Assembly (NCBI GenBank): GCA_030248135.1
Contig: JASANC010004997.1
Span: 1 to 64,000 of the forward strand
Origin: Theristus sp. LFF4_11
Taxonomy: Eukaryota; Nematoda; Chromadorea; Monhysterida; Xyalidae
Direction: 5' to 3'
DNA: 64,000 nt
Positions 1 to 64,000 of the stretch are shown in pieces (positions within the stretch are counted from its first letter, which is position 1; every line of letters begins with the position of its first letter). The notes beneath the pieces were generated by a model. The model did not search any database. It was not told where the DNA came from and was given only the letters and a program-made list of their open reading frames with translations. The position numbers and the translations under genes are program-made.

Positions 1-1644
1 CATCATCGTGTCAAGACCCAAAACTACTGCTACCGTAACCCGTGTGCCCGAACTTCAAGCAGAAGACTATTTGTTGCAATCATATGAACGGGGTGTCGTC
101 CACCAATAGAGTAGCTTTTGCTGGCAATCAGGGACGTTTTAAAAAAAATCGTGTCGAGACCCGTTGGAGAGCTACCGTAATCCTTGAAGTCTAGTTTTGA
201 CATTTAGCTTTGCTTTGCTTTATTGCGCCTTTATTTATTTTATTTATCTAGATATTTGTTTATTTAACAAAAAACATATTTTTTTTGGACGGGGACGGAT
301 TTGTCATGTCCCCAAATCTCCCCAAATCCGCGTGCCTCCGTGTTCCGTGGTTTTGTTAAAGGTGCGCAGCGTGTTGTGTGCATATAAAATATGGGTCACT
401 TTAGCTGCACGCAGCCTCCGTGGTTTTGTTAAGCGTGCAGCCTCAGTGTTCCGTGTTGCCTCCGTGGTTTTGTTAAAGGCCCGATTTGTCGTATCGAAGA
501 AGCACGGCGTTGCGTTGTCCATCAACAACAACGTGACGTGAACCGGTGCGTTTTCTATCTGAATTATTCAAGAAAGTGCTATGGAAGAAAAATCATTTGG
601 AAAAAGAACCACGACCTGGGTTTGGATCCACATGCTGCAAAAGGTAGGTTCAAATTGACGTCGGACGGAGGCGGACGCTAATTTTCACGAAAGTTTTTGT
701 TAATTTTAATAGTCAAAACTAAAACAGTTTTATTTCCTCCAGCATTTTGAAATTTTTTCAATTAATTTAAAAAAATATTTTTTTAATTTAAAAAAATCGC
801 AATTTTCTTTTTTTCGAACCCTAGTCTGCTAGTCACAACTGACGACGACGACGCTGCTGATACGTTTGCAGGAGAGAGCGACAGCGACTCCCTTTGCTCA
901 TCGAGATCGAACCGATCTGCTCGCACTGGTTCTGCTTCTGCGTCTGCTGTGGCTGGGTGCGGATGTGAACAAGTCAGTGGCAGAAACACGGGCACAAGCG
1001 CGGTAAACACAATCATTTGTTGCGTTGGCAACATTCCCATTCTCATGTGTTTTAATCAAACAAGGTTGGTTCCACTCACTCACTCACTACTAGCAGTATC
1101 GAAGGCGAAAGCTAATTTTCGACCTGGTCACTCCACCTCCACTCCCAAATCTTAAACACAACACGAAGAAGAGGACAATAAGAAGAGAGAAACCGAACCG
1201 AGCTACAAACCAAACAACACAAAGTAGCGTAGCTTATTTCAATTGCATTTGAACCCATGACCTAACTATAGTCGAACTCTATATTATAGGCAATTAGCTG
1301 AATATTGATAGGCGATGCCATGCCAAATCTGTATTCTGTACTACTGTTTTTGGTTTTGGATTCCTTTCAGACATTCAGCTTCTTACCGACTTCTTTTATT
1401 CATTATTCCAAACAAATCCACCTATCGGTCTGGCAGAAAGTCTGATCGAGCGACGGACGCTCGATCTTGAAATTTCTAGCAACAAAATTGAGTGTAAACA
1501 TGAACTCAACCTACCTCGGTGTTACAATCCATGACAGACTGTGTCTTACAGTTCCCATTTCCGTGGTTGCAAATCAATGCAACAATTAATGTTGATTGCA
1601 GAGCTGCCTTGGAAAATGTTCAATTCTTTGCTTGCAGACTGATT
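1..1644. other. Intergenic, no gene seen; short degenerate repeats
   Basis: I see no exon with convincing coding character here. Three imperfect copies of a phrase containing CCTCCGTGGTTTTGTTAA lie between about 335 and 480. A phrase around 285-330 (dense in CCCCAAATC) recurs near 5950-5995, so this stretch shares dispersed repeats with the rest of the window. The remainder is AT-rich DNA without recognisable structure. Confidence 0.4.
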
Positions 1645-1821
1645 CTGCAGTCAATCTAGATAATATATGCAACATGACGTAATGACCAACCAATCAGCGC
1701 TGAGAATTGCTCACGAACAACCAATCAGCGCTGAGAATTGCTCATAACCAACCTATCAACGCTGAGAGTTGCTATGACCAACCAATCAGCTAGTTGCATA
1801 TATTATCCAGATTGACTGCAG
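1645..1821. mobile_element. 177-bp MITE with 29-bp terminal inverted repeats
   Basis: The ends are inverted copies of each other over 29 bp with one mismatch. They start CTGCAGTCAATCT at 1645 and end at 1821. The interior is a tandem array of roughly three and a half units of about 30 bp, each containing CCAATCAGCGCTGAGA or a variant. No target duplication is obvious. There is no coding potential, so this is a non-autonomous element. Confidence 0.75.
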
Positions 1822-2923
1822 GACCATTCCGTTTCGTTACGACTGCTAGCCTCACTCAACCTTCTGCCATTGTACAGAGTCGTTTTTGCGAATCGACTGT
1901 TGCAAGGATTGCAATTGGCCACAAGTATTTTGCACATTTGAAAATTTTTGTCCGATTTGGCCTCAGGACACAGTAGTCATGTGCCAATCACAGATATGTA
2001 TTTTACTTGCCTCGTCTTTCTTTTGAAATTCAGCTTTATAGAGTGCTCTGGGCTACAGTCTCTTGCATTTGACCACTGTAAATCTTCTCCTCTCTCTCAG
2101 TTTAAAAAAGCTGTTTTATCGGAATCGGTTTTTAAGCGTGTTGTTATTATCGTTTCAAAAAGACCGGAGGCACAAAAATTTCACGCCCAAAAAAAAAACC
2201 CCACTACCGAACCAAACCCGTTAAACGTCAGCACACATCGAAGTGTCTACCGTAACCTACTGTAATTTTGAATTTCGTGAAACATTTTCCTATCCTCGTG
2301 TGCAAACGCATTGAGTCTCGGAACCAAAATAAAAGATAAGACTGTTGGTGCTTTGACTCTCACCAATGCAAAGCTTCCAGCTTTTGAGTATCATTACATT
2401 TGTATTATGGTATTAGTTTCTTTCTGCATTGTTCCATTCATTCTAAACATATTTCAGGTTTCTTCTTTGACTTTTGTCTCTTTATGATTTTTTGATTTGT
2501 CACAGAATCTACGTGTACAATCTAACTCTATAACATATCCAACTATTAGCTGATTGGTTGGTGGTCACGTGAGGCGTGGATTCTATGAAAACCAAACTAC
2601 AATATGGCGAACTCAGCAATTCATGCACACAATGCATTCATCACCCAATCAGCTAGCTGGATATTTATTGAGTTAGACTGTACATACACATATTTATATT
2701 TATTTTTGTTGTTTCATACTTTACTTTCGTTTTCTTGTTTATCTAGATATTTGTTTTCATGGCTGCGCCCACAAAAATTCGTGCTTGCTCAACGATCCAT
2801 CAGCCTCGTCGTGGACATGGACAGTAATTTGCATCTTCTCCAGGAGGTCCCTGAAATTTTTTTCAGGCGTTTTCCAAAGTTACTTGCTGTTATAAACTGC
2901 ATCGTTCTGTGTGAAACTGCAAA
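1822..2923. other. Intergenic; 3' flank of the collagen gene
   Basis: No coding exon was recognised. Around 2520-2585 there is a fragment of the dispersed MITE family marked by GCTGATTGGTTGGTGGTCACG, also seen near 35.5 and 39.8 kb. On the minus strand AATAAA occurs at 2664-2669, about 255 nt beyond the collagen stop, and further AATAAA-like motifs follow near 2690-2706. These are reasonable poly(A) signals for the collagen gene. Confidence 0.4.
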
Positions 2924-4088
2924 TTATTGGCATTGTGTACGCACATTTGGTCCTGGCGGCCCACTACGGCCCGGTTCTCCTGGTCGTCCTGGTTGACCTG
3001 GCTGCCCTGGCGGACCTGGACGTCCTGGGGTACCGCGATTGCCGACGTTGCCTGGTGGTCCCGGTGGGCCTTTAGATCCTCCCGGTCCCGGGGGTCCTTT
3101 CTGTCCTGGGTCGCCTTTTCCACCCTCTGTTCCATTCTCTCCCGGTGGTCCTGATTTAAGATTTTGGTCCCGTTATACAATGTAACTGGTGCGTCGCATA
3201 GTTTAAATGGAGTTAGTAACTGAGGTACCAGGCTGTCCTGTTGCTCCTGGAGATCCATTGTCGCCTCCTTGTCCCGGAGGCCCTGGTCTTCCGGGTCCAC
3301 CCGGTCTCCCCGGTGATCCGTTGTTGCCACGTCCTCCTGGTGAGCCCTGAAACATAATCAAGATGCGTGTTCTTTGTTCATATTTTTTAAAGTGATTTTT
3401 AGTTTTGTATGATTGCAACTGACTGGTTGACCACGATTGCCTGGTGGACCGGGTCTGCCTGGTGGGCCACGACGACAGACGCGACAGCCTCGCTCAGAGA
3501 CAGTGACGGCCGGCATGGTGCCGTCAAGTCCACGGGTGCCATCAATGCCACGATCGCCCGGCGCGCCGTCCTGGCCCGGATCGCCTGGACTGCCGGGGCG
3601 ACCAGGTGGACATCGGTTTTGCTCGTCGCACACTGCAATCACAACAAAACTCTATTTTCCAAATTAAGATTTTTTTGTTTTTATACCTGTCTTGGTGTAT
3701 TTATCATACCCATATTCACAAATTGCCGAACAAGGTTCAGATCAGAGACAAACCGCGGAAACTTACCGCATTGGGCACCGAATGCTTGGCGGGTCTTGCG
3801 TGGACGCGCCACCGGCACAAACAGGCCTTCGCTAGATCCATCCGTTTTGAAATGGATCTCCGTCCAGACACTCTAAATACCCATAGTCTACAACATAGCA
3901 ATCCGATTTTCTTTGTTAAAATAGAGATATCTCACATCAGACAGCTGCTGGAATTCGTTCATGTCAACAGCGACCGCCGCATTGATGGCCTGAATCTTTG
4001 AGTAGAGAATGGGCACCCACAAAGCGCACGCAAGTACGGCCAGAATCGACAGGCCAATAGCCCCGTAAGCGGCGACACGAGCTGACAT
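2924..4088 (-). CDS. Nematode cuticle collagen, five exons, 270 aa
   Basis: Secreted structural collagen of the nematode cuticle. Exons on the minus strand are 4088-3936, 3872-3767, 3632-3424, 3346-3229 and 3150-2924; all junctions keep phase and give 271 codons including TAA. Residues 1-50 form the nematode cuticle collagen N-terminal domain, with a hydrophobic anchor ([20 protein letters not shown]) followed by [15 protein letters not shown] furin-like RPRKTR site lies near residue 80. A cysteine cluster ([10 protein letters not shown]) precedes Gly-X-Y repeats, which are broken once by a segment with CRVC and then run to a short end, GPNVRTQCQ. Donors are GTGAG, GTAAGT, GTCAGT and a less usual GTACCT; the last is fixed by the Gly codon it restores. 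The start at 4088 is preferred because a strong acceptor (TTTTTGCAG) lies 21 nt upstream. In-frame ATGs at 4139 and 4130 lie beyond it. The length is typical of the family. I cannot assign a col/dpy/rol name. Confidence 0.93.
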
Positions 4089-4108
4089 TTTGCACTCAGA
4101 CGGCTTGT

Positions 4109-4120
4109 CCTGCAAAAATT
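4109..4120 (-). promoter_or_regulatory. Probable trans-splice or 5'UTR acceptor of the collagen gene
   Basis: The minus strand reads AATTTTTGCAG and then GACAAG, with the AG at 4111-4110. The site is 21 nt upstream of the chosen ATG. No upstream coding exon joins to it, so it may accept a spliced leader or a 5'UTR exon. Confidence 0.5.
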
Positions 4121-4139
4121 GCTCGCACATATTGTACAT

Positions 4140-4956
4140 ACTACCCTGTACTGTTTCAAACCGTTTTTAAATCTTTTAGTTTTATTTTCAGAAAAAAGGG
4201 TGCTATGAAACAAGGTTTCAGCATCATTTATGTTTGACATTTTTAACGGTATTGAACAAACTTCGGCGTAATTCGAAGTTTGCAATACATTGACAAACCT
4301 TATTTTATACGACCCATAAAAATGTTTTTTGTCTTCCAGAGAAACCAGTTTCAAAAAGTAGCCATAGCTGATTTAATTTGCTCACCTTTTTATTGGGGTT
4401 TTTCTAGCGTCAAATTAGGTTTTAAAAGAAAATTGAAAATGCTTATGTGCATTTTAAACGCATTTTTAAAAAACAAAACATGCTCCGTTGGTTTCATCTA
4501 ATTTTTTATGCATTTTCCGCTCACCTTCGTGTGATTTGATGTGTGTAAACCAGTTTCGTTGAACTTACGTGTGAGAAACATTGAAGTTGGAGGTACAGTA
4601 TGAAAAACGATTATGCAATATTGGATGAAGGAGCCTGTCCCATTTTTCCTTTTTACCCAAATGATGTGCATTTTGAGATTGTTTTGAAACTTGCTTATTT
4701 TATTCGCCAACAAAACAGGTCTCATTCTCTTATGTACGCATTCAATATATAAATGTATATGTAGATTGAAGATGTTGATCGAAGACCAATTTTATGCTTG
4801 TTGCGAATCAAACAAAATTGCGTTTTTTGTTATTTTTAACGGGTATGAAAATGGAAGGCATGCTGCTGATCAAAAAAATTTCTTTTTGATAATTTGAACG
4901 TGTATGACAGCGGAAAGCAGTTAATCAAAAAGATTGCTTTTTTGATAATTTGAATA
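4140..4956. other. AT-rich upstream region of the collagen gene, nothing recognised
   Basis: The probable promoter side of the collagen gene. I see no exon, no tRNA and no well-bounded repeat. Two related phrases ending in TTTTTGATAATTTGAA near 4880 and 4940 suggest a small local duplication. Confidence 0.35.
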
Positions 4957-5369
4957 CAGTCGAACTGAATAAAATATGGAACCAGCTGATTGGTCGGCCT
5001 AGGGGAGGCTGCTCACACTCCGCACCTTTCTTTTTTCGTGGAATTGGATTCTATTGAAACGTGTTTTTTTTTAATGAGTGTGAATATCCAGTACCCTTTT
5101 CACGCTAAAAATAAACTGAAAATGTTAAAGACTGCAAAAAATTCAGATTTTTTTAAAACAACAGCTCAAAATGTATTTTTTGTTTGATGACGACGACGAC
5201 GTCATCGCTTAATTTTGCGTGTGAACTGAAAGACAAAAGCCTGAAAGGAGTGCGCTGTGTAGCCAGCTGAAGGGGGTTTCATTCCCAGCTGACCGATCGA
5301 CATGCGTCCGAAATTAAAAAAAAATGCGTTCCGATACTTTGCGGACGACGACGACACGACGACGAGCCC
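4957..5369 (+). mobile_element. One-armed copy of the CAGTCGAAC MITE family
   Basis: It begins TA-CAGTCGAACT and matches, with point differences, the left arm of the complete element at 24793-25583. Shared parts are the GCTGATTGGTCGG motif, the phrase about TGAGTGTGAA, and the GACGACGACGAC run near 5340. The right arm is missing, so this is a truncated copy. Confidence 0.65.
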
Positions 5370-5499
5370 AATTTTCACGGACCACCCAAAAAACATGAAC
5401 TTTTGCTCAAAAATCATGATTTTTGGTCTCTAAAGTCCATGATATAAGCTGAATATATGATAACTTGATATTCTGCATTGTAATTTCAAAAATTTTGCA

Positions 5500-8400
5500 G
5501 CAACATTTAGCGTTTTTCCTTCAAAATTTAAGCGAAAAAATATCATGGGTGGGGTGGGGGTGTGCACTCCCCACCAGAAATTTTTCTACAATAGTGCACC
5601 CCCCATGGCCGACGCTTGGGGGGATGTCACTGTACCATGACTGACAGCCCCCCCCACTGAAAAATTTTCGGCACCCCCCCCCCCCCACGTGACGACACCC
5701 CCCCCTCGAAAATTTGCTTTCGCCTTCGGTACTGGTTGCAAAAGCAACGGATAGGTTTTTAAAGACAATATCAATCACGAATATGTCACTCACGACAAAA
5801 CATTAACAAATGAAATAATCAGCGAAAATCACTCAACTCAAGAATGCCTGATCAAAACTGCTTCACATTCACAATCTCAGTGCACACAAAACACAAAACA
5901 AAATATGTAGCAAAATAATAAATAAAACTTAACAATAAATATTTTTTGGAGAGGGAGGGACGGGTTTGTCCTGTCCCCAAATCTCCCCAAATCAGTAGCG
6001 AAAGTGCGGGGGTGGGGGGGGGGGGTCCACCCAACCCCCCAAAGCCGAAAAACCTGCCCGTGCACGGGCAGATACCCGTGTACCCCCCTCCCCCCCCTTT
6101 ACCTCGACACGGGTACTAGACTCCCCCCACCCCCCTCCGCGAGAAAACACGGGATCGCATCCCCCTCACGGTGGTCAATCTCATCTCATTTTTTCCAAAA
6201 TACCGTAATTTTTGCATTTTTCTTGACGTTTGTGTCTATCCCTGCATAGATTTTGTTGTTTCTGACCAAACAAGCAGGTTGTTTGCACAAAATATTCTGT
6301 ATTTCACAAGAATTTCTGTGTTTTTCTAAGGCAAAAATTTGGTATTACCCGTGCGATCCCGTGCACCCCCCTCACCGAGAAGGCACCTGACACCCCCCTC
6401 TAAAATTTGGCAAACACCCCCCCCCCTCACCCAAGGTCCCGCTTTCGCTACTGCCCCAAATTACGTTTTCCGCATGCCTCCCAATCCCAATTTTCGAGGG
6501 GGGGGTATGGTACTGTGGGGGAAGGTAGGGTAAGGGGGAAAAATCCGGATTTTTTTTTAAATTAAAAAATTAAAAAATTTTTTTTTACAAGTTAGGTTTG
6601 TTCGAAGCGTCTCGTCAAGCTGAGTTCAGCTAGACTATTTTCAGAACGATCCGAAAAACTATAAGAGCGAAAATCGTGTTTTATTGAAATTATGTCCATT
6701 TCATAGAGGGAAAGTTGCATTTTCAACAGTAAAACAGGACAATTTTTGACGTGTACTTGTATATTGAACCGTTCTTAGTTGTTCCTTTTTAGAAAATTAC
6801 CAAAATTTGACTGTGTTCAAAAATTCCTGTTTGCTGTAGCTAAGTCGACAACCCCTGTCGACCCGGTCGCCCCCCCCCCCCACCAAGACACTTACTTTCA
6901 GGTTCAACCAGCTATGCTATCTGCCACATGGCGAGAGCCCACTCTTCAAATCATCGTATCGAAAACACGTACCATGACTCACATTTATGCATCGTTTTTC
7001 AGGATCTCGAAAGGTCGAAATTGCACTGTCTGCCACTGCAAGCGTAACTTCGTTGGTTGCTCGTTGCTGTTTCGCCTCGTGTCGTCAGCATGATCACACC
7101 GGTTTGTTGTTAAAATTGTTTCCGTGTTATTTGAGGTGAATTGAGAGGCAAAACACGAGACGTGATGTCGTCGGTGGGAAAATGGGGTCGCCGAAACCAA
7201 GTCTGAAATTTTCACCCTCCTCCCATATGAGTGGGGGTCATATGGTAAGTCGGTGGCTCCTCAGATGGTGATATTCGGACTCCCTGAAAAATTCTGAACA
7301 ACTTTGATTTAAAAAAAAATAAAAAAAAATTTTTTAAGAAAAAAAATACAATTTTTTTGACATCTCTAGGTGGACCCCCCCCCCGCACTTTCGCTACTGC
7401 CAGGAAACGTTGAGTGAGAAACTGAAGTGAAACATGGCGCATAGCACTGCTAGTGCTGAAGTTATCGAAATTGAAGATCATGGAGAAAATGGTGAAAATC
7501 AAGCTGACGAAAACTCAGAAAATGACACTGATTCTGAAACTGAAATTCGACTGCGACGCCGCAAACGCCGGCACGAAAGCACGAGCCGCGGCGCCTGCGC
7601 ACAGGTGCAGCAGGGGCAGGTCGACGACAACGACGTTATTTGAGGGAAATTGAGAGACAAAACACAAGGCACGATGTCGTCGGTGGAAAAATGGGATCGC
7701 CGAAGCCAAATCTGAAATTTTCACCCTCCTCCCATATGAGTGGGGATCATATGGTAAGTCGGTTGGTTCTCAGACAGTGATATTCGGACCAGGGGTCGAG
7801 CCCGATTTTTGGCGAATCCGAGGGGGGGTCGACTTGGTTGGGGGGGGGGGGCTCCCGGGCGAGACCGAAAATTCTAGGGGGGGGGGTCCCAGCGAGACCG
7901 AAAATTCTAGGGGGTGGGGGGTCGGACCAAAATTTTTTCTTGACGATGACATTGTCTGGGCAAAAAATTGCTAGTAGGGGTCGATTTGGTTGGGGGGGGG
8001 GTCCCGAGCGAGACCGAAAATTCTAGGGGGGGGGGGGTCGGACCAAAAGTTGTTGAATAAAAGTGCTAGAAACCACAGCATCCAGTCAAGGCCTCTCTCT
8101 AGTCATACATTTTGCTTTGATTTTCGTTCGGGTCGGGACATCTGAAAGCTAAACGAACGATACACGCTGCACGGGTGAGACTTGATATTGAAGTACAGTA
8201 TTGAAAACATTGACGTACAAAGTGGTAAATGTATAACAAAGTGGTACATATACAAAAAACATACAATATATATTGAGATACAAACATGCAGATAATAAAG
8301 ATACCTACAGATGAGAGAAATATAGAGATATACAAGAGAAAATGTCTCCATCGAAAGTCAAAATCAAAGGGGGGGGGGTGGTCAGACGGTCAGGATTTGG

Positions 8401-8560
8401 TAGGGGGGGGGGGGGGGGTTGGAAGGTCGAAATCGGGGAGAAGGGTCTGCCCCCCCCCAAATTCGAGAGGGGGGGTATTTTGACCCAAATTTGGGGGGGG
8501 GGGGGGTTTGCCCGGGTGGGGGGGGGGGGTAGGGTTAGGGGGGAAAAAATCCGGATTTTT
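5500..8560. repeat. Patchwork of dispersed repeats with long G/C runs
   Basis: Several repeat blocks that recur elsewhere in the window adjoin one another here. About 5500-5570 carries the CAAAATTTAAGCGAAAAAAT block (again near 20350, 21210, 26180 and 29060). About 6560-6960 and 8560-8890 carry a block with ACAAGTTAGGTTCGTTCGAAG and CCTGTCGACCCGGTCGC (again near 22.5, 23.5 and 30.0 kb). About 7200-7250 and 7690-7760 carry a block with CCTCCTCCCATATGAGTGGG (again near 26.48 kb, inverted). Between them lie runs of 8-18 G or C. There is no convincing protein-coding gene. Confidence 0.6.
7434..7642 (+). other. Short open frame, acidic then basic, inside a repeat
   Basis: A 69-codon frame opens with MAHSTASAEVIEIEDHGENG, is acidic for about 40 residues and then carries the basic stretch RLRRRKRRHE. 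It lies between two copies of a dispersed repeat. It could be the first coding piece of a decayed transposon gene, or chance. I do not recognise a family and no following exon was found. Confidence 0.25.
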
Positions 8561-8895
8561 TTTTAAATTAAAAAAAATTTTAAATTTTTTTACAAGTTAG
8601 GTTCGTTCGAAGCGTCTCGTCGAGCTGAGTTCATCTAGACTATTTTCAGAACGATCCGGAAAACTATAAGAGCGAAAATCGTGTTTTATTGAAATTATGT
8701 CCATTTCATAGAGGGAAAGTTGCATTTTCAACAGTAAAACAGGGCAATTTTTGACGTGTACTTGTATATTGAACCGTTCTTAGTTGTTCCTTTTTAGAAA
8801 ATTACCAAAATTTGACTGTGTTCAAAAATTCCTGTTTGCTGTAGCTAAGTCGGCAACCCCTGTCGACCCGGTCGCCCCCCCCCCCAAGACACTTA

Positions 8896-9540
8896 CAGGG
8901 TGGGCCAAAAAAAGGTTCCATTTTCAAACGGCTGTCACTGGCTGCTGTTTTAATATTATGAGCTGAAATTTTCAGCACTGATAAAACATGTGTTGCCATT
9001 TTACTGACAAAAATTTTTTTCGATATATAATTCCTAGCGCTCACTGTGGCAGATTTTCTAAAAAGCTCGAAAAATTAACAAATTTACTGAAATGAGTGCA
9101 AAAAAAAATTAGTATCAAAATGCGTGATTCAATTTTGAAACTGTTGCGAAAATGACAAATGGGTCTTTTTGGACACCCGTGATAGTTCAATTCATGCACT
9201 CAGAGTGGAAAGGTCTCACACTTGAGTTGCATTTGAGCACCTCGAGCGAAATTCTGATGTTTCACAACGGACTCGAGTCAGCAGCCATGCGACTGCGACA
9301 GAAAAAATTGTTCAGTTGACTTTTTGTTTTCTGTGTCTGTCTTTTTCTGTCTGTTAATGTGTTTCTTTTGAAAAGTTTTTCTGCGGTTTGAATAAAAACA
9401 GTGTTTCAGTTTGAGTTTTCTGCAGTTTCGTCATGGTTAAGTGGACAGCAGAACAACGGGTCTGGTGTGCTATCTGGTGGGAGCAATCTGAAAGTTTTTC
9501 TGCAGTGACTCGCCAGTTTCGCGTAAAATTCCATCCTGTC
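8896..9540 (+). mobile_element. Truncated mariner-type element, left end plus transposase start
   Basis: It starts at TA-CAGGGTGGGCC, the same terminus as the element at 14165-14972, and stays similar to it as far as the start of the transposase frame. From ATG 9433 it reads MVKWTAEQRVWCAIWWEQSE, the start of a DUF4817-type helix-turn-helix found in mariner-like transposases. Similarity stops near 9530 and no right end is present. It sits immediately upstream of the first recognised exon of the insulin-like gene. Confidence 0.7.
9433..9531 (+). pseudogene. Mariner-like transposase N-terminal fragment
   Basis: About 33 codons of an N-terminal helix-turn-helix, closely matching the longer fragment at 14425, with differences such as ACTCGCCAG versus ATTCGCAAG near the end. 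It is cut off well before any catalytic region, so it cannot encode an active transposase. Confidence 0.65.
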
Positions 9541-9623
9541 TAATAATGCCTTCTGAACTTTCGAACAAGTAAATACAACCAGTTACAGTTACTGTTAACC
9601 GTTAAAAACAACCTTTTTTGCAG

Positions 9624-12600
9624 ATTCTTCAAATGACGAAACACCAACAGGCGATCCGTATGCCGGCCAGAACCTCTGTGGTCCAGAGTTAAGGAAAGCA
9701 CTGAAGCGCGTTTGTAAAAGCACACTACCGGATGAACAGTTCCAACAGGTTGGAGAAGTTCAAAATCGCCGTTTTTAAATTCTTTATTATTGCAATCGTT
9801 CTGAAATGTACCGTTTGAAAAAATTACCATACGCTGGAGAAGCATGAAAATAGTAATCAGTAAAAATGTCATTTTTACGCTAGAGAAGACGTTTTACGTT
9901 GCAAAAGTCTTGTTCTCAGCTGAACCTCAATGAACTTGCGCCAAACTCTGTGCGTTTCTGTTGCTTGCAAAGTGGCGCCTGCTCTCGCGCCGTGTTGCTT
10001 CATGATTGCAAAGCGCTGGCGTCGGGTGAAACTCGAACGGCCGAAAGTCCACGAACGTCCACACCGAGGAAAGGTATAAACCGATAAATGATTTGTATTG
10101 AAACAGAGCAAAAATGCGGTTGAGTTGACGGTTTCTCCAACTTTTTCTACGCGCGGATACGGCACACACACACACACAAACATACAGCGGCACCACGCGT
10201 CGATTTACGATTCAAAAGTGAATGCCACCTTGGCTGCATCGTATAATGCTCATACAAACCTTTGCGACGCTCAAATGCCAAAAGTCGTTCAAACCTGAAA
10301 ACGATCAGTAAAACGGTTTAAAATAATCGATTCTAGACCTGCAAACAATTTTCAAGGTAATGTCAAATATTTTTTATTGAACTTTTTATTAAAAATACGA
10401 TTTTCACCTTTTAGAGCATTATTAAAAAATGTCAAATTTTTATTTTCAAAAAGTTGGCATTTTTGTTTTTTAAATCAAGTTTTTTTTGAACAAACATTAT
10501 TTTTTTTAACAAACCGTAGCCACACGATACTGTGTTGTAAACCGTCTACAGATTCAGGACTTCACAGCTAATCAACAGGCACTAGCAAAATTCAAAACAA
10601 CTTTATTCAAAATTTTTTGAGGTGAATCAAAGGCAAACGAAGACGATCCATACAAAGGAACCATCTGTGGTAATCCTCTTATGATGAAACTGGAGCATGT
10701 TTGCGCAACCGCACAACCGGAGGAACTGCGTCTGAGTCAACAGGTTGCATAACATGACACGCACCGTTAAAAAACCTTTTTGACTTATTTTCGATCACCC
10801 TATATTTCTCTAACGAAAGAGACTCGAGTGTTTCAAAAACAGCTTAAAAAACACCAATGAATCAAAGTATCATTTTCATGCACAGTGTACAGCATTGAGA
10901 TTTATAAAAATTGTGTTAGTCCAAAATGATGTCACTTGCTTTGACAACTGTCATGCGTAATTATAGTTTGGTTCACTTTTTCACGTATTTCCAGCGCTGA
11001 GCAAGTTTCTCAATTTGTTGCTCAGATATTTTTTTTGGAGTGCATGACACGCGCATGTTCTAGAGCGTATTACGTCAGTTCAGGCCAGCACTTTTGAAAA
11101 AACAAAGCTTCAGTGCACTTAGGAAAAAAACTTTCTTCAGCTGCCGCCTGTGCGTCTGGCAGAAGTTTGTTGTAATCAGCATAATTGCACTCGCGACATA
11201 TTGCTTCGTAATTGTCGACGGCGTGCGATTGGTGAAACTCGCACATCCGTCACCGAAACGCCAGAAGACGACTCGATTACAGGTTGAGTTTGGGATACAG
11301 AAAAATTTCGTCAACAACAAAACACTGCGTCTGTTTTTTTTGCGAGTGTCACTGGAATAAGCATCACGGCCAGGAAACAGAAATTTTGGACAAACAATTG
11401 CCTTTTCTGATGCTTTTAAATGTTTTAAACCCGTTTTTAAGGGTAGCAGTAAAGAAAATCCTTGAAAACTTTTATGCCAGGAACAAGTAATATTTTTGAA
11501 AAGCCTTCATTCGGTGTGCGTTTTTTTTCGTTGAAATCGAAATCCGTGTGGCCACCCGCGCATCCATTGTACCTGCGGAAGGAATCATGAAAAAGAAAAA
11601 CCTTTTAATTAAACAGAACCGCGAACAACGCCGCCGAGCAATACATCCCCGTGCTGGGAGGCCGTAAAGGAAATTAAAGGAAAGAAGTGCGGCGAACAAT
11701 TCAGTCAGTTGCACCGACGTGCGTGCAAAACCACCGACGGGAGAACATTATATGCTCCGGTTGGTGGTGAACTGAAATTTGAAACGCTTTGTACCAGTAA
11801 GTCTGTACCGTATTACCTCTATTAAACCCCCCCCCCAAAAAAATAAACACCCACCCCCTCGACAAGTTTCCAAATAATCCCCCCCCCCAAAATAATCCCC
11901 CATGGGGGATTATTGGAAACCTGTTTGAAACACATACCAGCGAATTCAGTGGCTGGTTGCAGTGAAAATGATGAAATTGTGCTACCAAAGGCCCCAAATG
12001 GATGAGTTAATGGTAATTTCATTACAAAAGGCTGTTGTAAAAAGAAATTTCTATGTAGAGTAGAAGTTTCTGCGACTTCCTTCCTGCCATGGAAGGTATT
12101 TTTGCTATTTTGCCCACCCCTAAAAATGGTTTCCAAATACCCCCCCCCCCAAAAAAATACCCCCCCCCCAAAAAAAAACAAACCCCCACCCCCAGAAGTC
12201 GCTGAAGAAATAAACCCCCACGGGGATTTATTAGAGGTAATACGGTATATTCCAAAACTCTTTCCACCCCATACTTCATTCCAAAATCGCATTCCATCCG
12301 AGATCCATTCGAAAATCTTGTTTGACCCCTTTCTGCATTTTTTTCTAAATTTTGCATGGAGCAAAATTGGAATATGGAATTTGAACTGCATTTGAAATGG
12401 TGCGCGCACATTTTATTTCTGACATGATCTGGCGGCCGAAACCTTGCATGGCCGTAGTTTGCACGACCGAAGACTGTGCGGCCGTACATAGTGCGGCCGA
12501 AGATAAGTTCGCACAAATAATGAAATAATGAAAAGTACGCAGCAAAGTACGATATAAATGCCACATAGGGAACGAATGCCGCTGATTTATTGAACGTCTG

Positions 12601-15600
12601 CTGCGCAAAGGGGGATTGCTCATTCAGTTTGCTGCGTAACAGTTGCACACGAGCACGCAACGCGACGTTCGAACTTTGCAACAAGCTGCGACCGAGCAGT
12701 CACGTTTGGAAACGTCTCGCGGAATATATGGAAGGCAAAAAATATTGCTGTTTTTCTTTGCAAGCTCGGGAAAAATGCATAAAAAAGACCGGTGTTCCGC
12801 TGAACCACAGGAACCTGTGTGTGATGTTTTATTTTTTTGGCATCGCGTGATCGAGTGTTAGTTCACCTTTGTACAGCAAAAAAATTTTTTCATTTCATCG
12901 CCAATGATGAAAGTGCTGGCTGATTGAAATTTAAAAATTTTTGCAACGAGCTTTCTGAAATGATATTGTTGTAAGATGATCGGTCCTTTTCTTCCGAGGT
13001 GACACTGCAAAAATACCACACACAATACGAATCGATAATTTCCCATTGTTGTTCTTTTTCCTAAAAGTTGAAAATTTTGAAACTTTTACTACAGCCCTAC
13101 AGAGGAGTGATGTCAAGCTGCGCATGAACACGAGCATGGTTGCATCGGATGGCTTGACCGGCAACGTGACGTATTACTGGAGCAAACCGTTTAATCCCGA
13201 CACCTGGGCGGAACAGCTTCCAGCTAATGTGTCGGCGGAATGCTGCATCGATTTCAACTGCACTGACGCGGGCGTTGGCGTTCTCGGCTACTGCGCCACG
13301 TCGGTGCAAGGTTGGCGAGCTCATAATGTGTAGAAAGACACACATCTTGCATAGAAGGGCGCGCTGCCGCTCAATCGCTAATCTACGTTAAGCGCCAGTC
13401 ATGGAGGTTGAAGCGCACTGACGCGCTTCACTTTGCTACACATTCACGAAGCAAAAAAAAAAACAGCGCGCTTCAGCGTGCGTCAGCGCGCTTCAGTTTT
13501 GTAGCATATGCGCATTCATGGACGCGCGCGCTGAAGCGCGCTGACGAGCTTCATCATGAATGAAGAAATGAAGCTGCGTCAGCCGCTGCGGCTTTTTAGG
13601 TTTTTTGCCCAGTCACGAACGCGCGCGCTGAAGCGCGCTGAAGCGCGCTATCATGAATGATGAAATGAAGCTGCGAAAGCCGCTGCGGCATTTGATGTCC
13701 GGACATCAAATTTGTGTGTGCAAAATCACTGATTGTTGAATGAATGCATGAATGGGCCTATAGCTAGCACTGTATGTTCAGAATTTGTTTCTAACGAACA
13801 GTTTTGTCCACACTTTTTTATCCGTTCCCAATACACATTTTATAAGATCTGTTTTCGTTTACACAGTCTCAAACTCTATATCATACACAACTCGTGGCTG
13901 ATTGGTTGGTGACCTGGTGTTGAATGGATGATGTGTAGAGGATCGCGCGCCTTGAAAAGTTTTCAACAAAACAATTAAGATGGTCTTATAAGCAGCAGCC
14001 GTCCTACGAACCGAACTTTATTTGGCTTTATTTGTATAGTTGCCACGGTAACCGTAAATTACCGTAAACCGTGGGCGGTACGGTTTTACCGTACCGTACC
14101 GTCACCGCACCGCTCGATTTTTCGAATGACCAAACCGTACAAAACCGTACCGTCATCAGAAATAATGGGTGGGCCAAAAAAAGGTTCCATTTTCAAACTG
14201 CTGTCACTGGCTGGTGTTTTAATATTATGAGTTGAAATTTTCAGCACTGATAAAACATGTGATGCCATTTTACTGACAAAATTTTTTTCCGATATATAAT
14301 TCCTAGCGCTCAGTTGACTTTTTGTTTTGTGTGTTGCTCTGTCTGTTAATTTGTTTGTTTTGAAAAGTTTTTCTGCGTTTTGAATAAAAACAGTGTTTCA
14401 GTTTCAGTTATCTGCAGTTTCGTCATGGTTAAGTGGACAGCAGAACAACGGGTCTGGTGTGCTATCTGGTGGGAGCAATCTGAAAGTTTTTCTGCAGTGA
14501 TTCGCAAGTTTCGCGTAAAATTCAATTTGGGTCGCCACGAGGATTCGCCAGCCAGGAAGTCCGTTCTTTTGTGGCACACCAATCTGTTTGAGCATGGCAA
14601 CGTGTTTTACCGAAAAAGTGAATCCGGTCGACCATCGATTGCTGCTGCATTTAAAGACACTGTGGTCGCAATGTTCACGCGCAGTCCAGCAAAATCGACG
14701 AGGCGAGCTAGTTTGGAATCCAGCCGCTGCCGGACGAGAACCTTGATGATGATTTGGATGTCTATGAGCAATGATTCGTTGTGAAACTCTTGGTTAAAAA
14801 ACCGTTTTTTTTAATTTGGGAATTTTTAAACATTATGCTGTGAAACTGAATCTACTTGACCAAACTGGATTAAAATTTTGTCAGACAAATGGCATCACAT
14901 GTTTTATCAATGCTGAAAATTTCAGCTCAGTGACAGCAGTTTGAAAATGGAACCCTTTTTTGGCCCACCCTGTACAATTACCGTACCCGTACCGTAACCG
15001 TACCGTACCGTAAAATTTTTTGGCAAGCCGTACCGAAACCGCCCGTATTTTTTCCAAAATCGATTCCAAAACATTCCAATCCTAAATCCGTGCATCATTA
15101 TTCCTTGGGAAAATGGCATTTCTTGCAGCATGCACCAAGAGTTGCTGGAGGAAAGGTTTTGTGCGGACGTACACCAAGTCGTGCGTTGAGAGCAAAGATC
15201 AATGCCGGTTAGTCGAGAAGATTTACCGGTATTTCAAAACTACAGTTATGAGGCCTGGCCCGTTCATAAGCCGCTGCGCTAAATCTAGCGGAGTGTCTCC
15301 GCGCGGAAAACCATTTTTTGCCAATAGAACCATCCAATTTATAAGGTTGAACTTGTTTACAAACACCTATGTAATTCTGTTTTTTCTGCTGACCCCATTG
15401 CAGACGTTTTCATAGTGCGACTATCGTTACAGCCATACTGTATGTAGGCACGCGCAATACCGTATATATTTTTAGTCGAAAGGCTGTAGGAAAACGTGAG
15501 AAAAACACCTACGTCGTTGAAAAAGATTCGTTCAGAAAGGAAATAGTCCTTGTCGCGTTTATTGTGGTTAAGGAAACCCGTTTATGCCTGACGTATGCGG

Positions 15601-16774
15601 ATGCGCATACAGCATGTCACGTCACGCCACGTCACGTCACGTCACGCCACATCACGTCACGCCACATACCGTTGATACAGACCTCTGCATGTACGGCACG
15701 TCACGTCATGACAGGTCTCGTGTTATTGCATGCTGCCGTTCATACTGTACCTGACGTATGTAGACGTACGTGGACGGTATAAACGGGCCTATACAATGCA
15801 AAAAAACTTGGAATAAACTGATTTTTTTTTCAACAGCAATTCATAATTTTTGAGCACTAAAAATTTGCATTTTATATGACCTCCACAGAATTTTTCAAAT
15901 AAGGGCGTCTTATATGCAAAACGTTACGGTTGTTGACGTTGATATTTAACGTTACATGACAGGGTTTACTAAAAAACGCTGTGGGTCAACTAACGGAACA
16001 TTCTACATTTTTTGCTTAGTGTCCAGCAACGATCCAATGATGTGCCGTTAGACTTAGCCGTGCTGTTCTCAATGGCGCGCACACTGGAGGGTCGAAATAG
16101 CAGATGCTTCAGAACACTTGACGGCAACTTTACGTGTTTATGCATGAGGGAATACCGTAGCTCCGTTCCGTGCAATCAAGCGAATGAGGGAGAGATGTTC
16201 GCATCGGCGGGCATGACTAGATTGGGCGGAGTTTGTTTACATTTTCAGTGTTGGCTTCTTGCTGCTACCTACTATCAGAAAAAGAAACTAACAGACTTGC
16301 TACACCTGCAGGACTGCTTTGAACACTGTGAATACCGGTAAATAGGTATTCGATCTAAAAACGTTTATACCAAACTGTTAGTTTTTGGAACTGATTTTGA
16401 AATTGGAATAGAATGAAATATGGCGTGAGATTTGTTTGACCCGGATTTTAGCATGGATTTTGATATTTTTTGAACGAGTGATAAATCGCTAGATATTTTT
16501 TGCTCCCTACCCAAAGACTTGTTGTTATTGATTATTAAATAGAGCAGCACTAGTTTGGTTCATCAAAACCGTTCTATTTTCTAGAAGCATGCACGCACTT
16601 TTACAGTTATGGGTAGTGCCATTCAACGAGGTTTTGGAAAAGGATGTGAGCGAGTATTGTGGCGGTGACCGTGAGCAACGCATGAGAGCATTCTGTGACG
16701 ATTGGCAGTCGAAGGCGGACAAAAGCATGCGCGCCATGTTCTGTATGATCTGTGAAACTTTTTGGGATAATTAA
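9624..16774 (+). CDS. Multi-unit insulin-like precursor (alternating B- and A-chain exons), 5' end missing
   Basis: Predicted secreted precursor of several insulin-like peptides. Exons: 9624-9748, 9920-10073, 10622-10743, 11141-11282, 11617-11759, 12569-12791, 13095-13310, 15129-15244, about 16027-16234 and about 16617-16774. B-type exons enter in phase 1 and leave in phase 0. A-type exons enter in phase 0 and leave in phase 1, so they chain into one frame. B motifs (C-x11-C): LCGPELRKALKRVC, ICGNPLMMKLEHVC, CGEQFSQLHRRAC, and in the last exon CGGDREQRMRAFC. A motifs: CCLQSGACSRAVLLHDC, CCNQHNCTRDILLRNC, CCAKGDCSFSLLRNSC and CCIDFNC. Basic processing sites (PRK, CRRRA) follow A segments. The first two units match insulin spacing best. 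The exons after 12650 are more divergent and their boundaries less sure; 12569-12791 carries a second CC cluster. No signal-peptide exon was found; it should lie upstream of 9.6 kb. Several tandem genes rather than one precursor remain possible. Confidence 0.68.
11806..12247. mobile_element. TA-flanked MITE, TIR CCGTATTACCTCTA (copy 1)
   Basis: It begins TACCGTATTACCTCTATTAA and ends with the inverted form GAGGTAATACGGTA. The ends read TA-CCG and CGG-TA, fitting a TA target duplication. The interior is rich in C runs and A runs. It lies in the intron after the third B-type insulin exon. A second copy is at 58079-58490. Confidence 0.8.
13340..13700. repeat. GCGC-rich inverted-repeat cluster
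   Basis: Dense imperfect palindromes built on GCGCGCTGAAGCGCGCTGA recur at about 13400, 13480, 13530 and 13630. At 13695-13708 there is a perfect palindrome, GATGTCCGGACATC. GC content is far above the surroundings. It is probably one or two nested MITEs in the intron after the insulin-like exon ending at 13310. I could not fix its ends. Confidence 0.5.
14165..14972 (+). mobile_element. Internally deleted mariner-type element with matching TIRs
   Basis: The left end (GGGTGGGCCAAAAAAAGGTT and on) and the right end ending 14972 are inverted repeats over roughly 40 bp. The right flank is TA and the left flank AATA, consistent with a TA target. The element interrupts a degenerate TACCG-rich tract: TACCGTACCG-type repeats stand on both sides at 14045-14150 and 14980-15050. 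It encodes only the front of a transposase, so it is non-autonomous. Confidence 0.85.
14425..14784 (+). pseudogene. Mariner-like transposase N-terminal fragment (DUF4817-type)
   Basis: From ATG 14425 the frame shows MVKWTAEQRVWCAIWWEQSE, then SGRPS and later SPAKSTRRASLE, the order of a paired helix-turn-helix module at the N-terminus of mariner-like transposases. After that the frame runs into unrelated residues and stops. The whole DDE catalytic domain of about 200 residues is absent, which fits an internal deletion. A second reading of 14730-14775 in another frame gives an acidic tail, perhaps the original C-terminus. Confidence 0.75.
15571..15790. mobile_element. MITE-like element with CCCGTTTATGCCTGACGT ends
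   Basis: The left end AACCCGTTTATGCCTGACGTA and the right end ...GGTATAAACGGGCCT are imperfect inverted repeats. The interior holds a run of GTCACGCCACGTCACGTCAC-type repeats (15610-15665). It is related in style to the better preserved element at 43000-43192. It lies in the intron between the last three insulin-like exons. Confidence 0.55.
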
Positions 16775-17094
16775 TTACAGTAACACGGTCAGTTTGTAAG
16801 CGAAAAAAGAAACTTAAATTGACCCAAACGTTGAAATGTTTTCTGGTGGCTTGTGTTTTTTTTCACTTTTTTCAGGCAAACGAAATGTGGGGCTAAGGTT
16901 ATATAAAGCTAAGGCTGTGCGAAAGAAGGCGATTCCCGTCAGTGTTTTTCAGAAAACTCACTTTTTTGGATGATCACTATTAAACACGGGAGTCTCTTGG
17001 AAATTCACTGAAAACAGCCTAGCATTACCTTTTATTGTTTTTGCGCGTTGATTAATTGGCCATATTATTATTATTAATTAAATACAGGGTGGCC
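16775..17094. other. 3' flank of the insulin-like gene
   Basis: No exon or well-bounded repeat was recognised. The stretch is AT-rich and ends at the CAGGGTGGCC terminus of the next transposon. Confidence 0.35.
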
Positions 17095-17222
17095 AAGAAA
17101 CTACAGGATTTCAAACTGCATTGTCTCGCGTCTGGTTTGAGGTGTGTCGGTCGCATTTTACATTTTACAGAACTGTAAACTCGCATTTTTAAAAGTTTTT
17201 ACAAACTTTTTCCTTTTTAAAA

Positions 17223-17488
17223 TACCGTAAAGTCTTGCATATAAGGTCTCCTTATATAAATTTGAAAATCAAAAATTTCTGAAAAAAGTAAAATTTCGTG
17301 TGACAGCCTTATAAGTGGGAGGAGGTCTTATAAAGCGAACATTAGGAATTCCGGGCCTTATAAACGGGATAGGTTTTCGACCATGTCAAAATTTTGAATT
17401 TTTTGGTTTCCCGCCGTGTGACACTCCGCCCACTTTTGGGTGGGGGTCTTATAAGTGGGAGGAACCTTATATGCAAGACTTTACGGTA
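17223..17488. mobile_element. TA-flanked MITE with 25-bp perfect TIRs
   Basis: The ends are exact inverted repeats of 25 bp starting TACCGTAAAGTCTTGCATAT and ending at 17488. The terminal TA plus CCGTA resembles the 11806 family, but the sequences differ after that. A related half-site lies near 15900-15935 (CTTATATGCAAAACGTTACG). There is no coding capacity. Confidence 0.8.
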
Positions 17489-17917
17489 GTTTGTTTTTTT
17501 ACATTTTTTGAAAAAAGGAAAAATACATTTTTAACTGTAAGGACGTTGTGCAAAGAGTGCAACACTAGGTACCTTTCATTCACATTTACAAGACATTTAA
17601 CGCAACTGAATGCACTGCGAACAAACCGATATTGAGATTTTCAGGAAAATCTGAAAAAAATTGAGATCCCTGTGGGGGTTGGGGGTCTAGTGAAACCCAC
17701 CCCCCTAAACTCGGGACCCCCCACCCGTGGGGAACCCCCACTCCCATACCGACTCGGCCCCCACCCCGTCCCAAAATGTTCCGAAAATCACAAACTTTTG
17801 TTCAAAAATCACGATTTTTTTCAATAATCACAATTTTTGTTCAAAAATCATGATTTCTCGGTTCCCAGGTCCATAATATGCACTAAATTTGAGGTTATTT
17901 AATCTTACAAACAACTA

Positions 17918-18182
17918 CGGAATGGCCGAGTAAACATGGCAGTTTTTTTTCAGGGTGCAAGGAGTGCGCGAAATTTGACTGAAAGAAAAAAGACGTTCAG
18001 AAACCAAATTGTGTGCCAAGTTTGACGTGTTTTTTAAACTAATGGATTCTTCGTGCTATTATGTTCATTTCTTTTCCCTTGCACACATGATTAGGAATTT
18101 TGTTGGCATTTTTGAAAAAGTCAACCTCTAGTCTACGACGGATCCCGCCTTGATGGGCTGCCTTATTTATTCAGCCATACTG
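17918..18182. mobile_element. TA-flanked MITE, TIR with TGGCCGA (copy 1)
   Basis: Its ends are TA-CGGAATGGCCGAGTAAAC and ...ATTCAGCCATACTG-TA. It shares the interior with the copy at 37225-37488 in opposite orientation, including CCCGCCTTGATG and TTTAAACTAATGGATT. Confidence 0.7.
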
Positions 18183-18879
18183 TACATGTATATTAGCGAA
18201 ATTTTTAAAATTTATAGCGTTTTTCATCAAAAAAATTTGGCACCCCTCACGGGTAGGTACCCCCTACCTAAAAGTGTCCGTCATCTTCGGTACTGAAATT
18301 TACTATTTTGAAAAAATGTCAAAAAATATCAGCAGATACTGAAAAAAACATTAAAAATAAAAAAAGGGAACTTTAGTTTTGAAATGTTTTCAAATTTCGG
18401 CCTCATACTTCAAACCAAACGCGAGACAGAGCAATTTGAAATCCGGTAGTTATTTTTTGGCCCACACTGCATAACATCAAATCTTATTATTTACTATTAT
18501 TTAGTATTATAAACATTTTTTAAATTATTATAATCTTTTTTAATATGTGGTTTAATGTTTGGAAGAAACTATGAATTGGGTGTTCGGAGGTATCCTGTGT
18601 TATTAACGACAGTTGTCATATAAAAAATGAAGATAGTTGTTTTCTAGTCTACAGGGTGGGCAAGAGGTAGTCGGTCACTTTTTAATTGCCTTTAACTCTT
18701 CAACCGCTTTGCCAATTCTGTTGAAATTTAAAACGTAAAAACAAAACGGTCTGACTTAAATTTGTGAAAATTTTCACTATAATATGCCAAAGCCTTTTGT
18801 ATTTAGCGAAATTAATTTTAAAAATCCAGTTTTTCTATTTTTTTAAATTAAAGAATTTTAAAAAACCATTTACAACTGA

Positions 18880-19515
18880 ACTCTAAATTACAGGGAATCA
18901 GATGAATGGTTGGTGATTACCGTATGCAGGCTTTCTGTGCAGGCATCGGCATAGTTGTTCCAGAGCCGGGGGGGGGCGATATAGATAGCTGGAGCAAATT
19001 TTCCAGATAGATAGATAGCTGGAAAATTTGGGGGGGCACAGGGGGGGGCATGTGACTTTGGAGGGGGGGCGACCAAAATTTTAAAATTAGACAGATAGAT
19101 AGCTAAAACGCCAAAAAACTATAAAAACAATTAAATAATGCTGAAAGTACGCTAAAAATCAAGTGCAAACGCGTATTTTACCTAAAATCAACAAAATTTT
19201 CAAGAATTTCGAGCAAAAATAATCAATTTTGGTCAAAAATTGGCTCATTTTCTATGTTCGAAGACAAATTTTTTTGATAGATAGCTGGCAGAAATTTTTT
19301 TAGATAGATTTTTAGAAATAGCTAAGCGAAAAAACTTCTCTGATAAAGATAGATTCGAAAATTTTTTTTGGGGGGGGGCGCCCCCAGCCCCCCTCCCCCC
19401 TAGAACAACTATGGGCATAGGCATTGCTGTGGGGGCGGAGTTTGGTTGCGTTGTAAGCATATACCGAAATCACCAACGAATCAGCTGATTCCCTACAATT
19501 TTGAGTTCCACTGTT
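18880..19515. mobile_element. Interrupted MITE (TIR near GAATTTAGAGTTC / GAGTTCCACTG)
   Basis: The left part at 18880-18941 (GGTTGGTGATTACC...) and the right part at 19422-19515 (...CACCAACGAATCAGCTGATTCC...GAGTTCCACTG) are the two halves of an element related to 35519-35688. They are split by the hAT-like MITE at 18950-19413, so this is the older insertion. Confidence 0.6.
18950..19413. mobile_element. hAT-like MITE, 8-bp target duplication (copy 1)
   Basis: The ends are CATAGTTGTTCC... and ...GAACAACTATG. The flanks are GGCATCGG on the left and GGCATAGG on the right, an 8-bp target duplication with one change, the hAT hallmark. The interior contains repeated GATAGATAGCTGG and long G/C runs. 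It is 464 bp with no coding region. Confidence 0.82.
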
Positions 19516-21842
19516 CTACACCCCACCCTTCCCAGTCCCCAGCCCCCATCAGGATCAAAATTATAGACAGTGACACCCCAAAAATTTTCCCGGAATACTT
19601 CAAAATCATAGATTTTTGTGCAAAAATCATGATTTTTTTGTCTCTAAAGTCCATGATATCTATAAGCGAGGGTTAAACATAAAAATAAAATCCTGATTTT
19701 TTGAGTAAAAATTATTGCTGACCGCCCTGCCCACCTGCCCGCAAAGCTTCATTATGATACGCACGCATAGGGTTGCAAAAAACAAAAATCGTCATTTTTG
19801 GTTAAAATTTTTTTTTAATTTCAAAAATCAAAGTTGGGCTAAATCATCATCAATAGCTGGGGGGGGGAGTTCGAAGAACCACATTTGATGTGCAATCGCC
19901 TCCCGAATGACTCCCGTATGGCGGAACTTTCCAGATTTTGTTTGGGTGACCTCATTTACCCCATTTATGACCATTCATAACCATTTACCCGCTTTCGCTA
20001 CTGCCCCGACCCACCAGTACCGTGGGCGGGGGGGTGGAGGGGGGGTACATCCCCCAGAGCACCAGAGACCGTCGGGTGGGGGGGGGTGGGGGGCACCGTG
20101 CCACCCCACCTAAAACCGGGCACCCCCCCCCCCCATCGGACCCCCTCCCTCGAAAATTTGGCCGACACCCCCCACACCCCCCATGAAATTTTGTCTGGCG
20201 GAGACCCCCCAAAATTTTCGGCACACCCTTAAATTTTTTTCGAAAATCATGATTTTTTGTCTGTAAAGTCCATAATATAAGCTGAATATATGATAACTTG
20301 ACCATCTTCATTGTAATTTCAAAGATTTTGCAGCAAAATTTAGCGTTTTCCTTCAAAATTTAAGCAAAAAAATATCATGGGGGGGGTGGGGGGGGTGTAC
20401 CCCCCCACAGAAATTTTTGAAAAAATGCACCCCCCATGGGACGCCCCTGGCGGGGTCCCACGTTACCATAGGTTGGACCCCCCCTCACTTTTTGGTCGGC
20501 ACCCCCCCCCCCACGGCACCCCATACCCCCCCTTCGAAAATTTGTTTGGGCCCACGGTACTGCGCCCCACCCCCTCCCCTCACCCAAGGTCCCGCTTTCG
20601 CTACTGCCTAGAGTTATTTAAAATTTTAAAAGAAAAATTAAAAAAAAATTTCAAAAATCAAAGTTGTGCTAAATCAATTAGGGAGTTCGAAGAACCACAT
20701 ATGATATGCAAGCGCATCCGGAATGACTCCCGTCCCGTATGGCGGAACTTTGGAGATTTTGTTCTGGTGACCTCAATTACCCCTTTTCCAAACCGTTACC
20801 ATACCTCTTCTCATAGTTGTTCCAGAGCCGAGGGGTTGGGGGGGGCGATATCAGTACCGAAGACGAGGGGGGGTGGGGGGTACACCCCCCAGAGCACCCG
20901 AGACCTCCGCGTGGGGGGGGTGGGGGGGGGTCACGCGACACCCACCCCCCAAAACCTGACCCTGGACCATCCACACCCCCCCCCCCTCGAAATTTGCTGG
21001 ACACCCCCCCACCCCCCCCCTAGATGGACCTAAGTAACAGTGACACCCCCCAAAAATTTTCTCGGACCACCCAAAAATCATGAATTTTTGCTCAAAAATC
21101 ATGATTTTTTGTCTTTAAAGTCTATAATATAAGCTAAATATATGATAACTTGACATTCTTCATTGTAATTTCAAAGATTTTGCAGCAAAATTTAGCGTTT
21201 TTCCTTCAAAATTTAAGCGAAAAAATCTCATGGGTGGGGTGGGGGGTGTGCACCCCCCAGAAAATTTTCTTCAATAGTGCACCCCCCCATGGCCCACGCC
21301 TGGGGGGGGGGTGTCACTTTACCATGACTGACACCCCCCCCCACTGAAAAATTTTCGGCACCCCCCCCCCACGTGACGACACCCCCCCTCGAAAATTTGC
21401 TTTCGCCTTCGGTACTGATATAGATAGCTGAAGCAAATTTTCTAGATAGATAGATAGCTGGAAAATTTTGGAGGGGGGGCGCGGGGGGCCATGTGACTTT
21501 GGGGGGGCCGGTCAAAATTTTGAAATTTGATAGATAGATAGCTAAAACGCTAAAAGCTATAAAAACAGCAAAATAATGCTAAAAATACACTAAAAATCAA
21601 GTATAAACGCGTATTTTACCTAAAATTAGCGAAATTTTAAAGAATTATGGGCAAAAGTAGTCAATTTTGGTGAAAAATTGACTTATTTTATGTCTTCGAA
21701 GACAAAAATTTTCAGATACCGGTAGATAGCTGGCTGAGAAATTTATTTGGATAGATAATAGCTGGGCCGAAAAAACCTGTCTGATAGAGATAGATTCGAA
21801 AATTTTTTTTGGGTGGGGGGCCGCCCCCCCCCAGGTAGGGTT
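19516..21842. repeat. G/C-run repeat patchwork
   Basis: Blocks seen elsewhere recur here. The CAAAATTTAAGC-A-AAAAAT block is at about 20355 and 21215, each followed by CATGGG and a G run. A shared phrase TTCGAAGAACCACATATGAT lies near 20690, and a hAT-MITE interior lacking its ends is at about 21416-21830. Position 21021-21073 is an unoccupied counterpart of the insertion site at 27794. Long open frames such as 20377-21033 come from G/C runs and are not genes. Confidence 0.6.
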
Positions 21843-24385
21843 AGGGGCTTTGAAAAAAAAATTTTTATTTTTATTTTTTTTGTTTAAAAAAAAATTTAGA
21901 TTTTTTTTTTTCAAACTGAAAAAAAAATTTGAAAAATTTTTCTTCTACTTTGCGCTGAAAATTCGATTTATGGCATAATTTTTTGAAAGTTCAAACCAAA
22001 TTTTCTTCCCAACTTCTTTGTGTGCTTAGGTACATGTCATTATTTGGTCATTTTGACCGACGTACTCCATGTTTTTCGATTTGGATGACTTCTAGAGTCA
22101 ATTTTTAGCGTTGAAATGACTTAACTGAATTGAAATATCGTTTCAGAAATCGTTTTCTTGCAACTTAGAACATGTTTTTTCAGTCGGTAGGCCATGAGAT
22201 GAACATGATATTTTGTTGATTGGCGTATGTTATAGGTCTACAATGGAGTTCTGCGATATGTTGTTAAACAATTGGAGCGGAGATGTTGGTTAATACCACA
22301 TCACACGACCGTTTTTCAGATACCCGATAACATGGCCACATGTTAAAACTTGCGTGCTGAGCTAAACTAACGTGTTAAACTTGCGTCTGTCAGTTGCCCG
22401 TAACGTGATCGCGAAATCATGGTACGTGTTTTCGATACGATGATTTGAAGAGTGGGCTCTCGCCATGTGGCAGATAGCATAGCTGGTTGAACCTGAAAGT
22501 AAGTGTCTTGGGGGGGGGGCGACCGGGTCGACAGGGGTTGCCGACTTAGCTGCAGCAAACAGGAATTTTTGAACACAGTCAAATTTTGGTAATTTTCTAA
22601 AGAGGAACAACTAAGAACGGTTCAATATTCAGGTACACGTCGAAATTTGTCTTGTTTTACTGTTGAAAATGCAACTTTCCCTCTATGAAATGGACATAAT
22701 TTCAATAAAACACGATTTTCGCTCTTATAGTTTTCCGGATCGTTCTGAAAATAGTCTAGATGAACTTTTTTTCCCTAACCCTACCCCCAGGCCCCCCCTA
22801 GAACAACTATGCCTCTTCTACTGTTTTGACCCCCAAAACGTCACTCACTAATTGTCCCCAGCCCAAGTGAAAATACACATACCGGCTTGAAATTCGATCA
22901 ATTCTGATGATGCGTCGCGACGGCAGGACACGAAACGGCAACCAGACAACGTAACGCTTGCAAACGGAGCAGCTCGGACGCTCAAATTTAGATTGCGAGG
23001 CGAATCGTCTCGTCACCTTATCTGCATCGGAAATGGTAAGCCAACCTTTGGGACGCTCAAAAACTTCATCGCAGATGTTGTTGAAGCTTGAAATCAGTCG
23101 GTAAAACGGTCCAAAATCGACCGCTAAAGGTTTTACGAGGTAATATCAAGGAAAATTTTTGTTGAACTTTTAAAAAATTTTGCCAAAATTGAGGTTTTCA
23201 GAGCATATTAGAGGAAAATTTTTCGAATTAAAAAAATCGGCATTTTTGTTTTTTTTAATTACTTTAAAAAAACAAATTTTGATTTTTGTTTAACAACCCT
23301 ACTACTGCCCTACTTCCACTCAGTACCGAAGGCGAAAGCAAATTTTCGAGGGGGGGGCCTAGGGTTAGGAAAAAAAAATCCGAATTTTTTTTTTAAATTA
23401 AAAAAAAATTTTTTTTTAAATTTTTTTTACAAGTTAGGTTCGTTCGAAGCGTCTCGTCGAGCTGAGTTCATCTAGACTATTTTCAGAACGATCCGGGAAA
23501 CTATAAGAGCGAAAATCGTGTTTTATTGAAATTATGTCCATTTCATAGAGGGAAAGTTGCATTTTCAACAGTAAAACAGGGCAATTTTTCACGTGTACTT
23601 GAATATTGAACCGTTCTTAGTGGTTCCTCTTTAGAAAATTACCAAAATTTGACTGTGTTCAAAAATTCCTGTTTGCTGTAGCTAAGTCGGCAACCCCTGT
23701 CGACCCGGTCGCCCCCCCCCCCCCAAGACACTTACTTTCAGGTTCAACCAGCTATGCTATCTGCCACATGGCGAGAGCCCACTCTTCAAATCATCGTATC
23801 GAAAACACGTACCATGATTTCGCGATCACGTTGCGGGCAACTGACAAACGCAAGTTTAACACGTTAGTTTAGCTCAGCACGCAAGTTTTAACATGTGGCC
23901 ATGTTATCGGGTATCTGAAAAACGGTCGTGTGATGTGGTATTAACCAACATCTCCGCTCAAATTGTTTAACAATATATCGCACAACTCCATTGTAGACCT
24001 ATAACATACGCCAATCAACAAGATATCATGTTCATCTCATGGCCTACCGACTGAAAAACATTTTCTAAGTTGCAAGAAAACGATTTCTGAAACGATATTT
24101 CAATTCAGTTAAGTCATTTCAACGCTAAAAATTGACTCTAGAAGTCATCCAAATCGAAAAACATGGAGTACGTCGGTCAAAATGACCAAATAATGACATT
24201 TACCTAAGCACACAAAGAAGTTGGGAAGAAAATTTGGTTTGAACTTTCAAAAAATTATGCCATAAATCGAATTTTCAGAGCAAAGTAGAAGAAAAATTTT
24301 TCAAATTTTTTTTTAAGTTCAAAATTTAAAAAAAAAAAACAAAAAAAAATAATAAAATTTTTTTTTTCAAAGCCCCTAACCCTAG
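21843..24385. repeat. Large inverted repeat, arms about 0.95 kb
   Basis: Sequence from about 21843 to 22787 reappears in reverse complement from about 23352 to 24384, with a spacer of about 560 bp. Both outer edges read GGGGCTTTGAAAAA (or its complement) next to CCTAACCC, and both inner edges have CCTAACCC again. The arms include the block with CCTGTCGACCCGGTCGC. The spacer holds part of a third block, found complete at 26836 and 30547. Confidence 0.72.
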
Positions 24386-24399
24386 GGGGGCCGGGGGTG

Positions 24400-26120
24400 T
24401 CGTCACGTGGGGGGGGGGGTGCCGAAAATTTTTCAGTGGGGGGTGTCAGTCATGGTACAGTGACACCCCCCCCAGGCGTGGGCCATGGGGGGCAGGGGTC
24501 GAGATGGGGGGGGGGGGGGGTACCCCCCCCCAACCAAGTCGACACCCCCCCCCACCCGGGCAAACCCCCCCCCCAAATTTTGGTCAAAATACCCCCCCTC
24601 TCGAATTTGGGGGGGGGCCAGACCCCCCCCTCCCAGATTTCGACCTTCCAAACCCCCCCCCACCAAATCCTGACCGTCTGACCACCCCCCCCTTTGATTT
24701 TGACTTTCGATGGAGACATTTTCTCTTGTATATCTCTATATTTCTCTCATTTGTAGGTATCTATATTATATGCATGTTTGTATCTCAATATACAGTCGAA
24801 CTCAATAAAATGTGGAATCAGCTGATTGGTCGGCCGAGGGGAGGCTGCTCACACTCCGCACCCTTCTTTTTTCGTGGATCTGGATTCTATTGAATCGTGT
24901 TTCTTTTGAATGAGTGTGAATTTCCAGCACCGTTTTCATGCTAAAAATAAACTCAAAGGGTTGGAGAACTGCGAAATTAAATTTTTTTTATTCAACAGCT
25001 CAAAATGCATTTTTTACTGACGACGACGACGACGACGTCGTCGCTTAATTTTTACGTGTGAACTGAAAGACAAAAGCCTGAAATGAGTGCGCTGTGTAGC
25101 CAGCTAAAGGGGGTTTCATTCCTAGCTGACCGATCGACATGCGTCCGCAATTAAAAAAAAATGCGTTCCGACTTCGCGGACGACGACGACACGACGACGA
25201 CTTTGCTTTCATTTTTCATTTTTTTCGTTTTCAAGTTGTTTTTGGTAAGCTGCTGTGCTCATTTACTTGGTGCACGCAGCAAACCATGCACAGCTCACTC
25301 CTTTCAGGCTTTTATTTTCCAGTTCACACGCAAAAATTAAGCGACGACGTCGTCGTCGTCATTAAACAAAAAATACATTTTGAGTTGAGCTGTGGAATAA
25401 AAATTTTCAAAATTTCGCGGTCTCTAACCTTTGAGTTTATTTTTAGCACAAAAAGGGTGCTGGAAATTCATAAAAACACGTTTCAATAAAATCCAAATCC
25501 ACGAAAAAAGAACGGTGCGGAGTGTGAGCAGCCTCCGCTCGGTCGACCAATCAGCTGATTCCACATTTTAGTGAGTTCGACTGTATATTGTGTTTTTTTT
25601 GTATACGTACCACTTTGTTATACATTTACCACTTTGTACGTCAATGTTTTCAATACTGTACTTCAATATCAAGTCTCACCCGTGCAGCGTGTCTCGTTCG
25701 TGTAGCTTTCAGATGTCCCACCCGAACGAAAATCAAAGCAAAATGTATGACTAGAGACTAGAGAGAGGCCTTGACTGGATGCTGTGGTTTCTAGCACTTT
25801 TATTCAACAACTTTTGGTCCGACCCCCCCCCTCCCCTAGAATTTTCGGTCTCGCTCGGGAACCCACCCCCCTCCCAACCAAATCGACCCCTAATAGCCAT
25901 TTTTTGCCCATACAATGTCATCGTCAAGAAAAATTTTGGTCCCCCCCCCCCCCCCCTAGAATTTTCGGTCTCGCTCGGACCCCCCCCCCCCCCTAGAATT
26001 TTCGGTCTCGCTCGGGAGCCCCCCCCACCCAAGTCGACTCCCCCCCACCCGGGACGACCCCCCCCAAATTTGGGCGGACCCCCCCCCCCCTCGGATTCGC
26101 CAAAAATCGGGCTCGACCCC
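24400..26120 (-). repeat. Inverted paralogue of the 7.78-8.54 kb block
   Basis: In reverse complement this segment follows the same order as 7780-8540. It starts at CGAGCCCGATTTTTGGCGAA, runs through several ATTTTCGGTCTCGCTCGG units and the CACCCGTGCAG phrase, to TCTCTATATTTCTCTCAT and the G/C-run tail. The difference is the MITE at 24793-25583, absent from the 8-kb copy. Confidence 0.75.
24793..25583. mobile_element. TA-flanked MITE with long TIRs, TIR CAGTCGAACT
   Basis: Arms of about 200 bp or more are inverted repeats, with CAGTCGAACTC at the left and GAGTTCGACTG at the right. Each arm carries a GACGAC run and CAGCTGATTGGTCGG. Compared with the empty copy near 8255-8275 (CAATATATATTG), the insertion gained a 2-bp TA duplication. 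It is 791 bp with no transposase. Confidence 0.85.
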
Positions 26121-26835
26121 TGATGGGGGGGTGCACTATTGTAGAAAATTTTCTGGGGGGTGCACACCCCCACCCATGAGATTTTTTCGCTTAAATTTTG
26201 AAGGAACAACGCTAAATTTTGCTGCAAAATCTTTGAAATTACAATGAAGAATGTCAAGTTATCATATATTTAGCTCATATTATGGACTTTAAAGACAAAA
26301 AATCATGATTTTTGAGCAAAAATTCATGATTTTTGGGTGGTCTAGAGATGTCAAAAAAAATTTCCATTTTTTTCTTCAAAAAAAAATTTTAAATTTTTTT
26401 AAAAAAATCAAAGTTGTTCAGAATTTTTCAGGGAGTCCGAATATCACCATCTGAGGAGCCACCGACTTACCATATGACCCCCACTCTCATATGGGAGGAG
26501 GGTGAAAATTTCAGACTTGGTTTCGGTGACCCCATTTTCCCACCGACGACATCACGTCTCGTGTTTTGCCTCTCAATTAACTTCAAATAACACGGAAACA
26601 AGTTCAACAACAAACCGGTGTGATCATGCTGACGACACGAGGCGAAACAGCAACGAGCAACCAACAAAGTTACGCTTGCAGTGGCAGACAGTACAATTTC
26701 GACCTTTCGAGATCCTGAAAAACGATGCATAAATGTGAGTTCTCTGCTTCTATCTCACCTTAGCGGCATCGGAATTTGTTGAACTAGCCTTTGCGACGCT
26801 CAAGTACTTCAATGCGCGAGTCGATCATCACTCAC

Positions 26836-27551
26836 TAGGGTTGTTAAACAAAAATGAAAATTTTTTTTTTTAAAAAAGTGATTAAAAAAAAACAAAAATG
26901 CCGATTTAAAAAAAAAAAAAATTCGAAAAATTTTCCTCTAATATGCTCTGAAAACCTCAATTTTGGCACAATTTTTCGAAAGTTCAACAAAAATTTTCTT
27001 TGATTATACCTCGTAAAACCTTTAGCAGTCGATTTTGGGCCGTTTTACCGACTGATTTTAGGCTTCGACAACATCTGCGATGAAGTTTTTGAGCGTCCCA
27101 AAGCTTAGCCTACCATTTCCGATGCAGATAAGGTGACGATTGGCCTCACAGAGCGTCCGATTGTGCTCGCTGCACCGTTTGCAAGCGCTACGTTGTCTGG
27201 TTGCTGCTTCGTGTCGTGTCGTCGCGACACCATCAGAAGAATTGATCGAATTTCAAGGCGGTATGTTTGTCTTCACTTTAGCATTAGCTTAGCTGGGGAC
27301 AATTAGTGACGTTTTGGAGGTCAAAACACAAGAAGAGGCATGGTGACGGTTTGGAAAAGGGGTAATTGAGGTCACCAAAACAAAATCTGCAAAGTTCCGC
27401 CATACGGGTGTCATTCGGGAGGCGCTTGCATATCATATGTGGTTCTTCGGACTCCCTGATTGATTTAGCACAACTTTGATTTTTGAAATTTAAAAAAAAA
27501 AAATTAAAAAAAAAACAAAAATGACGATTTTTGTTTTTTTTAACAACCCTA
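26836..27551. repeat. TAGGGTTGTTAAA-terminated repeat, copy 1 (716 bp)
   Basis: It starts TAGGGTTGTTAAACAAAAAT and ends TTTTTTAACAACCCTA, an inverted terminal repeat. It is nearly identical over its whole length to 30547-31274. Part of it, reversed, lies at 22830-23310. The interior phrase GATGCAGATAAGGTGACGAT is diagnostic. No coding frame spans it, so it is a non-autonomous element. Confidence 0.78.
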
Positions 27552-27793
27552 CCCTAAATCGATCCAGAATACCACCTGCAGTGTTGAAGACTAAGTGACA
27601 AGGTAAAGTCAAAGAAAATTTTTGTTGAACTTTCGAAAAATAATGCCAAAAACGACATTTTCAGGGCACATTAAAAAAAAATTTCAAAAATTTTTAATAA
27701 AAAAATAAAAAATGCTCATTTTTTTACTTAAAAAAATTTTTTTTTGACCCTTACATCTCTAGGGTGGTCCGAGAAAATTTTTGGGGGTGTCAC

Positions 27794-28263
27794 CATAGTT
27801 GTTCCAGAGCCGAGGGGTTGGGGGGGGGCCGATATTGATAGCTGGAGCAAATTTTCCAGATAGATAGATAGCTGGAAAATTTTGGGGGGGGCGCGGGGGG
27901 GCCATGTGACTTTGGGGGGGGGCCGGTCAAAATTTTGAAATTTGATAGTTAGATAGCTAAAACGCTAAAAAGCAATAAAAACAGCAAAATAATGCTAAAA
28001 ATACACTAAAAATCGAGTATAAACGCAAATTTTACCTAAAATTAGCGAAATTTTTTAGAATTATGAGCAAAAATAGTCAATTTTGGTCAAAAATTGACTT
28101 ATTTTGTGTCTTCGAAGACAAAATTTTTAGATAGATAGCTGGCTGAGAAATTTTTTTTAGATAGATAATAGCTGAGCCGAAAAAACCTGTCTGATAGAGA
28201 TATATTCTAAAATTTTTGGGGGGGGGCCGGCCCCCCCAGGCCCCCCCCCCAAGAACAACTATG
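27794..28263. mobile_element. hAT-like MITE, perfect 8-bp target duplication (copy 2)
   Basis: The termini CATAGTTGTTCC and GAACAACTATG are flanked on both sides by GGTGTCAC, an exact 8-bp duplication. The region around 21021-21073, in reverse complement, is the same host sequence without the insertion. It is 470 bp with no coding region. Confidence 0.9.
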
Positions 28264-30546
28264 GGTGTCACTGTTACTTAGGTCCATCTAGGGGGGGGGG
28301 GGGGCGGGGGGGGGTCCAGCAATTTTCGAGGGGGGGGGGGGGGGGTCTGGATGGTCCAGTGTCAGGTTTTGGGGGGTGGGTGTCGCGGACCCCCCCCCCC
28401 CCCCACCCCCCTCACGCGGAGGTCTCGGGTGCTCTGGGTAGAGATGTAAGGGTCAAAAAAAATTTTTTTTTAATTTTTTTTTTTAAAAAAGTAAAAAATG
28501 AGCATTTTTTTATTTTTTTATTAAAAATTTTTGAAATTTTTTCTTTAATGTGCCCTGAAAATGCCGTTTTTGGCATAATTTTTCGAAAGTTCAACAAAAA
28601 TTTTCTTTGACTTTACCTTGTCACTTAGTCTTCAACGCTGCAGGTGGTATTCTGGATTGATTTATCGACTGTTTTCAGCCTTGGTGAGTGATGATCGACT
28701 CGCGCATTGAAGTACTTGAGCGTCGCAAAGGCTAGTTCAACAAATTCCGATGTCGCCAAGGTGAGATAGAAGCAGAGAACTCACATTTACGCATCGTTTT
28801 TCAGGATCTCGAAAGGTCGAAATTGCACTGTCTGCCACTGCAAGCGTAACTTCGTTCAGTACCGTGGGCCCAAACAAATTTTCGAAGGGGGGGGGGGGTA
28901 TGGTGCCGTGGGGGGGGGGGTGCCGACCAAAAAGGGTGGGGGGGGGGGCCAAAGAATGGGAACTTGGGACCCCCCCCCCGGGGGTCCCATGGGGGGGGTG
29001 CATTTTTTCAAAATTTTCTGTGGGGCCCACCCCCCCACCCCCCCCCCCCATGAAATTTTTTCGCTTAAATTTGAAAGGAAAAACGCTAAATTTTGCTGCA
29101 AAATCTTTGAAATTACAATGAAGATGGTCAAGTTATCATATATTCAGCTTATATTATAGACTTTATAGACAAAAAATCATGATTTTCGAAAAAAAATTTA
29201 GGGTGTGCAGAAAATTGTGGGGGGGGGGTGTCCGCCAGACAAGAGTTCAGGGGGGGGGGTGGGGGGGTGTCGGCCAAATTTTCGAGGGGGGGGGGGGGGT
29301 ACGATGGGGGGGTGCCCGGTTTTGTGGGGTGGCACGGTTCCCCCCCCCCCCCCCACCCGACGGTCTCGGGTGCTCTGGGGGGGGGGGGTGTACCCCCCCC
29401 ACCCCCCCCGCCCCCGGTACTGTCTGGGGGGGGATGGGGTTAGGGGCTTTGAAAAAAAATTTTTTTTTGTTTTTTTTGTTTTTTTTCAAAAATTTGGATT
29501 TTTTTCAAACTTAAAAAAAATTGAAAAATTTTTCTTCCACTTCGGTTTCTCCACTTCCACAATAAAAACAGCAAAATAATGCTAAAAATACACTAAAAAT
29601 CAAGTATAAACGCGTATTTTACCTAAAATTAGCGAAATTTTCAAGAATTACAAGCAAAAATGGTCAATTTTGGTCAAAAATTGACTCATTTTATGTCTTC
29701 GAAGACAAAAATTTTCAGATAGATAGCTGGCTGAGAATTTTTTTAGATAGATAATAGCTGAGCCGAAAAAACCTGTCTGATAGAGATAGATTCGAAAAAT
29801 TTTTGGGGGGGGGTCGGCCCCCCCCAGGCCCCCCCCCCCTAGAACAACTATGCGATGATTTGAAGAGTGGGCTCTCGCCATGTGGCAGATAGCATAGCTG
29901 GTTAAACCTGAAAGTAAGTGTCTTGGGGGGGGGCGACCGGGTCGACAGGGGTTGCCGACTTAGCTACAGCAAACAGGAATTTTTGAACACAGTCAAATTT
30001 TGGTAATTTTCTAAAGAGGAACAACTAAGAACGGTTCAATATTCAAGTACACGTCGAAAATTGTCCTGTTTTACTGTTGAAAATGCAACTTTCCCTCTAT
30101 GAAATGGACATAATTTCAATAAAACACGATTTTCGCTCTTATAGTTTTCCGGATCGTTCTGAAAATAGTCTAGATGAACTCAGCTCGACGAGACGCTTCG
30201 AACGAACCTAACTTGTAAAAAAATTTAAAAAAAATTAAATAAATTGTAAATTAAAAAAAATCCGGATTTTTTTCCCCCTAACCCTAGGTGGATTTGTATA
30301 CATACTTAAAAGTGATTTTTTTGATTTCTGATCTGAGGTTGCTTGCAATGAGTCGTTGTAGGTTCCTAATCCTAAACCTAATCCTAATCCTAAGCCAAGC
30401 CTTTTTGATAAGGTGAAAATGATCAATTTAGTTTTTGCATTTTTTCTTTCCTGTGTTAAAGGGCAGGGGCAACCGCCACTGCACATGCACCTGTTTTAAT
30501 AATGATGCATTACGCCCTAGGTGTACCCCCCCCCCCACCCCCCCCC
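28264..30546. repeat. G/C-run repeat patchwork with hAT-MITE 3' part
   Basis: It contains the CTTAAATTTGAAAGGAAAAACG block at about 29060 and very long G runs at 28290-28400 and 29215-29420. The right half of a hAT-like MITE ends in GAACAACTATG at about 29850. An inverted copy of the CCTGTCGACCCGGTCGC block lies at 29860-30290. Around 30366-30400 there is a degenerate CCTAAT run. No gene is seen. Confidence 0.55.
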
Positions 30547-31274
30547 TAGGGTTGTTAAACAAAAATGAAATTTTTTTTTTAAAAAAAAAGTGATTAAAAA
30601 AAAACAAAAATGCCGATTTTTTTTTAAAAAAAAAAAATTCGAAAAATTTTCCTCTAATATGCTCTGAAAACCTCAATTTTGGCACAATTTTTCGAAAGTT
30701 CAACAAAAATTTTCTTTGATTATACCTCGTAAAACCTTTAGCAGTCGATTTTGGGCCGTTTTACCGACTGATTTTAGGCTTCGACAACATCTGCGATGAA
30801 GTTTTTGAGCGTCCCAAAGCTTAGCCTACCATTTCCGATGCAGATAAGGTGACGATTCGCCTCGCAGAGCGTCCGATTGTGCTCGCTGCTCCGTTTGCAA
30901 GCGCTACGTTGTCTGGTTGCTGCTTCGTGTCGTGTCGTCGCGACACCATCAGAAGAATTGATCGAATTTCAAGGCGGTATGTTTGTCTTCACTTTAGCAT
31001 TAGCTTAGCTGGGGACAATTAGTGACGTTTTGGAGGTCAAAACACAAGAAGAGGCATGGTGACGGTTTGGAAAAGGGGTAATTGAGGTCACCAAAACAAA
31101 ATCTGCAAAGTTCCGCCATACGGGAGTCATTCGGGAGGCGCTTGCATATCATATGTGGTTCTTCGGACTCCCTGATTGATTTAGCACAACTTTGATTTTT
31201 GAAATTTTTAAAAAAAAAAAAAATTTTTAAAAAAAAAACAAAAATGACGATTTTTGTTTTTTTTAACAACCCTA
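30547..31274. repeat. TAGGGTTGTTAAA-terminated repeat, copy 2 (728 bp)
   Basis: Near-identical direct copy of 26836-27551, with small differences in the poly-A/T tracts and a few substitutions (for example CTGCTCCGT versus CTGCACCGT). The high identity suggests recent amplification. It is bounded by TAGGGTTG and CAACCCTA. Confidence 0.78.
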
Positions 31275-31650
31275 CCCCCCCCTCGTCTTCGGTACTGCTT
31301 CCATTTGAGCTCTGGAACAATTTTGGTTTTTGGTGTTGTTCTTTTTATGTTTGATTCTTTCAGGTTTGACCCTCGTTGGGTTTTTTTGGCGTGTTTGAGT
31401 ACGAGTTGTGCAGTTGAGCAGTGAGCTGAAGTGCTGAACCAATAGAGACACAAAAACTCAACAGACCAGACCGGTGTGGCGGTGTATTTGATCGGATATT
31501 TTGGAAACAAACATATTTCTATCGTCCTCATCCGTCATCTGTGTTCTCGAATTGATTGTTGTTGTCCATGCTCCGTGAGACATTCTTATTGCAGTTTAAA
31601 ATTTGTGAGCAGTTTTCAAAGGCGAAAAAAACGTCTTTTCGTGGTTTTGA

Positions 31651-34110
31651 TGCCGTTTGAGAACGATATTGCACGTAAACACAATGGTGCCACCGAACAA
31701 CAACGCGAAAGATTTCGTGCGAATTTCAGCAAAAGTGAGCGTTTTTTGACGATCTTTGTTTTTTTTAGTTTTCTGGTAGTCTGGTGGTGTTGAAAAATTC
31801 GTTATTTTAACAAGCTTTTTTTGTTGTTTGTCTCTTGATTACATCTACAGTGGGTTTGAATTTCTAGCACTGGTATTGCTGAGCATAGTTGTTCCAGAGC
31901 CGAGGGGTTGGGGGGGGGCGATATAGATGGCTTGAGCAAATTTTCCAGATAGATAGCTGGGCAAATTTTGGGCAAAAATTGGCTCATTTTATGACTTCAA
32001 AGATAAAATTTTTTAGATAGCTAGCTGAGAAATTTTTTTAGATAGATAATAGCTGAGCCGAAAAAACCTGTCTGATAGAGATAGCTTCGAAATTTTTTTT
32101 GCAGGGGGCGGGCCCCCCCCCTAGAACAACTATGTTGCTGAGTTTTCTGCTCACTCCTCAATTGGACACCCTATTGCAAAAAAATGTTGACGATCTTGAT
32201 ATTCTTTCCTAAATTTTCTCTCAGTTAATTTTATCCGGAGTCATGTTTCTTAGAAGCCAAAAACCGACCCGTGAAACCCTTGTGCAACATTTAGCAGAAC
32301 TAGCATTTGCTTTGAATGACTGCAAAAGAGTGTACGAATTTGAAATCCATTTTTTTCAAGTTTCATCAGGTTTTCTTCCGTTTTTCAACAGCGTCATTGC
32401 TCTATTGCCAAATATAGCGGTGTTTTTGTCAAATCAAATCTATCTCTTGCAAAGTCAATCTGTCATCACACCACGTGGGAATGCAGAAAAGTTTGTTTTC
32501 CGCACGGAATTTTACAGTATCTCAATTTCTCAATATTGTTACTCGTTGTTGCCAAACTGAATCATGTCTGAGTTTAAAAAAAATGCGCGTTTTGTTTACG
32601 TTTTCCCGCTGCGCGCGTTTATGTGTAAACGACAAAATAACAAATTTGCAGTCGTTTTGATTTCAGTTGACTGTTGACACGTGCGTAGAATTGCCGTTGT
32701 TATGCGTGGTTATGCAGGTGTGAACATGATTTTGATTGCAAACAAGTAAATTCAAATTCCTTTATTGTCGCTTGGTCATCTGTTATTCAAGGCTCCAATG
32801 CGAGCGTCTGCGGTGAATTGGGTTTCTTGGCCAACTTTGAAACGAGCATAAAAAATGACCGTCAACATTCATGGATTGGTTGGTTGTGATTGGTTGGTTG
32901 GAGCGCAAGCAATCAGTGAGCCGGATTTGATTGTGGGACTGAAGTTACAGCGTGCTGTGTGTTACAACCACACTCAAATACTTGTTTGTGATGTTTTCCA
33001 GAGAGTTTTGCCGAAACTATGATTTTATCTCTTGACACTGTTTCGTTTGCAAGTCAACGTTGGGTGATGACATGACACGAATGAACTGAAATGGGCATGT
33101 AATGAGAAAAATATTATGTCTTGGTGTTGTTGCAAAAGTCCTGTGTATTGGACTGTATGCACGTTTACAATTGGTATCACTACGGCTGTATGCAAGTTTT
33201 CGTATGTTTCATTCATGATTTATGGACGTAGTTTTGGTAGTTTTACAGTTAAAAGCAGTATGAAATCGAAGTAATTTGTGTCGGCGCGAGTTTGTTTGTT
33301 TAACGCGCCTTGCAGTGGGTCGAAGACGGGGTTTCAGAGATATGTTTGGTGCATTGTTGGTTTGCGGCGACGACGGAAAACAATCAAGATAACCGCTATC
33401 AACAGCTCTATGTTTTCGATCTTTCCAATCAAATTATCTGGCATACACCGATTTTCACATCAACAAACAAACAATTGGTTGTTCGGTGCTAGTTGGACAG
33501 CGAATTTCCAAACGTACGTACGTATATCATTGTCCTTCAATTGATTTTTCATCTGAGAGCACAAGTTTACCCCAGCTCGCAGACTTTCCGGCGCAATAAC
33601 TCAATAATGACCCATCCACGTTTCCTGCCTGTGTCTTGTTGTTCTGCCGAACTCATGTTGGTTGAAACGTGTGAGATTGGAAAAGCACAATTGTAAATTT
33701 ATGAGTTGACGCACATACGCTGGTTTGCCTATTATGTGGCGTTTTAGGGACGACAGGACAGAGACCCATTGAACTATTTACAATAGTAGATCAATGGGTA
33801 AATTGTTTGCTTTGTTCAAAGGTGCGCTTTTTTCTGTTTCTCGTCAATGCTCCGATTTGTATACACAAAGTGGAACGGAATGATTGTTTCATATTTGGAT
33901 TGTATATTTCGCGTTTTGGTTTGTGTTCGTGGCTGGGGTTGGTTGGCACTGTTTGAGCAAAATGAACAAACAATATTCAACGCAAAATGCTTATAGGAAC
34001 AGCGTTTCCGGGTTGTGTAAGCAGTGCAGTAAGCGGCTTTTTTATTTTGAAGAGCCCAGAGACGCTCGGGAACAGTTTCGCGCCAAATTCGAGGCTGTTT
34101 TTAGCAAATA
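31651..34110 (+). other. Scattered exon-like segments, gene not recognised
   Basis: Three or four pieces look coding and have splice-like edges, but I could not chain them. 31651-31731 runs from an ATG (MPFENDIARKHNGATEQQRE) to a GTGAGC donor. 32226-32330 follows CTCTCAG and ends before GTGTAC (RETLVQHLAELAFALNDCKR). 33316-33491 follows TTGCAG (QQLYVFDLSNQIIWHTPIF). About 34030-34110 contains EPRDAREQFRAKFEAVFSK. They may be 5' exons of the TBC1D25-like gene, a separate small gene, or chance. A hAT-like MITE lies among them. Confidence 0.3.
31884..32134. mobile_element. hAT-like MITE, perfect 8-bp target duplication (copy 3)
   Basis: A short 251-bp member with CATAGTTGTTCC and GAACAACTATG ends, flanked on both sides by TTGCTGAG. 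The interior is deleted relative to the 464-470 bp copies but keeps the GATAGATAGCTGG motif. Confidence 0.9.
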
Positions 34111-34878
34111 TATTGTGTGTGCACACCTGTGGATTGTATTTTATTCAGAGGGATGGAAAAGCGGTCGCTGTACGAAAAGCGGGTCTCCTTTGCACTATTT
34201 TGGAAGAACCAGATTGATAGATGCTTGAAATAATGAATTGGATTTTTCAGAGAATTCTTTTTGTGCAAATCTGGGCGTTGGAGTATTTTTGTTCGAAAAA
34301 ATTGACATAATTCTCGCAGTGCTGCACACACAGCCTTGAGTTCTTTAGTCAGCAAATCAAAACGGTTCTGGAATCGGACAACAAAAATGTTCGGACATTC
34401 GAAACATTGACAACTAACAATTATTGGCACGCAAATAGATATCAGATAATCACTGTTATTGCTTATTGTTTGTTGTGCAGGCGCAATAAACACAATAAAC
34501 AATGCTAGTATATGCGAACATAATTATCATTTCACGGCGTATTTTATTTCAATTTTCACGACCTTTTCATATTTGCGCGGGCGCGTGTGTGTCTGCCACA
34601 CTCTCATGGGAGATGAACAGCGTTTCGGGTTTCGGAGGAATTTTTCGGCTCCATTAGTGATTATTCGTTGTGCTTATTGCTATTGCGGCCGCGGGGCGTG
34701 GTGTTACAACGACGACGTTTGGTGTGACAATGGAAGACATGGATGAGCTAGGAAAATACACTGCAATCGAATGTGACGGGATGAAATACGTGAAATTTGC
34801 TTGTATTATGGAAGCGAATTGACTTGGAATGGACAATAAAAAATGAAAACCGAAAAAAAAAACTGAAAAATGTTTCAG

Positions 34879-37800
34879 AAATACGACGACACGCGCACGC
34901 ACCTGGACACGAAACGATTCAGCATTGATCCGAGCTTAACGAATTATGCGGTGCTCAGGGAGCTCATTGGCAAGGCATTCCAGATTGAAAGGTGCGCGAT
35001 GAAAAGTGGACACAAAGTAAAAGGATGGATCAAACCAATGTTTGTGTCCGTATAAATCTGTCAATTGACAGACAATAATGAAAATGGAGCAGCACTGATT
35101 GGTATCGTTGGTTGCGCTTTCCCTGTAGCGAATTGTTCTGTTTTTTGTTGTTGATATTTCTGATTCTCAATTCGGCAGCTTTAACTAGTCATCCTATTTC
35201 CAGCGATTTCGTCATCTCGTATCTGATGCCGAAAATCGACCCGTCTGAGGATGACCGCTACTTGCCGATGTTATCTGACTGGGATCTTAATGCGGCTGTG
35301 TACGCCGCCTCGAATCCGTTGCTGGAACTGAAAGTCGACGAAAAACCGGTGGACAAAAGTTCGTATGTGATGTCGGTTTTCAGGTTCTTGCTTTTCAGTT
35401 TTCTATAGCCTGGTCAGTGTTCGCACTCTTTTTGTATTTGTTCACGGATGAGCATGGGACTGGTTAGGTAAACCTACTTTTGGGTATAATAGTCGTATAT
35501 CGACCAATCAGGAAGCTACAGTCGAACTTTAAATTATAGACAATCAGCTGATTGGTTGATGGTCACGTGATGCTAGCTATCTATGCAGGACTGACTGCGC
35601 CACCGCAGTAATGCCTGTCTGCACAGAAAGCATGTATCACGTGATCACCAACCAATCAGTTGAGTGCCTATAATTTCGAGTTCCACTGTGAATTTTTCCA
35701 ATAATTTTTATCTTGATATCTTTTTGTAAGAATTGTAAATGTTAGTGTGTGGTGAAAAACACCAAAAAACCGGTGTTCTTCAGTTTACGACGAATGGGAC
35801 ATCATCGACGACAGCGACGTCCTGCTGATGCTGCAGACGGCCAATCAGCAGCAGCAGCAACAGGAGCAACTGCAGAAGGCGCTACAGACGAACAGCCAAT
35901 CGCGCGGCTCCTCGCAGCCTCCGTCGTCGTCCTCGGAGTACGGCGGTCAAAAGCCGCCCGATTCGTCGGCGTCGCGGGCGAAAGCGTTCGCGGGCAGAGT
36001 GGCTGCGGGCCTGCCGAAGTACCTGCCCGCAGTCGACACGATCGTCGGCAGGAGTGGTGAGTTTTTGATGGCGGATTATTGTATCGGTGTTTTGTTTCTT
36101 GTCCTGCAGCGATATCGCTGGTTTTTTTCTGTTGCACACTGAAATGGCATGCGTTTCTTCAATCATGTTCACGCCTATAAGGACGATTTCAGTAGCATAC
36201 ACGCTTTTCGCGTGCCAGGACCAGCAACAATCTGCAAAAAATAGCGTATTCTTGATTGATTGGACATTTAACGGGAGCTACCAATGAGTTGCGTCTCACA
36301 GCTTCGTGTAAAAAATGAGTTTCTGGGGAAAAATGAGAATTGCACGATCGCTCGCAGGCACGAACAACGGCGAGCGCCATCCGAAGCAGCCGCCGCTGGA
36401 CGACGCCGAATGGAGGACGCTGCTTGACGCCGAAGGTCGTCTGTTGTCGCAGCGGCAGCTCCGACTGTCCGTGTTCCAGCGCGGCGTCGCGCCCAGTCTG
36501 CGACCGGTCGTTTGGCGGCATCTCCTGAATGTCTACCCGAAGGAGTTGACCGGTTCGACTGTGTTTTGGGCCGGTTTTGGGTGTTTTATGGTCATCTGTT
36601 GAATTTGGCCCATTTTTGGGTAAGGGTGTTTTTGGACCGTTTTGTGTTGTGAGGCGTTTTTGTGCTTCTTGGGATTACTGGGTTGGGTGGCTGCATTTGC
36701 ATTGTGGTGTTTGAAGAAAGTCGTTTTTTTTTATTTTGAACCATTCTCCCGACTCCACCTTTCCTTGATCAATTGCGTTTATTACAAGAAAAACTATTAT
36801 GTTATTTTATTTATTCAGTTTAGTTTTTTTTAATTTGGTTTAGTTCGACATTTTTTTGGTGGCAAGAATTTCGTTTTTTTCCGAACATTCCAGGTGAACA
36901 ACGAATCGCGTACACGAAACAGCTGGGCGACCGATACGGCGAGTTGAAGCAGTGCTGGCAGAGTCGACTGAGGTGCGGCCGCAGCACGGAGGAGCTGCGG
37001 TTGATCGCAAACGCCGTACGAAAGGATGTGGTCGGTTTTTGATTTGGGGTTGTGGGGCGAAAATGAGCCCAATTTTGGTGGTCTGTATTACCTTGCGTAC
37101 TGATGTCCCGGCATGCGTACACAATGAAGGTCGCTTCACGTTTTTTTCATGATTAATAATCAAATTTTACGCATATAAAACTAATACCATATAATCAGTT
37201 TTGTACCATATCCGTATACACCTACAGTATGGCCGAATAAATGAGGCAGTTCATCAAGGCGGGATCAGCCGCAGACTAGGAGTTGTCTTTTTCAAAAAAG
37301 CCAACGTAATTCTCAATCATGTGTACAAGGGATAAAGAATGAATAGAATAGCGCGGATAATCCATTAGTTTAAAAAACGGGTCAAATTTGGCACACAATT
37401 CAGTTTCTGAACGTCTTTTTTCTTTCATTTAAAATTCGCGCGCTCCTTGCACCCTGAAAAAAGCTGCCATGTTTAACCGGCCATACCGTAAAAATTTGGT
37501 CATACACCTAAAATTTTGCAGCTAGGCAGATGTATACACCTTAGTTCTTCACTAAAATCTCGTGTAGCCAAACAATATGCTGAATCTGAACTCGAAAGTT
37601 TCGAGCGGTTTAGCACTTGACAGTTTGATTTGAATTTGAATTTAGAACGATTGGTAGAATGCAAAACACGCGCCGCATGTTTGTATTGATGTACTGATAC
37701 ACCACGACACGAACAGACCATCCATCAAATAGCGCTACTTGGATAAACTTCTGGACTACGTTAGTTTTCGACAGTTCTTCGCTTTATAGATGTAGTTTTC

Positions 37801-40800
37801 ATTACTCTTTTGAAGTAACTCCTTCAACAACTGGAACAAAGCGTAGTTTAAAAGTAGCGAGCCCAGAAGAGAAGTTTGCTTTAGTCTGGTGTACTTGGTA
37901 TTTCCAACACTTCAATTTTAGCATTCACTACAGAATATGCTGTTTGACTTTTCGACTAAAAGCTGTCTTCTTGAAGAAAACTCTTGTTGTTGTTGGATTA
38001 GCACACTTTTGTGTCGCCTACAAGTGTTTTAATGGAAAATGAATTGACCCATCCGTACGGAAAAGTACCATAAGAACAAGAAGTCTTAAGTGTTAATACT
38101 TGAGAACAATAACAGATCGTAAAAATTTATTTTGTTGGGGTTTTATCTATTTCGTTGTTATTGACATTTCAGTGCTGTCGCCCTGTTGTGTTGTCTTTGT
38201 GTCTTGTTTTCACATTTTCGTAGTCGCCACGTGGGTCTTTGGGCTCACTGGGTTGGCTGTACGTTCATTCATTATGTGCACAGAAAACAAAATTACTATC
38301 ACCATCTAAAATCATTGTTGATTTGTTGCGAAACGATAACGCACAAAAATTGACACGCATTTTTTCGGATTAGCGTTTGGAAGTTTTCGATTTCAATGTT
38401 GGTGCGAAAGTAAACAAATAGTGGTGACACAGTTTATTTGGGCAAGCAGCCAGTTGATTGGCCGCACCTGAATTCAGACATGCTTTTTGGTCGCCCGTAG
38501 TTGATGTGGCCAATCAGTAAGTAGCGTGAAATTTTGCCATTTCCAATCAAGTGTATACAAGGTATTACAAAAACCAAGAGTTAGCATCTTGTAACAAATC
38601 GAAGTGGATTTTTATCTGGGCTGTTGCTTCGTTACGCCCCGCCTGGGCCGGGTGTGTAAATAGTGCAAAATGTAGAGACACTGCCGTGTAATGATGGCGA
38701 AAACACACCGTCTCGGGTTGTAATGGATGGTGTTATTATGGGATTCAGATTCAGTGAGATGGGAATTACTTGGAGGGGATTTTGTTGAATCAAAAACCGG
38801 GTACCTGAGAAACGAAAAGTTTACCGAAGGCGTTTTGAGGGTTTGAAAAAAGGTGTAGACCAATGATTAGTAAGAGCGAGACTGGAATTTATTACGCTCT
38901 GATAAATGTGATGAAAATTCAAGAGAGACATTACTTCAGACAGACGTAATTGGATCATCAGGAACAAAACCTCTGTGATTTTTAAAGGTTATAAACCAAC
39001 GACTGTCCATTTCATCTAATTATTATCAAAGATTCAAAATATAGGTTGTGCGACGCGTTTGCAGACGTGGATGGGAAACCAGTTTCAATCTTAATGTGGC
39101 ATTCAAAAAACAGCCTGGATGACCTGGCCTGGCCCAATTTCGGAGACTCGGATCACTGCCACTTTTGAATTCCCGCGTCGGGCTTGCAACTGCGTACCTA
39201 TCTATGTGCGCATTGAGTCTCGGGACCAAAATAAATTTAATGACACTTGACATTGATTTCAGATCCGCACCGACCGCCTGCAGCCGTTCTACGGCGGTGA
39301 CGAGAACTCGAATGCGAATCTGTTGGCGCTGTTCAACGTGCTGACCACGTACGCGCTGTGCCACCCTGACGTCACCTATTGCCAGGGCATGTCCGACCTC
39401 TGCAGTCCGCTGCTGTTCGTCCTGCGCGATGAGGCGCAGGTAAATGGCTGTTTGCGGTTTCGCCAGGTTTCGCATACCGCGGTGCCCCCTGGCTCGTCAG
39501 TACGACGGACACCAGGCAGAACTGCCGAAGGTGTTTTACCACAGACTGGGTAAAACATGATTTATGATTTATGAACATATAAACATTTATGATCTGGGTA
39601 AAACATCAGCGAGCCTAGAAAGTGCGCGACTAGCTTGTTCTATTTGTTCATCATCAGTGCGACGGTCTTTTGTACCGTGGTGCGGACACCTGTAAAACGG
39701 TGCATGTTGCGGCGGCAGTGCGGTGGCCTGGCGGAGTCTGTCGTGCACAGCAAGCATGTACCACGTGGTCACCAAGCAATCAGCCAATAGCTTTATAATT
39801 TCGAGTTCGACTGTACATCCCATTTCTATGATTCCACCAATCGCAGGCGTACGTCGCGTTCTGCGCGCTGATGCGACGCGCACGAACGAATTTCTCGTGC
39901 GACGGTCGTTCGATGACGCGAAAGTTCCAGCATTTGGCGTTACTGTTGCAGTTCTATGATCCGGTGCTGTTCGAGTACCTGAAGGAGATCCACGCCGAGG
40001 ATCTGTTGTTTGCGTATAGGTCGGTCTCGGTTCGGTGCTTTTTATGTCGGCTGAGAGGTTCTACGGGTTGCGATTGATTTTGTGAACCATGACCGTGTTT
40101 GCTCCGGAGTCCGGAATGAAGTGTAGTTTAAAATGAAGTTTAAAAAAACACGTTTTACGTTATTTTCCTTGCGAATAGACGCCATAAATTGCAAGTTATC
40201 CTTTTTCGTCAGCTCTGACTGAGGAAGCTAAAGTCCGTTTTTTGCTTCACGAGTAAGATACACCAAAAGAAATTCGACAGCTCATTTCAGATGGCTGCTA
40301 CTGGAACTGAAGCGTGAGTTCACATTCACGGACAGCCTCCGAGTGCTGGAGGTGATGTGGGCGTCGTTGCCGCCCGATCCGCCCGAGCGGCTGTTGCCGG
40401 TGTTCGAGGTGGATCTGTGCGACTGTTCGGTGAGTGCGGCACGGTTCACCGTCACCACCAGCTGTTGTGCGATTGTGGCAATCGGTTTTGATTTCGGGAT
40501 TGATTTACTGTTGCAGATTTGATATTTGCATGATTTCCTCTCGAGTTGAGGACAAAAATCTCATCGAGATCTCAGAAATTAGTGTTCACCCCGAGAAAGC
40601 CACGAGTAAAAAACATTATTTTTAGACAGAAAAAAAAGATTTTTTTTTCTGCGCCTGCCAACGAATCGGACGCATACACCATTTTCAGGCGATGCCGTTC
40701 TCGCCATCTCTGCTGCATCTGCCGTCAACACGCGCCGTCCGTCTGATGACGTTCATGACGTCGGCCGCCAACGACACGCGCAACCAGGAGACACACAATT

Positions 40801-43800
40801 CAATGGTCGATGATGCGAAACGTGACAACGGAGAGGACGTTGGCGTTGGCGGTGGCGACGTGGAAGACGGTGGTGACGTGGAGCACGAGCACGATGAGAC
40901 GAACGAGAATGTGGAGCCGGAGGACGATGACGACTCGTCGTCGTGTTCGTCCGTTGACGACGACCAGACGATGGGATCGACGCTGTTTGATTTCTCGATT
41001 GGTTCGTCGTGGTGGTTGTTTTTGTTGGTTTCTGCGGCTAACGCTCATTCACTCACGTTAGGATTCGTGAGCGTACAGTCGTGACATGTGAAAATTATGG
41101 TGAAACACGCATTCTAAGGCCATACGTTACAGCACCAGCTGTATTTTAGTACTGCACCATTGATGTTGGCGTGTCTGTGTATGAACGGTGTCGGCATGCG
41201 CGAATGAGCCAATTATCTTTGAGCTCGCCAAAACCGAAACCACCGACCCGGTTTTGGCGGAACAGCTAATGTCGGTGTATCTGTAATCTGTGTATCATCG
41301 CCATATTCACTTATGGTCCTCAACAAAGCTGAACTTTTTTTATACAGGCTCACCACCGTGCCCCACCGAAGAGCAGTCCGCACCAGCAGCGCAGCACAAC
41401 CGACGTCTCTCGAGCACCCGCACCCTGATCGAGGGCTCCGGCTCCGTGGACCTGTCCAGCCCATCAACTCCGATCGCAGTCGGAACCCTCTCGTCGCCCG
41501 TGAAAAGGGTCTCCTCAAAAATGCCCATTCTCAACAACCAATCAGCGACGAGCACGGGTGAGCACGGCGACGCCATGTGGCCGACACGCGAAACACTCGA
41601 CACCGATGTGCATTCACCACTTGCACGAAGCTGCCCGGGACAGTTGAACAATGGACTCTGTCACGCGACCTTGATCAGGCATTTGCTGCTCGACGAGACC
41701 AGACTTGCGAATACGAAACGCATGAATAATGGTTGGTTGCTTGGAGGGGTGTTCTTGGAGGGGTGTTTTTTGTGGCTGGTTTTGTTTTGACATTTTTTTT
41801 GTTTTGGTCGATTAGCTAGCAAAGTGAAACTTTGTTTAGCCAGATGCAATGCATGGAGAAAATCAGTTCTGATAGAGCAAAATCATCCACTCATTTCGCA
41901 GTCCGCTCACTGATTGACCGCATCTGTACGATGCAGCCATTCAGTGTGCTGGCTTGTTATTACCGAAGAAAACAGAGCACCCGTTCCTTGGTTCCTTCTG
42001 CAACAAGATCGACTTCATTTATCCAAAAAAACCGTTTCGTTCCCACTCTTCACAGCAGCGGCAGCCGACCAGCAAACAGCGACATGCTCCGTCGCTCACC
42101 ACCACGTCGACGAGTGCGTGACGTCATCCTTGTGTTCGCATGGTCTCCTGGCGGACGCTGCCACGCTCCGTGACGCCACCGCAGGCGACACTGCTGGCGG
42201 TGGCGGTGTGCTCAGACGGAGGCACACGGAGAACGCGCTGTTGCCGACGGTGCTGCTGGGTGAACGCGAACGCGAGGACGATCACGCAACGGCTGCTATT
42301 GAGCAGGCGCACTGTGGTGAGTTACTAGAATTGGCTTGCGTCACGGTGAGGTCAGGAGACCGACTTTTGCAGTGGTCTTAGGCTTCACAGTGTGGTGCAA
42401 AACAACATGCTTAAAGAACACATGTGTAGCCGACACGTGTGATTGATTGATTCGGCGCGTGTTTTCGTGGGGCGTTCTTGCATTGATCAAACCATCACAA
42501 GGCCGTTGCGCACCCAAAGAGAGTTTATCCACTGATTTTGTTTTGTGGAAAAACATGAAACTCCCATAAAATTGTGGCACATGTTTCACGTTTCAACCGG
42601 TTTCATCAGCGCTTCTCTCTCAGACTGCGCCAGTACACCGATGCCAGTGCACCGACTCGACCTGTACGATGACGTCATCGGTGGACGGCACATCAAACCG
42701 TCGCGCGAGGAGGTGGTCGCTGACGCTGCGACGGTGTTGTCGTCGCAGCAGAGCGATGCGGCACGGACGAACGCGCCACAGCAGAACGCTCTCGATGGGG
42801 GCGGCAAGGTTGGCCAGGACTTGCTGAACACACCGACTGCGCCGAGTGGAGAACAGATGTCGACGGTGAATTGAGTTTGCGCTATGGGTGGTTTTTGTTC
42901 TCGTTCTTGATGGGTCGTTTTTGTTCATTTGTTGCTTGCGGTGCCCCCCACTGATTGTTGCAACTTGCAACCAATCGCAGATTTTTAACAAATCCATTAA
43001 GGCCCGTTCATACTGACGTACGCTGACGTCTCCATGAACGGCAGTATGCAATAACGCGAGACCTGACATGACGTGACGTGCCGTACATGCATACACGTCT
43101 GTGTGAACGGAAGTATGCTGAAACACAAGACCTGATGTGACGTGACGTGCGTGCCGTGTACGCAATACGCATACGTCAGTATGAACGGGCCTTTAGAAAC
43201 CATCGCAGTGGATTTGTTGAATGAATTGTCTGAATTCACCATAAAGAGTAATTGTCTGAATTCGCCACAATGTCTGACTTTTTCTGAGTTCCTTAATCCT
43301 AACAAATAAACAACTTGATTTTGATATTCAAAATTTTTTTCCAGAATCCTTGAAACAAAATTCAAAATTTGATTTTTTTTCTGTCTGTTCCAGAGCCACG
43401 AGTCACCGGTGCCGCTGGCGAACGAGGCTGCGGGCGTGTTCACGGCCGAGTCGAGTAGCGCGAGTCCGGGCGAGCTGACGTTGAACGACATTTACGACAT
43501 TTGCGTCGCGCAGGTCTCCGACGAGCGACACAGCGCTCACCGGCGCTCCGTCACGTCGACGTCGTCGCCACGTAGCCGCAACGTCTCCGGTGACCCGTTG
43601 AACGCCAGTGTTAGTGTCTCCGTCTCGGTCTCTGTTTGTGTTTTTGGCAGAAATTTGGTTTTCGTGAGCGATTTCGCTGTTTTGAAAATTGAAATACACA
43701 ACCGGTCGATTTGAAGATGGTCTTGTGGCCAAACACGCCAAACGACGCTGTCATTTGTTCGCAGCGTACAAAACGCAAACTGTCGCGAAGACGACGCTGT

Positions 43801-45013
43801 GCTTGATACACAGTCGAACGTAACATTCCAGACCGACTAGCTGATTGGCTGCATTTGAATTCAGTTCGCAACTGCTGATTGGCCGTACCTGGGTAATGGA
43901 TGCAGCGTGTATTGCTTGCTTGCGTGAATTGCTTGCCTTAATCCATTCAACAGCAACCCTGTCCCATTTTTCATTGCAGCTCGATCGCTCGCACTCGTAC
44001 GACTCGTTTCGCAAGAACTCCGACCAACGTGCGGCGTCGACGACGGCGACAGCGACCGCGAACGGAGGCTGCGCTTGCACGTCGAAGTCGCGACACGCCA
44101 GTTCCACGCAGACGGGCGGCGCACGAACGACGAAGGACTCGGGCTACTCGGGCACCACGACGCCGTTGACGCACTCGGTGCTGAGCGCGCAGCAGCCGAC
44201 GCCGCCGAGACCGATCGGGCAACGCGACCAACTGGGCGGCACGCAGCGCGCTGGACGGGACAGCCTGTCGGATTCGCTGCTGAGTAATTGTGGTGAGTGC
44301 GCGATTACGGTGGAACCTTTGCAATCGGTTGGCTCACCGTACCGCTGGATTACTTGTACAGATGAAGCGGCATTTTGAAACCCTGAAAAGCTAAATTTTG
44401 AACATGTCGTGAACATCATTAACACTCAAGTCATGCTGTTCATACCGAACAAGTGTCCAGCGATATCCAAGACGTCTCGACGGAAAAGCATGCCTCATCT
44501 CAAATATTGCGAAATTCAAAAATTCCAGACAGCACCTCCCCGCACGACCCGTCGACGACGGCGGCGGGCGCACAGCCGTCCGGCACGGCGACGCCGCACG
44601 ACGACGCTGCGACGACGGCGATGTACCTCGTCGCACAGCCGCGCACCGGCTCGTTCGTGAACGTCGAGCAACAGTGGCTGCCGCCGCCGCCGTCGGAGCT
44701 GGGCGACGGCCATCCGTTTCTGATGTTCGTCTGCTTGACGCTGCTACTGGAGCACCGCGAGCACATCGTCCGCCAGCAGATGGACTTTAATGAGATCGCG
44801 ATCTACTTTGACAAGCTGGCGCGCAAGCACAATGCTGGTCGTGTGTTACGACGCGCCCGACGACTCTACCGCGATTATTTGAACTCGCACGGCACACTGA
44901 GCAACAACAACAATAATAATAATAATCAGTCGCACTCGCATTCGAACGCTGCTGTGTCGCATTTGGTGATGCCTGCCGCCGGCAGTGGTCAAGCGCCCAG
45001 TTGGCAGCCGTAG
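34879..45013 (+). CDS. TBC1D25: TBC1D25-like Rab GTPase-activating protein, at least 15 exons, first exon unresolved
   Basis: Rab GAP of the TBC1D25/OATL1 type; that family binds Atg8/LC3 and acts on RAB33 in autophagy and endosome traffic. Exons: 34879-34991, 35204-35358, 35784-36056, 36358-36552, 36894-37030, 39263-39439, 39847-40019, 40291-40429, 40689-41001, 41348-41731, 42056-42316, 42624-42865, 43394-43609, 43980-44292, 44529-45013. All phases agree, giving 1191 residues plus the missing start. The N-terminal PB1-like part has FSIDPSLTN and LPMLSDWDLNAAVYAASNP. The TBC domain runs from LDDAEWRTLL through GVAPSLRPVVWRHLLNVYP, the arginine finger IRTDR and the glutamine finger TYCQGMSD to RWLLLELKREF. 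A long Ser/Asp/Gln-rich linker (exons 9-14) follows. The family tail GHPFLMFVCLTLLLEHREHI and RVLRRARRLYRDYL ends it. It is longer than the roughly 690-residue human protein because of the linker. The true start lies upstream; an ATG at 34870 is in frame but sits inside the TTTCAG acceptor. Confidence 0.9.
35519..35688. mobile_element. 170-bp MITE in a TBC1D25 intron
   Basis: The ends CAGTCGAACTTTAAATTATA and TATAATTTCGAGTTCCACTG are inverted repeats, and the inner arms carry GATTGGTTGATGGTCACGTGA and its complement. It lies wholly in the intron 35359-35783. A related right end is at about 39750-39815 in a later intron of the same gene. Confidence 0.78.
37225..37488. mobile_element. TA-flanked MITE, TIR CAGTATGGCCG (copy 2)
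   Basis: The ends are TA-CAGTATGGCCGAATAAAT and AACCGGCCATACCG-TA. It is an inverted-orientation relative of 17918-18182. It lies in the 2.2-kb intron 37031-39262 of the TBC1D25-like gene. I see no other clear element in that intron. Confidence 0.78.
43000..43192. mobile_element. 193-bp PIF/Harbinger-like MITE with TTA duplication
   Basis: The ends AGGCCCGTTCATACTGACGT and ACGTCAGTATGAACGGGCCT are perfect inverted repeats of 20 bp, flanked on both sides by TTA. Three-base TTA/TWA duplications and GGCCCGTT-type ends fit PIF/Harbinger (Tourist-like) MITEs. The interior has many TGACGT words. It lies in the intron 42866-43393 of the TBC1D25-like gene. Confidence 0.85.
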
Positions 45014-45901
45014 ATTGAAGTTTTGTTCTTCGGTTCTTTTGGGAGGCTGGCCTTTTTTGGTGTTTGAAATGTTTGCTTGCATTTGTTTTGTGAAAAATCT
45101 GGATAAATCACTCACTATCATCGTATCGTCTTGTGTTGCATGGTCTCTTCAAGAGTATTCATCACTGTTCATCAGTATTCTCAAATTCGATTTCTATTCC
45201 ACCGATGCGCAGGGTATAGGTGCACTGTTATTCTTTCCTGTTTTTGGATGATTATTGATTGCTTGACGTTTGGCAAATTGATTTTGTTTTATTGTTTTGT
45301 TTTGTTTTTTTATTTTTGCCTTGATTGTAGCGCACGTACTAGTTTTTGTCGCAAAAAATCGCTGTGAATAGCTCTCAGATTAAACAAGTGAACAGTTTCA
45401 ATTATCTTCCATGACAGGGAGGCAGAAATTTATCAGATGGCCATATCATTTTTACCATAGTTGGTGTTTTTAGATAAATACGCCACTTATATACGCCTTC
45501 GTTTTCCGTTTGCATCATTTGTGACAGAATTTTACAAAGTCTGTTTTGTGAAATTTCTATTGCAATCGGGTTTTATTGTAAAAAAGTGTTCGGTTTTTAG
45601 GGCACTGTTTTAACTTGTTTAAGCTTGGTAGATTTTGTGTCTGATATTTCGATTTTTGTGTGCATCTCTATTTTCCTTGAAATCTTGTGGTTCTTATCGG
45701 GTCATCTGTTGTCACGTCATGCGAACAGTGTTTCAGATTCAGTATTACGTTTTCTTGCTTGAATTGAAATCTAATCTTTTCTTGAGTAACAAACCCTTAT
45801 ACTTCTTTCATGACTCTGTTACCAATAGAAACCAAATCTAATTTAACTTTCTCCACTAACCCTGTATCTCACGAAACCCAGATTTGTGCAATTTTTATGG
45901 A

Positions 45902-45907
45902 AATAAA
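45902..45907 (+). terminator. Candidate poly(A) signal of the TBC1D25-like gene
   Basis: AATAAA about 890 nt downstream of the stop at 45013. It is the first canonical hexamer I see on this strand after the stop. Confidence 0.45.
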
Positions 45908-45977
45908 TCTCTATTTTAACATAACCGTACTGTTATAAAAATATGCTCTGGAATGTCTTGATTTTCACGTTCGGAAT

Positions 45978-45983
45978 TTTATT
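45978..45983 (-). terminator. Candidate poly(A) signal of the GRAMD4-like gene
   Basis: AATAAA on the minus strand about 390 nt beyond the stop at 46375. Another occurs at 46128-46133. With the plus-strand signal at 45902, the two convergent genes may have overlapping 3' ends. Confidence 0.4.
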
Positions 45984-46374
45984 GGTACAACATTATTAAC
46001 TCTGTGATTTCCAAACATTCTTGAGCAAAGAATGGATTGATATTTTTTGTGAGTAACTAGTACAAGATTCGGCTGTTGGCAACTGAACAACTCTTTCAGT
46101 ATTCAAATCAGACTGGGCGATTCGCAATTTATTTAAATTTGCATCTCCTTTTTGAATATTTTTATCGAAGTTTGACTTTGAACATTTACATTTCTCGTTG
46201 TATGTACATGAAATGGTACAGTATTTTTGTTGCTTGATCTCTTCACGATTGAAGATGGTGAATATTATCAACTGATAAAGCGCTAAGACGCTCCGATAAC
46301 AAGCGTGGGCCGCGCTGTACATACGTAGAAATTTCGGAATGTGAATTGGTTTTCCGTTGTGCGTTCTCTTTTCC

Positions 46375-49300
46375 TCAGACGACAACTAACGTTATACCGA
46401 CTTGTCTGGCGGTTTCTACCAGTTTTCGACAGAAATCGTCACGTTTCGAAATACCGATGAACGTATGTGGCTGAAAAAGACTTGAGATCATCAAAATTTT
46501 GATGTATCTTGTGGCAGAAATGTAACTACGAAAACTTAATACGGATATTAATTGAAAAGGTATCACGAAATACCTTCGTTCTGCCAACAACGTAAACTTC
46601 CAGTGCACTGCCCGTACCCCATGTGAAGGTGTTGTTGAGCGAGTGAACCTGTGATTCAAACCGGGGCGACCGCTTAACAAGTCCGTATCGATGTAAAATG
46701 GAAAATCAAGCAAACTTTATTGATTGACAGAATATCGCTGAAGTCCATGTAGAGTTGCTCACGGCGCCCGTGCACTTTTTTATGGTACGTGAACTTCATT
46801 GTTCTGCGCAAAGAATAAGATTGATGGAATGAAGACAATTCTAAGGAATTCGTAAAAATGCCAAAGGTGCTTCTATTGAGTTGACAATCAAAAGCTAGAG
46901 AACCTGCAGATACCTAGAGAACAGCTCCAACGTTCCATTCGCCCAACCGAATATCAATGACTTGTCGCGGTTCACAGCGATGCATCGACGGTCTGGAAGT
47001 CAACAAAAATTTGCCGATGAACATGATATGATGAATTTGCTTAAAAAAATCAACACTGGCAACGAACGTACAGAAACACTTCACCATTTGATAACAACAA
47101 AAGAAAAAGTATGAAAATTTACAGAAGACATCTTTCTAACCGGCGATTTTCGCCGGTGTCGTCGGCGATACGGGTGCCGACGTGGAGAGCAGGTGAGTTT
47201 CACTCATCGTCTTTCGCATCGAGTCACGTCGGGTGTTTTGAAGCGGACTTTGAGCTGCTGATTTTGGTGACCTTTCATTACTGTTCAAACTCCCTGGACG
47301 TCCGTTTGCAATCAGCATGAGTGACGTGTTCTGACTCTGTGATTGTCTCAAACGGTCGCCGGAAGAATCCTCCGACGTCGCCATCGGGATATTCGCGTAG
47401 TCGGCGAATAATAGTGATCGTTCACTGAACTCTCTCAACGCCTGCATTCCTTCCAACACCGAATGCTTGGTGACGCTCGCCTTCTGGTAGTTTGCGGTCC
47501 GGTTCAGTCGAGTTTGGTGGTACGGGTTCGAGTCCACTGGTAGTTCGTTCAAGAACATCCAGACGACGTCCAGTTTAGCGCGTAGTTTCGGAAAGCGGAT
47601 GAACAGATATGTGAGGATGAAGAGGCGAACGGAAAGCGCGAGCCCTGCATGGGTTTATCAATATGGGAATTTGGCAGAAAATTGATCGCCAAAAAGACTT
47701 ACCAGTCATTGCACTCTTAACTCACCAACTAGCACCAGAAAACTGGAAGCGGACAAGAAAATGGATAACAGAAATAGGACAGCGACAAACGCGAAAAACG
47801 TGCCGGTTATGCGCGGACGGCGCCACATTAGTAAACTGCAAAAACTACTGAATTTTTAGGTGTTCAAAAACAGTCCAATCAACTTGTAACAGAATAGTTG
47901 TAATTCGAATACAAATTGACAGTCAAAAAATCTCAAAATAGTTCAACTGCACCTAACCTCTGCACCTTCTCTAGCAAGTCTGCAATAATCTCCAGCACTG
48001 TTTGACCGTATCTCGACATTTCCATCAACATCGTAGCCCCTGTCCAGTCAATCTTCAGCGGCTCCATTTTTCGTCGCGGCAACAAACTGATGCCAAGTGA
48101 AATTTTCCTGCACAAAAAAATTGTGCGCTTCATTATATACTTGGTACTTTCAAAGTTCACCAGTTCAAAATCACAGGTAAATAGCTCACTTGTGTGCGTG
48201 CAGATAGTTGATACACAATTGAGCACATAGCAGGAATAGAAAGAGCGACAGAAGATAACCGTGCCATGTGCAGTAAACGAACATCTGAAGGAACACAAGA
48301 AACGGAAAATGTTCGGTAAATGTGTTTGTTTTTAATTAGTAAAAGCGAACGTACAAAAGCCATCGCGACCGTCATCAGAGGCATCTTCCACAAAAGAACA
48401 TCCCAGAATGCCAACGCCGCTTCCATGTACGGATTACCTTCGGACACTGCAATTGACAGTTGAGGAATCCGTTTGAGAATCCATTTAACTGAACAAATGC
48501 TAAATCAAAAGATAAGAAATCCAATGTGACAAACAGATGCATATTGGAACTTACGACAACGGTTTGCGTGACATCGGAGTCTGAAATTCAATATTACGAA
48601 CGCGTTTTCACGTTCTTGTCGGTGAATAATAAAAAAGAGTCTGGAGATGTTAAAATTTCAAAAAAAATTCAAAACACCTACTCCTTAATATTGAGCGGTT
48701 TCACGGTGATCGCGACTGCTGCGTGCACGTCACTCGGCTCAGCCAGTGCTTCTCTAATATCAGCGAGAAATCGTTTGCAAATCTGTACGATACGTTCGCG
48801 TCTGGTTTTCGGCGTCTCTCTTCGATGCAGAAACACGTTGAAGCCAACGGTCGCTTGCTGCTGGCGGTTTCTGGACGTCGATGGCGTGGCGACCGTGACT
48901 GGTTGGTCACTTGAAGTGCCACTAGAAGATGGCTGCAGATCGGTTGCGTCGCTCAGCTGACGAGATGCCGAGTTCAATAAGGTGACAGATTCTAGCTTCG
49001 GTTCGCTGAAAATCGGAATTCATTACATTGTTGGAAAAATCATTGATTTTTTTGTTGAAAATTTGTTAATAAAAAGCCTACAGCTCACCTAGCCCGCCGT
49101 GCGATCACCCGTGGGCGTTCTTCTTCAGCGGCATCGACAGCATCCTTCTCGCTCTGGTCGCCGTCTTCTTCCAGTTCCTCGACATCGGCGTCAACTAACG
49201 CTTGCACTGAAGTGAACAGTAATGAGAAGAGACCATTGATTCGAACGTGTCAACCCGAAATAACGTCATATGCGCTTTCCACGTTCCGCCCGGACCTTCA

Positions 49301-49598
49301 GTTTGGCCGATCCCTTGACGTAAGAAATACGTGAAGTTATCGACCAAACTGAAATTCAGCCACTTGTGCATGGCGTACTGGCCCTTTTAAAACAAATATG
49401 ACGTCATCCGGTCAGACACGTTTGAATAGCTGTACAATATATGCATACCTGCAACTCTTTTTGAATAACTGAAAAAAAACCTTTAAAAATGAAAACGATA
49501 AACGAACCAAGTTCAAAGTTCTTCTGCAGCAACGACCGCAGTCGCACATTACCGTCCGCTGTGTTTCCTTCGTTCGCAGCAATCGGCATCATTTTCAT
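46375..49598 (-). CDS. GRAMD4: GRAMD4-like membrane protein with GRAM domain, 14 exons, 662 aa
   Basis: Resembles GRAMD4 (death-inducing protein), a GRAM-domain membrane protein of ER/mitochondria. Exons on the minus strand: 49598-49497, 49383-49296, 49206-49089, 49005-48682, 48580-48555 (26 nt), 48488-48355, 48284-48190, 48107-47958, 47835-47726, 47644-47141, 46992-46914, 46803-46716, 46648-46574, 46470-46375. All phases agree. Family landmarks in order: KWILKRIPQLSIAVSEGNP; the hydrophobic segment CTWHGYLLSLFLFLLCAQL; an amphipathic helix ending EIIADLLEKVQ; LLMWRRPRITGTFFAFVAVL; FIRFPKLRAKLD followed by ELPVDSNP; a Ser-rich linker; then a GRAM domain from RRCIAVNRDKSLIFGW through MDFSDILSINK and TWGTGSAL to HTFIGISKRDDFCRKLVETA. 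The first two exon boundaries and the start at 49598 are tentative; an acceptor-like TTCAG at about 49612 could mean a further upstream exon or a trans-splice site. The human protein is about 580 residues. Confidence 0.87.
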
Positions 49599-50320
49599 AA
49601 AAATTCTTCTTCTGAATTTGAATTTTTTCCCAACGTTTCAAGAGTTTTAACAGAATAAGACAGATCTTTTTTAACGCACTGAACGGAGGTAGTTCTATTA
49701 TTTTCAAGTGGTGGCTTTGTGGCAAACAGACACGTGTAAGTGTTCAAGGCAGATAGACTATTGGTAAACCCCAAGTGGTAAAAAAGGCAAAATGGCAACT
49801 TGAAACAAACTGCGAAAAAACAAACAAAACACACGCAGAGTAACAGCGGAAAATGTAAAATTAAAAAAAGCATCATACTGATTTCTTGTCTCTTGATTGC
49901 ACAAAACAAAAATGTCTTATTCACAGTACAATTTATTACCGCACTTCAACATACACAAAACAAGTTTGGTTTGACAAAAACGCTGCTAAAGGCACACAGA
50001 ACAACCACCCGTGCGCCGAAAATCAACATTTATGACCAGGCCTGGTGGTGAATTGTGATCGAACAATCGTGTATGGACGTACGACGGAGATACCAGTTTA
50101 TATCTGACAAACAAACTGCAATGCCCACAGACTTCACGTGCATGGTGTTCGGTGAAAATCGGCTAAAAACTCACAACGTTACTTTTTAAAAAGAACAAAA
50201 CAGCAATGTCTGCAAAAGCTCAGGTGAAAACAGTCTTCTTAAATACCACATAACATTCTTTTAATATTTGACGACCTTCCAAACATGTTGAACTAACAGC
50301 ACTTCAAATTTCATGAACTA
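49599..50320. other. Intergenic, nothing recognised
   Basis: AT-rich sequence upstream of the GRAMD4-like gene. I see no coding exon and no bounded repeat. It should hold that gene's promoter. Confidence 0.35.
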
Positions 50321-53078
50321 TTAACACCGTTTGCAAATAAGAGTGGGGGGGTCTAGCGCTACATGGGAAAGTTTTCAAACCAAGGGTGCAGGGACATTCT
50401 ACTAATCAAGGCGCTTCAGGTTTACCCCCTGAGTACCCCCTGATTATGCCTATAAAGGTCGTTTTTAGGGTGCGGAAGTTGAAAAACCCTCGATTTTTTT
50501 GCGATTTTTCGCAAAGTGTACCTTTTTAGCCCTACCGTATCTCGTAGTTGCACAGTTTCTGGAACCTCACACAGTATTCACGTGAAAGATCTTGCGGAGT
50601 TCTTTAAGGCCCTGTATCAATGAGCCCTTGCAAGGGGGTCCCTGAGGCGCTACGACGCTAGTTAAAATTACTTTTTTTTAAAAATTACGCTATTTTTTTG
50701 AAACATTTTTTTGAGCTCATAAACACAATTTTTCGATTTTCATTTTTGGTTCTACAGGGGGGTTTTCGGGGTCGCTGAATTCGAATCTGATCTTAGATTT
50801 TTGCCCCGGGCATTTTTTTGCCTTAAAATTGGGCAAAAACACATTTTTTTGCGTTTTCCAGTGTTTTTTGGTTTTAATTTTTAATTTTAAGTGCGGATTT
50901 TTTTAACAAAGCTGTTTTACAACAGCCTTACAACCGCTGTATTGAAATCAGTTTTGATATTTTGCAACTGACCATTTGCCCACCCAAAAAATGGGTAAAA
51001 AGTTGATTTTTTTTGCTTTTTGCACACGTTTTCGTTTCACAGTGAAAAAATCAAATTAGAAACAACTTGTAATTTTAATTTTTAGTTCTACATCAAGGGT
51101 TTCGGGGTCGCTGAATTCGAATCTGACCTTAGATTTTTGTCCCGGGCTTTTTTTTGCTCTAAAAGTTGGGCAAAAACACATTTTTATGCGTTTTCCAGTG
51201 GTTTTTTGTTTTAATTTTTAATTTTAAATGCGGATTTTTTTTAACAAAGCTGTTTTATAACAGCCATACAACCGCTGTATCTGAATCTGTTTTGATATTT
51301 TGCAACTGACCACTTGTCCACTTAAAAAATGGGTAAAAAGTTGATTTTTTTGCTTTTTGCACACGTTTTCGTTTCACAATAAAAAAATCAAGTTAGAAAC
51401 AACTTGTAATTTTAATTTTTAGTTCTCCAGGGGGGTTTTCAAGATTGCTGAATTCGAATCTGACCTTAGAATTCTGCCCCGGGCATTTTTATTGCTCTAA
51501 AAATAGGGCAAAAACACATTTTTTATGCGTTTTCCAGTGGTTTTTTGTTTTAATTTTTAGTTTTAAATGTAGAGTTGTTTAAAAAACAGTTTCATAACAG
51601 CCTTACAACCGCTGTATCTGAATCAGTTTTGATATTTTGCAACTGACCACTTGCCCACCCAAAAAATTGGTAAAAAGTTGGGTTTTTTTTGCTTTTTGCA
51701 CACTATTTCGTTTCACAGTAAAAAAATCAGTTTAGAAACAATTTGTATTTTTAATTTTTAGTTCTACAGAGGGGTTTTCGGAGTTGCTGAATTTAAATCA
51801 GACCTTAGATTTTTGCCCCGAGCATTTTTTTAATCTAAAAATTGGGCAGAACCACTGGAAAACGCGTAAAAATGTGTTTTTTCCCATTTTTAGAGCAATA
51901 AAAATGCCCGGGGCAAAAATCTAAGGTCAGATTCAAATTCAGCAATCTTGAAAACCTTCCTGGAAAACTAAAAATTAAAATTACAAGTTGTTTCTAACTT
52001 GATTTTTCATTGTGAAACGAAAACGTGTGCAAAAAGCAAAAAAATCAACTTTTTACCCATTTTTTAAGTGGACAAGTGGTCAGTTGCAAAATATCAAAAC
52101 AGATTCAGATACAGCGGTTGTATGGCTGTTATAAAACAGCTTTGTTAAAAAAATCCGCATTTAAAATTAAAAATTAAAACAAAAAAACCACTGGAAAACG
52201 CATAAAAATGTGTTTTTGCCCAACTTGTAGAGCAAAAAAAGGCCCGGGACAAAAATCTAAGGTCAGATTCGAATTCAGCGACCCCGAAACCCTTCATGTA
52301 GAATTAAAAATTAAAATTACAAGTTGTTTCTAACTTGATTTTTTCACTGTGAAACGAAAACGTGTGCAAAAAGCAAAAAAAATCAACTTTTTACCCATTT
52401 TTTGGGTGGGCAAATGGTCAGTTGCAAAATATCAAAACTGATTTCAATACAGCGGTTGTAAGGCTGTTGTAAAACAGCTTTGTTAAAAAATCCGCACTTA
52501 AAATTAAAAATTAAAACCAAAAAACACTGGAAAACGCAAAAAAATGTGTTTTTGCCCAATTTTAAGGCAAAAAATGCCCGGGGCAAAAATCTAAGATCAG
52601 ATTCGAATTCAGCGACCCCGAAAACCCCCCTGTAGAACCAAAAATGAAAATCGAAAAATTGTGTTTATGAGCTCAAAAAAATGTTTCAAAAAAATAGCGT
52701 AATTTTAAAAAAAAGTAATTTTAACTAGCGTCGTAGCGCCTCAGGGACCCCCCTTGCAAGGGCTCATTAATACAGGGCCTTAAAGAACTCCGCAAGATCT
52801 TTCACGTGAATACTGTGTGAGGTTCCAGAAACTGTGCAACTACGAGATACGGTAGGGCTAAAAAGGTACACTTTGCGAAAAATCGCAAAAAATCGAGGGT
52901 TTTTCAACTTCCGCACCCTAAAAACGACCTTTATAGGCATAATCAGGGGGTACTCAGGGGGTAAACCTGAAGCGCCTTGATTAGTAGAATGTCCCTGCAC
53001 CCTTGGTTTAAAAACTTTTCCATGTATCACGGAATGTTCCTAGGGCCCCCCCCCACTCTTATTTGCAAACGGTGTTAA
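50321..53078. mobile_element. 2.76-kb fold-back element bounded by TTAA
   Basis: Left arm 50321-51545 and right arm 51852-53078 are inverted copies of about 1.22 kb, with a spacer of about 306 bp. The outer ends read TTAACACCGTTTGCAAAT and its complement. TTAA stands at both edges, flanked by TA, fitting a TTAA target (piggyBac- or Kolobok-like) or a TA target. Inside each arm, units of about 335-345 bp repeat, each with GCTGAATTCGAATCTGA and TGCAACTGACCA. The spacer is one more such unit. No protein-coding frame is convincing. The transcript would fold into a very long hairpin. Confidence 0.87.
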
Positions 53079-54094
53079 TACTTTACCTACTTCATTGAAG
53101 CACTTAATTTCAGAAAAAACAAACATTCGAAAGCAGTGTTAAAATTCAATATTGTGAAGGTGGACTGTGGTGCCTTTCGTAAATCATCACATTTGCCGCA
53201 ATATTTTCAGTTTCAATTCTGACATTTGCCATGAGGGTTCTCTCGTGTAAAGCGGTTTCATTTATCACTCTTCAAACATCCAGAAAGACTGATTCTCATG
53301 GGAATAGAACCAACAACAAACCAATGGCAACATTATGGAGGGGTCTTCTTGATTAAACACTGAATGACGGTTCAAAAATGATGAGTGGTTTCTCATAAAC
53401 ACAATAATGACAAAAAACGCTATCAGTAAACACAATATTCAAGAGATAAAAAATATTGAAAAGCAAAAACAGAAGATAACGATTTGACTTTCAGTCACAA
53501 TAATGTGTTTGTGTTGTGTGTTTCAGTGAAAAAACATTTGCAGAAAGCTGAAACAGCTGTTTTTGGTTAACATGGCACAAAGGGGGAAACTTTCGAAATA
53601 AATGCAGTAATAAAGAAGTGTACTAAATCACCGATAAGATTTTCTTTTCTCTACTGCAAACAATAGACTAAAAACGGCAATATGGTTTAATGCCACGCTA
53701 AAAAATAATTGGTAAAATCAATCAACTTTGGTGAAACATAATCAACAACATACTGACATAACAACGGGAGTTTGAATGTCAAATCGTGGGACGCGCGGCA
53801 GCGCAGTCCCACAATATTATTTCAGAAATCTCATTGCGAATATTTTGAAATTTCAATCGACCATAACATTCATGATAAATGACTAAACCAAGAAATGCTA
53901 TTTGCTGTGCTAAGGTGGCCCGATACCCTATCCATCCAAACCAAAAAATTAAACATCGGTTGCTTCTGTGATTTTACAGAACAAAAAAAACCGAAAAAAA
54001 ATTCAGGTTGTTGTTGTCGTTGTTGTCGTTGTTGTTGTTGTCGACCGTTTCGGTGTCCACAAAAAATCTAAAGTTGTGTTCAAATTCGAATTCC
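53079..54094. other. Intergenic with a GTT/GTC microsatellite
   Basis: No gene seen. A (GTT/GTC)n microsatellite covers about 54007-54040. The rest is AT-rich and unremarkable. Confidence 0.4.
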
Positions 54095-55250
54095 AAATTG
54101 TACGGTATCCTATGTAATCGACCATGCTGCGTCTGATAGGCTAGGTGCCGAATTGTGAAAAAAACTGTTTTTACCCGTGCCGGGTATAAAAAAAGTGCCC
54201 GTTAAGGGGTTTCCTGGTAAAAATCGTTGTTCTAATTTCATATTCCACGGTATTCATGTAATCGACCATGCTGCGTCTGATAGGCTGAGTGCTGAATTGT
54301 GAAACATTGTTTTTTACCTGTGCCGGGGTTGAAAAGGGTACTGTTTTTTACCCGTGCCTGGTATAAAAAGAGTCCCCGGAAGGGTTTCCTCCTAAAAACG
54401 TTGTTCTGATTACAAATGCAACGGAAACCATTGTAGTCGACAATGCTGCGTCTGATAGGCTATAGTTTAGGTGCCAAATAGCAAAAAGCTAATATTAACC
54501 CGTGCCTAGGTTGAAAAGGGTCCCCGTAAAAGGTTTCCTCCTAAAAAACGTTGTTCTGATTTTAAATTCCACAGTATCCATGTAATCGATTATGCTGCGT
54601 CTGATAGGCTATAGTTTAGGTGCCAAATAGCGAAAAACTGATATTAACCCGTGCCTGGGTTGAAAAGAGTCCCCGTAAAGGGTTTCCTCCTAAAAAACGT
54701 TGTTCTGATTTCAAATTCCACGGTATCCATGTAATCGACTATGCTGCGTCTGATAGGCTAAGTGCCGAATTGTGAAACATTGTTTTTTACCTGTGTCGGG
54801 GTTGAAAAGGGTACTGTTTTTACCCGTACCTGGTATAAAAAGGGTCCCCGGAAGGGTTTCCTCCTAAAAAACGTTGTTCTGATTTTAAATTCCACGGTAT
54901 CTATGTAATCGACTATGCTGCGTCTGACAGGCTATAGTTTAGGTGCCAAATAACAAAAAGCGGATATTAACCCGTGCCTGGGTTGACAAGGGTCCCCGTG
55001 AAGGGTTTCCTCCTAAAAAACGTTGTTCTGATTACAAATGCAACGGAAACCATTGTAGTCAACTGTGCTGCGTCTGATAGGCTATAGTTTAGGTGCAAAA
55101 TAGCGAAAAACTAGCGAAAAACTGATATTAACCCGTGCTTGGGTTGAAAAGGGTCTACGGAAGGGTTTGCTCCTAAAAATCCTTGCTCTGAGTACAAATG
55201 CAACAGAAACCATTGCAGTCGACTATGCTGCGTCTGATAGGCTAAAACCC
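54095..55250. repeat. Tandem array, eight units of about 140-180 bp
   Basis: The phrase ATGCTGCGTCTGATAGGCTA, or a close variant, occurs eight times (about 54125, 54268, 54443, 54592, 54742, 54918, 55068, 55225). It is interleaved with CCCGTGCC...GGTTGAAAAGGGT and GGGTTTCCTCCTAAAAA. Unit length varies because some units carry an extra half-unit. It looks like a local satellite with diverged copies. No frame is kept across units, so it is not a protein repeat. Confidence 0.82.
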
Positions 55251-55280
55251 TATAAACTCTTTGAGATATAAAAGAAAAAG

Positions 55281-55816
55281 ACAAGTTCGGAAAAATGCCC
55301 GAAGGGCATGAAAAAGACCAAATATTATTTCAGAATGACACAGATAGAAAAGTGTGACACAAGGATTTTCACAAGATCAAACATTTTATGAAACGTGTGT
55401 GAACTGGAAAGTTACAAACTGAAATAATATTTACGTCAATATATTTTTGTCATTTCAAGGCATTGGCTCCGGTTGTGACCGCACTCATCGTAAAAGGGTT
55501 CAGCCCGCAAACACCATATTAAGCAAATCATTTGATACAGTATTCACAAATAAAAAGAGCATGTTCACAGCAGCAAATGATTTTTTTGCAGCATCAAATG
55601 AAGTGAGATAAAATTCGTACAGAGATTGTGCCTTCCTTGAGAATGACAAAAAAGATATTGGCGTAAATATTATTTCAGTTTGTAACTTTCCAGTTCACAC
55701 ACGTTTCATAAAATGTTTGATCTTGTGAAAATCCTTGTGTCACACTTTTCTATCTGTGTCATTCTGAAATAATATTTGGTCTTTTTCATGCCCTTCGGGC
55801 ATTTTTCCGAACTTGT
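55281..55816. repeat. Long hairpin: near-perfect inverted repeat, arms about 180 bp
   Basis: Sequence from 55281 (ACAAGTTCGGAAAAATGCCC) to about 55466 reappears in reverse complement from about 55633 to 55816, with very few differences. The spacer of about 165 bp includes GGCTCCGGTTGTGACC. It directly follows the tandem array and may be the end of the same composite element. Confidence 0.85.
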
Positions 55817-57118
55817 ATAGTTTTTAACACAAATTTAAAAGGGAAAAGAAATCAGCCAGTCAATCTGACGCTGAAACCAGGTTGATTTTGATGGTTCATG
55901 AATTTTATAACTCATCGTAGTTCTCGAGGCAATGAAATGCGGCGCACTGTCCGGTCAGTTCTAGGAAGCAGCAAAATGACAACGACATTCATGGTGTTTG
56001 CTTCAATTTCAACTGATAACGACATTTTTCAATAGAAATGAAGAACCGCAATGCTTAAGGAAAGGCATTTAATGCAGAAAGTAACATTTTCAATTTATTT
56101 TCACTAACGTTACATAAATAAATAAGCAAGCTACATGAATGAGACTTTATGATTACGAATTCGCTGATCATTATTTACACTGGGAAAGGACACCCCGAAA
56201 GCAGCTTACGTCGCTGGAAATAACAGCAAGTAAAAATTCATAGTTAAAACAGAATCTCAAGCTGACTTATCAAGATAGTTTGACATTGTTCCATTTTCAT
56301 TAGTTATAAGGCATTATTGACGCTAGTATTTACAGAAAACGTTCTACGAACCTAACTCGTCCCTTATCAATGAATAAACAAACCATACAGCCACAGCCAT
56401 TAATAAAACTAGTATTTATTAAATATTTTTTTGCATGAACACGACTTACTCTTGATATTTTGCTTTATCTACAGCTAAACTGCAGTCATACTTTCGAAAT
56501 AAGCCAAAACTGCCAATTAAAAAGAATCGATTCAGTTCATAGTTAGCCAAACAGAAATTGTATACTGTCTTCACTCTATATCGGTAATTTTCTTCTGGAT
56601 AATTTTCAGCCAAATCGGTGGTACAAAAGCAGAGTGGTAGAAAGAAAACCGATACTTTGCATAATAAATGTGCACAACGCTCACCTATGCAGCTCGATCC
56701 TTTGGAACAGCACGAAGAAAAAAAGAAAAACGAAAAAAATATTACTGGTAACCAGTATCATTGTCTCCGTTTTAACAGTAAAATTGTAGAAGCAAGTTAC
56801 AATGATCGAAGCGCATTAGTACGAACCTTTTTTGACAGAATTCGCAATGCGGTACTCCGAGTAACCACAAATAGTATTTTTGTGATTACGATAAGTTCCG
56901 CATTCACATTGGCATTCCGCATTTTGTGGCTCGCTCAGCTGCCATTTTCATGTCACATAGCGTTACACTGTGTCAGGTTGCATTTACAAATCGCGTTTCT
57001 TTTACCTCCACAAAAAATACCCGATTTTTTTTTGATTTCATTTTGTCATCATTCCCAGAAAAAACTCCAAAATCGAAAACGCAACCATATTAAAGCAAAA
57101 TAAGCAATCTTCACAATA
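55817..57118. other. Intergenic; one doubtful open frame
   Basis: No recognised gene. A plus-strand frame of 161 codons at 56618-57103 opens with MVQKQSGRKKTDTLHNK and has a hydrophobic middle, but matches no family I know and has no splice or promoter support. I treat it as probably spurious. The 3' flank of the ALKBH1-like gene also lies here. Confidence 0.3.
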
Positions 57119-60100
57119 TTACACCAACTGACGGATACTGAGGTTAATCCGATGCGTGTTCAGCCAATTCACCACATTTCCGTTTACCAATTGTGCACAA
57201 TCTGTTTGTTCAAAGCGTCTAATGCCACTGAACACCTTCGGAACGCCATGGTAGACCAACCGTTGCTCGCCAGCCATCACCAGCGCGTCACCACTGTGCA
57301 ACATCAACGCCATCGGGGGATCCTCGAGAGTGCGACCACCGCTGAGGTAAATGGCTGGCTGGCCTGCAGGACAATTTATGAACTCGTCATCATCTGAATT
57401 ATCTAAAAATGCGGGAGACGCACATAAAAGGAGGAATATGGCCTTGTGTAAGCAGTGAGAAACTTTTTTGCTTCGTAACTATTTTCAAATCTCTGATGTG
57501 GCACACGGATACAAGTACATAAGAGTCATATTTTTGCGCCGCGTTTGTTTTGCTGAAAAACCTAAAAAATCTTCAAAAGCGTTTTTCATATTGTCCTCTT
57601 CAGTTAGTGCGAAATCACAGCATGTGTGAAATTCTGCAAACTCTGTGCAGAAACAAAAAGAGACTGCAAAGCGTTGCCGCAGATTCGCTCTATTGTTGAT
57701 GACGTACGCACAGTACGTACACACCAGTGACAAAAATGTGTTGTCTTCCGTTGATTTTCACCCTCCTTCCCAGTTCCAAAAACCCGAAGGTACCAAAGTC
57801 CTGTGGATTGTTGTAGGAGGAGTGTGGATGTTGGCTGAACCGTCCGTCCCATGAGCCATCGCCTTCGCCACAAGAAGGGGACTTTGCCTTCACCACAAGA
57901 AGGGGACACATTGCCTTTGCCAATACTTCTGCGCAACGCTTTGTTCTTGGCAAAGCAGTGTCAGTGATCGAAGATGTAATCTCTGTTTTGGTAGTATTAC
58001 GTCACTATTTGCTCGAAATGCAGCGAATGTAAGTTTCTTTTGTCGAAAAAAGAAGAGGGCGTCCATGTGCAACCGAAATACCGTATTACCTCTAATAAAC
58101 CCCCATGGGGGTTTATTTCTTCAGCGACTTCTGGGGGTGGGGGTTTATTTGGGGGGGGGGGTTATTTCTTGGGGTGGGGGTTTGTTGAAAAATGGCAAAA
58201 ATACCTTGCATGGCAGGCAAGAAACTTTTCACAGAGATTTCCTTTTGTAACAGCCTTTTGTAATGAAATTACCACTAACTCATCCCTTTGGGGCCTTTGG
58301 TAGCACAATTTCACCAATATCACTGCATTCAGCCACTGAATTCACTAGGTATGTGTTTTAAACAGGTTTCTAATAAACCCCCATGGGGGTTTATTTTTGG
58401 GGGGATTATTTGGAAACTTGTCGAGGGGGTGGGGGTTTATTTTTGGGGGGGTTTAATTTTGGGGGGGGGGTTAATAGAGGTAATACGGTAATGAATAAAC
58501 GGCGCAAAAATATGGCTCTTATGTACTTGTATCCGTGTGCCACATCAGAGATTTGAAAATAGTTACGAAGCAAAAAAGTTTCTCACTGCTTACACAAGGC
58601 CATATTCCTCCTTTTATGTGCGTCTCCCGCATTTTTAGATAATATTCTGACTTTTACATAAGTCCCAAAAATCGGACATTGTTCAGAACGCGTTGTACAT
58701 ATTCTTCCGAACTTCCCATTCGGCATCAGCCCACCGAATTTTTATCCATTTTTCGTTTTGGAGAGATGTCGCCAGCTTCCATAGCCGATTTACCCAAAAT
58801 CGTCAAGATTCAGTATCTAAAATTGCTCACATAAGAATATGAATCTAACCCAGAATCCGTGATCAGCGCATTGAATTACCCTGGACTACACAGGTCTCCT
58901 GTTTTTTTTGTTTTAGACCGACTTCACCAATTTCCGCGGGCGATTCGCCCGAAATCGTCACAGTCATTATCCTAGCATACACACACACACAGAAACTAAC
59001 CAGAAATTCGTGATCAGCGCATTGAATTACTCTGGACTACACAATTTTCTTATTTTTTGTTTTTTGCCCCGATTTCGCCAATCTCCACGGCCGATTCGCC
59101 TAAAATCGTAACGATTCAATATCTAGAGTTGCTTACATTAGAAAACTAACCTAAAATTCGTGATCAGCGCATTGAATTACCCTGAACTACACCATTTTCT
59201 TATTTTTTATTTCTGGGCCGATTTCGCCAATTTCCACGGTCGATTCGCCCGAAGTCGTAACGACTTTGGTTATTTAGCTGGTATTTGTTTAACTTAGGTT
59301 TGTTTAAACTAAGTATATGTTTGAATTTGAGCTCTTTAGCTGTTCTTAGTTTTAAAACGGTTTTGCAAACTTGTTTCCTGATGTGAAACTGTCACTGTTA
59401 TGGTCAAAAACATGGATATTGATGCGATCAACTGGAAAAAATACCCATTTTTCGGCATTTTCTTCACATTTTTCAACAAATGAAGATCGAGTTCAAACTC
59501 TGCGTAGTTTTTTACCTCAGGAAACGTTGTTGGTTTGTCAAATGACGTTTTCTTGCACACGCTGAAATTGCAAACGTACGTTAAAATGCGCATTTTCTGT
59601 CATTTTGTGCGAAAAGGCTTAATTTTGAGCCTTGGGGAGCATCGTAGAAAAAATAAATGCGAAATTTGAAAAATTTAAACGTTTTTCTCGTTCAGAATCC
59701 ATCTTATGCGCACACAGCGTGTGTAAAGCATCACCACGAAAAAATTTCTAGTGCACACAGCATACCTGTGGACTATCTACCTGTGTGCAGCGGAAAAAAT
59801 TCTCAACTCCTTTTATGTTCACAATGCGAGGCAAACTAATTTTGGAATTTACGCGCGAGCGACTGACGGGCCATATTATGTCTCATCCGCTGTCCGCTGC
59901 GCTCCGCTTCGCTCGCGAATGGACATGATATTGTCACCCTCGTGGCCTGGTGGTAGCGCGTTAGACTCTTATCTGTGTGTCCGGAGGATCGAGCCCCGCC
60001 GAGAGGTGTATGGGCACTTAATGATAGAGAAAACTCGATGACCACCGTACTCGACGGGGTTCTGTACACTTTTCTGGGTTAGCCCTAGCTGAAAACAACC

Positions 60101-61574
60101 CCTAAAATCTCCAACAACAACAGCAACAACAACTAAAAATTTCTAGTTCCTTTCCACACACGATTTCCAAATCCCACGGTCACAACCAAAACAACCGTAC
60201 CGGTAACCGGTACACACACAATTCATAGTGGACTGAAAACAAGATGCTGAGTTGGAAGGACAAAAACGTTGTCTTCAGACGCATGCCCGAAATGCGCATC
60301 AGTTCGTGCGCTTTCGCTGATTAGCCATCAACCAAAATGAACAATGACAACCGAACTCGTTTGTTACCACAGCATCATATCTCGAATAATAAACGTTTCA
60401 CGAAATTGCCAAACTTCCATCATATAATTGTCATCGTACCAAGGCTGATCGACACTAACGGACAATCGAGATTCCACTCGGAATGATCCGTGTGCCCGGA
60501 CAGCGTCGACGTCGCATTGTAGTAGTTGACAATCGCCGCTTCTGGCGCAAACGTCCCGTAGCCAGCGACAGCGGCAATCAAACGCGCGATTCGTTGGATG
60601 TTCGCGGGGAATTGCGAACGATGCTCGGTGGAGTATGTTTTCGACGTCCAGTCATAGTGATAGCCGAACGCCAGCCAACGGAGTCTCTCGCGTAGTTCGG
60701 ACCAGTCGTTCTGAAACACTCGCAGATTTTGCGTTTTGCTTTTGGCGAATCCTCTCTAAAGCAGATTTAGTCCTTCTTTTAAGTCTAAACACTGTGCACT
60801 CATGAACACAGCAATGCTGCAGCTGATGTGTGCGTGTGTGTTGATTTGTGAACGTGCAACATTTACTGTTTATAACTTAGTTTCGCGTGTTTATACAGAC
60901 GTCAGCTGTCTTGTCATAAATAGCACAGCCACTGCCAGTTTGATGATGCAGCTTGAAAAAAAACGCTGTTGATTCACGAGTCATGAACCAACGACAACAA
61001 CAAAAACATTGTGGAAAAGTAAAGAAAAAATGGCAACCTAATATTACAGTGTCCATTTTGTGACCTTTTTTTCACAACTTACTCCCTGACTGGAAGTATC
61101 CCGAAACGCCGCAGCACGTTCACTGGAACACGAGAAATGCGCCGAAATTCCATCCAAGTTGGTACGATGCGTTGCATCTGAAGGACATCCAGTCAACAAT
61201 TGGTCGGCCAGTTTTAGTTCCGCTTTAGAATCGCGAAAAACATCCGTTATCAAGAATAGTCCTTCTCTACCGGCAAAACTGTAACAATGCCACGTGTTCA
61301 CCGGTTTCAGCCAATCATCGTCAAATAGGTCAGCTGCTATCCTGTCGTTTTCGAGTACTTTAGCTGCCGAAGTCATTTGAATAAGCGTTTCGTGAGCAAT
61401 TAGAGATGTGGGATTTCGACTATCAATTACTGCCGACAAATCCGGAGGGGGCACGCGGCGTTTATAAAACTTGAAGGCGGCTCGAAACGCTGAATTTGAT
61501 GGTTTTTTTGAATCAACGCGAATTTCTGCATTATTTGCAGGCAGTTCATATGGGTCAGCATGGCTCATCGTCAT
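57119..61574 (-). CDS. ALKBH1: ALKBH1-like Fe(II)/2-oxoglutarate dioxygenase, three exons, 335 aa
   Basis: AlkB-family dioxygenase. ALKBH1 removes methyl groups from nucleic acids, notably tRNA m1A, and has been linked to DNA 6mA; it acts in nucleus and mitochondria. Exons on the minus strand: 61574-61083, 60710-60440 and 57363-57119, with phases 0 and 1 matching, and a stop at 57119-57121. Family features: the N-terminal FRAAFKFYKRR; LRWLAFGYHYDWTSKTY; EAAIVNYYNATSTLSGHTD with metal ligands His237 and Asp239; GQPAIYLSGG; MLHSGD; the third ligand His293 in VYHGVP; and the terminal RINLSIR motif (Arg326, Asn328, Arg332) that binds 2-oxoglutarate. All catalytic residues are present, so the enzyme should be active. 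It is slightly shorter than the 389-residue human protein. The second intron (57364-60439) is 3.08 kb and full of repeats. The start lies 15 nt after the stop of the upstream small ORF, in the same frame; ATG at 61568 is an alternative. Confidence 0.93.
57398..58643. mobile_element. 1.25-kb element with about 145-bp TIRs in the ALKBH1 intron
   Basis: The left end (TTATCTAAAAATGCGGGAGA and on, to about 57540) and the right end (58498-58643) are inverted copies of about 145 bp. The element starts about 35 bp from the ALKBH1 last-exon acceptor. It is itself interrupted by the TA-flanked MITE at 58079-58490. No transposase frame seen. Confidence 0.8.
58079..58490. mobile_element. TA-flanked MITE, TIR CCGTATTACCTCTA (copy 2)
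   Basis: The ends TACCGTATTACCTCTAATAA and TTAATAGAGGTAATACGGTA match the element at 11806-12247, including the inner phrase CTTCAGCGACTTCTGGGGGT (complement in copy 1). It is nested inside the 57398-58643 element. Confidence 0.82.
58850..59265. repeat. Three tandem units of about 150 bp in the ALKBH1 intron
   Basis: Each unit contains CGTGATCAGCGCATTGAATT, then CTACAC and TTTT-rich sequence, then CGATTCGCC with AATCGT nearby. Units start near 58858, 59010 and 59158. No coding frame is kept. Confidence 0.7.
59936..60138 (+). repeat. tRNA-derived SINE-like element with CAA-rich tail
   Basis: GTGGCCTGGTGGTAGCGCG resembles a tRNA D-arm/A box, and GGATCGAGCCC about 35 nt later resembles a B box. 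The tRNA-like head (about 59936-60010) is followed by an unrelated body and a tail of CAACAACAACAGCAACAAC at about 60110-60136, as in SINEs. The cloverleaf is incomplete, so a working tRNA is unlikely. It lies in the last ALKBH1 intron. Confidence 0.6.
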
Positions 61575-61589
61575 TGTTTTTGTATAATT

Positions 61590-61931
61590 CTATCCATCTT
61601 CGTCCAGGCCCAGCTCGCGGCGTTTCTGCTCGAACTCCTGGTGGATGTTGAACTTCAGATCGATCATCTCTTCGTAGACTGGCTGAAAGGACTTGTGTTC
61701 GGTTTTTTTCTCACCAATTTGCACGAGAACAGAATCCGGGATTGCATACATTGTTGCGGAATGTTCATGGTCCGCGGGATACTCAACCATTTTCAATAAA
61801 AAAACGACAAAAAACGCAAACAATTTCACCATCATTGGCTGTTTGATCATGCGAACGACGGTCGATCCAGAAAAAATGCCGATTGTCAGCCACAATATGA
61901 GTCGAGCTCGCGAAGCCGTCGGTTGCGGCAT
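61590..61931 (-). CDS. Small membrane protein, 113 aa, unrecognised
   Basis: An uninterrupted frame from ATG 61931 to TAG 61590. It opens MPQPTASRARLILWLTIGIF, has one or two hydrophobic segments (residues about 10-26 and 35-52), then a hydrophilic tail with IPDSVLVQIGEKK and QKRRELGLDEDG. A 48-nt in-frame stretch, GTGAAATT...GTTGAG, could be an intron that removes the second hydrophobic segment; I left it in. A strong acceptor (GGTTTTTTAG) lies 9 nt upstream of the ATG, as expected for a spliced-leader site. The size and layout recall mitochondrial inner-membrane assembly factors, but I cannot name a family. The stop is in frame with, and 15 nt before, the ALKBH1 start. Confidence 0.6.
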   Translation of the reverse strand: MPQPTASRARLILWLTIGIFSGSTVVRMIKQPMMVKLFAFFVVFLLKMVEYPADHEHSATMYAIPDSVLVQIGEKKTEHKSFQPVYEEMIDLKFNIHQEFEQKRRELGLDEDG

Positions 61932-62305
61932 GTTTTGAGCTAAAAAACCGTTTTTTCACAACAATAAAATCAACTTTAGTTAAAGTTGAGTTGAACAATA
62001 AACGTAAAAAAGAAAAGTCAAAACTAGTGTTCAAGATAGTGCTGAGGTCAGCTGTGACTGTACAGAGTGCAGACCATCGAAGAAAATACTTCCAAGTACG
62101 ATTAGAATTTCAAACAAACTTTACTCACATTCACAACCAATCAGTGATCTCCCAGAATCATCCAGACAAAAATAAAAATCTTTCCCACGTCTTCAACAAC
62201 ATCTTGCCGACAGACAAACCAAAAAACAAAACAAAATGAGCATTGATGATACAAAAGAATCAGACACAAGAGGGCAAAAAATCACGACTAAACTACAAAA
62301 ATCAT
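61932..62305 (-). other. Gap between the XPC-like and small membrane protein genes, with a trans-splice-like acceptor
   Basis: About 370 nt, AT-rich, with no exon. The minus strand reads CGGTTTTTTAG at 61950-61940 just before the next ATG. A spacing of a few hundred bases plus an acceptor directly before the start codon is the usual layout inside nematode operons. Confidence 0.45.
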
Positions 62306-64000
62306 TCAGAGCGTAAATTGATGCTTCGCCCGCGGCCACATCGCCTCTTCAGTCGAATCGTCTTGTGCATTCACGACGGATGGTGAGGCGTTTCCATCCA
62401 ATTCAGCTTCGTTTGTGTCCTCACTGTCGTCTGAAGCATCCAACACGTCTCCACTGGTCTTGCTCTTCTTCGCTTGCGATTTCCGCTTGTGCGACTTTTT
62501 GTTATGTTGCGGCTGAAATGTGTTTCATGAATTCCTAAATGTCACAACACCTCCACGATTGCGGTGTACTGACCGTCCGGAATCGTGGAAAATTATCAAA
62601 AACAGAATAAAACAAAATAAAAAAGTTAGGGAACTTTTGGATGCTCGTGTCTGGTGATAATTGTGTTCACCGTCTTTGAAAATAATACCAGACAGATTTA
62701 GGCCGATGTTTTACGGCTGTTTGCTAAAACTGGCCGAGTCTGTACGTTGCATAAAGAATTTGGAATCGAATTTGAAAGGTTTAGAATTTCAACTGAAACT
62801 TTCAAATCAGCACTTGAACGAATGAGAAAGACCCCTCATCGATGTCAAATTACCAATTGACACTTTTACCACAACACTTTTTTAGAACTTGCCAAAAACT
62901 TGCGATCAACACGTTGCTTCAACAGAATTCCTTTGATCAAGCGTTTCCAGTTTTCAATGGCGCGCTCTTGAGCTTTCTGAATGAAAAACGGCAAATCTGA
63001 TTGTGTTGATTGGCTATGGTGTATAATCAGGAGGAATCAAATCAGTGGATCACAAAAAAACAACAACAAAAGGAAAAACAATAAACGCTGATTAAATTTG
63101 CACAAAGCGCGATTACAAACTGGACAATACAAGTGGTAGAGTCCTAGTCTGAAGACTATTGCACACGCAAAACACACTTTGTTACATGTGTGCAGAGCAA
63201 TATCGCATACGTGCCTGTGCGTTTGTTTCCGGACTGTGCAACATTAGACCAGAAATCACGAATGTGCACGGTCTTCAGACAAGGACCTTCCACCAATACT
63301 GACATCATTTGCCTGTCCGTCTGACCGATCCCAATCAGCGCCCTTTACCTCCTTCAAATATTCGGCACGTCGCGCTTCCGCTTCCTCCCAAGCGGACACC
63401 AACGCTTGCTCGTGCTCGCTACACACCAAGAAACCGTCTTGTCTGGAGAAAAAACTCGTTTTTGTTTGTTTGAATCGTTTTAATTGAGACAAACTGTTAA
63501 AAACGTCGATAATGGAATTTGGTTGAGCCGATATGATCGCTCAATGTGACCGTTCCACAGAAATTAAAAATGAAGTGGGACGATTTCAAAGAAATGCAAC
63601 TTTTAAGGTACGGTTTACTCCTGTGATTGTGTTTAACTACAAAGGGTGGTACAATTTCATCTCTGGGTATCAGTCACAAACGGCCTATAAACGTGTTCGT
63701 CGGCTCCTAGCCATCCACGGAAGACAGCCACCTTGCCATAGCAGCCGAAAAAATTCGCTCCCCATCCCCGCAAATCAAGCAAGACCAGTTTGATAAACCC
63801 CAATAGCCGCACAATACTACAATATACGTATCTAAGTGCTCGTTTACTTGCATCGCGATTCTCCACTATCGATCCAACCACCCATTACCACTGACCTCGA
63901 CAAAAACACGCCCTAAAAACAACAACAACGCACACTGGCAGGTTGCGCCCGCTGCGGAACTCCCAGTCGGTGACTACTGGCACGCAGTCAACGTCCAGTC
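62306..64000 (-). CDS. XPC: XPC/Rad4-like DNA-damage recognition protein, C-terminal part
   Basis: 3' end of a gene for the damage sensor of global-genome nucleotide excision repair; the 5' part lies beyond the window. Exons on the minus strand: 64000-63934 (partial), 63442-63349, 62976-62878 and 62512-62306, with consistent phases and a TGA at 62306-62308. The first piece, LDVDCVPVVTDWEF then NLPV, joins to QDGFLVCSEHEQALVSAWEE, the end of the third beta-hairpin domain. Next comes AIENWKRLIKGILLKQRVDR, matching the conserved NWK-LL-KGLLIRERL helix of XPC. The last exon gives a Lys-rich then acidic tail (KKSHKRKSQAKKSK, DASDDSEDTNEAELD). The donor after the third exon (GTGTTG) is weak, chosen because phase and composition fit; other details are well supported. 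Confidence 0.88.

Follow-up and report, generated by a model that had tools for sequence, protein, structure and literature searches.

A putative poly-insulin precursor gene in the nematode Theristus sp. LFF4_11

A gene in a 64,000-nucleotide stretch of the Theristus sp. LFF4_11 genome (hereafter the window) probably encodes a poly-insulin precursor in which three insulin-family units stand in series, each specified by a two-exon cassette. We assign this reading a probability of roughly 0.75 because the locus holds three clear units, reads as one open frame, and is homologous to insulins beyond its cysteines. A second gene of like architecture is present in the same genome, on contig C492.

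Exon organization and splice phases

The insulin part of the gene comprises six exons on the + strand, from 9624 to about 12791, where unit 3 finishes. B-type segments (C-x11-C) alternate with A-type segments (CC-x4/5-C-x8-C) in a single shared frame (Table 1). The six B and A peptides named in the original prediction were all found on the + strand in the predicted order, with segments starting at 9674 (B), 9959 (A), 10663 (B), 11168 (A), 11688 (B, first Cys) and 12599 (A). The proposed phase pattern, with every B exon running from phase 1 to 0 and every A exon from 0 to 1, likewise holds for units 1–3, given splice sites that were picked by eye and in several cases for phase fit. The frame was also said to lack start and stop codons between units; stop codons are indeed absent between units 1–3 in the modelled frame, but ATG codons do occur within it (e.g., inside B2). 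The donor of exon B3 is uncertain: a textbook GTAAGT at 11797 stands in phase 1, out of step with the A3 acceptor, and GTTGGT at 11760 (phase 0) was therefore adopted. For A3, the donor was picked from 15 GTs, of which eight are in phase 1.

Table 1. Modelled exons of the insulin-like locus, in window coordinates
Exon	Positions	Strand	Content	Phase	Remarks
B1	9624..9748	+	Unit 1 B-type segment LCGPELRKALKRVC	1 to 0	Acceptor ttttttgcag, donor GTTGGA
A1	9920..10073	+	Unit 1 A-type segment CCLQSGACSRAVLLHDC	0 to 1	
B2	10622..10743	+	Unit 2 B-type segment ICGNPLMMKLEHVC	1 to 0	
A2	11141..11282	+	Unit 2 A-type segment CCNQHNCTRDILLRNC, RRR directly after	0 to 1	
B3	11617..11759	+	Unit 3 B-type segment KCGEQFSQLHRRAC	1 to 0	Donor uncertain
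A3	12569..12791	+	Unit 3 A-type segment CCAKGDCSFSLLRNSC and extra Cys-rich stretch		3′ end uncertain
U4	13095..13310	+	In-frame, open; includes ECCIDFNCTDAGVGVLGYC		Insulin origin without support
X5 (tentative)	15129..15207	+	Cys-rich tail		Basis: phase fit only
X6 (tentative)	16020..16337	+	Cys-rich tail, 318 bases open		Basis: phase fit only
X7 (tentative)	16585..16774	+	Last exon, CGGDREQRMRAFC and TAA stop		Basis: phase fit only

Since the cassette both starts and finishes in phase 1, tandem copies of it leave the reading frame intact, and such duplication is the most likely origin of the units. Units 1 and 2 have in common a DPYxG sequence before the B segment and GETR after the A segment, and the DNA of exons A1 and A2 is 73.8% similar over 61 columns (E 1.4e-4).

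Clustered insulin genes are known from nematodes, according to the available text of one source (PMC3967928), and the locus might accordingly be a row of separate single-unit genes. We consider this very unlikely. The exons closing units 1 and 2 stay in frame up to a phase-1 donor, and no signal-like exon turned up, under the rule given below, in the introns that precede unit 2 and unit 3, as expected of units without a start of their own. Moreover, a single signal-like exon serves both units of the C492 gene.

Cysteine motifs and similarity to insulins

Members of the insulin/IGF/relaxin superfamily carry six cysteines, spaced C-x11-C in the B segment and CC-x3-C-x8-C in the A segment. Each of units 1–3 keeps the six cysteines, the C-x11-C and C-x8-C spacings and the A-segment leucine. 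The first A-segment spacing is x5 in unit 1 and x4 in units 2 and 3; the x4 spacing is also found in an insulin locus on contig C45 of the same genome. We counted a strict A motif, CC-x3..5-C-x4-L-x3-C, against 1000 first-order Markov resamples. On the + strand from 9600 to 16800 it matches three times (null mean 0.007, largest 1), and a strict B motif matches twice (null mean 0.002). Across both strands of the entire 64 kb, the A motif occurs at only those three places and the B motif only in units 1 and 2. The B segment of unit 3 fits only a looser CG-x10-C pattern, which has eight matches in the window; four of them fall on the + strand between 9600 and 16800, where the resamples average 0.34 and reach at most 6.

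To assess similarity beyond these motifs, we used hhalign to align a profile of units 1–3 with six further insulin units, which come from five loci in this genome. The alignment reached a probability of 95.1, an E-value of 3.4e-8 and a score of 41.3; the maximum over 200 shuffles that held the cysteine and gapped columns fixed was 21.6. Taken singly against 40 shuffles each, unit 1 scored 25.8 (shuffle maximum 16.2), unit 2 39.6 (21.4) and unit 3, by a narrow margin, 25.6 (24.5), so that none of the 40 shuffles was as high in any case. Judged by these comparisons, units 1–3 are insulin homologues whose likeness goes beyond the cysteine pattern. Of the originally proposed poly-insulin precursor, the three clear units, their one frame and their insulin homology are thus upheld, while the diverged units are not (see below).

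The units share with the Pfam families PF00049 and PF03488 the B motif CG-x2-L...VC (units 1 and 2) and the A motif CC..C-x8-C with its conserved leucine. They differ in having x4 or x5 rather than x3 in the A loop, and in scoring under the curated cut-offs. Unit 1 matched Insulin with an E-value of 0.25 (12.8 bits; cut-off 23) and unit 2 matched Ins_beta with 0.0038 (17.6 bits; cut-off 21). Unit 3 matched no insulin family, the sole family listed being Geminin (E 0.17). None of the three units passed a Pfam gathering cut-off, as would be the case if unrelated Cys-containing open frames had produced the pattern by chance; the motif excess (3 versus 0.007) and the absence of any equally high score in 200 shuffles make that explanation extremely improbable.

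Searching the PDB with the units' profile gave three hits, the best being an insulin-like growth factor (E 0.046) and another the INSL3 B chain (E 1); the joined units 1–3 (254 aa) had no PDB match at E 10. The 374-aa model drew 2546 candidates but none at E ≤1 in a protein database that may hold no nematode proteins, and a second search of that database returned nothing at E 1. An Rfam search gave no match at gathering scores.

The two ends of the gene

The gene was originally drawn from 9624 to 16774. Its insulin units extend to about 12791, as described above; the remainder is not recognisably insulin. Exon U4, considered as a diverged unit, scored no higher than 11 of 40 shuffles in the comparison with the genome's insulins and no higher than 6 of 40 in that with the window units. 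The stretch following unit 3 at first gave 0 of 40 against the window units, but ten of its residues were also present in one row of that profile. With these removed, scores as high came from 21 of 40 shuffles for the piece ending at 12819 and from 25 of 40 for the one ending at 12791; against the genome's insulins the counts were 3 and 5 of 40, respectively. Both candidates for the predicted one or two diverged units thus fail the shuffle controls. The Cys-rich exons at 15129–16774 (X5–X7) showed no insulin likeness in the profile comparison, with 17 to 38 of 40 shuffles as high.

It is a serious possibility, only somewhat short of even, that X5–X7, perhaps together with U4, are part of another gene and that the precursor ends near 12.8–13.3 kb. 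X5–X7 resemble neither insulins nor units 1–3, joining them requires the splicing of a 1.8 kb intron that contains a mobile element, and the U4 frame runs into a stop at 13331 when extended. Set against this, the phases can be matched through to the TAA stop, and the tail, too, is Cys-rich.

At the 5′ end, a secreted precursor requires a signal peptide, and the original prediction had suggested looking upstream for an exon that encodes one. Our rule called for a single ATG exon with a hydrophobic run and a phase-1 GTA or GTG donor. Between 4090 and 9623, two ATG frames (4480–4528 and 4794–4842) fit this description, fewer than the mean of 3.69 (range 0–13) in 200 resampled sequences, so neither exceeds chance. 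ATG frames with a hydrophobic core and some phase-1 GT include, among the matches listed, those at 4322, 4439, 4480, 4794, 6987 and others. Another ATG frame, at 2407, was rejected as well: its hydrophobic run is strong, but it lacks a phase-1 donor and lies past a collagen gene on the opposite strand.

Because signal-like exons occur upstream at chance level, a gene broken at its 5′ end is a possible reading: repeat insertions may have deprived a former poly-insulin gene of its signal-peptide exon or promoter, leaving a recent pseudogene with its exons still open. The 5′ flank is repeat-laden, and mobile-element ends of identical sequence lie upstream at 8898 and in an intron at 14167 and 14970. 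However, units 1–3 are free of stops in the modelled frame and each has preserved its six cysteines and A-segment leucine. A short signal exon can also be hard to spot; the signal-like exon of the C492 gene has only 52 bases. Taken together, we consider such a loss rather unlikely.

Related genes, processing and significance

Caenorhabditis elegans ins-31 (T10D4.4) is described, in the available portions of PMC4714518 and PMC3967928, as having three insulin repeats and as unique among that worm's insulins, in line with the repeated units that the original prediction ascribed to it. The window gene resembles ins-31, compared here by description only, in having three insulin-like repeats in one gene; it differs in its widened A loops and possibly in a non-insulin Cys-rich tail. 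Among the literature matches listed, no poly-insulin gene other than ins-31 appeared; the two insulin domains of PMC3599158 are meant in another sense.

The C492 gene (L008, 2554–6139) opens with a signal-like exon and encodes an insulin precursor of two units, which matches Pfam Insulin in two stretches (E 1.2e-8). Like the window gene, it is built of B+A cassettes in series that have phase-1 borders and share one frame, without a stop between the units. Unlike the window gene, it has two units rather than three, CC-x3-C rather than x4/x5 spacing, an additional cysteine towards the end of both B and A, and a B–A intron in phase 2 rather than phase 0. Its signal-like exon also sets it apart from the window gene, which has none above chance.

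If the poly-insulin reading is correct, one transcript would carry units 1–3 and give rise to a secreted product. Folding would involve three disulfides per unit, along with a widened first loop in the A segment. No dibasic or RxxR site separates B from A in any of the three units, so each would be a single-chain insulin rather than a B/A pair. In the C. elegans insulins examined, EGL-3 cuts at RR/KR and KPC-1 at RxxR, and such cutting of the tested beta-group insulins yields an integral B–A peptide (available text of PMC3978837). Proprotein convertases may likewise separate the units described here. PRK and CRRRA, the originally proposed cleavage sites, are possible ones; the RRR after unit 2 would be the most plausible convertase site, with RK, in the stretch joining units 1 and 2, a less sure one. 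Units 1 and 3 also have basic pairs within their B segments, and a KK stands just before the first Cys of unit 3, positions that seem ill suited to clean release. The released peptides would presumably act on the insulin/IGF receptor pathway.

The linker between the two units of the C492 gene lacks a dibasic or RxxR site and that between window units 1 and 2 offers only RK. We therefore conjecture, although we consider it unlikely, that tandem insulins in this lineage are not fully cut apart and yield covalent two-unit products. Were this so, a single product could occupy both halves of a dimeric receptor simultaneously or link one receptor to another, and the number of units could evolve freely by way of phase-symmetric exon cassettes. 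More broadly, the poly-insulin form has so far been reported from one C. elegans gene, to which it is called unique in the available text. Two such genes in another genome would show that the form recurs, and the phase 1-1 cassette offers a simple route to it by tandem duplication of an exon pair. They raise the question of whether one precursor supplies a number of separate hormones or a single multivalent one with covalently linked units.

Wider searches of this genome with PF00049 returned seven matches at E 10, three of them over the cut-off. Ins_beta gave none at E 0.001, where no control matched either. At E 10 it gave six weak matches, none over the cut-off, and one control bacterium also matched; a segment resembling insulin B is present at one of the six, locus L017.

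Exon organisation of the window gene

The window covers bases 1–64,000 of contig C3178 (180,255 bases), within a 159 Mb genome assembly of 3744 contigs. The original prediction described B-type (C-x11-C) and A-type (CC-x4/5-C-x8-C) exons alternating in a shared open frame, and six plus-strand exons between 9624 and 12791 bear this out. With start phase 1 assumed, the ten spliced exons give 570 open codons and then TAA, and encode 43 cysteines. The splice sites were hand-picked, which itself accounts for some of the agreement in phase: the B3 donor passes over a textbook GTAAGT at 11797, and the A3 donor is one choice among 15 candidate GTs, eight of which give phase 1.

Features of the insulin-like loci and their surroundings
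Feature	Sequence	Position	Strand
Collagen-like gene	Window	2890–4090	−
Mobile-element end	Window	8898–8919	
Exon B1, B-type	Window	9624–9748	+
Exon A1, A-type	Window	9920–10073	+
Exon B2, B-type	Window	10622–10743	+
Exon A2, A-type	Window	11141–11282	+
Exon B3, B-type	Window	11617–11759	+
Exon A3, A-type	Window	12569–12791	+
Exon U4 (unit 4)	Window	13095–13310	+
Mobile-element end	Window	14167–14188	
Mobile-element end	Window	14949–14970	
Exon X5	Window	15129–15207	+
Exon X6	Window	16020–16337	+
Exon X7, TAA end	Window	16585–16774	+
Long repeated, poly-G-rich stretch	Window	17000–31300	
Two-unit insulin precursor gene	C492 (L008)	2554–6139	
Insulin A segment	C45 (L010)	4990–5253	

On the plus strand of 9600–16800 the strict A motif occurs three times and the strict B motif twice, where 1000 resamples from a first-order Markov model averaged 0.007 and 0.002; neither occurs again on either strand of the whole window. 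The B segment of unit 3 matches a looser pattern only, and the count of that pattern in the region, 4 against a null mean of 0.34 and maximum of 6, is less striking than the strict motifs.

Units 1 and 2 share a DPYxG sequence ahead of B and GETR behind A. Their A exons are 73.8% alike in DNA over 61 columns (E 1.4e-4), and one short non-exon match also links the two units (E 0.011); the other five segment pairs gave no DNA match at E 1. Phase 1 at both cassette borders lets tandem copies keep the frame.

Insulin identity of the repeated units

Searched as single sequences, unit 1 matched Pfam Insulin (E 0.25) and unit 2 Ins_beta (E 0.0038), both under the cut-off, and unit 3 matched no Pfam insulin family, finding Geminin (E 0.17) instead. 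A profile of units 1–3 matched one built from the insulin units of five other loci in this genome, six units in all, with a probability of 95.1 (E 3.4e-8). Its score of 41.3 compares with maxima of 21.6 and 21.2 in two sets of 100 trials, in which columns were shuffled with cysteine and gapped columns fixed or with invariant glycine columns fixed as well. Against PDB, the three-unit profile had three matches at E ≤10: an insulin-like growth factor (E 0.046), the WhiB4 regulator (E 0.13) and the INSL3 B chain (E 1). The genome-insulin profile found 84 chains at E ≤1 (best 1.1e-8), and the best 60 of these are all named insulins, IGFs or insulin-like peptides.

Three clear units and one or two diverged ones had been proposed. 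The three stand, as each singly exceeded 40 of 40 shuffles, unit 3 by a narrow margin (25.6 vs 24.5); the extra units are not supported, as shuffles match both candidates. For unit 4, 11 of 40 shuffles scored as well in the comparison with the genome insulins and 6 of 40 in that with the window units; as a single sequence it had no Pfam match. The stretch after unit 3 owed its match to the window units to ten shared residues; with these removed, 21 of 40 shuffles equalled it, as did 3 of 40 against the genome insulins. Pieces of the Cys-rich tail (X5–X7) were equalled by 17 to 38 of 40, and the tail as a single sequence matched EGF_MSP1_1 in Pfam (E 0.014).

The 5′ end and likely products

Secretion of the precursor would need a signal exon. 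The proposed search upstream returned no identifiable exon: 4090–9623 holds two weak candidates, fewer than the null mean of 3.69. Loss of the 5′ end is the main rival to an intact gene, because this exon was not identified and the 5′ flank is filled with repeats and has a mobile-element end at 8898. The introns ahead of units 2 and 3 likewise contain no signal-like exon that we could find, which fits one gene and not a cluster. Three mobile-element ends (GGGTGGGCCAAAAAAAGGTTCC) occur in the window, a lone one upstream of exon B1 and an inverted pair within the longest intron of the model. The collagen-like gene upstream is presumably a nematode cuticle collagen, and the poly-G-rich stretch lies downstream. 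This collagen and the types of insulin present point to a nematode as the source of the DNA.

For the C. elegans insulin precursors examined in PMC3978837, RR/KR sites are described as cut by EGL-3 and RxxR sites by KPC-1, and the final form of the tested beta-group insulins as integral B–A peptides. In the window model, none of the three units has an RR/KR or RxxR site between B and A. RK lies between units 1 and 2 (residue 92), RRR directly behind unit 2 (160–162, overlapping RNCR at 157–160) and KK immediately ahead of the first cysteine of unit 3; in units 1 and 3, RK, KR and RR also occur within the B segment itself. This layout suggests that convertases would release the units as single-chain insulins, the likely products, and that release may be incomplete.

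A second gene, with two units, and other insulin loci

C. elegans ins-31 is described as carrying insulin repeats (three according to PMC4714518), unique among that worm's insulins, in passages of PMC4714518 and PMC3967928. The literature matches listed, a coverage mostly outside subscription papers, included no other poly-insulin gene. The form is thus already known; of interest here are its recurrence, the phase-symmetric cassette and a second gene in the same genome.

This second gene (C492) has a putative signal-like first exon of 52 bases picked by eye (MVLIILLLTCSHFVAQI), followed by two B–A exon pairs that stay in one frame up to a stop codon. Its 224-residue precursor has two units, and two stretches match Pfam Insulin (E 1.2e-8). 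Like those of the window gene, its cassettes run from phase 1 to 1; unlike them, they have phase 2 between B and A. There are no dibasic or RxxR sites between its two units, all those found lying behind unit 2. The cassette flanks are 89–98% identical with gaps excluded (143/160, 49/50, 49/55), and the exons are more diverged (B exons 84/118 identical, core codons 110/150; NG86 dN 0.31, dS 0.40). Because this excess extends to synonymous sites, diversifying selection and flanks that were homogenised or derive from repeats are equally likely explanations.

A relative on C3442 has its own hydrophobic N-terminus and, within the 9.9 kb covered, a single B segment and a single A segment. Further insulin loci lie on C1974, C2562/C1213 and C45. 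The C45 A segment is spaced CC-x4-C-x8-CC, which shows that a widened loop also exists outside the window gene. PMC6321970 describes a catalogue of variant A-chain motifs. By eye, the genes on the short contigs C2562 (L004) and C1213 (L006) are near-identical and may represent two haplotypes that the assembly did not merge. A further B-like segment, FICGRRLFKRIIQLC, lies on C2958 (L017, 1486).
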